Shown here: positions 1 through 64,000 of the stretch, piece after piece
Layout of the letters: each line of letters starts with the position of its first letter
Numbering within the stretch: position 1 is the stretch's first letter
Origin: Henckelia pumila
Taxonomy: Eukaryota > Streptophyta > Magnoliopsida > Lamiales > Gesneriaceae
Length of the DNA stretch: 64,000 nucleotides
Reading direction: 5' to 3'
NCBI RefSeq assembly: GCF_033568475.1
Contig: NC_133123.1
Span: 6,448,001 to 6,512,000, forward strand
Program-made: the position numbers and the translations under genes
Notes under the pieces: model-generated
The model's database searches: none
What the model was told of the DNA's origin: nothing
The model's input: the letters and a program-made list of their open reading frames with translations, nothing else

Positions 1-1191
1 TTTTATTCTGAAAACATGTTTTCATAAATCACTTGAAAGCATCCGAAATAAATGTATATATTATCTAATTTGTTTTATGGATTGGTCTATAGAATTCATA
101 TCTTCAATTTATTTATCTTTAATTTATTCTTCCTGTTTATTACAAGTCTTTTATGTGAATTATTAGGTTGATGCATTTGATTTCGAACTAGAAATTTGAT
201 TGATAAATTTTAAATGTTGGGACGACCCCTCCCACCAAATGGTGGATAGCGGTAAGTTGCGGGCCACCCATATCTAAATCTGTCAAATTACACGTGAGTT
301 CATCGGGTTGGTCATTCTCGCTACCTAAATTAGGTGAGCGGTCTAGGTCGATTCGCTCCGCCTAATGATAGATTTTGACAAATCATGAGTTTGTTAGGGG
401 TGGGGAAAAATATCGAATTTTCGATATATCGAGGCTATCGTATCGAAAAAAATACTGAATTTACCGAATATTTCGGTACGGTAACGATACCGAATTTTTC
501 GGTACGGTAACGGTATGAAATTTGAAAATTTAAAAATATATATATTTTTAAACAATAAATTTTCAAAATTTTAAAAATATAAGTTGTTTTTCGGTATAAA
601 TCGGTATATACCGATACCGTACCGAAATCTCGGTATACCATAAAATTTCAGTATAATTGGTATGCTAGTTATAGATATCGAAATTTTTGGTATATCGAAA
701 ATCGGTATATCGAAATTTTTGGTACGGTATCGATATAAAATATTCTTATATCGTAATTTTCGGTACGGTATATGGTATGCATTTTTCGATTTGGTACGGT
801 ATGGTATGGTACGGTATGTCACCCCTAAAGTCTGTCTCCTGTTAGTCCGTTTTGATATGAGTATAAAAATCATCAGATTGATGAATTTGATTTAGAGTAG
901 GATATTTGATTTATGAATTTCAAATAACACTTATATTAGGTGTATTCATAATCTATTATAATGATTAGTTAAGAAATTTCAAATCGATGGATTTGAAAAT
1001 CCTTCATCTCAAATCCATCAATTGAAGAGCAAATAATTCTAAAAACATATATTAATTGATAATCAACAAGGTCAATTTACAACAATCAGCTCCAAGATTT
1101 CTTTATACCAACTTTTATAGAACAAATTGGGACATTGGAAAGAGAGGAGGCACGGTACTATTTACGATGTACCACGTATGCACCAATGACC
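1..1191. other. 3' flank of CLE-type unit 1 (tandem-duplicated flank)
   Basis: No gene is seen here. The first ~390 bases match the stretches beginning near 22494 and 25473: each starts with the same TATTCTGAAAACA-type sequence, and the first two share a later block that includes AAATGGTGGATAGCG. The flank therefore belongs to a tandemly duplicated unit whose gene lies to its right on the minus strand. Bases 836-1191 resemble 25660-25970 in the same order, ending just outside the stop of the CLE-type gene. Differences are frequent, so the duplication is not very recent. Further units may lie left of the window. Confidence 0.7.
395..827. mobile_element. hAT-like MITE (TAGGGGTG ends)
   Basis: The element begins TAGGGGTGGGGAAAAA and ends GTCACCCCTA, giving short terminal inverted repeats. 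It is flanked by imperfect 8-bp duplications, GAGTTTGT (387-394) and AAGTCTGT (828-835), as expected for hAT transposition. The interior is rich in TTCGGTACGG-type motifs on both strands and has no transposase. A relative with the same ends lies at 34434-34663 and a decayed one near 33575-33705. Confidence 0.75.
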
Positions 1192-1197
1192 ATCATA

Positions 1198-1368
1198 CTA
1201 GAAGCGGTGATTGGGGTGAATCGGCGGACAATCGAGTTCAGAGTTGAGTCCAATCGGCTCTGGGTTGAGATAACTAGGATCACGATCGGGGTGAATCGGG
1301 GGATGATCGAGTTCAAAGTTGAGTCCAATCAACTCAGGGTTGAGATAACTAGGATCTCGGGGTGAATC
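1198..1368 (-). pseudogene. 3' end of disrupted CLE-like repeat gene (unit 1)
   Basis: Read on the minus strand, this segment encodes two copies of the repeat found in the unit 3 gene. Each contains DPSYLNPE, then a GLN.ELD core and a PPIHP tail, and the segment ends in a TAG stop at 1198-1200. Its 5' part lies 19.9 kb away at 21258-21539, because a retrotransposon block inserted between them; the 5-bp duplication GAATC is at 1364-1368 and 21258-21262. The gene is dead as a unit. What is seen directly is the repeat homology and the insertion; membership of the CLE family comes from the 5' half and from the paralogue at 23163-23438. Confidence 0.75.
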
Positions 1369-3289
1369 AGTAACACCCGGTATTTTTAAATACGTAAATC
1401 CGCATGCATAATTAGGATATTTAATTATTTAAATTTATGATTTATGGGTTAAATAATTATGTGAACTATTTGTGCATGATTTAATTTATTTTTAAGCATT
1501 TAACCCATAATTAGTGATTTGTATGATTTTTAGTATTTTAATTATTTGATCGCGTAGACGGGACCATGGACGGACGAGATGACGACTTTCCACCCAAATT
1601 ATTTTATGAGCCTTTTTAGAGCCTTAAAATATTATTTTGAGTTTTATTATCTCAAAATTTTAAGTATTTAATTTTATATAATTTTAGGAGTCCATTTTTA
1701 TTCAAAATTAGCCAAAATATTGACTTTTTAGTATTTTTAAAATTCCTTTAATTCAATATTTCGGGATTTTCATATGTTTAACTTAATATTTCAGATTTCA
1801 ACTTTTAATTAGAGTTTTTAAATTTTATATTTTATATTTAAACCTTTTTAATTATCTTAAAACCTATTTTAAATCAAAACCTAAACCTAATCTACCCCAA
1901 ACCCCTTTAGCCGATCCCTCAACCCCTCCATCAGCCGCCACCCTCATAAATCTTCATCTTCTCCACCGAGCAAGCTCCAAGAACACCATAGCCTCGGTTT
2001 TTGAAGGTTCAAGTCGGTTGTCATCGCCCCGTCGTCCCGGACTCGTCGCCTTCTCGTTTTCTCTACTACTTCGGTGAAAGGCATGATTTTCTTCTTGTTT
2101 TTAACATCATATCAGTATGTATTATGTAGGTTAATGTAGGCATCGAAATTCCTTTAGTAATTTTTCAGAAAATCCATTCGGTTGTTCATGGTTTGCGCAT
2201 CGTTCATGTATTTCATAAGCATGCTCACGTTTTTTCCTCTCCATGCTTGGTTCGGCTGATGGCTAGGGTTCCAGGGGTGTGTGTACGTGGTCTGGGTTCG
2301 GGTGGCTCGAGTGGTTCGAGCCAAACGAGCCCAGGTTGTCACCATGTTCAGCCGAGTGCTTGGCCGAAGCAGTTTAGGGTTTGGGAATTGGAGGCTTCGG
2401 GCTCGGTTATGGGAATGCATGGGGCTCGAACCATGGCATGGTTCGAACCGGCACGACCCTGGGGAGGTCCTGCCGGCGGCGCTTCGGCCGGTCGTGGCCG
2501 GAGCAGGGCGGCAGCAGGCGATGAAGGCCTGCTGCCCGAGCCCTCGGCGGCCGAGAGGGTAAGAATAGGTAAGGGTTCGGGTTCTAGGGTTTGAGGCATG
2601 GTCCGGGTCGGGTCAGGGGTCCGGGTCGGGTCAGTAAGTTAGTGGGTCGGGTTAAGTGAGTCCGGGTCCGGGTTAGGTGGGCCGGGCTCGAGTCTTTTTA
2701 TTTTTAAAATATTTTATGAAATAATGGGTTTTTGAGTCAATTTAATTGAAATAAAATTATTTGGACTCCCAAATAATTTTATTTGGACTTTTAAAATTTT
2801 AATTAAGTTAGTCCATTAATTTTATGGGCTTTTGGGCCCATAAAATTTAATGGGCCAGTCTTTGGGTTTTTGGGCCCAATGGGCCAGTTTAAGTGTTATT
2901 GGGCTTAGTGTAATTTTAATGGGCTTAATTAATTTAATTGGGCTTAAATTAATTAATTGGGCTTAAAGTTTAAGATATTGGGCTTAAGTATGTTAATGGG
3001 CCAGATTTAAGTTAATGGGCTTGAGTGTAAGGCCAGCAGTCCAGGACCATCCATGAGAAAAATTGCATGTGTCCTGATTATATATTCAATTATTTTTATG
3101 CATTTAAGTTATTTTAATATTTATATGTTAGTAAGAAAATTAAATTAAATATATATGAAGGACACACAATTTATTTAAGTACATGCATTCATGAAATCAA
3201 TTTTTATGCTATGATTGAAGTTCTATGGTTGAGCAAATAAAATATTTTAGGTGGAAATTGAAGTAGTATGGCCATTTATGTATGGGCAG
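1369..3289 (+). repeat. 5' LTR, first part
   Basis: This is the first ~1.92 kb of the composite element's 5' LTR. It matches 18579-20498 almost base for base. It is interrupted at 3289 by an inverted solo LTR and resumes at 6103. Inside are a GC-rich leader (about 2280-2690) with GGGTCSGGTC-type short repeats and a dense cluster of TGGGCC/TGGGCT motifs (about 2828-3020). Confidence 0.92.
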
Positions 3290-6097
3290 TGAAACGACCC
3301 TAACTCTATAATAAATAAATATGCGGAATTTTTTTTTTTTTTATTTACTTACTAAATAAAATATGTACATATATGCCCATACATATATGCACAGAATAAA
3401 AATATTTAAAATGAATAAACAATTAAATACTTAAATAAAAATGCATTCTTAAAAATATAATAAATATCTGAGTCAAACATTAATTAAAAATATACTGCAT
3501 AAGTAAATAAAAGTTTGCATGCACTGAAAAAATTAAATAAATATTCTAGACCCTCAATCACTGAAAATAATAAAAATGTATCATGCTGACAAGAACAATC
3601 ACATGCATAGCGACTCAGAATATTTCACGGTCACGGGGCCACTGCATGCATGCTCATACGTCCTCGCCTCCGGTGGGTACAATGTCATCCTCAACGTACT
3701 CACCTGCACCATACCAGTGTAGTGAGCCTAGAGGCCCAACATGCTAACATAACAAGGGTTTAAAATAATTTAAACCAATTTAATACTAATACATACATAT
3801 ACATGAATGAGCATGCTTAAAAATTACATAACATAACTTAATTAAATAAACATAATACATAACATAATACATAACATTATTGAGCAATTTATTTTCTAAC
3901 ATAGCATGGTTGTATCCGTAGTGTAACCTTAAATCATACATTAAATACTGATCAGCGTGGAAACCTACGTACGTGGCCGGTGACGAATCACCTCTTAAAT
4001 TGGCAGTAAACTGCCCTTCAATCATATGGGGACGAATCCCCCTTAAATTGTCACACTACTTCAACTTTCAACATAAAATATTTTTATTGCTCAACTTAAA
4101 CATTAAATCATGTATAAAATATTATTTCATGAATGCATGTACTTGAATAAAATGTGTGTCCATCATATATTTAATTTAATTTCTTACTAACATATAAATA
4201 TTAAAATAACTTAAATGCATATAAATAATTAAATATATATTCAGGACACATGCAAATTTTCTCATGGATGGTCCTGGACTGCTGGCCCTAACACTCAAGC
4301 CCATTAACTTAAAACTGGCCCAATAACATACTTAAGCCCATTATTTCAAACTTTAAGCCCAAATAATTATTCTAAGCCCAATTAAATTAAGAAAGCCCAT
4401 TAAAATTACACTAAGCCCAATAACACTTAAACTGGCCCATTGGGCCCAAAAACCCAAAGACTGGCCCATTAAATTTTATGGGCCCAAAAGTCCATAAAAT
4501 AAATGGACTAACTTAATTAAAATTTTAAAAGTCCAAATAAAATTATTTGGGAGTCCAAATAATTTTATTTCAATTTATTTGACCCAAAAACACATAAATT
4601 CGTAAAATACTTTAAAAATAAAAAAACTCGAGCCCGGCCCACCAAACTCGGACCCGAACTCACTAACCCGACCCACTACCTAACCGCCCCGACCCGGACC
4701 CAAGACCCGACCCGGAACCACTCCCAAAGCCCCAACTCAATCACCCTCTTCCCTGCACTGCTGCGGCCACGAGCAGTTGCAAAGAACGCCGGCTGCCGCC
4801 ATGCTCCGGCCACCCACCGGCCGGAGCACCACCCCTAGGACTTAGCTCACATCCAGACCTTTCCAACAAGCCAAGAACCAGCCCAAACCGTCGACTATGG
4901 AGTGAGAACGAAGCCCTGCAACCCGGCCCTTCTGCACTGTCGCGCAGACCCGAGCAGCTGCGGGAAAACCCTTCGTCCTCGAAGCTCCGACCACGAAAGC
5001 CCATGCAACCTTCTGCAAAAACTTAGAAAACTCAAATGGGGTTCTAACCCAACCGGCCTTACCCTAAACCGTGGTCTGAGGAAGGAGAACGAAGCTCCCT
5101 TCCTTGAAACCCTGTTCTGCGCACTTGGAGAGGCAGAAACGAACCAGCTCAATTTCTGGGCTCTTTTGGCTCGAACCGTCCGAGCCAATCGAGCCTAGAC
5201 TCTCCCTAGACATCCTAGGGACCCTGTCCAGCAGCCTAGACACACCCATGGCTAAGAAACATGAGCATGACAATCAAACTCACACTACAAGCCATAAATT
5301 TCATGATGGCCGAAACTTTTCTGAAAATTTTTGAAAGTTTTTTGATGCATACACAATACCCACATATTATACTGATATGGCACGAAATTAAGAGAAGGAA
5401 TCATGCCTTTCACCGAAGATGACGAGAAAACACGAGCGTGGGGCGGTTCCGGGACGACGGGACGATGACTCGGCTTGAAAACCACACGAATTGAGGCTAT
5501 GGAGTCCTTGGAGAATGCTATCTGATGAAGAATATGGAGAATGGAGGGGAGGTAGGCGGCTGATGCTAGGAGAATGGCGTAGGGTTTGGGGATTATTTTA
5601 GGTAGATAATGGTTTAATAATTAAAATAGGAAGATAATAACATAATTAAAATAATCCCAACTTTAAAAATAATAATACTAACATAAATATTATAAAATCT
5701 CGAAATAATAATTTTAGGGAATTTTAAAGATAATAAAAAGTCAATATTTTGGCTTAATTTGAATAAAAATGGACTCCTAAAATTAAATAAAATTAAATAC
5801 TTAAAATTTTGAGATAATAAAACTCAAAATAATATTTTAAGGCTCTAAAAAGGCTCATAAAATAATTTGGGTGGAAAGTTGTCATCTCGTCCGTCCACGG
5901 TCCCGTCTACGCGATCAAATAATTAAAATACTAAAAATCATAAAAATTACTAATTATGGGTTAAATGCTTAAAAAAATAAATTAAATCATGCACAAATAA
6001 TTCACATAATTATTTAACCCATAAATCATAAATTTAAATAATTAAATATCTTAATTATGCAGGCGGATTTATGTAATTAAAAATACCGGGTGTTACA
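3290..6097 (-). repeat. Solo LTR, inverted, nested in the 5' LTR
   Basis: It begins TGAAACGACCC and ends GGGTGTTACA, the reverse complement of the family's LTR ends. It is flanked by a perfect 5-bp duplication GGCAG (3285-3289 and 6098-6102). It is 2808 bp with no internal region, so it is a solo LTR left by LTR-LTR recombination. Its outer thirds align well with the host LTR, but the GC-rich middle (about 4730-5340) is clearly different, so it comes from a related but distinct subfamily. Because it sits inside the young 5' LTR, its insertion is younger still. Confidence 0.9.
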
Positions 6098-6102
6098 GGC
6101 AG

Positions 6103-6861
6103 TTTCTGCCATTTATGTATGGGTGGTTCGCCACCAGCCTCGTACGATGGTTTCTTAGACTGATCAGTCGCACTATAAGTATGGGTCACACTTACGGATA
6201 GAACCATTCGATGTTAAGAAAATAAGTGCTCAACAACTCAAGTATGTATGATATTATGTATGTTATGTATAATTCAGTGATTTCTCTAAGTAACATTTAT
6301 GTTATTATTTTTAAGGCATGCTCATGCATTTATAGTATAAGTATTATGTATGAAAGTGTATTAAATTATTTTAAACCCTTGTTAGTATGCATGTTGGGCC
6401 TCTAGGCTCACTACACTGATATGGTGCAGGTGAGTATATAGAGGAGCAGGTTACCCCTACCGGTGGTGAGGACGTATGAGCAGTGCTGCAGTAGCCCCGT
6501 GACCGTGATAGATTCTGAGTCTCTCTGCATGGTGTTATTTTTGTCAGCATGATACAGTTTATATTATTTTACAGCAGTTGGGAGTTTCGAATATTTTACT
6601 AAATATTTTCAGTGCATGCACACTTTTTTTTATTTATTTTATTTATGCAATATCTTTTTAATTATAGGGTTGACTCAGATATTTATTTAATTTAAAGAAT
6701 GCAATTTTCTTAAGTATTTAATTATTGATTTATTTAGTCATGTATTTACTTTAAATATTTTATTCTGTGCATATATGTATGGGCATATATGTACACATTT
6801 TATTTAGTAGTATAAAAAAAAAAAAATTCCGCATATTTATTATAGAGTTAGGGTCGTTTCA
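6103..6861 (+). repeat. 5' LTR, second part
   Basis: This is the remaining ~760 bp of the 5' LTR, matching 20499-21257. It ends GGGTCGTTTCA next to the primer-binding site. With 1369-3289 it makes an LTR of 2680 bp, the same length as the other copies (2679 bp). Confidence 0.92.
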
Positions 6862-6863
6862 GT

Positions 6864-6875
6864 TGGTATCAGAGC
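6864..6875 (+). other. Primer-binding site (initiator tRNA-Met)
   Basis: TGGTATCAGAGC lies two bases after the 5' LTR end. It is the usual plant primer-binding site complementary to the 3' end of initiator tRNA-Met. Confidence 0.9.
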
Positions 6876-7046
6876 ACGGTCCTTGGAGGGGTCACTACTG
6901 CTATGCTAGCTCAGAAATCCACGCTACCGGTCTGTAAGTTTTAATGTTTATAGTATGATTTAATTTCTAGAATTTAAAGTTAGCCTTAATTTTAAACACT
7001 TAGTTATGCATGGCGATTTACGTAAATAAATATGTGGTGGTGCAGA

Positions 7047-8111
7047 ATGCCTCCCAGACAAGTGAACCGACGTGGGAGGCCTCCACATCCACCTCCACCT
7101 CCACCGCCACCTCAGCAGCACCCCATGACAGCACTGGAGCAGGCCAGTGCCACGATGATGGCGGGTATTACTGCTCTGTTGGAGCAGCAGGCTGCCCGTC
7201 CCAGACTGTCCCATGAGGAGGACGTCGCAGAGAGGTTCCAGAAGAAGGGGCCTAAGGAGTTTTTGGGGACCACCGATCCTTTGGTGGCTGAGGGATGGAT
7301 TCGCTCTCTTGAGTCCATCTTCGACTATATGGGGATCACAGACATCGACAGGGTGAGCTGTGCGACGTACATGATGCGAGGCGATGCAGCCCTTTGGTGG
7401 GAGGGTGCAGTTAGAGGGGTCCATTTACCTACACTGACGTGGGCCGAGTTCAGGCGTATCTTCTACGCCAAGTACTTCACTGAGGATGTGCGCAGTCGCA
7501 TGATCCGGGAGTTCATGAGTCTCCGTCAGGGGGACAGGTCTGTTGTGGAGTACGTGAGCCAGTTTGAGAGGGGCTGTCACTTTGTGCCCATGATTGCTGA
7601 TAGTCCGCAGGAGAAGCTGCGGCAGTTTGTGGAGGGCCTGAAGGCTGAGATCAGGCATGACGTGCGTATGGCAGACGTCTTTACATATGAGGCTGCATTC
7701 AGCAGGGCCTTGCGTTCCGAGGAGGGACGGAGAGAGATACAGAGAGAGCAGCAGGGTAAGAGGCAGTTTCTGCAGACAGGGTATCAGCGACCATCTTCGC
7801 AGCCACCTGCAAAGAAGCAGTCTACAGGGCCATCTAAGGGCCCGAATCAGCAGAGGCCTCAGGGGAAGCCACAACAGCAGACTAGGGGCGGGGCCCCTAC
7901 TCCAGGGAGATATCCAGTATGTCCGAAGTGTCAGAAGATGCATTCCGGGAAGTGTCTTATGGGAGCAGGAGTCTGCTATCGTTGCAAAGAGCCGGGGCAT
8001 CAGATTGCCAACTGCCCGCAGAGACAGAACGTCAGTGGGCGAGTATATGTGATGCAGGCAGAGGAGGCTGACCCAGATACCTCCTTGATCACCGGTATAC
8101 CTAACCCCTAG
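7047..8111 (+). CDS. gag: Retrotransposon gag (capsid/nucleocapsid)
   Basis: An open frame whose likely start is MPPRQVNRRGRP; an earlier in-frame ATG lies at 7032. It has a proline-rich N-terminus, a retrotransposon gag core (residues with WWEGAVRG and EFMSLRQGD) and a basic Q/P-rich linker. A CCHC zinc knuckle near the C-terminus (CYRCKEPGHQIANC) would bind RNA. It is followed by a ~200-bp noncoding spacer (about 8095-8291) with GT and AG edges before the protease region. There is only one gag in the block: neither hairpin arm carries it. It looks whole as a reading frame. Confidence 0.88.
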   Translation: MPPRQVNRRGRPPHPPPPPPPPQQHPMTALEQASATMMAGITALLEQQAARPRLSHEEDVAERFQKKGPKEFLGTTDPLVAEGWIRSLESIFDYMGITDIDRVSCATYMMRGDAALWWEGAVRGVHLPTLTWAEFRRIFYAKYFTEDVRSRMIREFMSLRQGDRSVVEYVSQFERGCHFVPMIADSPQEKLRQFVEGLKAEIRHDVRMADVFTYEAAFSRALRSEEGRREIQREQQGKRQFLQTGYQRPSSQPPAKKQSTGPSKGPNQQRPQGKPQQQTRGGAPTPGRYPVCPKCQKMHSGKCLMGAGVCYRCKEPGHQIANCPQRQNVSGRVYVMQAEEADPDTSLITGIPNP

Positions 8112-8291
8112 ACCTTTTTCAATTCTTTGCTTTTGTTTAATTGCGATTATATCATAATGCCTGTTACATGAGTTTAACTATCAGCATGCTAGAATAAGAA
8201 TATTGTTTCTTTGTGATTAGAATTAAGGATTTGTAGTGTTTTAACCTTGGGAGCATAGTGGTATGAATTGTTGGGAATCTTCTGCGTGCAG

Positions 8292-9386
8292 GGAGAATTC
8301 TAGTTGGAGGCAACTCTACGTTTGCGTTGCTAGATTCAGGAGCCACGCATTCGTTTATCTCCCGAGATTTTATCAGACGGATAGGCATTTCACCGGAGGT
8401 TGTAGACAGTGGTTACGATGTTACCATGCCATCCGGACAGATTATCACTACCACTAGTGTCATCAGGGATCTGGAATTGGAGCTGCAGGGGCACTCCATT
8501 CGAGCAGATCTAGTGGTTCTTCCATTGACTGGGTTTGACTTGATTTTGGGTATGGACTGGCTATCAGTTAATGGAGCTTCGATTGATTTCCGACGTAGGA
8601 CAGTGTCAGTGAAGCCAGCAGGAGGTGAGATGTTTACTTTCTTTGCATCTAAGTCTAGCAGTATTCCTCAGATGATATCACTTGTTCGTGCGAGGAAACT
8701 GTTGCGCCATGGATGTCAGGGTTTTCTTGCTAGTGTGGTCACTACCTCAGATGTTTCTAGCAGATCTTTATCAGACATAGAGGTGGTACGTGACTATCCA
8801 GATGTTTTTCCTGACGATGTTGCAGGAGTTCCACCAGTGAGAGAGGTGGAGTTCAGTATTGAGTTGTTGCCGGATACTGTGCCTATCTCTAAGGCACCAT
8901 ATCGACTTGCTCCTACAGAGATGAGAGAGTTGAAGGAGCAGATTCAGGAGCTGTTGGAGAAGGGCTTTGTTCGTCCTAGCTTTTCTCCATGGGGAGCTCC
9001 AGTGTTGTTTGTGAAGAAGAAGGACGGCAGCATGAGATTGTGCATTGACTACCGAGAGCTCAACAGAGTCACAGTGAAGAATAAGTATCCACTACCGAGG
9101 ATAGGGGATTTATTCGATCAGTTGCAGGGAGCTTCGGTATTCTCCAAGATCGATTTGCGATCTGGTTACCATCAGCTGAGAGTCAGAGATTCAGACGTGT
9201 CTAAGACTGCCTTTAGGACACGATATGGGCACTATGAGTTCTTGGTGATGCCCTTTGGGTTGACCAATGCTCCAGCAGTTTTTATGGATCTCATGCATCG
9301 TGTCTTCCAGCCGTATCTAGATCAGTTTGTCATTGTATTCATTGATGACATATTGATCTACTCGAGGAGCATTGAGGAGCATATAC
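8292..9386 (+). mobile_element. pol: pol fragment: protease and part of reverse transcriptase
   Basis: It contains the aspartic protease motif DSGATHSF and RT blocks up to the FIDDILIY catalytic motif, then stops where the inverted LTR begins at 9387. The same stretch occurs again, nearly identical and in the same orientation, at 15161-16255, so the two form ~1.1 kb direct repeats around the inverted arm. No target-site duplication accompanies the inverted segment. As a fossil it is an incomplete pol. Confidence 0.9.
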
Positions 9387-12065
9387 TGAAACGACCCTAA
9401 CTCTATAATGAATATGCGGAATTTTTTTTTTTTATACTACTAAATAAAATGTGTACATATATGCCCATACATATATGCACAGAATAAAATATTTAAAATA
9501 AATACATGACTAAATAAATCAATAATTAAATACTTAAGAAAATTGCATTCTTTAAATTAAATAAATATCTGAGTCAACCCTATAATTAAAAAGATATTGC
9601 ATAAATAAAATAAATAAAAAAAAGTGTGCATGCACTGAAAATATTTAGTAAAATATTCGAAACTCCCAACTGCTGTAAAATAATATAAACTGTATCATGC
9701 TGACAAAAATAACACCATGCAGAGAGACTCAGAATCTATCACGGTCACGGGGCTACTGCAGCACTGCTCATACGTCTTCACCACCGGTAGGGGTAACCTG
9801 CTCCTCTATATACTCACCTGCACCATATCAGTGTAGTGAGCCTAGAGGCCCAACATGCATACTAACAAGGGTTTAAAATAATTTAATACACTTTCATACA
9901 TAATACTTATACTATAAATGCATGAGCATGCCTTAAAAATAATAACATAAATGTTACTTAGAGAAATCACTGAATTATACATAACATACATAATATCATA
10001 CATACTTGAGTTGTTGAGCACTTATTTTCTTAACATCGAATGGTTCTATCCGTAAGTGTGACCCATACTTATAGTGCGACTGATCAGTCTAAGAAACCAT
10101 CGTACGAGGCTGGTGGCGAACCACCCATACATAAATGGCAGAAACTGCCCATACATAAATGGCCACACTACTTCAATTTCCACCTAAAATATTTTATTTG
10201 CTCAACCATAGAACTTCAATCATAGCATAAAAATTGATTTCATGAATGCATGTACTTAAATAAATTGTGTGTCCTTCATATATATTTAATTTAATTTTCT
10301 TACTAACATATAAATATTAAAATAACTTAAATGCATAAAAATAATTGAATATATAATCAGGACACATGCAATTTTTCTCATGGATGGTCCTGGACTGCTG
10401 GCCTTACAGTCAAGCCCATTAACTTAAATCTGGCCCATTAACATACTTAAGCCCAATATCTTAAACTTTAAGCCCAATTAATTAATCTAAGCCCAATTAA
10501 ATTAATTAAGCCCATTAAAATTACACTAAGCCCAATAACACTTAAACTGGCCCATTGGGCCCAAAAACCCAAAGACTGGCCCATTAACTTTTATGGGCCC
10601 AAAAGCCCATAAAATTAATGGACTAACTTAATTAAAATTTTAAAAGTCCAAATAAAATTATTTGGGAGTCCAAATAATTTTATTTCAATTAAATTGACTC
10701 AAAAACCCATTATTTCATAAAATATTTTAAAAATAAAAAGACTCGAGCCCGGCCCACCTAACCCGAACCCGGACTCACTTAACCCGACCCACTAACTTAC
10801 TGACCCGACCCGGACCCCTGACCCGACCCGGACCATGCCTCAAACCCTAGAACCCGAACCCTTACCTATTCTTACCCTCTCGGCCGCCGAGGGCTCGGGC
10901 AGCAGGCCTTCATCGCCTGCTGCCGCCCTGCTCCGACCACGACCGGCCGGAGCGCCGCCGGCAGGACCTCCCCAGGGTCCTGCCGGTTCGAACCATGCCA
11001 TTGTTCGAGCCCCATGCATTCCCATAACCGATCCCGAAGCCTCCAATTCCCAAACCCTAAACTGCTTCGGCCAAGCACTCGGCTGAACATGGTGACAACC
11101 TGGGCTCGTTTGGCTCGAACCACTCGAGCCACCCGAACCCAGACCACGTACACACACCCCTGGAACCCTAGCCATCAGCCGAACCAAGCATGGAGAGGAA
11201 AAAACGTGAGCATGCTTATGAAATACATGAACGATGCGCAAACCATGAACAACCGAATGGATTTTCTGAAAAATTACTAAAGGAATTTCGATGCCTACAT
11301 TAACCTACATAATACATACTGATATGATGTTAAAAACAAGAAGAAAATCATGCCTTTCACCGAAGTAGTAGAGAAAACGAGAAGGCGACGAGTCCGGGAC
11401 GACGGGGCGATGACAACCGACTTGAACCTTCAAAAACCAAGGCTATGGTGTTCTTGGAGCTTGCTCGGTGGAGAAGATGAAGATTTATGAGGGTGGCGGC
11501 TGATGGAGGGGTTGAGGGATCGGCTAAAGGGGTTTGGGGTAGATTAGGTTTAGGTTTTGATTTAAAATAGGTTTTAAGATAATTAAAAAGGTTTAAATAT
11601 AAAATATAAAATTTAAAAACTCTAATTAAAAGTTGAAATCTGAAATATTAAGTTAAACATATGAAAATCCCGAAATATTGAATTAAAGGAATTTTAAAAA
11701 TACTAAAAAGTCAATATTTTGGCTAATTTTGAATAAAAATGGACTCCTAAAATTATATAAAATTAAATACTTAAAATTTTGAGATAATAAAACTCAAAAT
11801 AATATTTTAAGGCTCTAAAAAGGCTCATAAAATAATTTGGGTGGAAAGTCGTCATCTCGTCCGTCCATGGTCCCGTCTACGCGATCAAATAATTAAAATA
11901 CTAAAAATCATACAAATCACTAATTATGGGTTAAATGCTTAAAAATAAATTAAATCATGCACAAATAGTTCACATAATTATTTAACCCATAAATCATAAA
12001 TTTAAATAATTAAATATCCTAATTATGCATGCGGATTTACGTATTTAAAAATACCGGGTGTTACA
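9387..12065 (-). repeat. Inverted internal LTR
   Basis: A 2679-bp LTR in minus orientation, beginning TGAAACGACCC and ending GGGTGTTACA. It is nearly identical to 18579-21257 read in reverse. A reverse-complement polypurine tract (CCCCCCCTTAAATTG, from about 12070) follows, showing that this is the 3' LTR of the inverted copy. It abuts the RT coding sequence of the outer element directly. Confidence 0.93.
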
Positions 12066-12110
12066 ATTCTCCCCCCCTTAAATTGAATTTCGTCCTCGAA
12101 ATTAAAGTAC

Positions 12111-15100
12111 TTACCCGAACAACTCCGGGTAGCGAGTCCTCATATCCTCCTCGGTCTCCCAAGTAGCTTCCTCCTCCGAGTGATTCAGCCATTGGACTCT
12201 GACCATCGGTATGACCCGCGTCCTAAGCCTCCGCTCCTCTCTAGCCAAGATCCGCACTGGTCTCTCCTCGTACACAAGATCTGGTGGCAACTGTAAGGGC
12301 TCGAAATCCAACACATGCGACGGGTTGGAGACATATCTCCGAAGCATGGATACATGGAAAACGTTGTGCACTGCCGCTAGCCCTGGAGGTAGAGCTAAAC
12401 GATAGGCCAACGTGCCAACTCGCTCCAAGATCTCGAATGGCCCTATATATCTCGGATTAAGCTTGCCTCTCCGTCCAAAACGCGCTACTCCCTTCATAGG
12501 TGACACCTTCAAGAATACGTGATCACCTACTGCGAACTCCAAATCGCGTCGTCTGGCATCTGCATAACTCTTCTGCCGACTCTGCGCAGTCCTCATCCTA
12601 TCTCGAATCTGCGTCACAATGTCAGCTGTCTGCTGCACAATCTCCGGACCCAACAAAATCCGCTCACCAACCTCATCCCAATGCACTGGAGATCTGCATC
12701 TCCTCCCATAAAGTGCTGCATATGGAGCCATACCTATAGACGACTGAAAGCTGTTGTTATAGGTAAACTCCACTAATGACAGTCTAGTCTCCCAAGATCC
12801 TCGAAAATCGATGACACAAGCTCTCAGAAGATCCTCGAGAATCTGGATCACTCTCTCGGACTGACCATCTGTCTGGGGATGAAATGTTGTACTAAACAAA
12901 AGCCTCGTCCCCAAAGCTGTGTGCAGACTCTTTCAAAACGCAGATGTGAATCTCGGATCTCTGTCTGACACAATAGACACTGGTATGCCATGCAGTCTAA
13001 CAATCTCTCTGATGTAAAGCTCTGCATACTGTGTCAAAGTATAAGTAGTCTTCACCGGCAAGAAATGAGCTGACTTGGTGAGTCTATCTACAATCACCCA
13101 AATCGCTGTGCAACCTCTGGCACTCCTCGGTAAGCCAACCACAAAGTCCATCGTAATATTCTCCCATTTCCATTCCAGAATAGGAAGAGGTCTAAGAAGT
13201 CCTGCTGGACGCTGATGCTCTGCTTTGACTTGCTGACAAGTCAAGCACTCTGACACCACTCTCCCGATGTCACTCTTCATCCCAGGCCACCAATACAATA
13301 ACTGCAAGTCTCGGTACATCTTCGTACTTCCGGGGTGAATGGAGTACGGAGATGCATGAGCCTCTGCTAGAATCTCGGCTCTCAACTGATCAACGTTCGG
13401 TACCCACATCCTCCCACGGTACTGAACGATGCCATCCTCCACTGTATACAAGAGATTACCTCTAGCCTCATCTCTCTGTCTCCATCGTTGTAACTCCTCA
13501 TCAGTAGACTGTCCCTCTCTAATCCGATCTCGCAGAACTGGCTGCACCGTCAACACTGACAAGCTCGGTGCATGGCCACACGGATAACACTCCAAGCCAA
13601 ATCTCTGAATCTCGCCCTGTAGTGGTAACTGTAAGGTCAAACATGATACCACTGACGACTTCCGACTCAAAGCATCGGCCACTACATTAGCTTTACCCGG
13701 ATGGTAGCTAATGTCACAGTCATAGTCCTTCACCAACTCCAACCATCTGCGCTGTCTCATGTTCAACTCCTTCTGTGTGAAGAAGTACTTGAGACTCTTG
13801 TGGTCTGTGAAAATCTTGCACTTCTCGCCATACAGATAGTGCCTCCAGATTTTCAAAGCGAATACCACTGCTGCTAACTCCAAGTCATGCGTCGGATAAT
13901 TCTTCTCATGAATCTTCAGCTGTCTCGACGCATACGCAATAACCTTACCACACTGCATAAGCACTGCACCTAAACCTAGTTTAGACGCGTCGGTGTACAC
14001 CACTAACTCCTCGTGTGGTACTGTCATCGCTAACACTGGTGCTGAAGTAAGTGCATCCTTCAGTTGATCAAAACTCCTCTGACAATCTGGACTCCAAATA
14101 TACTTCGCGTTCTTCTTGGTTAAGGAAGTCAAGGGTACTGCAATAGAGGAAAAACCCTTGATGAACTTCCTATAGTATCCTGCTAAACCCAAGAAGCTGC
14201 GAATCTCCGAAGCATTCTTTGGAATCCCCCAATCCCTCACTGCCTGCACCTTGGACTGATCCACTGCAATCCCATCCCTAGAAATAATGTGGCCTAGAAA
14301 CGCCACCTGCTCCAACCAAAACTCACACTTACTGAACTTTGCAAACAGTCGATGCTCCCTCAAAGTCTGCAAGGCTGTATGCAAATGTTGTATATGCTCC
14401 TCAATGCTCCTCGAGTAGATCAATATGTCATCAATGAATACAATGACAAACTGATCTAGATACGGCTGGAAGACACGATGCATGAGATCCATAAAAACTG
14501 CTGGAGCATTGGTCAACCCAAAGGGCATCACCAAGAACTCATAGTGCCCATATCGTGTCCTAAAGGCAGTCTTAGACACGTCTGAATCTCTGACTCTCAG
14601 CTGATGGTAACCAGATCGCAAATCGATCTTGGAGAATACCGAAGCTCCCTGCAACTGATCGAATAAATCCTCTATCCTCGGTAGTGGATACTTATTCTTC
14701 ACTGTGACTCTGTTGAGCTCTCGGTAGTCAATGCACAATCTCATGCTGCCGTCCTTCTTCTTCACAAACAACACTGGAGCTCCCCATGGAGAAAAGCTAG
14801 GACGAACAAAGCCCTTCTCCAACAGCTCCTGAATCTGCTCCTTCAACTCTCTCATCTCTGTAGGAGCAAGTCGATATGGTGCCTTAGAGATAGGCACAGT
14901 ATCCGGCAACAACTCAATACTGAACTCCACCTCTCTCACTGGTGGAACTCCTGCAACATCGTCAGGAAAAACATCTGGATAGTCACGTACCACCTCTATG
15001 TCTGATAAAGATCTACTAGAAACATCTGAGGTAGTGACCACACTAGCAAGAAAACCCTGACATCCATGGCGCAACAGTTTCCTCGCACGAACAAGTGATA

Positions 15101-15161
15101 TAATCTGAGGAATACTGCTAGACTGAGATGCAAAGAAAGTAAACATCTCACCTCCTGCTGG
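12111..15161 (-). mobile_element. pol: Inverted pol arm (PR end, RT, RNase H, integrase, chromodomain)
   Basis: Read on the minus strand it carries the end of the protease region, RT with [16 protein letters not shown] and FIDDILIY, RNase H ([13 protein letters not shown]), the integrase core ([20 protein letters not shown]) and a C-terminal chromodomain-like region (VRVQWLNHSEEEATWE). The 5' end of the element (LTR, gag, start of protease) is missing. It has about one visible break, shared with the sense arm, so both arms descend from an already defective copy. It ends at 15161, where the sequence switches to the sense copy with a 2-bp GG overlap. Confidence 0.9.
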
Positions 15162-18100
15162 GAGAATTCTAGTTGGAGGCAACTCTACGTTTGCGTTGCT
15201 AGATTCAGGAGCCACGCATTCGTTTATCTCCCGAGATTTTATCAGACGGATAGGCATTTCACCGGAGGTTGTAGACAGTGGTTACGATGTTACCATGCCA
15301 TCCGGACAGATTATCACTACCACTAGTGTCATCAGGGATCTGGAATTGGAGCTGCAGGGGCACTCCATTCGAGCAGATCTAGTGGTTCTTCCATTGACTG
15401 GGTTTGACTTGATTTTGGGTATGGACTGGCTATCAGTTAATGGAGCTTCGATTGATTTCCGACGTAGGACAGTGTCAGTGAAGCCAGCAGGAGGTGAGAT
15501 GTTTACTTTCTTTGCATCTCAGTCTAGCAGTATTCCTCAGATGATATCACTTGTTCGTGCGAGGAAACTGTTGCGCCATGGATGTCAGGGTTTTCTTGCT
15601 AGTGTGGTCACTACCTCAGATGTTTCTAGCAGATCTTTATCAGACATAGAGGTGGTACGTGACTATCCAGATGTTTTTCCTGAAGATGTTGCAGGAGTTC
15701 CACCAGTGAGAGAGGTGGAGTTCAGTATTGAGTTGTTGCCGGATACTGTGCCTATCTCTAAGGCACCATATCGACTTGCTCCTACAGAGATGAGAGAGTT
15801 GAAGGAGCAGATTCAGGAGCTGTTGGAGAAGGGCTTTGTTCGTCCTAGCTTTTCTCCATGGGGAGCTCCAGTGTTGTTTGTGAAGAAGAAGGACGGCAGC
15901 ATGAGATTGTGCATTGACTACCGAGAGCTCAACAGAGTCACAGTGAAGAATAAGTATCCACTACCGAGGATAGAGGATTTATTCGATCAGTTGCAGGGAG
16001 CTTCGGTATTCTCCAAGATCGATTTGCGATCTGGTTACCATCAGCTGAGAGTCAGAGATTCAGCCGTGTCTAAGACTGCCTTTAGGACACGATATGGGCA
16101 CTATGAGTTCTTGGTGATGCCCTTTGGGTTGACCAATGCTCCAGCAGTTTTTATGGATCTCATGCATCGTGTCTTCCAGCCGTATCTAGATCAGTTTGTC
16201 ATTGTATTCATTGATGACATATTGATCTACTCGAGGAGCATTGAGGAGCATATACAACATTTGCATACAGCCTTGCAGACTTTGAGGGAGCATCGACTGT
16301 TTGCAAAGTTCAGTAAGTGTGAGTTTTGGTTGGAGCAGGTGGCGTTTCTAGGCCACATTATTTCTAGGGATGGGATTGCAGTGGATCAGTCCAAGGTGCA
16401 GGCAGTGAGGGATTGGGGGATTCCAAAGAATGCTTCGGAGATTCGCAGCTTCTTGGGTTTAGCAGGATACTATAGGAAGTTCATCAAGGGTTTTTCCTCT
16501 ATTGCAGTACCCTTGACTTCCTTAACCAAGAAGAACGCGAAGTATATTTGGAGTCCAGATTGTCAGAGGAGTTTTGATCAACTGAAGGATGCACTTACTT
16601 CAGCACCAGTGTTAGCGATGACAGTACCACACGAGGAGTTAGTGGTGTACACCGACGCGTCTAAACTAGGTTTAGGTGCAGTGCTTATGCAGTGTGGTAA
16701 GGTTATTGCGTATGCGTCGAGACAGCTGAAGATTCATGAGAAGAATTATCCGACGCATGACTTGGAGTTAGCAGCAGTGGTATTCGCTTTGAAAATCTGG
16801 AGGCACTATCTGTATGGCGAGAAGTGCAAGATTTTCACAGACCACAAGAGTCTCAAGTACTTCTTCACACAGAAGGAGTTGAACATGAGACAGCGCAGAT
16901 GGTTGGAGTTGGTGAAGGACTATGACTGTGACATTAGCTACCATCCGGGTAAAGCTAATGTAGTGGCCGATGCTTTGAGTCGGAAGTCGTCAGTGGTATC
17001 ATGTTTGACCTTACAGTTACCACTACAGGGCGAGATTCAGAGATTTGGCTTGGAGTGTTATCCGTGTGGCCATGCACCGAGCTTGTCAGTGTTGACGGTG
17101 CAGCCAGTTCTGCGAGATCGGATTAGAGAGGGACAGTCTACTGATGAGGAGTTACAACGATGGAGACAGAGAGATGAGGCTAGAGGTAATCTCTTGTATA
17201 CAGTGGAGGATGGCATCGTTCAGTACCGTGGGAGGATGTGGGTACCGAACGTTGATCAGTTGAGAGCCGAGATTCTAGCAGAGGCTCATGCATCTCCGTA
17301 CTCCATTCACCCCGGAAGTACGAAGATGTACCGAGACTTGCAGTTATTGTATTGGTGGCCTGGGATGAAGAGTGACATCGGGAGAGTGGTGTCAGAGTGC
17401 TTGACTTGTCAGCAAGTCAAAGCAGAGCATCAGCGTCCAGCAGGACTTCTTAGACCTCTTCCTATTCTGGAATGGAAATGGGAGAATATTACGATGGACT
17501 TTGTGGTTGGCTTACCGAGGAGTGCCAGAGGTTGCACAGCGATTTGGGTGATTGTAGATAGACTCACCAAGTCAGCTCATTTCTTGCCGGTGAAGACTAC
17601 TTATACTTTGACACAGTATGCAGAGCTTTACATCAGAGAGATTGTTAGACTGCATGGCATACCAGTGTCTATTGTGTCAGACAGAGATCCGAGATTCACA
17701 TCTGCGTTTTGAAAGAGTCTGCACACAGCTTTGGGGACGAGGCTTTTGTTTAGTACAACATTTCATCCCCAGACAGATGGTCAGTCCGAGAGAGTGATCC
17801 AGATTCTCGAGGATCTTCTGAGAGCTTGTGTCATCGATTTTCGAGGATCTTGGGAGACTAGACTGCCATTAGTGGAGTTTACCTATAACAACAGCTTTCA
17901 GTCGTCTATAGGTATGGCTCCATATGCAGCACTTTATGGGAGGAGATGCAGATCTCCAGTGCATTGGGATGAGGTTGGTGAGCGGATTTTGTTGGGTCCG
18001 GAGATTGTGCAGCAGACAGCTGACATTGTGACGCAGATTCGAGATAGGATGAGGACTGCGCAGAGTCGGCAGAAGAGTTATGCAGATGCCAGACGACGCG

Positions 18101-18534
18101 ATTTGGAGTTCGCAGTAGGTGATCACGTATTCTTGAAGGTGTCACCTATGAAGGGAGTAGCGCGTTTTGGACGGAGAGGCAAACTTAATCCGAGATATAT
18201 AGGGCCATTCGAGATCTTGGAGCGAGTTGGCACGTTGGCCTATCGTTTAGCTCTACCTCCAGGGCTAGCGGCAGTGCACAACGTTTTCCATGTATCCATG
18301 CTTCGGAGATATGTCTCCAACCCGTCGCATGTGTTGGATTTCGAGCCCTTACAGTTGCCACCAGATCTTGTGTACGAGGAGAGACCAGTGCGGATCTTGG
18401 CTAGAGAGGAGCGGAGGCTTAGGACGCGGGTCATACCGATGGTCAGAGTCCAATGGCTGAATCACTCGGAGGAGGAAGCTACTTGGGAGACCGAGGAGGA
18501 TATGAGGACTCGCTACCCGGAGTTGTTCGGGTAA
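15162..18534 (+). mobile_element. pol: Sense pol arm (PR, RT, RNase H, integrase, chromodomain)
   Basis: The most complete pol in the block. In order: protease (DSGATHSF), RT ([18 protein letters not shown]), RNase H ([10 protein letters not shown]), zinc-binding and core integrase ([24 protein letters not shown]) and a chromodomain-like C-terminus, which chromoviruses use to read histone marks at the target. From 15484 on it is the mirror partner of 9387-15161. Bases 15162-15483 form the loop of the hairpin. Broken by about one visible change. It starts at the downstream edge of the gag-pol spacer, with no gag ahead of it. Confidence 0.9.
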
Positions 18535-18560
18535 GTACTTTAATTTCGAGGACGAAATTC

Positions 18561-18578
18561 AATTTAAGGGGGGAGAAT
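18561..18578 (+). other. Polypurine tract
   Basis: The run AAGGGGGGAGAA lies immediately before the 3' LTR, the expected plus-strand primer site. Confidence 0.85.
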
Positions 18579-21257
18579 TGTAACACCCGGTATTTTTAAA
18601 TACGTAAATCCGCATGCATAATTAGGATATTTAATTATTTAAATTTATGATTTATGGGTTAAATAATTATGTGAACTATTTGTGCATGATTTAATTTATT
18701 TTTAAGCATTTAACCCATAATTAGTGATTTGTATGATTTTTAGTATTTTAATTATTTGATCGCGTAGACGGGACCATGGACGGACGAGATGACGACTTTC
18801 CACCCAAATTATTTTATGAGCCTTTTTAGAGCCTTAAAATATTATTTTGAGTTTTATTATCTCAAAATTTTAAGTATTTAATTTTATATAATTTTAGGAG
18901 TCCATTTTTATTCAAAATTAGCCAAAATATTGACTTTTTAGTATTTTTAAAATTCCTTTAATTCAATATTTCGGGATTTTCATATGTTTAACTTAATATT
19001 TCAGATTTCAACTTTTAATTAGAGTTTTTAAATTTTATATTTTATATTTAAACCTTTTTAATTATCTTAAAACCTATTTTAAATCAAAACCTAAACCTAA
19101 TCTACCCCAAACCCCTTTAGCCGATCCCTCAACCCCTCCATCAGCCGCCACCCTCATAAATCTTCATCTTCTCCACCGAGCAAGCTCCAAGAACACCATA
19201 GCCTCGGTTTTTGAAGGTTCAAGTCGGTTGTCATCGCCCCGTCGTCCCGGACTCGTCGCCTTCTCGTTTTCTCTACTACTTCGGTGAAAGGCATGATTTT
19301 CTTCTTGTTTTTAACATCATATCAGTATGTATTATGTAGGTTAATGTAGGCATCGAAATTCCTTTAGTAATTTTTCAGAAAATCCATTCGGTTGTTCATG
19401 GTTTGCGCATCGTTCATGTATTTCATAAGCATGCTCACGTTTTTTCCTCTCCATGCTTGGTTCGGCTGATGGCTAGGGTTCCAGGGGTGTGTGTACGTGG
19501 TCTGGGTTCGGGTGGCTCGAGTGGTTCGAGCCAAACGAGCCCAGGTTGTCACCATGTTCAGCCGAGTGCTTGGCCGAAGCAGTTTAGGGTTTGGGAATTG
19601 GAGGCTTCGGGCTCGGTTATGGGAATGCATGGGGCTCGAACCATGGCATGGTTCGAACCGGCAGGACCCTGGGGAGGTCCTGCCGGCGGCGCTCCGGCCG
19701 GTCGTGGCCGGAGCAGGGCGGCAGCAGGCGATGAAGGCCTGCTGCCCGAGCCCTCGGCGGCCGAGAGGGTAAGAATAGGTAAGGGTTCGGGTTCTAGGGT
19801 TTGAGGCATGGTCCGGGTCGGGTCAGGGGTCCGGGTCGGGTCAGTAAGTTAGTGGGTCGGGTTAAGTGAGTCCGGGTCCGGGTTAGGTGGGCCGGGCTCG
19901 AGTCTTTTTATTTTTAAAATATTTTATGAAATAATGGGTTTTTGAGTCAATTTATTTGAAATAAAATTATTTGGACTCCCAAATAATTTTATTTGGACTT
20001 TTAAAATTTTAATTAAGTTAGTCCATTAATTTTATGGGCTTTTGGGCCCATAAAATTTAATGGGCCAGTCTTTGGGTTTTTGGGCCCAATGGGCCAGTTT
20101 AAGTGTTATTGGGCTTAGTGTAATTTTAATGGGCTTAATTAATTTAATTGGGCTTAGATTAATTAATTGGGCTTAAAGTTTAAGATATTGGGCTTAAGTA
20201 TGTTAATGGGCCAGATTTAAGTTAATGGGCTTGAGTGTAAGGCCAGCAGTCCAGGACCATCCATGAGAAAAATTGCATGTGTCCTGATTATATATTCAAT
20301 TATTTTTATGCATTTAAGTTATTTTAATATTTATATGTTAGTAAGAAAATTAAATTAAATATATATGAAGGACACATAATTTATTTAAGTACATGCATTC
20401 ATGAAATCAATTTTTATGCTATGATTGAAGTTCTATGGTTGAGCAAATAAAATATTTTAGGTGGAAATTGAAGTAGTGTGGCCATTTATGTATGGGCAGT
20501 TTCTGCCATTTATGTATGGGTGGTTCGCCACCAGCCTCGTACGATGGTTTCTTAGACTGATCAGTCGCACTATAAGTATGGGTCACACTTACGGATAGAA
20601 CCATTCGATGTTAAGAAAATAAGTGCTCAACAACTCAAGTATGTATGATATTATGTATGTTATGTATAATTCAGTGATTTCTCTAAGTAACATTTATGTT
20701 ATTATTTTTAAGGCATGCTCATGCATTTATAGTATAAGTATTATGTATGAAAGTGTATTAAATTATTTTAAACCCTTGTTAGTATGCATGTTGGGCCTCT
20801 AGGCTCACTACACTGATATGGTGCAGGTGAGTATATAGAGGAGCAGGTTACCCCTACCGGTGGTGAGGACGTATGAGCAGTGCTGCAGTAGCCCCGTGAC
20901 CGTGATAGATTCTGAGTCTCTCTGCATGGTGTTATTTTTGTCAGCATGATACAGTTTATATTATTTTACAGCAGTTGGGAGTTTCGAATATTTTACTAAA
21001 TATTTTCAGTGCATGCACACTTTTTTTTATTTATTTTATTTATGCAATATCTTTTTAATTATAGGGTTGACTCAGATATTTATTTAATTTAAAGAATGCA
21101 ATTTTCTTAAGTATTTAATTATTGATTTATTTAGTCATGTATTTATTTTAAATATTTTATTCTGTGCATATATGTATGGGCATATATGTACACATTTTAT
21201 TTAGTAGTATAAAAAAAAAAATTTCCGCATATTTATTATAGAGTTAGGGTCGTTTCA
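18579..21257 (+). repeat. 3' LTR
   Basis: 2679 bp, TGTAACACCC to GGGTCGTTTCA, followed by the duplicated target GAATC (21258-21262). It is the cleanest copy in the window. It contains about twelve TGGGCC/TGGGCT motifs within some 200 bp (about 20034-20232) and a GC-rich stretch at about 19490-19905. Confidence 0.93.
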
Positions 21258-21539
21258 GAATCGGCGGACGATCGAGTTCAGAATTGTGTCTAATCGGCTT
21301 CTGGTTGAGATAACTAGGATCGCGTTCGGAGGGTACTGCTTTCAATAACTTAATTTTTTTACTTCATTCACATGTGAGATTGTTTTGACATTCGAGAAGT
21401 AAAATCGAAGTTTATGAAAAGGTTGTTGATTATCAACGAGTTCATTGTACAATAGGACATGAGATGACAAATTTATGGAAAGTGCGCAAAACAACATGAA
21501 GAACATTACAAACCCTTTGATTGTGGTCGAAGTAGCCAT
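21258..21539 (-). pseudogene. 5' part of disrupted CLE-like repeat gene (unit 1)
   Basis: It starts MATSTTIKGFVMFFMLFC, a hydrophobic secretion signal almost identical to those at 23438 and 27141. A variable pro-region follows (LLYNELVDNQQPFHKLRF, SNVKTISHVNEVKK). The box that follows reads KAVPSERDPSYLN in another frame, so relative to the unit 3 copy the frame shifts just before the box (near 21342-21350). The gene is then cut by the retrotransposon at 21258 and resumes at 1368. The frame change may predate the insertion. CLE membership is inferred from the shared signal and pro-region with the canonical paralogue. Confidence 0.75.
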
Positions 21540-22235
21540 TTGATTTGCAATGGAGATTAGACAAGAAAAAGTATTGAAGGTGATGAAATTCTAAGCACGA
21601 GTGAACATAGATTTTATATACGAACCATGTTGAATGAGATCATAGGATCTTGAACATAATGGATTCTTTATAAAGTAATTTAATTTGTAGATTGCATGAA
21701 ATGAATGAATCATGCATATTACATTATCTTGTTGACTTTTGAGTTTTGATTGCAAATGAAAATGAATGTGTTGAACAATTAAGCTTTGCAAGTTCGAAAA
21801 TGGGATTTGAAGGAATTGAAAATGGGGGATAGATTAATATGCCTTACTTTCTTGAAATATTTGAAAAAAAAATTCAATAAACAAACACAAGGCAGTATTT
21901 TGTTGAAAAAATCTATAATTCATAAATATATATCGCAACAAAAATTTATGCAAAAGCAAAAGTGTAATCTCAAACATAATCCTAAATACGGAAGTCTCAA
22001 TTAACCAAAACACCGCAAAATCAAAGTAAGTTTCGTACAAGTTCCGCATGCATCCATCTTTCCTCGAGTACGTTTTTCCATATTATTCAAACAATGTCAT
22101 TAAATTATGATTATGAAATATAAATCTCCTTTGTTCATTTCATGTACTTACGCAACTTAGATTTTTATTTTTGCTTTTGTCACTTTCCATCAGCTTTTTT
22201 GTTCTTCTCTATTACTGAACAAATTCAAATCCTAG

Positions 22236-22322
<87 letters not shown>

Positions 22323-22493
22323 GTGTTCATTCGATCCAATATTATGTGACAAATATTAAATTTGAACTACACATATAAATTGATTGAAGAGTCTCACAAA
22401 AGATATACATTTTAAAATAGCTCAATGAAATGATGTTTATGATTTATTTTAGTTATTAAAAATAAAGTCTGGTATTAATTATGAGTTGTAATT
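21540..22493. other. Upstream region of CLE-like unit 1
   Basis: No gene is seen. Bases about 21640-22000 match 27250-27570 upstream of the unit 3 gene (shared ATTAAGCTTTGCAAGT and GAATTGAAAATGGGGGAT), so the promoters of units 1 and 3 are close paralogues. A microsatellite lies at 22240-22321. Confidence 0.65.
22240..22321. repeat. (TTA)n microsatellite
   Basis: About 27 uninterrupted TAT/TTA triplets. It encodes an artefactual poly-tyrosine frame and is not a gene. Confidence 0.97.
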
Positions 22494-23162
22494 TTTATTC
22501 TGAAAACATATTTTCATAAATCTCTTGAAAGCTTCCAAAATAAATGCATATATTATCTAATTTGTTTTCTAGATTGGTCTATAGAGTATAGAGTGCGTTC
22601 ATATGTTCCATTTTGCCCTCTATAATTTATTATTCATGTTTATTACAAGTCATTATGTGAATCATTATATTGGTGCATTTGATTTCGAATGAGATTTTAT
22701 TGATAGATTTCAAATGACGGACCGATCTCTCTCGTCAAATGGTGGATAGCGATGAGTTGCGGGCCCCCCAAAACCAAATCTGTCTGTCAAATTACACATG
22801 AGTCCATCGGGATGACCATCCCATCACCAAAAATAGGTGAGCACGCAGACCGACCCGCGCCGCCTAATGGTGAATTGCCACGAATCGTGAGCCGGTCGTC
22901 CGCTAGTTCGTTTTGACATCTTTATTAGGTGAATCCGTCACAATCATAAGTTTTATAAAAAAGTGAAATTAATGAATTTGTAATACATATATCAAATCCA
23001 TCGATTTAAGTGCAAATTATTCTAAACATACATATTAACTTATTATCGGCCAAGTCAATTTACGGACTTAAAACCAACTTTTATTGAACAAACTGGGACA
23101 TTGGAAGGATATGGTATGTATACTATTTTATGATCTTACATACATGCATGCACCAACGACCA
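22494..23162. other. 3' flank of CLE unit 2 (duplicated)
   Basis: Bases 22494-22920 repeat the order of 1-400 with many substitutions and mark the start of tandem unit 2. No coding region is seen before the CLE stop at 23163. Confidence 0.65.
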
Positions 23163-23438
23163 TTACACTAGAAACGTGGCGGGGGTAGAGCCAACACCGA
23201 GTCGTGACTCGTGATGGTGAGGATCGGGTCCGGAGGGTACTTCTCTCAACAACCTTTCGACTCCATTTTTATGAGCCATTGTTTTAACATCTGAGAAATT
23301 GAACCCGAGTTTGCGAAGAAGTTGTTGGCTACTCATGGGTTCTTTGTGCAAGAGGACTCGAGAGGACAAATTCATGGGAAATGCGCAAAACAACATGAAG
23401 AATGTCACAAACACTTTGATTGTGGTCGAAGTAGCCAT
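23163..23438 (-). CDS. CLE: CLE signalling peptide precursor
   Basis: A 91-residue single-exon precursor. Residues 1-28 form a secretion signal (MATSTTIKVFVTFFMLFC start), followed by a variable pro-region. The CLE box REVPSGPDPHHH is at residues 65-76 (bases 23211-23246), with a 15-residue tail. The box keeps the family positions R1, V3, P4, G6, P7, D8, P9 and H11-12 and is closest to the CLV3-type pattern RxVPSGPDPLHH. Such precursors are secreted, trimmed to 12-13 residues, often hydroxylated and arabinosylated on prolines, and perceived by leucine-rich-repeat receptor kinases in meristem or root signalling. ATG 23438 is chosen over 23462 because both paralogues share it. The gene looks intact. 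The receptor and tissue cannot be told from the sequence. Confidence 0.88.
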   Translation of the reverse strand: MATSTTIKVFVTFFMLFCAFPMNLSSRVLLHKEPMSSQQLLRKLGFNFSDVKTMAHKNGVERLLREVPSGPDPHHHESRLGVGSTPATFLV

Positions 23439-23513
23439 TTTTACTTGCAATCGTCGAGGCAAAATGAAGTATTGAAGTTGGTGGAAATTCTTATGAAAGA
23501 AGACCTTGTTTGA

Positions 23514-25472
23514 TGGGGAATATATAGGGAGCTTTAATTCATTTAATAGGAATTAGAAAAGGATTCCTTTAATATGTACGTAATTTGTTATATTAATTAA
23601 TTTTTGTTATGTGTATTTAGATTTGATTTTTTTCATAATCTTTATGTGATCTTGTTGACGTTTTGACTGCCAATTATGGACATTTTTTCTTTTTTTCTTT
23701 GTTTTTTCTTTTATTTTTGAGTTTGAGAGATTGTCATAATTGGGTCTCGAACTCGAGAATTCATCCCATATTAGGGATTTTTGGTGTCAGATGAGTTACA
23801 CATCATCGGCTATAAGCGTGTTCTTTTGAATGCCTTGGAAGCTTTCCAATTTCGATAATTTTATACCGCAAATGTGTGTACTTAAAAAGTTAGTTTCTTT
23901 TAACTCAAAAAAAAGTTAGTTTCTTCAAATTTATTCGTAAATAGCTTTTATTTGACCATTCTCGATTGGTTGGGATATTCGATCGTTAAGCAATCTCCAA
24001 GTGGGATAGGCGAAACAATCCCCATATTTGATCAAGTTGAATATTCGAATAACAAAAAATGTATCTAATATAATCCCATTTTTTGAGAAAATTTTAAAAA
24101 AAAAATTCAGATAATATTGACAATAATTTGCATGCAGTTAATTTGGTACAAAATCACATAATATGACAACGAGTCAAAGTTTGCATTTTTGTTGACCCAA
24201 TCTACGATTCATAATTACACATTTCACCCCCAAAAAATGCAAAAGGATAATTCCGAACATAAGAAAAAATTAAAGCAAAAGTTATTGTCTAGAACTGTCA
24301 AAATGGGTTGACTTGTCCCACCTCACTATATAAACTGGTTAGGTTGACAAATTTTCAATTCGCCTAAATGGTGGGTCGTCCCGTCACATCAAGTGGTGGG
24401 TTGCAGGTCCACCCGCCAAATATAACTAAATATTATTTAGTCGACCCCTCTCGCACCACCAAATAGACAGGTTAGGTTGATAATTCTACAATCCACCTAA
24501 ATAGCGGGAAATAGTGGGCCGCCCTATCCCACAAACTGGCGGGTTTAGGTGGGTAGTGAATTCCGTCCGTTTTGACAACTCTACTCTTGTCAACGGGTCT
24601 TACGAGTCATTTTTGTAAGACTGTCACCCATTAAAAAATATTATTTTTTATGTCAAAAATATTTTTTTTATTATAAATATATATTTAATTAACTCGTTTC
24701 ATTGTTAAAGATCCCTCAAACATCTTACAAGAAACTTACTAAAAAAATTAATGCTTGAAATATCCAGTATAAACCAACAAAAACCATAAAATTAAAGTAA
24801 GTTTCATATAAATGTAATAATATCAAAATTATAAATGAAAAATTATATTATAATAAATAATTATCATATTTTTTGTATAAAATAATAGGGATATTTTTTT
24901 TTGAAAGGAAATAATAGGGATATTACTTCATACAAATATATATCAATAGATAGATTAAACATATATCAATCGATAGATTATATATTCAAATATAATGTCA
25001 CAAAAATATTTTATAAATAGATAATAAAATTATATTTTTTTATCTATCTACAATATAGTATATAATAATAAAACCATAATTCAATAAATAAATCATATGC
25101 ACAATTTAAATATATTTTAACATATTCATAAAAATCTAACAAAATAATTATATTTTTAGTTTTATTTAAATTTAGATTAATGGGTAAGTCGAAAAACCAT
25201 GACACTTATTAGAGATGTTCAAATCAAGTGTTGAAACTTTCGGCCATTGAGATCAGCAAATTGGAAAAATGGAGATTGTCTAGATGCATGATGTATCACT
25301 CTTCGAAATACATTTAATGTAATGATTATATATTTTATAACAAAACATTTAGCTAAATAGATCGCATAGTTCTTGAAAAAGAATTGATATGAATATTCGT
25401 TAATTACGTAATGTCTGTGATTTATTAATTAATTATTAAAAGAGTTAATCAAGTATTGATTATGAATTTTAA
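23514..25472. other. Upstream and intergenic DNA of CLE unit 2
   Basis: AT-rich, with no convincing gene. It contains a small hAT-like MITE (24289-24583). A stretch near 24780-24810 matches 22005-22030 of unit 1, so the upstream flank is duplicated too. Confidence 0.55.
24289..24583. mobile_element. hAT-like MITE (TAGA..TGTCAAAA ends)
   Basis: It begins TAGAACTGTCAAAATGGG and ends CCGTTTTGACAACTCTA, an inverted repeat of about 17 bp. The flanks TTATTGTC and CTCTTGTC are plausible decayed 8-bp duplications. No coding capacity. Confidence 0.6.
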
Positions 25473-26039
25473 TTGATATATTCTGAAAACACATTTTCAT
25501 AGATCTTTCAAAAGCATCCCAAATAAAAGCATATATTATCTGATTTTATTTTATTTTTTTATGGATTGTTCTACAGAGTTCATTCATATGTTTGATTTTG
25601 CCATCTTTATATTATTTTTTTTTCTTTTTTGATATGAATGTCAATATAAATCACTAGATTAATAAATTTTATTTAGAGTAAGATATTTGATTTATGGATT
25701 TGAAATGACGTTTATATTAGATGTATTCGTAATCTATTATAATGACTAGTTGAGAAATCCGAAATTAATAGATTTGAAAATCCCTCGTCTCAAATCCATC
25801 CATTCAAGTGAAAATAATTAGAAAATTATATATTAATTTATAATCAACAAGGTCAATTTACTTACAATCAACTCCAAGATTTCTTTAAATCAACTTTTAT
25901 GGAACAAATTGGGACATTGGAAAGAGAGGAGACACGGTACTATTTACGATGTACCACACATGCACCAATGACCATTACACTAGAAGCGGCTATCGAGGTG
26001 AATCGACAGATGATCGAGTTCAGAGTTAAGTTCAATCGG

Positions 26040-27141
26040 CTACGGGTTGAGATAACTAGGATCGCGATCGGGGTGAATCGACGGATGATCGTGTTCAAAG
26101 TTGAGTCCAATCGGCTTTGGATTGAGATATCTAATTGGCAGGTGATCGAGTTTAAAGTTGAGTCCAAACTGCTCCGGGTTGAGATAACTAGGATCGCGAT
26201 TGGGGTGAACCGGCGGACGATCGAGTTCAGAGTTGAGTCCAATCGGCTCCGGGTTTAGATAACTAGGATCGTGATTGGGGTTAATCGGCGGGCGATCGAG
26301 TTCAGAGTTGAGTCCAAACGGTTCCGGGTTGAGAAAACTAGGATCTTGATTGGGGTGAATCAGCGGACGATCGAGTTCAGAGTTGAGTCCAATTGGCACT
26401 GGGTTGAGATATATAATCGGCAGGCGATCGAGTTTAGAGTTGAGTCCAAACTGCTCTGGGTTGAGATAACTAGGATCGCGATTAGGTTGAATCGGCGGAC
26501 GATCGAGTTCAGAGTTGAGTCCAATCGGCTCCGGGTTGAGATAACTAGGATCGCGATTGGGGTGAATCGGCGGGCGATCGAGTTCAGAGTTGAGTCCAAA
26601 CGGTTCCGCGTTGAGATAACTAGGATCTTGATTGGGGTGAATCGGCGGACGATCGAGTTTAAAGTTCAGTCCAATCGGCTCCGGGTTAAGATAACTAGGA
26701 TCACGATTTGGGTGAATCGACGGGTGATCGAGTTCAAAGTTGAGTCCAAATGGCTCCGGGATGAGATAACTAGGATCGCGATTGGGGTGAATCGGCGGAC
26801 GATCGAGTTCATAGTTTAGTCCAATCGGCTCCGGATTGAGATAACGAGGATGGCGATCGGGGTGAATCGGCGGACGATCGAGTTCAGAGTTGAGTTCAAT
26901 CGGCTCCGGGTTGAGATAACTAGGATCGCCTCCGAAAGGTACTTCTTTCAATAACGTTTTAACTTCATTCACACGTGAGATTGTGTTTGACATTCGATGA
27001 ATCAAATCTAAGTTTATGAAAGGGTTGTTGATTATCCACGAGTTCCTTGTTCAATAGGACACGAGAAGACAAATTTATGGGAAGTGAGCAAAACAACATG
27101 AAGAACATTACAAACCCTTTGATTGTGGTCGAAGTAGCCAT
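26040..27141 (-). pseudogene. CLE-like precursor with 12 tandem C-terminal repeats (unit 3)
   Basis: From ATG 27141 it reads a secretion signal nearly identical to its paralogues, then a pro-region. One extra base near 26982-26990 moves the frame, after which a 289-codon repeat frame stays open to a TAG at 26040. The degenerate box KEVPFGGDPSYL (26913-26948) occupies the place of REVPSGPDPHHH in the 23163-23438 gene. Twelve in-frame units follow, ten of 25 and two of 19 residues, each with a DPSYLN-like core, GLN.ELD and PPIHPN. After the stop one more decayed unit leads to the same 3' flank as the intact gene. It may be a pseudogene, an assembly slip, or an expressed repeat protein starting at 27005, which would lack the signal. 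Kinship to CLE is well supported; function is unknown. Confidence 0.7.
26043..26909 (-). repeat. 75/57-bp coding tandem repeat, with a 4-unit higher order
   Basis: Twelve units on the minus strand, 75 bp (25 codons) or 57 bp (19 codons), all multiples of three. They alternate between I-type (PEPIGL) and F-type (PEPFGL or PEQFGL). The two short units are the 7th and 11th, so units 4-7 and 8-11 form a 4-unit, 94-codon higher-order repeat. This implies at least two rounds of duplication. One more partly decayed unit lies beyond the stop, toward 25980. Confidence 0.88.
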
Positions 27142-27201
27142 TTTGATTTGCAATGGAGCTAAGACAAGATAGAGTATTGAAGTTGATGGAATTCTAAGCA
27201 A

Positions 27202-27620
27202 GAGTCAACAGAGATTTATATACGAACCATATATGTTGAATGAGAATATAAAGAGTTCCTTAAAAAGTAACTTTATTTGGAGATTACATGAAATGAATGA
27301 ATCATATTTCGTGATCTTGTTACCTTTTGAGTTTTGATTACAAATGAAAATGAATTGCGTTGAACAATTAAGCTTTGCAAGTACGACAATGAGATGTGGA
27401 GGAATTGAAAATGGGGGATCGATTATGCCTTACTTAAAGTTACTTTCTTGAAATATTGGACAAAAAAATTCAATAAACAAACATAAGGCAGTACCTTTGT
27501 TGACAAAACCTATAATTCGTAAATATATATTGCACCAAAAATATATGCAAAAGTGTAATCCCAAACGTAATCTTAAATACAGTCTCAAAGCACCAGCTTT
27601 CTTGTTCTTTTTCTATTATT
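27202..27620. other. Upstream region of CLE-like unit 3
   Basis: Homologous to 21600-22000 upstream of unit 1. No gene is seen. Confidence 0.55.
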
Positions 27621-27858
27621 GGACAATTTTAGATCCTACTTTGTGATTATCATTGTGTTCATCAATCCATTCGGTTTACACAGTTTTATTTTGGTTCTTA
27701 GCTTAGAAATATACGTTCTTATATCTAAACCGTTCGACTTCTGTTCAATTTATTCAGAACTCTCTCAATTAGTGCAATCTATAAATCAATTAAATTGCTA
27801 CATAGATAGGCAATACCAATGTAAAATAAAATACCATGAGGCAAGAACAACGAAATGG

Positions 27859-28173
27859 CTATCTAAAGTGGCATCTCAAGATCTTGGAGCCAGACTCGTA
27901 TACTTTACTCGGAGCAGCTAAATATTTCTTTCGATTATTCAGCAAAAACCCAGATATTAAAACGGAGGATTGTATTTGTAGGATGAAATCCCTTGTAAGG
28001 GGCGATGAATCCAAGTAAAAGTGAGTAATGTCCATCAAAGGAATCCTGCACTCACGGGTCTTTTCGATGCAAGATTGTATGTTTTGAGCATCTGGGATGC
28101 GTTTATTTGGAGGAAATGGAGGGGTATTCTCTTTGTCGTCGGATTCCAAGATTGAAACTTTCACCTCTTTCAT
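27859..28173 (-). CDS. Small KEN-box protein of unknown function
   Basis: A 104-residue frame starting MKEVKVSILESDDKENTPP. An upstream in-frame ATG at 28296 would add 41 residues that look like leader sequence. Visible motifs: DKEN at residues 13-16, which fits a KEN box, and RIPL followed by MDIT near the middle, which fits a destruction-box-like RxxL. Both are degrons read by the anaphase-promoting complex in cell-cycle regulators. I do not recognise the family. The C-terminal part (GFLLNNRKKYL to the end) could instead be intron or 3' sequence. No close neighbour gives context. The frame and degron-like motifs are seen; a cell-cycle role is inference only. Confidence 0.42.
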   Translation of the reverse strand: MKEVKVSILESDDKENTPPFPPNKRIPDAQNIQSCIEKTRECRIPLMDITHFYLDSSPLTRDFILQIQSSVLISGFLLNNRKKYLAAPSKVYESGSKILRCHFR

Positions 28174-28299
28174 CACTTTCGGCAAACGAAATAGATCGGT
28201 GGCAAAAGAAAATGGTGTAATTGGGAGGTATTTGTAGCAAGGGTGAAAACATATTTTGGAGGGAGGGATATGATTTGGGTTTTTGAAGTTGGCCATTTT

Positions 28300-31200
28300 T
28301 CATTTTGCGGTTTCTTTCAAATTTTGTTGATATATTTTGGGCAGGTGAAGTTTGAGCATGAGGGAACATTGAAAATTGGCGCTCCACTAACTTCAAACAA
28401 CATACATATTACATATAATAGTAGTAATAGATGTATAATAAAAGTTTTTAAAATATTGGGGAAACTTTTAATTCTTGTCTTGCACTTATGTTTCCTACTA
28501 TGATCCCTATTTATCATTTATGACTCGAAAATCTAATTTAATTACATATTTTATTATATAAGTAAAAAACAATGGTTTGGATTGGAGTATTTGAAAGAAT
28601 GATTTGAAATTATTCTATATAATATTTATCCAAACAGGTTAAGAAATTGAAATTTATGGATTCAAACACAAGCAATATAAACAACGTTGCTTAATTTTCA
28701 AAATTCCCAGCCCATGCTCTTCAAAAAAAAAAATTCCCAGCCCGTGATTAAGGCACTGAAAATAGAGAAGCAAAAGTGAACGGCCCAGTCCATGAATCTC
28801 GGACCAACAATCAATTTCCCAAAAGGCCCGGCCTATGTTTTCTTTACTTTCAAATTTTTTTTATTTATTTTTTTATTATACAACCTAATTTCTTGAGATA
28901 GACAAGATAATAGATTTATATATTTGTATTTTCAAAGATAGCTTCTAACATAATTCCGATGCCGATGTAAATATATATAGAAATTTTGAGTGACGTATAT
29001 GTAATGAGAAATTGATTTTTTGGTATTGTAATGACAAGAAAAGACTGAATCATTTTATTTCCTTTTTTTCTGTAATAATAAACATTTATGGGAAAATGTT
29101 AATTGAGATTATATCTATATTTAAAGTGGTCTGAAATTTGGTCGCTCCTGTCAGCTTTTCTTTAGATTTTTGCCAACCTGAAAACTATCATTGGTTTCGC
29201 CTCGATCAGCTCCATAAGATCAAATGATAACAAGGAAAAATCATATATTGGTGTTTATATATAATTTTTTTAAAAAATATTTTGGTTCAGTACATCTCTC
29301 ATTTAAAATTTTAGTTTTTTATATATCAAATTCTAACTATATACATCCATATTTATGTGTTTTTTGCTATTACGATCCTTGTTTCGACGTAAGGTCGATA
29401 TAACATTCCCGTGGTCTTCTGTACTTTGTGAAATACTGAAATCCACTTTACAAGCTAATAATGATTAAATTATGACTCCACATACAAATTTAATTTTTTG
29501 AATATATATATATCTATACCTATTTATTTATTAATTAAGTAAGAAAGCCTTAAAAAAACTAACAATGATCTCTTGGTATGACACCTTAATTTTTAAATTT
29601 CAAATCATTTGAAAAAAAAAGTTAGAAATGATTAATATAATTTATTATCTTTTAACTACTCCTTATGATAATATTTTAACCCAAAAATCATTCATTTTTT
29701 GTTTTCATAAATTTATTAGATTTTTTTTTCAAAATTAATTTTAATAAAAAAAATTAATTTTTTTGTCACACACAATGGGTGTGTGCAAATACGCTCGTAC
29801 ATATTATGTATTATAAGTTTGGTGATGAAATCATGATTAAAAAGGGTAAAATAAAATAAAAAGTAAACTAAAGAATGTGTATGGATGGATGGACCACAGT
29901 GATTGATTGGCGTTTGCTTCATTCTATTGCTTTCTCACGCACGCGAGTTGTACCATTTTGAAGGCGTGTGAACGTACAAGTATTTCAATTATATCACGCA
30001 CTTATAATTTTGAATTTTATTTTTGGAAAATTCATCTTAAATTCAAGCCACCCGACGTGCGAGCTAGGGTATAAATTTATTTAGTAAATAGAGGTATAAG
30101 CGGGTTGGTAAGGTTTGAGGTGACGTGAGAATAAATTTCTCAGTATTGCGAATTCGATCCTCGTGTGGGGCATATTTTATGCTCAAATATTATGGGGTAT
30201 GCTATAGGGGTAAGTCATGTTGCTCTTTTCCTCAAGTCCTTGTCGCTCATACACATCTCTTGATTTTACCTCGCATGAGCCAATGAACCTCTGACTCATG
30301 TAAAATGGTATCCCTTTCGAGAACAATTGACTCATGTGAGATGATATCCCTTTCGAGAACAACTTTTTAATAAGGTATAAATTTATTTAACAATTGTTGT
30401 ATCTCACTTGTGACGAAATAATTCTCTATCGAGGAAATATATTAAACCATAATTAAAAAAACAAATATAAATTTTATATTGCATGCATGTCAGGCAAGCC
30501 ATGATGTATACGCAGGAGACAAATTTTACATAATTACATAAATAAACAAAAAAAGAAAATAGAAAGGAGAACTGTTTCAAATTATATACGTTTGATGTTC
30601 TAATTAAAACGTGAGATCATGAAGAACGTTCAGAAAGTTGGAGGCGTTAAAGTTAATTTTTTGGGAAGATCGTATATAATGCATGTTTTTATTAATCAAT
30701 ACGGATCATTTCACCTAATAATTAAAATCTTAAATTCTTCAACTAAAAATATTGATCAGACAAAAAACAAAAACTAAAAAATGAATCACTTCATATAATA
30801 CAAATAGAATAAAAATCCTCAAACTAATTAAAAAGGCTTAAATAATTTATTTTTGTCGCAAAAAAATATAAATTATAATTTAAAATACTATCAAATTAAT
30901 TAAAGGAATAATTATGGTTGTGTCAAGGAAAATCAATCCAAGAACCGAACAAACAAATTACAAGATTCTACGATCTGAGAGACCAAAAACTTGATTACCA
31001 TTTCAAATATTCAAGAAAATAATTGAAAATTAACAAAAAAGGGATTATTTTATTTTTTAGGAGTTTTTTTTTACGCAAAGAAATGATGAGATCAAAAGTG
31101 ACAAAAATTGACTACCATTTCAAATATTCAAGAAAATAATCGAAAATTTCACCTAATTTTTTAAAACCAAAAAAAACTAATAATGATAATGATGATGATA

Positions 31201-31314
31201 AAATTGAGGTCATATATATATATATATATATATATAATTACATATTTACAAAATAATGTCTCCATTTATCCAATTTCATCAGATCCAGGGTGTGATAGGG
31301 TTCTGAAGGATGAA
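28300..31314. other. AT-rich intergenic region
   Basis: No protein gene can be supported. It holds a possible tRNA-derived SINE near 30090-30240, next to a two-copy direct repeat (about 30280-30330 and 30320-30365, sharing ATCCCTTTCGAGAACAA). Poly-A/T runs are common. Confidence 0.5.
30090..30240 (+). mobile_element. Possible tRNA-derived SINE
   Basis: GCGGGTTGGTAAGG resembles a pol III A box. GCGAATTCGATCCTC, ~60 bp later, resembles a B box (GGTTCGANTCC). The spacing and order are right for a tRNA-derived SINE. No clear poly-A tail or target duplication was found. Confidence 0.35.
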
Positions 31315-31464
31315 CCCCGTTCATCTTCGGCGCAAGAGCGCTCGATCAGTGAGCTATTACGCACTCTTTCAAGGGTGGCTGCTTCTAGGCAAACCTCCTG
31401 GCTGTCTCTGCACCCCTACCTCCTTTATCACTGAGCGATCATTTAGGGGCCTTAGCTGGTGATC
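31315..31464 (-). pseudogene. Nuclear plastid DNA: fragment of chloroplast 23S rRNA
   Basis: Read on the minus strand, this 150-bp stretch matches the conserved 23S segment that includes GAGTGCGTAATAGCTCACTG and GCGCCGAAGATGAACGGGG, in the plastid form (AGCTAAGGCCCCTAAATGATC). Similarity ends abruptly on both sides in AT-rich nuclear DNA, so it is a short organelle-derived insertion (NUPT), not a working rRNA gene. Confidence 0.85.
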
Positions 31465-34322
31465 TTGATTTCATCTGTTTATTCAGGCAAGTCACAGTCG
31501 AAACTCGACGAAAGGACTTCTGTTAGAACTCCTTATATATATATATATATATATACTTTTGTTATGTTGTTCATCTACCATGCCCACTTTCGTGTCCATC
31601 ATTGAGGTGACACTCAACTATTGGATGTACAATTCATTACATCCAATAATTGAGTGACACATCATTGGTGGGAACGGTGAGTTGACAACATATCAAAATT
31701 GTATATATAAGTTCGTCACTTTTAAAGGTTATTTGTGTTACAAATGCCGAACTAAAATCACTGGCTTGTATACAACTTGATCTGCGATTTCTACAGCTTG
31801 TGAGTTGATGAAATCATGTGAGAAGTTATAAAGAAGTAGATCAAATTAATTTCAATTGCATTAATGCACACTCAGAATTAATGGATCGAATTTATATAGA
31901 TGCATAATATGTCGTCGTTGTGTACAGTAGGTGTGGTGGCTAAAAATGACTGGAGCTGTGTATAATAAATAAAAAAGGTTGCAAGTTGTTGGGAAGAAAG
32001 GGACATGTTAACATTTTGTGTTGCAGTGTGAGTCATAAATTGCATGATTTTGCAGAATAAAATTCAGTGGACATTGGATCTAACGACGTTACATAATTCA
32101 TACTTTTCAAGGATTTTAAATTCAACTGTCAGAAACCCTACATCCCCCGTCAGATATTATAATATGCAATATCCTTTTCCTTGTAAGATTGCATTCACAC
32201 ACTTTCATTCATATATGCACATCCATAAAATTCACCTCCCACATATGTCAACACTTTCAGAGTCGAATAGTACTGTCACATATGGTTTCTTCTATATACA
32301 TTGTACACACGACTATTTTACATTAGAAAGCCATGCATTAGTAATGCGGATTATGATTTTAAATTTTAGAATCCTTTAATTTGTTGAATCAAGCTACAAA
32401 TTAATATGAAATTAATCCATAATTAATATATATATATATAAATTTGGCCAGGTGGCCATATTTGTGGCCGGCTGTAGATATCATTGTCAAGAAAAATAAT
32501 GATAAGGGTCCAACTTTTGTTTTTGTAATATTAATATATACCCAAAAAAAAAAAAAAAGGTGTGGGGGGAGGGGGATGTATGGATATATTCAGATTACCA
32601 CAAATTAAAATTTGCTTCAGATCTAGTATTTTAAATTTTTAATTCTTTTCCTTGGGAAACTTGATATATAATCAAGAGAAAATTATTTTTTTAGTCCAGT
32701 ATGTTTGTCACTTTGCGATTTTAATCATTTATATTTTTAAATTTCAGTTTTAGTCTGCTATCTTTATTTTTTTTGGCAATTTTAGTCATTTATCTGATGT
32801 GGCACTGGTGTGACATCAATTCAGTGTTGATGTGGAGCTGATGTTTATAGTGTCACGTAAGCATTTTCGAAATAAAATGACTGAAATTGCCAAAAATTAA
32901 AATATGAAAATATAGAAAACGAAAATCGTAAAGTGACAAACATAAAGAACTAAAATTGCAGTTTTCCATATGTTTAAGTTTGAATTGTTTTTTAGTACTG
33001 ATGCTCACGGCGCCTTTGGGGCTGCTACGAAATTCCAAATTAGATACACGTGATTTTTTTTATTTTGTTCTTTATTAATGGGAAAAAAATTAGATCCAGA
33101 CAAGAAGATCGATCGGAGTATATTTATAAATGGCTAATGAAATAGTATTCTCTTCTTATTAATGAATTTTATTTAACTAGCTATAGCATGACTAGTTGCA
33201 AGTATAAAAAAATCCGATCTTTTCTATAATAAAATAAAATGTAGTGTAATTCATATTTTGAGAAATTAAATACGTTGGATATGTAATTATCGATTAATAA
33301 TTAAGAAGAAATTTTTTTTTATAATAACTTGTCTCGTTTATAATTTTGGTTTGTAACTTCCCAATTAAGATCTCATGATTTTCTTGTCACGTGAGATTAA
33401 AAGATTTCTCTTTGTTTTTCTTTCGTGATTTAGATTTTTATGGCATTAAAAACGTTTTTTTATATAATATGACATGTATTTTTTTTTGAAAGAATATGAC
33501 ATGTAATTTTTTTTAATATATGAATTGGATTTTAAGTTTTTTTTTTGAAATATATTGATTTATTGGCTACGTAGAGTGGTAGGAAAAATTATCGAAATTT
33601 TTTTATATACATACTGAGGTTATCATACAGAAAATATCGAATTTGCCACAAAAATTGAATATTTCAGTACGGTATATGATTTCGGTACTGTACACAAACC
33701 CTAGCTATGTCATTTTTAATAGACACAGTCTAATCAAAATTTTTCCAAAAAAATTGAATATTTAAGTGATTGATAGAGCAAAATAGCCACTTTTTAGTAG
33801 ATGAAAAACAAAGATGACTTATTTGATCAAAAACCTTATTTTTTCCATAACTAAAACTAATAATTGAATAAGACATGCACAAATAGTGGCGGAAATAGCT
33901 GATGGGTAAGGGTAAAATCAGGTTGCAAAACATGCTCGAAAGTGAAAGCACGACTCCTTTCATGCTTTTCTTTTACATCTAAATAAAGCGTGCGTTAAAG
34001 GGAAAAGGAATTTCGAGCTTTTGACTATGTATGTAGATATTTTTTAGTCACATATATATACGTATACATATTTTTTAAGGGCTCTAAACATTTGTTAGAA
34101 TAGTACTAATTGGAGGTTAATTATAATAACATCAACAATAATTTGTGTTGGCCAGTGGCATACTGACATTATCAGAATCAACAAAAGCACTTCCTTTTTC
34201 ATTTTTCTTGAGCGATCAAAAGATATTCCATTTTAAAGTAACCAAGTATAAACTTCGATTTTTTTCAATTAAAAGTCAATATATAGATTATAGATAGACT
34301 CTATCTTGCGCGTACATATATA
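31465..34322. other. AT-rich intergenic region
   Basis: No supported gene. It contains AT microsatellites, a foldback MITE (32684-32966) and a decayed TTCGGTACGG-type MITE remnant (about 33575-33705). Confidence 0.5.
32684..32966. mobile_element. Foldback MITE (long terminal inverted repeats)
   Basis: The left half (TTTAGTCCAGTATGTTTGTC, then ACTTTGCGATTTTAATC) is mirrored by the right half (AATCGTAAAGTGACAAACAT, then AACTAAAATTGC). The centre carries GATGTGGCACTGGTGTGACA. Related copies lie near 35985-36312, 36425-36625 and 44225-44470, so this is a local family of foldback elements. Confidence 0.65.
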
Positions 34323-35148
34323 TGTTGGTTTGTTAGTTGTGTCTCACATTGGTTGGGTAAATATCCTGAGAGTTCTATATATAGACAAAGATAAACCTTC
34401 TCCCTTGAGCTAGTTTTTGGGCTGAGTTAGGTCTAGGACCGGGATACCGAACCAAAATATCGACTTTTCGGGATACCGTACCGAAATTTTTTCGATTTTT
34501 AGACATTTTTTTGGTATGTAGAATTTTTTTCCTTTATCTATACGGTATTAATATGGATTTTTTTCATACCAAAATTTCGAAATTTCGATATCGATATCGA
34601 TATCTGTATGAATTTTTTTCATACCAATATTTTAGATACGGTATACCTAAAAACCCACCCCTAGTTAAGTCTAAGTCAAATTTCTTAACATTGCATCAGA
34701 GTCCGGGCCCACCGTATATATTGGACCCCCATAGTTGGATCATCCGTCCCATGGTTGGGTCGTCCGTTAATGTCTCCACGTATTCATTTCGGAGCGTGAG
34801 AGAGGTGTGTTGGTGTTAATTTTGTCCCATATCGGTTGGGTAAATATACTGAGAGTCATATAGACAAGGCCCCCCTTGAGCTAGCTTCTGGGGTAATTTA
34901 ATTAGGTCCAAGTTCAATTTCTTAACATAGCTTCAGTCTTCAGAGCCCGAGCCCGCCGTATGTATTGGACCTCCATAGTTGGGTCACCCGTCCCATAGTT
35001 GGGTTGACCGCTAATATCTCCATGCTTTCATTCCTAAGCGTGAGTGGGTGTGTTGGTGTGTTAGTTGTGTCTCATATCCTGAGAAATTCAATTTATAGAT
35101 AAAGACAAGCCTCCCCGTTGAGTTAGATTCAAATCCAATTTTTTAACA
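34323..35148 (+). mobile_element. TRIM retroelement array: three LTRs, two internal regions
   Basis: Three short LTRs start TGTTGG and end TTAACA: 34323-34690 (enlarged by a MITE), 34808-34927 and 35051-35148. Between them lie two ~120-bp internal regions that begin with a decayed primer-binding site (TTGCATCAGAG after the first LTR) and contain CCATAGTTGGGTC-type repeats. The LTRs carry TCCCATATCGGTTGGG-type sequence typical of plant terminal-repeat retrotransposons in miniature. The flanks ATATA/ATATA could be the target duplication but lie in AT-rich DNA. No coding capacity. The LTRs differ at many sites, so this is an old fossil. Confidence 0.7.
34434..34663. mobile_element. hAT-like MITE nested in a TRIM LTR
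   Basis: It begins TAGGACCGGGATACCG and ends CCCACCCCTA, with flanking 8-bp duplications GTTAGGTC and GTTAAGTC (one mismatch). It belongs to the same family as 395-827. Its position inside the first TRIM LTR shows that it is younger than that LTR. Confidence 0.75.
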
Positions 35149-36311
35149 ATATATATAAAATATATATATATTATAAAATAAAATTTGTGTAGAGGTGACA
35201 TTCTATGGAAAATAATAATTAATGTTTATCAAATCATTATTTTCTTTAATTATTTGTGTACAAGAATTATTGTATAGCGTAAAGTGATTTACATATTTAT
35301 TAGATACCTAAACTTTATTATTTTTTGAAGGCTAGTAAATTAAATGTGACTGTGTTAGAGGTAGTAATTAATTAAGGCCTGGAAAATGTACATAGAGCAT
35401 GTTTATATTTATAATGGTTCGAGTGTACAGGAAATTAAACTCTTGTTTTCTCATCTAAGTTTCAGTACATTAAACTTTAATCTAAATTAAGAATTTCGTC
35501 AATTTACTAAAAATAAAAAAACCATATTTATTTATTTTTTAAAAAAGGTCTTCTTTGATTTTTTTTAAAAATATATTAAAAAAACGCCGTATGTATTTTA
35601 AGATCACCAAAAATAGCTAGATGCTAAAATTAAATTTAAATTTATGTGACTACGTAAGTGAAAACATTTAATTTGTAAGTAACTAGCTAAGCAAAATTAT
35701 GCGCCCGCTTTTTTATTCAATTTATTTATATAGCTATAATGGTTATTACTACTATAATGATGTAGGCATTTAACAAGATTACATCGTATGAATCTCATGT
35801 GCCAAGTAACATTAATTAAGCAATTATATACAGTTAGTTCCGAGGATATTTAATTTCACCAAAGTTATTATGGTTTTTTCACGCCACCTTGCTCTATTTT
35901 ATGTCGTATATATTTTCTGCTATATAAATACATATTAGTGTAATTTGCCCGTAATTTTCACTGTTTGACAAACATTATTATAAGGAAAAACTGTATTTTT
36001 CATCTTGTAATTTTGTCACTTTGCGATTATTATTTTCAATGTTATCAAATTTTTGCTTTAGTTCTGTATTTTTTTGTCAATTTAGTTTTTTTTTTCATTT
36101 GGGAGTGATAATGTGAAATTATCAGCATTATATCAATTCTACGTCAGTGGCAGCCGACAAGTTGGTCTTCACAACTAAAATTGCCAAAAAAAACAAATAA
36201 AGGAATTAAAACTATCAAAAACAAAGATAACGAAATAAAATAGAAATTTGCTCAAAATAAATTGTTAAAATTGTAAAAAGACAAATATACAGAACAAAAA
36301 AAAAGTTTTTC

Positions 36312-36394
<83 letters not shown>

Positions 36395-37999
36395 GTTATT
36401 AATTATCTCATATTTTCAATGTTTCAATTTAATTAAATTATTTTTGATCTTCTATGTTTGTTTCTTTATGTGTGTTTTTATTTTAAACATTCATCCCTTG
36501 AAGTGTTAAAGTGATGTTGTGCACATTAGCATCATATAAACGTCATATAAAAAATGACTAAAATTAAAATAAAAGAAATAAAATAGACTAAGACGAAAAT
36601 TTGCAATTTTTTCTCTTATAAATAATCCCCTTAATTCTGATGACAAGTTGGGAAAATCCACTTGCAAAAATATCTGATTTGATAAAAGAGAGCACAACAT
36701 TTGAGTTGACACTTAAAGAACGTCTAAAAAGTTAATAGTAATGCAAAAGGAGAAAAGAGATCGATATATCTAGAAATCTTTATCAAGTTTCAATGTGAGT
36801 GGGTGAGAAGTGCAGTTGAGGGCCCTCTAAGAAACACAAATTGACATATGAACCCCCCAAAAGCAAACTAATTGGAAATTAAATATAAAAATGAAAAACA
36901 AATAAAAGGGAATGAGCTAGCAGCTAGCTAGAGAAAATTCTGTCAGCAATTGAACTTATAAAATCAAGAACGAAAAAATTGAATAAATTACTATCGATAT
37001 TCAATATTCTTCATTGTACACCGAGTAAATTAATCATCATGTTGACGCAATCGCCTCCAAATGAATAAACTATCGTCTTAGATATATGATGAATGGATAC
37101 CTCATGAGATCCATGTTAATTATATAGGCCATAATTTGATTTATTTATTCTAAAAATATGTATATAAAATCTACCCATATATATCAAGAACAGTTTTTAG
37201 ATGAAATTATATAATGTAAAACATAGAATATAGACCGAATTTAAATGGTTTTCTTTACAGAATGCCATAAATAGAGTTGGCCTCATAATTCTTGCAGAGG
37301 TATTTAATTATATGCCTTGATATATATATATATATATATACACACATAGATACATATACATATACATGTATATATATAAAGATAGTGTGTGTATGTAAAA
37401 GATCTACTGTTCCATTCATTTCTGTACCATTTAGTTCCAACCTTACCCTTTTTCTTATCTTGGCATAATCTCCTTCTCACAAAACTCAGATCTTTACATT
37501 TCTGTCTCCACCATATATATCTTGCCTCGATTTGAATCTGTCTGGAAGCTCCATAAGTACTTATTATTTTTTTATCATATAATTTGTTTCAGAAAAATTA
37601 AAAAAAAAATATATAAACTTTATGTTTTGTCTTTACTTTCACCAGCTTGTTTTTGGGATAGGGATTTCTCACTCAGTAGGGTTTTTTTTTTTCTGGGGAT
37701 CAACATCACCAGCAGGGGAGCTAGCGGCACAGCAGAAAGGACCAGATTCACAGGTTAAGATCAGGGTTGCAGTTGCTGAGTACTCTATATACCCCTATAG
37801 CTACCTATAAACTGCAAACCAAAGCTTGAATTGCTAGGTCAAGAAAAAAGGTATAGCTTGTTGATTTTTGAGTTTGTGAAATTTTAAGGAGCTCTCTTTA
37901 ATCAATCAGGTGGAATATATCATCGGTGCCCGTATAAAAGGAGCTAGAAAAATCAAGAAAAATTTAAAGATCCGATCTTTTATGGAATAATATTATTAA
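35149..37999. other. Intergenic DNA and TCP upstream region
   Basis: No protein gene is supported. It contains two foldback MITE copies (about 35985-36312 and 36425-36625), a (TTA)n microsatellite (36316-36393) and AT/CA microsatellites near 37320-37360. The last ~550 bp has pyrimidine-rich, leader-like sequence and probably holds the promoter and 5' untranslated region of the TCP gene. Confidence 0.5.
36316..36393. repeat. (TTA)n microsatellite
   Basis: About 25 triplets with one interruption, next to a foldback MITE end. Confidence 0.93.
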
Positions 38000-38001
38000 T
38001 T

Positions 38002-38892
38002 ATGAAAGGGAGCGAGATAGTTCAAGTTGAAGGTGGGCATATCATCCGAGCTACCGGCCGGAAAGATCGACACAGCAAGGTTTTCACGGCGAAAGGGCCC
38101 AGGGATCGAAGGGTGAGGCTTTCGGCCCACACCGCCATACAATTTTACGACGTTCAAGACAGGCTGGGCTACGACCGGCCCAGCAAAGCCTTGGATTGGC
38201 TGATCCAGAAGGCGAAAAACGCCATCAATCAGCTGAATCATGAGCTGCCTCCTTGGAACCCCGGCACGGATAATAATGCAGTACTACTCGCTCCAAGCTC
38301 AGATTCAAATCCCAGCTCCGGCGAGCAAGCAAATGACCAGCTTCCTGAAAATACAAGTAATAGTACAAATCCAAGCTCATTTATTATGCAGGCTGCAGAT
38401 GTGAACTCGATGAAATCTTTGTTCCCCACGAATTCTGTCAACTTTCCAGCTGATAATTTTTCCAACCAAGGGATTAATATTCTTCCTAGAGCTAATTCGA
38501 TGTTCCAGGCGGGAGATCTGGGCCTCTCTCTTCAATCTCTACAGGCTGCTGATCATGAAAACAGTACTGAGAATCATCATCCTGCTGGTTCGAATTTAAT
38601 GGGATTTCATGATCAAAGCAGCAGCTGGAATATGGAGCAGCAGGGATATTTTCCTCAGGGATTTGCATTTTCTCAAAGGGATCTCCTTCAGTCCAACTTA
38701 TTTGCTCACTCTTGGATTCATAATAATGAGAGGCCATTTACCGTCGCCGCCGAACACAATTATCAACAGCCGGCACGCTCGGCGGCGGCGGCGGCCCGCC
38801 AATCTTCGGATTCCGGTAACCATTTCGACTTGGGTTTCCATGTACTTCCAGCTCAATTTTACCCCGAAGATGGTGAAGGAATCAATCGGTGA
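38002..38892 (+). CDS. TCP4-like: Class II CIN-type TCP transcription factor (TCP4-like, miR319 target)
   Basis: A single-exon, 296-residue protein. The basic-helix-loop-helix TCP domain spans about residues 18-76 ([20 protein letters not shown], then [17 protein letters not shown] and [11 protein letters not shown]), with class II spacing and the ELPPWNP motif just after. CIN-type TCPs bind GGNCCC-like DNA in the nucleus, restrain cell division in leaf margins, promote maturation and affect petal growth and jasmonate synthesis. The C-terminus is low-complexity (Q/N/S) with an alanine run. RDLLQSN (226-232) overlaps a miR319 site, which places it with the TCP2/3/4/10/24 group. The N-terminus before the domain is shorter than in Arabidopsis TCP4. 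The ATG at 38002 is the first in frame, with a long leader ahead. Confidence 0.93.
38676..38696 (+). promoter_or_regulatory. miR319 target site
   Basis: The 3' twelve bases (CCTTCAGTCCAA) are perfectly complementary to the 5' end of miR319. The 5' part has several mismatches, as is usual in TCP targets. It lies in frame over codons for RDLLQSN. Cleavage here is established in the CIN TCP group; its use in this gene is inferred. Confidence 0.88.
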
Positions 38893-39008
38893 CATGGTGT
38901 TCATCTATATATATATCTGCGGGTACGTAGCTTGATTTATCTTTTTATATTTTTTATATTTTTGATGTGATATGGCATGTAATCCTTAATCTGCTGGCAA
39001 AAGAATTA

Positions 39009-39190
39009 GGGTAATGTTACATGTACACGGACAACTACACGTTGGGTTATACATTGCACTTGAAATTACATGATTATCTTACATGCATTTTTGAAAGATT
39101 TTTTTCAAATAAAGTGCAGGGATAATCATGTAATTTCAAGTGCAATGCGTAACCCAACGTGTAACCCTAAGTGTACATGTAGCATTACCC
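39009..39190. mobile_element. Palindromic MITE with 9-bp target duplication
   Basis: 182 bp beginning GGGTAATGTTACATGTACAC and ending GTGTACATGTAGCATTACCC. The inverted arms of ~75 bp (AACCCAACGTGTAAC and its partner) nearly meet in the centre. The flanks AAAGAATTA and AAAGAATAA are a near-perfect 9-bp duplication, which points to a Mutator-like origin. The whole element can fold as one hairpin. Confidence 0.8.
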
Positions 39191-39766
39191 AAAGAATAAT
39201 TATTCATTTGCATCTTTTTTTAATATTTTGATTGATTTGATGGTTTTGCAGTGTGTGTGTGTGTTGTAGCAGTGGCGCAGATATGTTTCACCAATTCCGG
39301 CAGCTAAAAGAGAAGATATGTCATTTATGTTCAATTATTGTATCCTCTTCTTATTCTAAATAATGTTCACTCAATTATTTCGCTTTATTTTTTGCTCTAT
39401 TGGACTAGCAGTATTTATGTGTAATGTCGGGTATTTCCAGCCTTTTTTTCCTTCTTATATTGAACCATTGAATTTTTGTTTTTTTTTTAATACGTTTTTC
39501 TATGTGTAGAAAATGTGTTCCATTTTCATTTATGAAATAGCCAATGTCATATACTAATGTTTTAAAAATAGGAAACTATAGTAATTTTTTTCATTTAAGT
39601 TTAAAAGGAAGCATATTGCATTATATATGTGTTCCAAATGGTACCAAATGTTTGGAATGAGTTGATTGTTATTATTTGACAATCATTACGGAAAGAAAAA
39701 AAGGACAACGACGACAACTACATACTTTCGTTCAAAAGAAGAGAAATCGAAATAGCTTTGACTATG

Positions 39767-39846
39767 GTAGTGTTTGGGAGAGCTTTTAAAATTTTGTGAA
39801 AGAAAAATTGAAAGATGCCTTAATAAAAGCTCTCTCAAACACTACT
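39767..39846. mobile_element. Small MITE (GTAGTGTTTGGGAGAGC ends)
   Basis: An 80-bp element with inverted ends GTAGTGTTTGGGAGAGCTTT and AAAGCTCTCTCAAACACTAC. A longer copy of the same family lies at 61348-61473. Both contain an ATTTTGTGAAA or AAATTTCACAAA core. Confidence 0.7.
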
Positions 39847-40229
39847 TATACATGTTAGAACTTAGAACACACACACACATATATTCATTCAATCAGAAGA
39901 GCAAATATATATATTTATTTAAAGTTGAACTATAATTAGGTAGTTTAATTAGAAAAATCTCAAGTGCTTTTAATAATTTAGAGTGTTTGGTCCTTAGGGG
40001 CAACTGCAACCTCTCCGGCAGTAGATCCTCCCTAGAGATTAAGAAAAGTGCTTGGATAAATTTAAAAATATAACTCTCTAATTGACATAAAAACACACTC
40101 ATCATTTTTCAGATTAAACAATATATATTAATTTTAAACACAATAATTCCTTTGAGACGGATTAATTTTATCATACTGATCTCACACTCGACTTTTGAAA
40201 ATATATTATTTTTTATGTCAAAATTATTC

Positions 40230-40279
<50 letters not shown>

Positions 40280-41670
40280 TTCGATATGTATTACAGAAAA
40301 CCCAATTATATCTATAGAGTTTTTAATGTGGTCAAAATTAGATAGTAATAATAAATTCTAAATACTTAAATTCCAGAAATTCAAATGGGGATCCAAAATT
40401 ATACATCCACCCATTACTTATTCGACCCGATCTTTAAAATTCGAAATCACAGGGAAAAAGGAAATTAAATGTGGTGACAACGAGACATCATCCAGTGTCA
40501 ACATCTCCCAGTTTTCTTGTATTAAATGTTGATTCCCAATTTCCAATCAATTTTTAAATAATTATAAGATTTTTTTTAAGAATATACAAGCACGCTGACG
40601 TACATACATTATTATAATTTATATAAATTTATTATACAAAATAGGCAACAAAACATTAAACGAATTAGCACGTCCAAATATAATTTATAAATTTAACACC
40701 TTTAAAAAAAATAATGAAAAAAGACAATAGTTTTGGGCCTCGAGCAAACAAGAAAGAACCATAAATTATCTGGGCTTCTGGAATTCGAAGGCCCGCGTAA
40801 CCCAATAGTTGAGAGCACCAAATTTTAATGGAACTTTAAGGCCTACATTTCAACCATCACACTATAATTGGGCCTGCGCCTCCATGCTGACAGTTTCCAC
40901 ATTAACCTATTCGACAAAATACAGACATCAGTTAAATGCATAATATTTTGGATAAGTGATTATAATGTTAGTTTTTTAATAAAATATCCAAAACATCTTT
41001 ATTGAAGTATTTGCAATTTACAAAAGATAGGGTTTGATAGTGAATTGTAAATGATAATTTTGGATAAAAGTTTGCATACCAAAATATTGAATCATTTTTA
41101 AAGAATCATAATCTATCGGATCTGCTTCTAGATTTGAATTAAACCGAATAGAAAAACTGTACATAAAATATCATCATTTAATTCTATTGCATCAGGATAA
41201 CTCAATTGGAAATTAAAGAACAAGTGAAGTGAAATTAACAATGATTTATGCTGGACTTTTTTTGACACTGAAGCTTATTAGGTGTTTTTTAAAATAAATA
41301 AATAAATAATAATCATGTTATTAGGTGTTTTTTTTTCTTGAAGATCAATTCAACAACTCTTGCGCTATTGCTAAATTAAATTGAGGATTCATATTGGTCA
41401 GAAACCCAAACAAAATTATCCAATTCGGGAAGTGTTTTATTTTCTCAATAAATTTTTCTAATTTTATTTTAAGATATTAATTTCATCTCCCAGTTATATA
41501 CTAGATCGCTTCCCTTTGTTAGCATCGGGACTCTTTTTCTTCTACTTGGTATTAAGACCTCTTAATTGTAGTTGCGACCTTTCAGTCACATTTTTCCTTT
41601 GAACATATATAACATTTTCTTTAATATCATTATCATGAATTAGTTTCTTTGAGTGCATCATTGGCTAACA

Positions 41671-41709
<39 letters not shown>

Positions 41710-42872
41710 TTTTGATATGTTGTTCATCCATCATATGCATTTAATGTTTCTCTCATAACATGATTTGTTGCCCTTGGGATTGCGCGCACCTAGAGCTCGT
41801 CACGGCCACCGGTCGACCAAGTTTGACTTGATCGTAGTTTGACCAACCTCGAATCGAGCTCGAGTAACTCAAACACTAGTTTAATTATTAAAAAAAATTA
41901 GTTGAATTTCTATATATACTACCCTTTTTTATGTTAATTGGTCCTAACTAAATAATCTAGCCTCAAATGAAATAATATGAAATATATTCTGAGAATTTAA
42001 GCTTTTTTTGTAGAGCGTCTACGAATCAATTCTTAAATTTTTCTTAACAAAATTTCACAAATTTTTAAAATTTTGTTAAAAAAAGGCTGAAAAATACTTC
42101 CTATAATTTCTCCAAAATGCTACCTAAATATGTATATGAATGACTATTCTATAAAAAAAAATTTAATATTTCAAATGTTATTTTGAGTTATATTATTGTC
42201 TTTCATTCAAAAACATTTCTTAATTGTTTTTTAAAAACTATATTTTGAGAATTACTTTTGAAAAGTATTTTACAAAAATATTTCCAACTATATATTTTAA
42301 GTTTTTTCACTTATAAAATAAGAAATTGCATATCTAAGTAATATTTAATGTTATATCAGCATTATGGCAAGAAATGAAACGACTAGCTACCGTTCTTATT
42401 GAACTAAAATATTGTTGATTTTACTAGACATATCCTTTTTTTTCTTTTCTTTTTTTTTTTTCCTTTTTTTTTTCAATTTTATAGATAACTCACAAACGAA
42501 TTATATTTTGTAATCGTTTTACCTTAAATTAACTAGGTGTGTATATATAAAAAATAATGACAACTAGGTGCATGTCACGCAAGAAAATCGTTCGGAATCC
42601 AAATGATAAGTCAATCTTTACACATTGCATAGCCATTACGCTTAGATTAAGGGGTGCGAGCGACTCCGAGGAAACTTCATCATATACAAAAATACAAGGT
42701 GTTTGTCAAAAAGTCAATGCTCCGATTTCTAGTCAACACCTTGTGATTTACGGTGTTCTTTCGACTCACTCACACGCAATCCATCCATAAAATATCATCA
42801 AAACCCTTCGACTCGCATTTCTCCTTAAGCATCCAAAAACATCATCCCCCTTTAATCCATCTCGGATTTCAC

Positions 42873-43586
42873 ATGGGAGACCACGACAACAACAGCAACA
42901 ACAACAACAACGGATTTTCGTTTTTCGGCAGCAATGATAGAAACAATTACGACGCTAATAGTAGGATCATGATCACGGCCATTATATCATTATCATTCGT
43001 CGTCCTTCTCGTCACGCTACTTCACGTGTATGCAAGATGCGTGATCCGCCGCCAATCTCGCCGCCGGGAATCCCTTCGCCGCCTCGGCTTGTTGAGAACC
43101 TCCGCCATCGTCCACACCTCCGAGCCACCGAAAACGGGCCTCGACCCGTCTGTGATCGCGTCCTTACCCGTTTCAGTATTCAAGCAAACAAGGAACTCCA
43201 TCGAGTGCTCCGTTTGCCTGTGTGCTTTGGAGGATGGCGAAAGGCTTAGGCTTCTGCCGAATTGTAAGCACAGTTTCCACGTAGACTGCATCGATAAATG
43301 GCTCGGTTCGAATTCCACCTGTCCCATTTGCCGCGCGGAGGCTGAACCAAGGCTGGTGCCGGAGCCGAGGGAGGGAATGGTGGTGCCACCGTCGGCTCCG
43401 CCGTCCGAGGGAACTTCGGATGGCCAATCTTTGGCGAAAGCAAACGGCGGCAGTAGTGGATCATCATCAAGCTCGAGATTAAATTCGTTCAGAAGGATGC
43501 TTAGTAGAGAAAGATCATCCCGGAGGATTCAGAATCATCAATCATGTGGACAAGATGAGGCTTTCCCGGATCTTGAGAGGCAATGA
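42873..43586 (+). CDS. ATL: ATL-type RING-H2 E3 ubiquitin ligase
   Basis: A 237-residue intronless protein, as most ATLs are. Asparagine-rich N-terminus; one membrane segment at about 32-55 (MITAIISLSFVVLLVTLLHV); basic stretch; GLD motif at 89-91 (TGLDPSVIASLPV); RING-H2 finger with C112, C115, C131, H133, H136, C139, C150 and C153 and the family tryptophan (DKWLGS). ATLs are membrane-bound E3 ligases that move ubiquitin from E2 enzymes to substrates; several act early in defence or in carbon/nitrogen responses. The C-terminus is serine-rich and arginine-rich with no further domain. The start at 42873 is used because the 40 codons upstream of it in the same frame resemble leader sequence. 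The substrate is unknown. Confidence 0.93.
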   Translation: MGDHDNNSNNNNNGFSFFGSNDRNNYDANSRIMITAIISLSFVVLLVTLLHVYARCVIRRQSRRRESLRRLGLLRTSAIVHTSEPPKTGLDPSVIASLPVSVFKQTRNSIECSVCLCALEDGERLRLLPNCKHSFHVDCIDKWLGSNSTCPICRAEAEPRLVPEPREGMVVPPSAPPSEGTSDGQSLAKANGGSSGSSSSSRLNSFRRMLSRERSSRRIQNHQSCGQDEAFPDLERQ

Positions 43587-45493
43587 TAATATTGTAAATT
43601 ATATTCACTTCATTGTTACATAATATTTTTACAGATTACATACAGTCAGAGCCGCAAAATTTTTCGGGATGTTTTCTTTTGTTTGTAAATTTGTCTTTTT
43701 TGTAATTTCAAAAATAAGTGTTGAAACTAAGAAATTAAAATTTTGATTTATTGTAAAATTACATGTGAAAAGGGTTCCTGAATTTGGTAAACTTATGTAA
43801 TAAATAGTTTGGTGATTAGCTTGGACGGCAAAATAAACAATGGCATAATTGTGTATCAAGTCAATGAATCTCTTTGGGTTGGGTGGCACGATGTGAAACT
43901 AGAGACTAGATGCATTTTTCTAATTGTGAAACCATTGACTAAAAAGGAACAAACACCTACTTTCATATAATTTATTAGTAAATAAATAATTTTTAGTTCC
44001 CTGTTTGCGACCACTCTTTGCAAAAAAATTGGGATTCATGCTCGTATAAAGGGTGAAGTAGCTTGTGTAAAATCCAAGTATCCAAAGTTGATATTATATC
44101 ATATTAACCTTGAATATTGAGTCGTTTTGGTAAAGACTCGTGCAACTCTATCCCGAGATTTATAATTTAATAATGTTCCCCTTTGAAGACTCGACATAGG
44201 CTCCCAAAAGCTATGTAATTTAACGTATTGAGATACTTGCAATTTTAGTTTTATATTATTTGTTTTGTTTTGTTTTTTGTGATTTTGGTAATATATATTG
44301 TCTAATTTTATTTTTTATATATAATTTAATATATATCTTTCGTAACATGATAAGGTGACACAATTGAAACTAGTTAGACGTCACATAAATGTTACATCAT
44401 CGCCACGTCTGAGAAAAAAAAAGAAACAAATCGAGACCAAAAATCATATAGAAACAAATATACCAGAATAACTTAGCATCCTCTACAGTAACCAAGATTG
44501 AACAAGATATTTTAGCTCCACGGTAACCAAGATTGAACAATTAATACTCGAGCTAGTTTGAATTGAAGCTTAAAAACCACCTCAACAGGGGATATGATGA
44601 GTTTGGGTTTAGAAAGTAACTTCGGTTTGGATACACATATATTTACAACGATTTATAAAAATTGATATCGATATTTTAATGGTATTCCATATATGGTATA
44701 AAAACAATAATCGGAAATAAAAAATAATAATTTGTTATCATCATGGAATGAAATATATAAATAAATAAAAGTATAAAACGCAGGTGGAATGAGAACACGC
44801 TAAGGTGCGTGCCGCTTGCGCACTTCAATCTAATCAAGACTCAATCTTTTCTTAGCAAGTCAACTTAATTTGAGTACGACACTTTGCAAATTGCAACTTA
44901 AATCCCCATCTTTCGCAGAGTTTAATTCAAATAATAGTATTTGGAACATCAATATTAAGTAGATGATAATCACAACAAGATGTACAAAGATTAGTTCGAA
45001 TGCGAAATTTTTATATCACATCATTCATTACATAAAACCGTTGTTATTTAGCGTTTTTTTTAATCTGGAGACAGGTAGGTCCATTTGCCAAAATTTTGGG
45101 GAATTTTACTTGTGATTTCCTAAGACTAACACAAGTTTCAGCCCACAAAAATGGACTCAGATTTGGAGTCACTACTACTGCCAACATAGATCTAATGGAG
45201 ATCTAGATTACAACACGCTCACACACAATACACAGAAAACACACTTATACCTGAAGATGGGCTAGTGTTCCATCCTGGTAATGCCCCCATGTATATGAAG
45301 AAAACAGGGAAATGGGCGAAAATGAATAAGGGGAAGCACCACAAAAGTGACAGAAAAGTTTGCGTAACAGAGAATCACTCACCGGGTGATTCTTTAAGCG
45401 TGGGATTGATTAGAAATATATATCCGATATCCGAACAAGAAAGGATTGTTACATACAATTAACTACTGTATCCATCCACCAATCTTGTTCTGG
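43587..45493. other. Intergenic region
   Basis: The first ~100 bp is probably ATL 3' UTR. A foldback MITE copy lies near 44225-44470. Bases 45060-45480 contain short frames but nothing recognisable; part may be the X8 gene's 3' UTR. Confidence 0.45.
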
Positions 45494-46397
45494 TCACAAA
45501 ATTACTAGCCGGATCACAAATAAGAGACTAATGGAGATAGATATCCCCCAATCCCCTCGTCTTGAGATTGAATTGCTGGCACTCATATCCGCGGTGGCCG
45601 ACCCTGCGCCTGTCACTGAACCATTGAAGTTTACACTGCCCCTGCTTAAACTGCACAAATATACACAACCATCAGTGTTAAAATGCGAACTCGATCGGAG
45701 TTCATCATCCAAGCTAGGCTTTGGAATTGGGGCTTTCTATCGAATTTATGTCCTAATATTTACTTGAAATGATAACAGATTAACGTTTTTGCTCTCTCTG
45801 GTGCTGCAAGCTCATTTTCTTCTAACAACTGACATTCAAAAACAAAGAACGAATTTTTAACGAGGTCTTCTGATACAAAATTTTGCACAGTAGCTTACCT
45901 GGATGGAAATTTGCAATTTTTATAGCCTGAAACGAAATGAAAAAACACACACTAAATTAAACAAACAAAAAAAAACTGGACACATGATTTAAAATCGAAC
46001 AGAGGTGAAAGAAAAAGGTGCCAAGAAATTCAGAGAGCTTACTGGGGTTCAAAGAAGTGACAGCAGCAGTGTTGCTAAAGTTACAGCTGTCATCAGTGAG
46101 ACCATTTCTTATGAAGTAATCATTGAAGGCAAACGAAGCCATACGAGGGAGGTTGGACGAATCGTAGCAGGGCCCGCCATTTTGAATCGGCGCGCAATTG
46201 GCTCCGCCGGGCCCGCATGCCCAATCGAGGCCCGACTGCAGGGCCTTGTCCTCCGCGTTGTTCTTGGCAACGCACCACAGCTCAACAGAAGGCATTCCTC
46301 CGCCCCCGCCTCCGCCTCCTTGCGCGGTAACGGCGGAGATGAGACAAAACAAGAAGAGATGTAGAAGTAGAACCCCCGCGAAAATTCCAGCACCCAT
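45494..46397 (-). CDS. X8-domain GPI-anchored protein (plasmodesmata callose-binding-like)
   Basis: Three exons on the minus strand: 46397-46043, 45926-45899 (28 bp) and 45650-45494, with GT-AG edges, giving 179 residues. Signal peptide (MGAGIFAGVLLLHLFLFCLI), glycine run, then an X8 domain starting at LWCVAKNN with the conserved cysteines (DWACGPGGANC, GGPCYD, FNDYF, SCNF) and closing with YKNCKFP from the tiny second exon. The last exon gives a G/S/T/A-rich linker and a hydrophobic tail (ISISISLLFVIRLVIL), typical of a GPI-anchor signal. X8 domains bind callose (1,3-beta-glucan); GPI-anchored X8 proteins of the PDCB type sit at plasmodesmal necks and limit cell-to-cell movement. The exact subfamily is not certain. 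Confidence 0.88.
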
Positions 46398-48053
46398 AGC
46401 TCAGAGAGAAGGAGACGTGGAAGAGTGGGGGAATTGAATTGAACTCCAAGAAAAGCGAAGGACGAGGTTTTTAATCTGCAAGAAATGCGACCGTTGAGCT
46501 TCATTGAGAACTGAGCAGACGCACGACACAGGCAGAGTAACGTTGTATTTTTGTTTGTATTTATTACAACCTTTTGTATCGATTTGGACAAAGAGACCCC
46601 TCAGCTGCTTATCATTAATTATTTTTTCAGATCTCCCTTTTACTTAAATGGGATAATTTTCAAAATTTCGTGGCAAAATCTCGGTTCAGTCCTAAATGTT
46701 TGGACACATTCCCGATTAAGTCCTAAATGTTTGGACATTCTCGGTTTGATCCTAAATATTTCTCAAAAATTCCCGGTTCAGTACTAAATGTTTATACGTT
46801 CCCGATTTGGTCCTAAATGTTTTCCAAAAGTTCTCGGTTCAGTCCTAAATATTTTTACATTGCCTATTTCATGCCAAATATTTCTCAAAAGTTTCTGGTT
46901 TGATCATTTCATCTACTTGTGTGTTAAAACTAAAATCGGATATATCAGCATTTTTCAAAAGAACACGAGTTTGAATATACATGGTGGCAAGAGAAGTTTT
47001 TTGTTCAATACGCTGCAAGGAGTTTTTAAACAACAGCACCCCGATGTCGCCTCTTGTTTCAAGTTCAACTCCTCATCATTTCCAAAAGAAAATCACCAAC
47101 AAATCACAACAAAATGAACTACACTAAAGAATCACTCCCAAGTCCCAACACCACCACAATATCATAAAGATGGAATCATAACAGCGTAACCATTCCAGGT
47201 GATGGTGCTTGCCATTGCTGAGGATCACGACGAACAGGGCCTCGGGGGCATAGTAGATCCTACGTGGGCAAAGTCGGGCTTTTGCAACACATAATTTTTA
47301 TTTAAACCATATGATTTTGATTATAAGTTCGGTCTATTCTTATGTCTAAAATATTGAAGATCATAAAAATATTATATCCCGATTACTGAAAAAAAGACTA
47401 GAGTTCAGTAAATCCGAATCTAGGATCATCAATGATCAAACTAAAACCAGAACAATCTGGATTTGGATCATGGAGGGCATGGATAACTAGTTGTGCATCA
47501 GATTCCATGGTTACATTATACCAAGGGAAAAAAATGATGATTATTTATTGTCATTATAATAAATATACCATGTAATACATTTCATTTATCACGAAATCCA
47601 AAATTTTCGGGACCCTGTAGATAAGTAAAAAGGAGCCGAGCATTCATGGAACATTTTATTTTTATTGCTTTGTAGATATAATTTTTAGAAGATTATATTA
47701 TTATTTAGAATATTAGTTCAGGTATTTCTCGGTTTATTTCATAAGCAACAGAGAAAAAAAAATGGAAAAAATGTGAAACCAATCAAGAGAACACCCGAAT
47801 TCACCTCCATGGATTCATTATGTCCTCTGATTTTAAGCAGCCGTGAAGGAAACAGAAACCACAGACAAAACATACATACACAATAGACTTGCCGCAGCTA
47901 AACAAAAGTGGGAAACAAATATAAAAAACATGAATCCAACTGACTTACCAATTAGATTGGTTAACCACTCTTGTTAACTTTTGCAATAAAAACATCTCAG
48001 CTAATCAGTTTCAAACTTCACAAGTCATTTTTCAAAGAAAAGCTTCCCTTACC
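46398..48053. other. Intergenic region between X8 and cysteine protease genes
   Basis: It contains a degenerate minisatellite (46666-46915). No other gene is supported. The last few hundred bases should hold the protease promoter. Confidence 0.5.
46666..46915. repeat. Degenerate ~30-bp minisatellite
   Basis: About eight imperfect units related to CGGTTCAGTCCTAAATGTTT followed by a variable GGACA/TTCTC-like spacer. Units vary in length between about 27 and 40 bp. No coding function is seen. Confidence 0.7.
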
Positions 48054-49502
48054 ATGATGAGTAAAACTATACGGATGGAATATTTCGTGGCTATTTCACT
48101 TCTTTGTGTCCTCTGTAATCCTTCGCGTGCGTATTTTGGCAACGATGAAGGCGAGGACATCATGGATACCATGTTGAAGAGGTACCAGGCTTGGCTGATA
48201 AAATATGGACGAAGATATGAGAACAGAGATGAATGGAATTTGCGATTCGGGATTTACCAGTCAAATGCAGTATTAATTGATTTGATCAATTCTCAGAATC
48301 TTCCTTACAGAGTTGCAGATAATGGATTTGCAGACATGACTAACCTGGAATTCAAATCGAGATATCTGGGTTATAGGAGTCGTGGCAAGTGGCAGGCAGA
48401 GGACCCAAACAACTGCACGTTTGATGATTCTTCAGCGCCGGATAGCATAGACTGGAGGAAGTTTGGCGCTGTTACTCCAATCAAGAATCAAGGAACTTGT
48501 GGTAAAATAAACATCTAATATCATGTTTTAGCCTTGTTAATGTGCCGATAAATGAAAATAATCAAAATCTTATTTCACAATTTAGTAAATATTAGCGGTA
48601 ACATCATATACTGGTTACACCAATCACACTCTCGAAAAAATTTATTCTACTTCTTCTATGTCAAGAAAATATATTTCCTTAAATGGTTCTCAGATGACAC
48701 GCTAGTAAACGCCAAGGAAGGGTAATTGTAAGTCTCGCAACAACTTATTAAAGTTCAACTATCGTTGGCGTGACAACTGAGAATCGTATTAAAATGCAAA
48801 TGTTTAACTAGACATTATTTTGCCAATGATATCACAAACAGAGATTTCTCTCAGGGAAGAATGGTTAAGAGAAACAACTGTATACTGATAGCCAAATAAA
48901 CATGTTTCATCACAGGCAGTTGTTGGGCATTCTCCGCAATAGCGGCAGTGGAAGGCATCAACAAGATCAAAACTGGGAAATTGGTGTCTTTGTCAGAACA
49001 AGAGCTTGTAGACTGTGACTACAAGGGAGAAAATGAAGGTTGTAACGGTGGATTCATGGAAAAGGCATTTCAATTTATAAAAAATAATAATGGCATAACC
49101 ACGGAAAAAAACTATCCTTATCAAGGGGTACGTGGAAGTTGTAAAATTAACAAAGAAAATGGAGTGACAATAAGTGGGTATGTATCAGTACCTCCTCAAA
49201 ATGAGAAGGCCTTGCAAGTTGCAGCGGCTAAACAACCAGTATCAGTAGCCATTGACGCTGGAGGGTACGAATTTCAACTGTATTCTAGTGGGGTCTTGTC
49301 TGGCTATTGTGGAAAGGATTTAAATCATGGAGTTGCAGTTGTGGGCTATGGTGTAGAAAATGGTGAGAAATATTGGCTTGTGAAGAACTCGTGGGGGACT
49401 AGCTGGGGTGAAGAAGGATATGTCAAAATTAAGCGTGATTCTTCTGATAAGAATGGTGAATGTGGCATAGCAATGGAGGCCAGCTACCCCACTAAAGGTT
49501 GA
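48054..49502 (+). CDS. Papain-family (C1A) cysteine protease precursor
   Basis: Two exons (48054-48501, 48916-49502) joined GT-AG give 344 residues, the normal length. Signal peptide (about 1-26), I29 propeptide with an ERFNIN-type helix (59-82) and a GNFD-like NGFAD (90-94), mature enzyme from about residue 128 (APDSIDWR). The catalytic set is complete: Q146, C152 (GSCWAFS), H287 ([11 protein letters not shown]) and N307 (NSWGTSWG). The GCNGG motif and six disulfide-type cysteines are present. No KDEL tail and no granulin domain, so probably secreted or vacuolar. The intron falls two codons before the catalytic cysteine codon. From memory, Arabidopsis At1g06260 is a close relative and sits beside a PPR gene, as here. 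Regulation and substrate are unknown. Confidence 0.93.
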
Positions 49503-50439
49503 AGAATGTTTTGATGGCAAAAGCTAGACACCAGGTCATGCCTTAGATAAATAATTTCCACAAACATAAGTTATACGATCAGGCAATAACTCTTGGGTAA
49601 AATAAAGTAGTTTTCGAAACTATTATACAAATAATACAAAAGTAATTGGAAGGCTATTTGTTATTAATATTATTGTTTAAATTATATAAGATCTTGCAGA
49701 TGATTTTTTGGACGCATAGAATTCAGAGTTAATACTTGCAAACATGATTTTTTTTTTGGTCATGTGTAGGGCATCATAAATTTCCTTGCTAAGTGCATCA
49801 CGCTTTTGGATGGAGTGATTTGGGCTTAAGAGAAGGATTTGATGGATTAATTACAAATGACTCCATTTCGTGACAATTTAAAATATATTAAATTAAATTA
49901 AAAAATCACAATAATACAGGTTCACTTGAACATCAACAAATTTGTGATGCATCATCCTCCGAAATTAGTTATCTTTCTACATACAAGTAGGTAAATAGGC
50001 GTGGAAGATGGAGATTAGATTATCAAAGCCATAAATTCAAACAAAACTCAATTGTGAATGTAAACATCTACTAAAACATTTCAATATCATATCCACAAAT
50101 ATGTAAATGAGAACTTTAACATTTTGCAATATCAAAGCCATGGATTGAGACAAAACTCAAAGATGGATGTGATGTCTACTAAAACATTTCGATCTCATCT
50201 TTACAAATACGTGATTGCAGTTATAGTAGGTAATCTAACTTTTTCAACGAAGTACTTACATATGTCTTGAAAAAGCTCGGAACAACAAAACCTGATAATT
50301 GATTCTGCTATCACTCCAAAATCCAAATGCTTTTATGACCGATCAAGCCAGCTTATTGCCAAGGGTAATGCCCAGCAAAACATGCAAAAAGAAACAGACT
50401 TTCAGCTTTGCCAAAAGCATTCGAAAAGAAATTAAGATG
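49503..50439. other. Intergenic region between protease and PPR gene 3' ends
   Basis: Convergent 3' regions of the protease (+) and PPR (-) genes. A near-repeat of AATATCAAAGCCAT/ATCAAAGCCATAAATTC-type sequence lies at about 50020-50190. No gene is seen. Confidence 0.5.
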
Positions 50440-51471
50440 CTAAGATTTTAATTCTGCAAATCTCTTCCGCACAATATTGGCAAACTCCAATTCACCAACA
50501 CTAACCAAACCCTCAAACACCCGGTGCCTCTCTTTGATGTATGGTATAAACCCTCTTCCAGTCATTCTAATGACAAACTTTCCGGCCAAGACGAAATGAC
50601 GTCCCTCTAAGCAGCCCTCGAGAACCGATTCATAGGCCTCAAATCCAATATGCACACCCTCGCCTTCTAAAAACTCAAGCATATCTACTGATCTCCATAT
50701 GTCCCTATTAGCACGCATTGCACCAATTGCTTTTACCATGGTATCTTGCCTTGGATTCAGTCCATGCTTGCTCACCATTTCCTTCACCATTCCAAGAACC
50801 TCATGTATCATTCTTAGCTCACTCATGTCACCAATCAAAACTCCATAACTATCCAAATCTGGAATGCAACCCGCCTTGCTCATGCCTTGCAAGACTTTAA
50901 TCGCTTCTTCTAACCGATCAACTTTGCAGAGCGACGTAATAAGGTAATTGCAAGTCCCACAGTCAGGGGAGTACCCAATGGAATGCATTTCAGATAGGAT
51001 ACCAGAAACAGACTGCAATTTCTGCACGCGCGCAACCCATGCATTGGCAAGTAGTAGATGAGTTTGCGGAACAGGAAGACAACCGGAACGAAGCATTCGT
51101 TGTAGGACAGCAAACGCAAGTGGGAGAGGGTTCGAGCCTTCAAGAACGTAGGATAGGAGAAAGGAATAGACACCATACAGTCTGCCACGGGGTCGGACAC
51201 AAATTAAGGACTGTAAAATTCCATCAACCACATGAACTCGATGGCTTTCGGTAAACTTGGAGAGAAACGCAAAGGGATTTGGGTGTCGACCAAACGCTTT
51301 CGAGGCATCGAGGAGCTCGGGTAATTGCCGGTAGCTATTCGCTTCAACTGCTGATCGTACGGATTCTTCCAGCGACGGTTGTGAAGATGAGGAATGAGCT
51401 AAGAAACGTCGAAGGAAAGCCAAAGTCCAGCGACGGGACAGCGAGCAAAATTTAACAGCTGCTAAAGCCAT
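50440..51471 (-). CDS. P-type pentatricopeptide repeat protein, probably mitochondrial
   Basis: A single-exon, 343-residue protein. The N-terminus is rich in R, S and L with few acids (SRRWTLAFLRRFLAHSSSS), fitting an organelle targeting peptide. At least five PPR-like units follow from about residue 100; the clearest are TCNYLITSLCKVDRLEEAIK with VLQGMSKAGCIPD, and EAYESVLEGCLEGRHFVLAG with RGFIPY. No E, DYW or SMR domain, so it is a short P-type protein. PPRs bind organelle RNA one base per repeat and affect its stability, splicing or translation; the target is unknown. It lies next to the cysteine protease, an order I recall from Arabidopsis At1g06260-At1g06270. Confidence 0.88.
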   Translation of the reverse strand: MALAAVKFCSLSRRWTLAFLRRFLAHSSSSQPSLEESVRSAVEANSYRQLPELLDASKAFGRHPNPFAFLSKFTESHRVHVVDGILQSLICVRPRGRLYGVYSFLLSYVLEGSNPLPLAFAVLQRMLRSGCLPVPQTHLLLANAWVARVQKLQSVSGILSEMHSIGYSPDCGTCNYLITSLCKVDRLEEAIKVLQGMSKAGCIPDLDSYGVLIGDMSELRMIHEVLGMVKEMVSKHGLNPRQDTMVKAIGAMRANRDIWRSVDMLEFLEGEGVHIGFEAYESVLEGCLEGRHFVLAGKFVIRMTGRGFIPYIKERHRVFEGLVSVGELEFANIVRKRFAELKS

Positions 51472-51642
51472 GCTTCATGAGGGAGAGAGGACTGAAGCAT
51501 TGGAAGACCAGTCACGAAAAAGGAACAAGAGGCTGGTTGAGGAATATGGTCGAACACCTGCTGCACACTCCAACAAGTCATTCTTCCCACGTTACCCACC
51601 TAGGATTTTTTGACCACTCCATTTCGCATAATACAATCTCTT

Positions 51643-51681
<39 letters not shown>

Positions 51682-52592
51682 ATAATAAATACCTCTATAA
51701 TTTTACCGATCGACTTAGATGAATGTTCAAAATTAATGATTTCAACAAATTAATAAGATAACAATTTTTTAGAAGGATCTTGTATAAATTTATAGACTCA
51801 TAAGTATAATAAATTAATGAGTCATTAAAATTACAAAATAACTAATACATTTTTGTAAAGTGTGTTTTATATAATTGTTTTTTTTTTCATGAAATCTACT
51901 TCTATATTGTTTTTGTTTATAAGTGAACTATTATTTATTTAATTATTAAAAATATTGAGTATCACTTGTGTGTGTATATATATAATCAATTATATATATA
52001 TATATATAAATTTAAATAATGTGATGCAAGTATTTTTTTATTTTTTTTTTTTTTTTTTGAGAGAAATGAACTTCAATAAAACTAGAAACCACAATCAAGT
52101 TTTACAAGATTAGCAAGCCATTGAGGTATACATCTATTAGTATATTCGAAAGGAAGGACAGAACAGACTTTTTGTGTCAAGCCAGTGAAACATAAAATTG
52201 TGATAACATTTATGTTACGTTGAATAAAAAATACATTTTGAAACAAAAATTATTAATTTATCGATTAATTAATAAAATTTTAATAATTCAAACATTATTA
52301 ATTTATAGAGATTTGACGTATTACTAAATTCATCGGGTGTAAAGTAGATTTTATTTATTTATTTTTATCTGAATAAAATCAAGGAAATTTATCGGTATAC
52401 TATAAATAATGACTAATTAGGCAATCACAATCTGAATAATACAAAAAAAAGGAAGAGTGGGGGCAGTGAAATGAAATGAAGCTATATAAAGGTTTGAATT
52501 GAATAGATCGTGGGTTCCTCTGTCCCTCTTTCCGAAAACGGGGCACCCTTTTACATTTCTTCGCTCTCTCTCGCAGATATACCAACACATTC
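51472..52592. other. Divergent promoter region of PPR and RABA1 genes
   Basis: No gene is seen. It contains (TA)n runs at about 51645-51680 and 52000-52010 and a poly-T run at 52039-52058 followed by a possible old retroposon end (to about 52200). The last ~150 bp before 52593 is pyrimidine-rich leader. Confidence 0.5.
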
Positions 52593-54588
52593 ATGGGTGC
52601 GTATCGAGCGGACGATGACTACGACTACTTGTTCAAGGTTGTGTTGATCGGCGATTCCGGCGTCGGAAAATCCAATTTGCTCTCCAGATTTACTCGCAAC
52701 GAGTTCAGCTTGGAGTCCAAGTCTACTATCGGCGTCGAATTCGCCACTCGAAGCATCCGCGTCGAGGAGAAAGTCGTCAAGGCTCAGATTTGGGATACCG
52801 CTGGTCAAGAACGGTATTATTACTCCGCGTTCTATATTTTTTTTTTATGTGGAAATGACTGTACTATAATCCGTGGAGGTTTGCGTTGGGGGGAGGAGCG
52901 CTTTGTTTGTTTGATTGAGATCTCTGCCTTGATTGCTGCAATGATGATTTTTCCTTTTGGATTTTTTGAGATCTAGGGTTTTTAAGACAGCATGATCTGT
53001 TTTGTAGCCGTTGATAGCCTAAACGGATTAGATCTGTCGCTTTTTTAGCTTAGATCTATCTGCATTTTGCAATGGACGGTTTTAGCTATTTCTGATATCT
53101 GCATTTTATATATTTTGTTAAAAGAATGTCAGATTTTATCAGACGAGATGGATTTCCCTCCATATATGTTGCATTTGGCATTAGATTTGTTAATGGATTA
53201 GAAAAGTAGCGACAATTAAGGTTGTGAAAAGCCGGATGAGCTGAAGCCCTCAACATTGACTTTCTGGAGAATGTTTTTTTATGGAACCAAGATAAATTAT
53301 CCGTCAGTGTTCTGGTATACTTGGAAATTTTAAATCATTAGCACGCGATTATTTAAGTTTTGGTATTTCCAAATACGAAAACATACTGGAAATCATTGAC
53401 ACCGTGAAGTTTGTTTTAAGTAAACTTACACGTCTTGAAAATCAGTGGTGTAACTGTTGTAAGGTGACTTTTCTGTCAAGAGTAATGACATTTACTAAAT
53501 CTATGCATATTGTTGGCCTTCATGCATGTTATTGTAATTTGTTATGACTAGTCTATATAATGAACCAAACTTTAGCTAATTGCATGTAGCTTAATGTCTA
53601 TCATCATTTTTCATGGAAAGACCAATTGGTATTCCTTGTAACACCCAATAGTGGTGGCATTTGGGTTATTGTATGCAATTATCATTTTTTGTGGAAAGAT
53701 CAATTGCTAATTGAGAACCAAGCTGCCAACAAAAAGTGGCATAATGGAAGTATGTGGACGTGTAAAATTCTGTGTACCTAGAAACACGAAGTGCATTAAC
53801 TAACTAAATGCCATATAATTTCCTGTTTTTCTCTCTTTTTGACGGAGTGGCTAAAGAAGGTATTGCGCTCTTAACATTTAGCTATATGTAATTATCTATT
53901 GTGTGATGTCACTTTTCAGAAAGTTAAAGCTATGATATTCACATTAGAATGTGTATGAATCCATGTATATGACGGCAAAGGTTTTGTTAGTATCTCAAAT
54001 ATCTGCTGTTTGAGTTCTCAAAGTGTTTGTTTTGGCATAGCAAATGTGAATCAAACTTTTGTGGTCGCCATCGTGGTTTATTTTTTGGTGTTAAATTTTC
54101 ATCTAAACTATGCAACCTATGACATCAAACCTAATACGTGTGCTATTTGCTGAAGATATCGTGCAATCACAAGTGCCTACTATCGAGGAGCTGTTGGTGC
54201 ATTGCTTGTTTATGATGTTACGCGCCACGTTACATTTGAGAATGTTGAGAGATGGTTGAAGGAACTGAGGGATCATACAGATGCAAGCATTGTCATCATG
54301 CTTGTTGGAAACAAGGCTGATTTACGTCATTTGCGTGCTGTTTCCACTGAAGATGCAACAGCTTTTGCTGAGAAGGAGAACACATTTTTCATGGAAACTT
54401 CTGCCCTGGAATCATTGAACGTGGAAAACGCCTTCACAGAAGTGCTTACTCAGATACATCGTGTTGTCAGCAGAAAAGCACTTGACGCGAGTGAGGATCC
54501 CGCTACTCTACCCAAAGGGCAGACCATTAATGTTGGCTCAAAGGATGATGTTTCAGCAGTAAAGAAATCTGGGTGTTGCTCTACTTAA
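52593..54588 (+). CDS. RABA1: RABA1-type small GTPase (Rab11 family)
   Basis: Two exons (52593-52813, 54156-54588) separated by a 1.34 kb intron give 217 residues, the usual RABA1 length. All G motifs are present: GDSGVGKS (P-loop), the effector region [23 protein letters not shown] and ETSAL. The C-terminus KKSGCCST carries the double cysteine for geranylgeranylation. The intron lies directly after WDTAGQER, the position usual for plant RABA genes. RABA1 proteins cycle between trans-Golgi/recycling endosomes and the plasma membrane, and act in secretion, polar growth and salt tolerance. The sequence is closest, from memory, to RABA1c/d/f rather than RABA1a. Intact. Confidence 0.95.
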
Positions 54589-55921
54589 GAAAGCTAACTA
54601 CTCAATGCAGCTACATTTTTTTAATGAGTTTTTTTATTCTGGTATCTGTTTGATGATTTCATTGTATACATCAATCACTTGGATTATTTGGCCCCAAAAG
54701 TCAAACTCGTCGGCATACACATATTTGTTCAGCTTAAAAAGATACCCCTCAGAGTAAGGCTCTCACTCACTCCTTCACATTTTTTAATCATCGTGATCTA
54801 ATGTTTCCTGAAAGAGTATTATTTGTTGGTAAGTTTGAGACAAGATTATCGTAGGTTGTCGATTCGAATTTGAAATTAGATATGTAATTGGAATTGCAGT
54901 TGCTGTATGTACTCCGGTTTGATGGTTGATTATGAGATTTGTGTTTTTATGAAATTCAAATTTTCTACTACCCTTTTGTTACAACTTACAAGTGTCTGTT
55001 TAGAACGTTGCTTTTTGTGGGACAGGTACTTAGTCATTGTCGTATACATGTATGTTTTTCAGTGATTTTTAATGGGGCCGAAACTGATTTTATACGAATT
55101 ACGTGGCCAGTTTTGGGCATCTCATTTGTCTCTTCATTTTGATGTCTTTTTCAATCAGCATGTTTTTATGGCAGGAGATTTGAGCAGTTTCAAAGACTGT
55201 TTTGAAGAAAGAAATGATTACTACAAAATACGAAAATTTACTTGCTGCTTTTGTTTTCTTAATAAAATAAAATTATATTAAATAAAATGTTTTTCTATAC
55301 ATATCACAGAGCATTTTCAAAATGCTTTTATGCTCATAATTTCTACCCTACACTATAAAAAATCACAAGTTGTCCCTTGGGTTTTATTTAATGTATCTTT
55401 TTATTACTTTATTGTGTACCCTCAAAATCATAATGCAGTCGCGTATTTGTGTTCACTTCCCATACATGCAAATGTTTGGCCTTGTTCAATGGTAAATACT
55501 AAATATAACTGAAATACATTGGGGAAAGACAAAGCTCTTTCTCGCACTCTTGCGGCTAATAAGATTGAACTCGATCATTCCGCAGGTGCACGTTAGTTAT
55601 CACTTTCGTTATTAGTAAATGTATGGTAATTAATTCCCTCAAAAAAAAGTATGGTAATTAATTAAATAATGCAGCAATAAAGCGTAGAGAATGGATTATA
55701 GTCCAAAGCCTAGTTTTGGATAAATTCAACCATAACATAAAGAAACAATTGAGAGCGAGATTATCTAAATCCGAACATGGAACATATTCAGTAAAGAAAA
55801 TGCCCGAGGTTCGATGATTTCACAATCCAGACAAATGTGGAAACACCCTCGGACTCTTCTCCCCACGGATCAAAACAATAGTATGTTTTCGAATTAGAAC
55901 AAGTATACATCCGATAGGGGA
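54589..55921. other. Intergenic region between RABA1 and PAA 3' ends
   Basis: The first ~250 bp is probably RABA1 3' UTR. The short frames at 54939-55512 show no homology or codon pattern. Convergent with the proteasome gene. Confidence 0.5.
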
Positions 55922-58900
55922 TCAGTCACGCTCACTAATGGCAGTCAAGTGCTCTTCAATCTCCTCAGTTGACAATACTCTGAACACTGGATCGTCTTTC
56001 CTCACAACACCTACCTGGTATAAACATCAAAAGATGTCAGCACGATTCAACTCTCACAAAAATATAACTAACATTTCTTCCAAAAAAAAAACTAAGTTTT
56101 GGAAAGCAAACCATATCCATATGACAAAAATGTAGAAAGTCAATGTTCTCTAGATGAGTTTACTCGGTGAGTAGTCATTAATAATATACAGAACTAAATA
56201 AACAACAAAAGGACCATGACTCCAGTTTCAGAAAATACAGATACAACGAAAAGGATACCTCAATCTCAGTAGCTTTGAAATCCTCCTGGAGAACAGACTG
56301 CAGTGCAGAAATTGTTGTCTGCAGTAGAAGGCATTGCAACATTAGAACACAAGCTCTTGAGATCAATAATGTTAATGTAGCTGAACTTCTAACCAGGAAG
56401 TTTGTTTAATAAGAAAACCTAAACAAAAGTTTTTTTTGTCTCCATGAATAAACTGAACAACAGAATGCATTAGATTTCAAGAATTTTGGAGGGAGGGTCC
56501 TCCCTTGGAGGATCAAAGAAACATTAAGCAACTTCAAAAAGCTTTCAAGACAGCTTCAAACTTCAATAATCAAGAGCAATTGTACTACTGTCAGCTGTTT
56601 TAATGAAACTTTTCTTTAAAACACTGATATCATCCAAAAAGGTCCTTGACCTAAATTTAACCAACACGTATGGCATTCAGCCTAGCAAATAATACACTCA
56701 GAATCCAAAATCAAGAATTATTACTGAGGACTGGATATGCAGTGAACCTAATTTATTACCCGTATGGTTTCTTCATACGAGAATGCCTGATCGTTTTTCA
56801 TTTTCTTCTCTAGAAAATTAATGGCTTCTTGATCTTTTGCTCCAGCACTTGTCGCCTGCCAGAAATAAATGGAAGATAATACCGAATGCAAGATCAAACA
56901 GTCTTGAAGAAGAAGATTACTGCTACTCTATGAGTCTTATCACAAAAGTACATGTCCCTCTCATAAACTAAATGCTACAAGTTATATAATTGACTTCCAT
57001 CTCAAACTCCATGACAATCAAATAGAGTCATTCGGTTGTGAAGGTGAGAGTGGTAGACAGTACTCTTACTTAAGGATCTGTAGGAAGCACCGTAAAACAG
57101 TACACATCACAATTCACAGCCAAAGGGAACATGGAAAGGAGAAAACAACGGATATGGAAAAGACATCAATCACCAAGGTGTCATGACTAAAATAAACACA
57201 ATCACAACTCAGTCATGATATCATCGTTCATCCAATACCACAGATGCATTGCGATGCTGGTCGCAGCATTCAAGTTTCAAGGGAAGCTAGCGACTCGTGA
57301 CAAGCCTAGAATTTTGTAAAGATATTCCTAAAACCTGGAAGAGAGTAAATTCACAATGCCAAAGAAACTAAGAAAATTAATCAGTTAGAGCCGTTGCATA
57401 GAATAATTGCACTAGAACTTGAAGAGCCATGTGCATCAGATTCAACATTCTCGAGTCTAGGCCAAGTCATAAGTTTGCACGGGCATTCAAAATGCCTCAC
57501 GGGTATAGAATTAAAAATGACATATCTAACTAACCACCATAGACGTTAGTGTAAGACTTGAGAAAAAAAAATGACCATTTGAAATTCTATTTCCAGAAAG
57601 CCCCTGTTGAAGGTTTCATGGATTCTTTCATAAGAAGATACTGCACTAGATGTCCTCGAGATTTCAAAATTCGGTAATAATATTGCTTACAAACCAATAA
57701 AATTAAGGAAAGGACATACGAAGTTCTCCATTAAGCGAGCGAACGGCAAAGAAAATAATACATATTCACAAACATATAGAACAATTAAGATAAATGTAGA
57801 AATTAAACGATTTTTAAGTTTCATTCCAAAAGATGGCACGACCATGTTACCTTGTGACCGTAGAAATGACCGGCAGGATCACACTTGAAGAGCTGAGGGC
57901 CCTTCTCTTCATCAATACCCAAAATCATAGCAACTGCACACATTAAAAGACACGTGAATATAAAGTTTATTCTACTACAAGAAGTCCTATAAATATGTGT
58001 GTGTAATAGCAGAAATAATCTGCGACTAACCGATTCCAAGTGGTCTCATATAGGCATGTTGTGTGTAAACCTGAGACTTGTCAGCAATCCTGTAGAATTC
58101 AAAAAGTATGATTCGAGTGAAACTGAATAATTAACAGCATGAAGAAAAAATTCATCACAATATTTTTATCATAAAAGTGTAAATCTTTCAACCATTAAAG
58201 AATTCATTGCAACAAAATCCCAAACAACTACCTATAAGCACATGTTTTGAAGATCCGAGCATAGAATTGTCACACTAATTTCAGGAAAAATAAGAGACAA
58301 CAGAATTGGGATAGTTTTGCATAATTGGCGGGCAATCCCTCACACAATCCTAGGATTACATTGTGCTAAATGCGTCCACATAATATATGAGCATTAAGCA
58401 ATCAGGAACACATGATTTATCATCAAAACTGCTCCGCCTCAACAAACATCATAGAACACATGCACCATCAAATAGGAATTTCACAGCAAAAAAAGGGTAA
58501 AATGAACATACTATCCCTTTAAAACAAAAACAAAAAAACAACATACCATCGCGCCAATGCATCAACAGGCATTTCATAGCCATATCTAAAGCGAAACTCA
58601 GCAGCTTCGCTCCTTGCTTGTTGAACCAAAGTCCTCGCATCAGCTGGAAGGGGACCAACAAAAAAGATCAAACAAACCAACTTTTGACAATAAAAATGAT
58701 ATGGAAGAACATCCAGCTGCATAGCATGTATAAAATATGGGTTTTCAACCCAAATTGAAAGCAAGGCCAAAACAAACAATTTTCCAGGCTTGTTTCATAT
58801 ATTCAAACAATAAACTTTTGTCAACAAAATACTTCGTTGCACAGCATAAGCCCGTAAATCAATTATAAAAACTGTAAATAAGATTTAAATCAACAAATAC

Positions 58901-59489
58901 TTAGCTGACATTGTACAGCTCGTTCACGATGGTTAAATAAATACATCAACGTGACCACCAGCATGGAACCATAGACTTTGCATACCATATTATAACAATT
59001 GCGAAATGCACCAGTTATGTACCTGTCATGCCTGTAGCCAACAACCCGAGGTACTTGGTGATTGAAAACAAATGGGTGACACTCGTCTGATCTAAAAGCT
59101 TGTCCTGCACACTCGTCCACAAGCATCAAGTTTAACAACTTAAAACTACTGAAATTAAATAAACACTGTTAAAGATAATGAATTTTTCCCAAAAACTAAC
59201 AGGAACTTTCTTCTGAGTGACAACGCAGACGGAATCCGACCCGCGGACGCCAATCGAAGTAACTCCGGCGGATTTGACGGCCTTAAAAGCATACTCTACA
59301 TAGTTTATTCGCAAAAAAAATAAATCAAAAACCCTAATCCCAAGAAAAACAAACATCGGCAGCTGAAAAAATGAGGAAATAACAAAATTTGATTAATTAA
59401 AGAAAAAGCGTACCAACTTGATAGAGACGACCTTCAGGAGAGAAGATCGTTATATGGCGATCATATCCACCTCCACTTCCACGGCTCAT
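55922..59489 (-). CDS. PAA1: 20S proteasome subunit alpha-6 (alpha type-6, PAA)
   Basis: Nine exons on the minus strand, placed by GT-AG edges and homology: 59489-59414, 59295-59201, 59104-59023, 58643-58547, 58089-58031, 57933-57851, 56855-56760, 56318-56259, 56014-55922. They total 741 nt (246 residues), the size of Arabidopsis PAA1. The N-terminus [20 protein letters not shown] and then YQVEYAFKA is the alpha-subunit signature that gates the barrel. Other conserved blocks are [39 protein letters not shown] and [18 protein letters not shown]. Alpha subunits are not catalytic; they form the outer rings that bind the 19S cap. All joins keep frame and no residue is obviously missing. The longest intron (56856-57850) is ~1 kb. 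Confidence 0.94.
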
Positions 59490-60965
59490 TCTCTTGGATT
59501 TTACTTCTCAGTTCCGATCGCTTGAATTTGAGATTTCGAAATACCAGAGAAAACCAAGGGTTAACACAAGTAATGAGAAATAAGAAGCTTTGTGCCCAAG
59601 CAGAGTGGAGCACAAGTACGAAAATACCCCCTCATTTTTTTATTAAAAAAATTTGGAAAATCATAACATTTTTGAGAAATGACGGTGGAAGAAAAACCAT
59701 TTATGCAAAAGTAAACAAAGATGAAAAAAACTTGGCTTGGCAGTGGAAGATTGTAGGTTCTTAACCTCGTAACTAGTAACTACATTCCTCTTTTTTTATT
59801 TTTGTTTATAGATCAACGAAACAAACGACGTTTATTTTAGCTAAATCAGGTGGTTCTTCATCTAATAGTTAAAGACGGATTGTTGATCTGCCTTGGTTTA
59901 TCATTTTGGTGTATTAACTTTTGTTGGTGATGATATTTTATTTCAAAAAAAAAAGTGAAAAAAAACATAGAAAAGAAATACGCAATCAGATGAATAAATA
60001 AACTATTAAAAAAAATTATAACGAAAAAATGTATAGTTGTTATCATTCGATGTTTATTAGATAAACTATGTACTAAAGCAGCAATACTCTACAAATCGGG
60101 TTAGTCACACAAGTCTTATCGGACAAATCTTATATGACATACTTGTTCGATAAGATGTTGTCACGAGAAACCAAATTTCTGAACACTACTAGTCAAAGCA
60201 CTCATATTTCCCATCAATTACAACTTATATTTGTTTAAAGTAAAATGATAGAATAAAAACGATATAAAATTATATAGACAACAGAAATTGGGGGGAAAAA
60301 AGTGTAAAGTTTGAAAATTTGTTCGGAAAAAAAAAATTGTTAAATCCTTTAAATAAGCTAATGAACAACATAGTTTTTGCATTAAAGTGATGAAATATTT
60401 TGATCTGTCTATTTTCCATTGACGTAATGTTATGATTATTAGCAACTAATGAATAAATTTAACGTATACTACACATATACGGGTTTTTACACAATACACT
60501 CGAAAAAATAGTTATATTAAACGTATCTCGTTGATTCTGTGCTTTAACAAAGCCGAAGGGGAGTTAGCCCAGAAAAGAATTCATGCGAGCCCAAATTGAA
60601 GCAAAATGCAGCCCAAAACGTTTTGTATGACTGTAATATTGCAGGCCGAAATCCGACTACTTCAGACCAAAAAAAAAAAAAAAAGAGTATAATACCCACT
60701 GGGCTTTTGGGGAATTGGGGTGGATGAAATGGTAGTTCAATAAATAATAAATAAATTTTAGAAATAGATCGCTTGAATCTTAATTAAATTTTTATTACTC
60801 GAATCATAAATATAATATTATATAAATACAAAATTTAAAACTTAATTATTTTATTAATTAAAAAAATTAAAAATTTAATTCTTTTATCTCATAGAATCAC
60901 CTAACCACATGATCGATTCTTCATCTCTCTTATAAAGAACATAAAAATTGGTACTGGTTGATTCG

Positions 60966-61335
60966 AGTGATGAGATAAATAATACATGGATAAGTAATAT
61001 AATGTAATATAAAATAAATAAAAAATGATAGTTAATATGGTATTTGATTTGATTGATAGATTATAGTTTATTTGATTTGATTGATTAAATTTTATATAAA
61101 ATGATAAATTATCATTTTGTCCTTTCAAAAATAAATAAAATATGCATAATATTATTTATAAGGGTAATATAGTGATTTAAATTCAATGATTTGATTGATG
61201 TAAGATAAATGATTAATTATTTGATTGATGTAAAATAAATAATAAATAGATGGATAAATAGTATGACCAGAAAAACGTCATATTGGATAGATAAATTATA
61301 CATAGATTAATAATACTCATACCATAATTCATTTC
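60966..61335. mobile_element. Dispersed AT-rich repeat, copy 1 (Tourist/PIF-like MITE?)
   Basis: It matches 62200-62550 along most of its length (shared AATAAAAAATGATAGTTAA, TTATTTGATTTGATTGATTA and ATTTATAAGGGTAATATAGT). Its ends are worn. The second copy shows the likely termini. Confidence 0.6.
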
Positions 61336-61347
61336 ACATAACTTTTA

Positions 61348-61473
61348 GGTATTGTTTGAGAGAGCTTCTAAGAAGCACTTCTCAACTTCTCGTTGACAAA
61401 ATTTCACAAAATTTTAAAATTTTGTTAATGAAAAATTGAGAAATGCTTCCTAAAAATTCTCTCAAACACTACC
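61348..61473. mobile_element. Small MITE (GGTATTGTTTGAGAGAGC ends)
   Basis: Inverted ends GGTATTGTTTGAGAGAGCTT and TCTCTCAAACACTACC, with a second inverted pair around an AATTTTGT centre. Same family as 39767-39846. Confidence 0.7.
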
Positions 61474-62176
61474 TTAATATTTTACTAGGGTAGTTGTATA
61501 AAATAAATAAACTGTATAAGCACGCAATATATGTAAAAAAAAGTGGTAGTATAACTAATTTTATAAGAATAGGTCTCTTGTAAGACGATCTCATAGATAT
61601 TTATTTGTGATACGAGTCAACGCTACTCATATTTTAAATTAGAACTAATATTTTTGACATATACAAGTAATATTTTTATTGATAACTTAAATAAGAGATT
61701 TGTTTCATTAAATTAATATGTGAGACCGTATTACATGAATTTTTGTCATATTACAAAACGTAATATAAAATTGTCTCACGTATCAGTTTTGTAGGGTGTG
61801 TTTCTGATCAGATTCGACTCATGAAAAACTATTATTTTATTATCAACATAATTTTTTATGTTTTAAATATAGATCGAAGATAATTAGATTTTAATGAAAC
61901 CAAAAGTATGGAGCGTGTGGAAATGAAAATAAAGATTTGAAAAGATAAGGTGGGCGGCGCGGCACCTGGTTGGCTGGTTCTTAGGCAGACGCGTAGAAGG
62001 GAGCATGTGGACACGTGTCAAGTGTGGGAAATTTAAAAAAATATAAGTTGATTATAAATCTAATTTAACTTTATTTTTTTGTTGAAATTTTAACTTTATT
62101 TTGATGTAATGTTAATTAAGAATAAATTCTATATTCTATATTCTATATTAATTAAAATAATTGAGAAATTATTTAA

Positions 62177-62567
62177 GGCATCGTTTGGTTTGAGTTATGG
62201 TATAAGTAATATATAGATAAGTAATATAATGTAATAAAAATAAATAAAAAATGATAGTTAAAATAGTATTGAATTTGATTGATAAATTATGGTTTATTTG
62301 ATTTGATTGATTAGATTTTATATAAAAATGTTAAATGACTATTTTATCATTCTAACAATAAATAAAATAAAAATTATATTATTTATAAGGGGTAATATAG
62401 TAATTTGAATTCAATGATTTGATTGATATGAGATAAATAATTAATGATTTGATTGATTTAAAATAAATAGTTAATATATGGATAAATAATATGATGAGAA
62501 GAACGTGAGATGTTATGGGATGAGTTATACATATATTAGTAATACAGTTAACAGAACGGTACCTAAA
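62177..62567. mobile_element. Dispersed AT-rich repeat, copy 2 (Tourist/PIF-like MITE?)
   Basis: It begins AGGCATCGTTTGGTTTGAG and ends ACAGAACGGTACCT, giving imperfect ~14-bp inverted ends. The TAA/TTA-like flank suits the PIF/Harbinger family. Internal sequence is shared with 60966-61335. No coding capacity. Confidence 0.55.
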
Positions 62568-62627
62568 TATTTTAAAAACAGTATTATGATTTCTGTGTGT
62601 GACTATATATACACACATATATATATG

Positions 62628-62656
62628 TAGATATATATATATATATATATATATAG
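62628..62656. repeat. (TA)n microsatellite
   Basis: A run of AT dinucleotides after a TATACACACATATATATATG stretch. Confidence 0.9.
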
Positions 62657-62771
62657 TATGCATATTTTATTTTCTCGGTGAAATGTAACATTTTAAAAAA
62701 CGAAATACATAAAATTGGTGAGCTTTTTAAATCCATTATTATTTTTTAATTATGCATGACTGGTATCAATT

Positions 62772-63308
62772 TAGAGCCGTCAATTTGGGTTAGGACCGTC
62801 GGGTTGGCCCGGTCCGCCACATAATTTAAGTGGGTGTTGGGTTGAAAAAATTTCAACCCAACAAAAAGTGGGCCTAGATGGGCCAACCGCCTAGGCCCGC
62901 GACCTGCGCGGGTTGGCCTGCAGCGTTTCTGAAGAATTAATAATTTATTTTTATTTTTATTGTGATATATGTATAAAAGTTGTGAATTTTTTTTGTATTA
63001 ATTACTTTATATAAAATTTACATACATGAAATCAATAATTAAAATTTTTATTAATATGTTTCTATTAATATTTATTTATGAAACGATATTTATAATTAAT
63101 TATAATATTATTTATTTATGTTTATTTGTCATGAGCCAACCCACGGGCCGACCCGCCTAACCCGCAATCCACCTTGGGTTGTGTTGGGTTGGGTTGAGGA
63201 TTTCCAACCCGTCAGGATGGTAGGTCGGCCCGCCAACAACCCGCCAAAAGGCGGGTTTTTGGTGGGCCGGCCTGCCCCCGCCATAGATTGGCCCGTTTAA
63301 CAACTCTA
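62772..63308. mobile_element. hAT-like nonautonomous element (TAGAG..GTCAA ends)
   Basis: It begins TAGAGCCGTCAATTTGGG and ends CCCGTTTAACAACTCTA, with flanks GGTATCAAT and GGTATCAT as an imperfect 8-bp duplication. The ends are rich in GGGTTGG/CCAACCC motifs and the centre is AT-rich. It resembles the smaller element at 24289-24583. No transposase. Confidence 0.7.
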
Positions 63309-64000
63309 GGTATCATGAGCCGGGTTTTGTTCATGCCACCCGCAGGGTACTATCCTGTGGGCGACGTGTAACCCCATGATTGGTTAAAATCTGTGTGTTA
63401 CATGTGAGATCCACTGATTTTAACCAATCAAAATCCGCCACGCCACCCATCAAAGCACTATCCTGTGTGTGACATCGACTTAACCCATGCGCGGGCTAAT
63501 GATTTTATTGAATTTTTAATTTTTGTAACCGAGTGTGTCATTTATTTATATTCTATGGTAGTTGGTTGAGCCAACTATAGTTTTAATGTTTTATAATCAA
63601 CACGAAGATCGATTTTAGTTTTTTTTTTTTTTTTTTCAAAATCACATAATTAAAAATTTAATATCATTGTGAAATTTTCATCATTACGTGATTTAAAAAA
63701 TTCTCATCATATGCATGTATGTTTAACAATTGATTTGAAAAATAATAATGTTAACAAGGATATCAATTATTTATGTACATAATTTTGATGATAATGACTG
63801 GAATTGACCATGGTAACATTGTGATACAATGTAATTTATTCAATATCAATAATATTTCGTTGTAAATTAAATTTATCGATCACAAAAGACATGATCACTG
63901 ATTGTATCCTTAAAGAATTGTCGAACATGTCTTGTCTATTTATCAGGAATTGTGTCGTTCACGATCTTTCACGAGCTTCCGGTTTCAAGTCTGGCGTCAA
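63309..64000. other. Intergenic region
   Basis: No gene is supported. A short direct near-repeat around ACTATCCTGTG (63350 and 63449, with a GATTTTAACCAATCA stretch at 63415-63429) suggests another worn repeat. Confidence 0.4.

Follow-up and report, generated by a model that had tools for sequence, protein, structure and literature searches.

CLE-derived genes with C-terminal repeat arrays in Henckelia pumila

Three CLE paralogues in tandem

The DNA analyzed here (the window; 64,000 nucleotides, C4:6448001-6512000 of an 885 Mb assembly in 133 contigs) carries three CLE paralogues, termed A, B, and C, in tandem on its minus strand (Table 1). All three share a homologous N-terminal signal peptide and a variable pro-region, which are among the features by which members of the CLE family are recognized.

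Table 1. Positions of the CLE paralogues and the inserted retrotransposons in the window
Feature	Position	Strand	Remarks
Copy B, intact canonical CLE gene	23163-23438	minus	91 codons; no array
Copy B, CLE box REVPSGPDPHHH	23246-23211	minus	10/10 consensus positions
Copy A, signal and pro-region ORF	21342-21539	minus	insertion before box breaks frame
Copy A, remains of the box (AVPSERDPSYLN) plus first array unit	21258-21339	minus	ends at transposon
Copy A, remaining two array units	1198-1368	minus	far side of transposon
Nested LTR retrotransposons; gag-pol ORFs assigned to the Ty3 type by eye	1369-21257		inside copy A array
Copy C, signal peptide and pro-region ORF	27141-26965	minus	58 codons; stop after frame break
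Copy C, degenerate CLE-like box KEVPFGGDPSYL	26913-26948	minus	6/10 consensus positions
Copy C, 75-bp (25-codon) repeat array	25980-26927	minus	13 YLN-headed segments, two of 57 bp

An earlier note on this DNA had described copy C as a CLE-type precursor that shares its signal peptide and pro-region with the canonical gene B and whose C-terminus has turned into a repeat array, and both observations hold. The three paralogues can be aligned over the signal peptide, over the pro-region, and into the box, alignment resumes at a common 3' end (CTTCTAGT/TTTCTAGT), and the ATG of B lies 2.54 kb from the array end of C. The whole of copy C runs from 27141 to 25980 as signal peptide, pro-region, KEVPFGGDPSYL, and array, and its repeat DNA extends about 60 bp beyond the end given earlier. 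The 12 spacings between the 13 YLN-headed segments comprise ten of 25 codons and two of 19. Tandem Repeats Finder (TRF) scores for the array reach 1329, which excludes a chance origin of the repetition. A 282-bp block of four units recurs within the array, and identity among units is 88.7% at lag 4, versus 85.0-87.3% at all remaining lags between 1 and 8.

In copy C, the signal peptide and the array lie in different frames through one extra base, which the earlier note had also pointed out and which is present relative to both A and B. This frame break sits outside any long homopolymer. The repeat frame stays open as far as a TAG at 26040-26042, a nonsense codon in the last unit. Because the extra base breaks the frame and the last unit holds a nonsense codon, copy C is most likely a pseudogene or relic. 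Two arguments for coding drawn earlier from this array are accurate as descriptions but carry little weight. The repeat frame is indeed open up to the TAG, but another minus-strand frame over the array holds ORFs of 100 and 79 codons and a plus-strand frame holds ORFs of 119 and 182 codons. Similarly, all unit lengths are multiples of three, but this amounts to a single 75-bp unit plus, probably, one deletion of 18 bp that was later copied with the 282-bp block.

Copy A, which the earlier note did not include, has the same design as C with three units, but it is split across 21539-21258 and 1368-1198 by a block of about 19.9 kb of retrotransposon DNA, flanked by a target duplication of 5 bp, GAATC (1364-1368 and 21258-21262). 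Several segments of this block are 99.3%-99.7% alike, some in inverted orientation, and this similarity points to a recent insertion. A short deletion in the array beside the insertion site was recognized by eye. The frame-breaking lesions of A and C arose independently.

Comparison of the three copies places the array precisely. It starts within the box, at D-P codons that are common to A, B, and C (GATCCT in each), and its end in C falls at sequence alignable with the 3' end of B. In both A and C, it occupies exactly the position of the C-terminal extension of copy B. Because the array runs from the D-P codons of the box to a B-like 3' end, the unit takes the place of the CLE C-terminal extension.

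For copy B itself, a Pfam-A scan gave three matches, each under its cut-off, and a PDB search gave no credible match. A protein search returned three relatives, of which the single named one is from Dorcoceras hygrometricum (Gesneriaceae, Lamiales). Elsewhere in the window, roughly 28 TTA units form a perfect (TTA)n microsatellite between copies A and B (22240-22322), a TCP transcription factor ORF (PF03634) lies at 38002-38892, and a probable two-exon gene for a papain-family cysteine protease lies at 48054-49502 (PF00112 on 48948-49502; 48054-48518 assigned by eye).

Array genes on a second contig

A search of the same genome at the DNA level with three units returned at least 37 matches. 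Besides A and C, these fall into nine loci on another contig (C2), at 187.49 Mb and 188.13-188.42 Mb, none of which was part of the earlier note. All nine loci (L031-L039) were examined over 5 kb each. This one DNA query thus brings the known array loci to at least 11, of which seven are intact and four (A, C, L031, and L032) are frame-broken. In L033-L039, a single ORF spans the signal peptide, the box, and the entire array without the need for an intron, and it encodes 267 residues, or 271 in L035. L032 carries a one-base insertion in its array, and L031 carries several lesions. The earlier note had named an array that is untranscribed, absent, or frame-broken in all close relatives, together with unit changes that lack a bias toward synonymous sites, as reasons to give up its reading; the seven loci with a single frame and the synonymous bias described below are at odds with that outcome on these two points.

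The intact C2 proteins consist of a signal peptide, a pro-region, a degenerate box, seven full units that are mostly of the GLNSEYHPPIYPNRDPNYLNPEPI type, and a last partial unit that ends in PPIHPDRLF or PPIHPDWLF. The N-terminus of the array proteins is hydrophobic as judged by hydropathy. Over residues 1-75 or 1-80, eight of the nine C2 loci are 53%-59% identical to copy B, and L031 is 36% identical. The number of units in family copies ranges from three (A) to 13 (C). A TATA-like site lies 81-88 bp upstream of the ATG in every copy checked, namely A, B, C, and three C2 copies. DNA common to the neighborhood of copy C and to L034 and L039 runs up to 27906, just inside a 145-codon minus-strand ORF (27859-28296) that adjoins copy C and has no Pfam match.

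Over the longest alignable stretch, L034 is 93%-98% identical to seven of the other eight C2 loci and 87% identical to L031. The seven intact genes are young, and their intactness therefore partly reflects age. In a midpoint-rooted tree of 256 columns, in which none of the nine inner branches reaches the mark for strong support, the array copies stand apart from B, with C branching first, then A, and then the C2 branch.

No Pfam-A family was assigned at the gathering score to the two ORFs of copy C or to an intact C2 protein. The earlier note had suggested a protein search across related plants; searches of 5.8 billion proteins with the array ORF of the window and with a mixed profile found no homologous array. 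The array genes apparently constitute a lineage-specific family.

Unit sequence and coding-frame bias

The CLE box consensus, which we take to be R-x-V-P-[ST]-G-P-[DN]-P-x-H-[HN] with ten scored positions, is matched at all ten positions by the box of B, at six by those of A and C, and at seven by the C2 consensus. The boxes of A, C, and the C2 genes all lack P7, H11, and H12, and they thus fall outside the definition of a CLE box. Three representative unit types match one to three of the ten positions. The proposal in the earlier note that the units are amplified CLE boxes separated by spacers is not borne out by these scores, nor by the location of most invariant positions in the supposed spacer.

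Among 30 distinct C2 units of the EYH type (numbered with a gap at position 6), L2, N3, S4, Y7, H8, I11, Y12, P13, N14, and Y19 are invariant, and P9 and P10 are each altered in two of 30. The invariant L, N, S, Y, H, I, Y, P, and N positions fall within LNSEYHPPIYPN, and the core tyrosine of DPNYLN (Y19) is invariant too. The most variable positions are E5, R15, P17, and P22-I25, and in the D-P core the proline position is occupied by P in 19 units and by H in 11. Because the best-kept stretch, LNS[EK]YHPPIYPN, lies outside and after the box-derived D-P-x-Y-L-N, the amplified part is mainly the C-terminal extension. Window units typically read LNSELDRPPIHPN at this stretch, and the single 25-codon units and last units of the C2 genes are roughly alike to these. 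The unit sequence is thus judged to have diverged between the window and C2 branches.

Candidate sources and relatives of the unit were also considered. Derivation from the tail of copy B found no support: the unit core has no similarity to it (P = 0.63-0.72), and inclusion of the common 3' flank gave P = 0.18-0.25. Kinship with RGF, PSY, or CIF peptides, as hinted by RPPIHPN in comparison with RKPPIHN and RPPF..IPN, was rejected, since three unit types scored no better than shuffled units (P = 0.54-0.78) against the 25 Arabidopsis RGF/CLEL-PSY-CIF-type motifs printed in PMC11534595.

A bias toward synonymous change between units, the decisive statistic proposed in the earlier note, was assessed by placing distinct variants at random on columns of the same base and, for the alignment of whole genes, of the same CpG state; the P values that follow are uncorrected for phylogeny and for the number of tests. 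Units of A and C, set out in 16 rows of which five had unalignable ends trimmed, show 18 synonymous variants where 12.8 are expected, along with 31 replacements and one stop (P = 0.022), and the other two frames give P = 0.86 and 0.30. Units of copy C alone show 15 synonymous variants versus 10.2 expected (P = 0.025). Variation in window units is nearly even across the codon positions (15/16/19). The seven intact C2 genes contain 56 units, and the 30 EYH-type units were drawn from these by leaving out identical repeats, seven 25-codon units, and seven last partial units, and trimming the single 28-codon unit of L035 to 24. They show 20 synonymous variants (13.9 expected) and 27 replacements (30.8 expected), with P = 0.006; the two remaining frames give P = 0.999 and 0.13 and contain stops, and variation is skewed by codon position (8/16/23). 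The bias is present in both unit sets and only in the coding frame, and its strength is modest.

The seven aligned C2 genes had been picked for their intactness before variants (those of the 30 units included), Ka/Ks, and pN/pS were counted. Their arrays show 23 synonymous and 35 replacement variants versus 17.6 and 39.8 expected (P = 0.054), and their pro-regions show four and 16 versus 4.8 and 14.0 (P = 0.76). Over the whole gene, the synonymous excess is not significant (P = 0.13), and no stops occur where 2.2 are expected (P = 0.086). Pooled over the seven genes, pN/pS comes to 0.50 for the whole gene, with 0.40 for the array and 1.16 for the pro-region. Among eight copies including L032, the coding sequence has two indel events in 804 bp, one of them frame-breaking, whereas the two 600-bp flanks have nine events, some overlapping, of which seven are not multiples of three. 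As a sign of constraint, this difference would be only suggestive.

Copies A and C can be compared in the same manner. Across 52 common pro-region codons, their Ka/Ks is 0.34, from the few changes available (5.5 synonymous and 7.5 replacement), and they are 92% identical in coding sequence versus 86%-87% in the flanks. Relative to the C2 consensus, pro-region Ka/Ks is 0.30 for C and 0.78 for A. Because the lesions are independent and because of these Ka/Ks values and the higher identity of coding sequence than of flanks, the array-bearing gene probably was still constrained after the A/C split, with each copy breaking later, although the numbers are small.

Origin and possible products of the array genes

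The observations on copy C recorded in the earlier note are confirmed, and its interpretation is supported in part. The account that we favor, with somewhat better than even confidence, is that A and C are decayed members of a CLE-derived family in which the extension was amplified, and that the intact C2 members would be secreted and may serve as peptide precursors. The ancestor would have been a CLE gene of the B type, the box of which lost its conserved C-terminal residues and the C-terminal extension of which was amplified in frame after the box. Intact C2 members would encode a secreted protein of 267-271 residues, and in the likeliest mode, secreted proteases would cut this precursor into several Tyr/Pro-rich peptides around LNSEYHPPIYPN. 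The E-Y and P-P pairs of the unit would suit sulfation and hydroxylation. The anatomy of these genes, their common origin, their open frames, and the synonymous bias are demonstrated, and the expression, secretion, and cleavage of the products and their perception as signals are putative.

Some of the same data could reflect a neutral 75-bp minisatellite in dying or very young duplicate genes, one that came to lie in frame after a CLE box by accident and that grew by slippage and unequal exchange without yielding a useful product. The breakage of four of 11 array loci, the nearly even distribution of window variants over codon positions, the growth by a four-unit block with the highest identity at lag 4, and the ease with which the array holds ORFs of 79-182 codons in its other frames all agree with such an origin, to which we assign an appreciable but minority chance. 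Against it stand the single frame kept by seven of nine C2 copies, the synonymous excess seen only in the coding frame of two unit sets, and the codon-position skew of the C2 units. A serious rival, which we rate as slightly less probable again, is that the array serves as a structural product, a secreted wall-type repeat protein rich in proline and tyrosine that took over its signal peptide and promoter from a CLE gene. The C2 consensus array is 20.9% Pro, 10.2% Tyr, and 13.8% Asn and contains no Cys or Trp, three tyrosine positions are invariant in 30 units, and the P-P pair is nearly so. Against this, the intact C2 protein has no Pfam match, and the array is rich in Asn and Asp, a composition from which extensins and PRPs differ. 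Ordinary CLE C-terminal extensions are already proline-rich (19.5%; PMC4526924), which also accords with a structural role.

Two further alternatives concern copy C and the nature of the units. It is improbable that copy C is functional and that its frame break is an assembly error or is spliced around, even though a single extra base is involved, the array is otherwise open to the last unit, and the TATA-like site is retained. The break is not in a long homopolymer, the nonsense codon constitutes a second lesion, the assembly is contiguous, and all seven intact C2 genes read through without an intron. Even less credence can be given to a strict multi-CLE precursor that yields a dozen CLE peptides, as in rice, wheat, and soybean. 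The array does start inside the box, and a D-P core is present in window units and in most C2 units, but a strict precursor of this type is contradicted by the one to three consensus positions matched in the three representative unit types, and the proline of the D-P core varies in C2 units while the unit tail is mostly invariant.

If the favored account of a decayed and amplified CLE-derived family is followed one step further, a CLE gene would have lost its CLE signal, its extension would have become an array, and selection would now keep a different repeated peptide (around LNSEYHPPIYPN) in a gene cluster amplified locally within one plant lineage. Such a nascent peptide-hormone family is a tentative suggestion that we regard as possible rather than probable. 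The origins of plant peptide signals are mostly deduced from finished families. Here, one genome holds an ordinary CLE gene and two broken array copies in a cluster, together with seven intact, recently amplified genes elsewhere, and this co-occurrence allows the steps of box decay, tail amplification, gene multiplication, and decay to be ordered. Should the units give rise to free peptides, the family would represent a CLE-derived precursor with a non-CLE product. If they do not, it would be a clear example of a peptide-hormone gene that became a secreted repeat protein.

Known systems offer partial parallels. Multi-CLE precursors include CLE75 and CLE76 of rice, CLE30/31 of wheat, and CLE68 of Medicago (PMC2254619), and soybean GmCLE37a/b carry six CLE domains (PMC4526924). 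Like the array genes, these precursors place similar units at regular intervals (mostly 25-37 residues) behind a signal peptide and pro-region of CLE type, all within one ORF; signal and repeats share an open frame at seven of the nine C2 loci but not in A and C. Each unit in the known precursors is a recognizable CLE box, whereas in the array genes the box decayed once and mainly post-box sequence repeats. CLE pre-propeptides measure up to 127 residues, and their C-terminal extension is proline-rich and varies by gene (PMC4526924). The array resembles this extension in directly following the CLE domain, in its proline content, and in its gene-to-gene variability, but it differs in its length of about 200 residues and in its makeup of tandem units that keep a constant core. 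The C-terminus of AtCLE18 contains a second peptide, of the CLEL/RGF family (PMC11534595, PMC4016512), and the array genes similarly have a further peptide-like motif past the box in the same precursor; the AtCLE18 motif is single and belongs to a known family, whereas the array unit resembles the RGF/PSY/CIF-type motifs no better than shuffled units do. CEP precursors, some of which are plant-family-specific, likewise are secreted and hold a short peptide domain once or several times (PMC4197245). The CEP domain is not known to be related in sequence to the array unit.

Text searches of the literature found DPSYLN in no paper, and of YPNRDP, PPIYPN, EPIPPR, and REVPSGPDPHHH, only EPIPPR occurs, in three papers with titles unrelated to plants. 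Titles and opening lines of abstracts on CLE genes in Gesneriaceae and on CLE extension repeats in Lamiales mention no similar array. A plant CLE relative (P0003) with a related signal peptide and a CLE-type box also has a tandem repeat in this position, where RETPSGSDPHYH is followed by six units of the SGEPIPPR type, but its eight-residue unit has another sequence, and it probably represents an independent, parallel expansion of the C-terminal extension. The presence of a different repeat at the same point suggests that in-frame growth of the extension may be a tendency of this CLE clade. A Dorcoceras protein of 102 residues named "TMV resistance protein N" (P0002; box 5/10) is 66% identical to copy B over 77%, and because of this match to a CLE gene it is probably misnamed.
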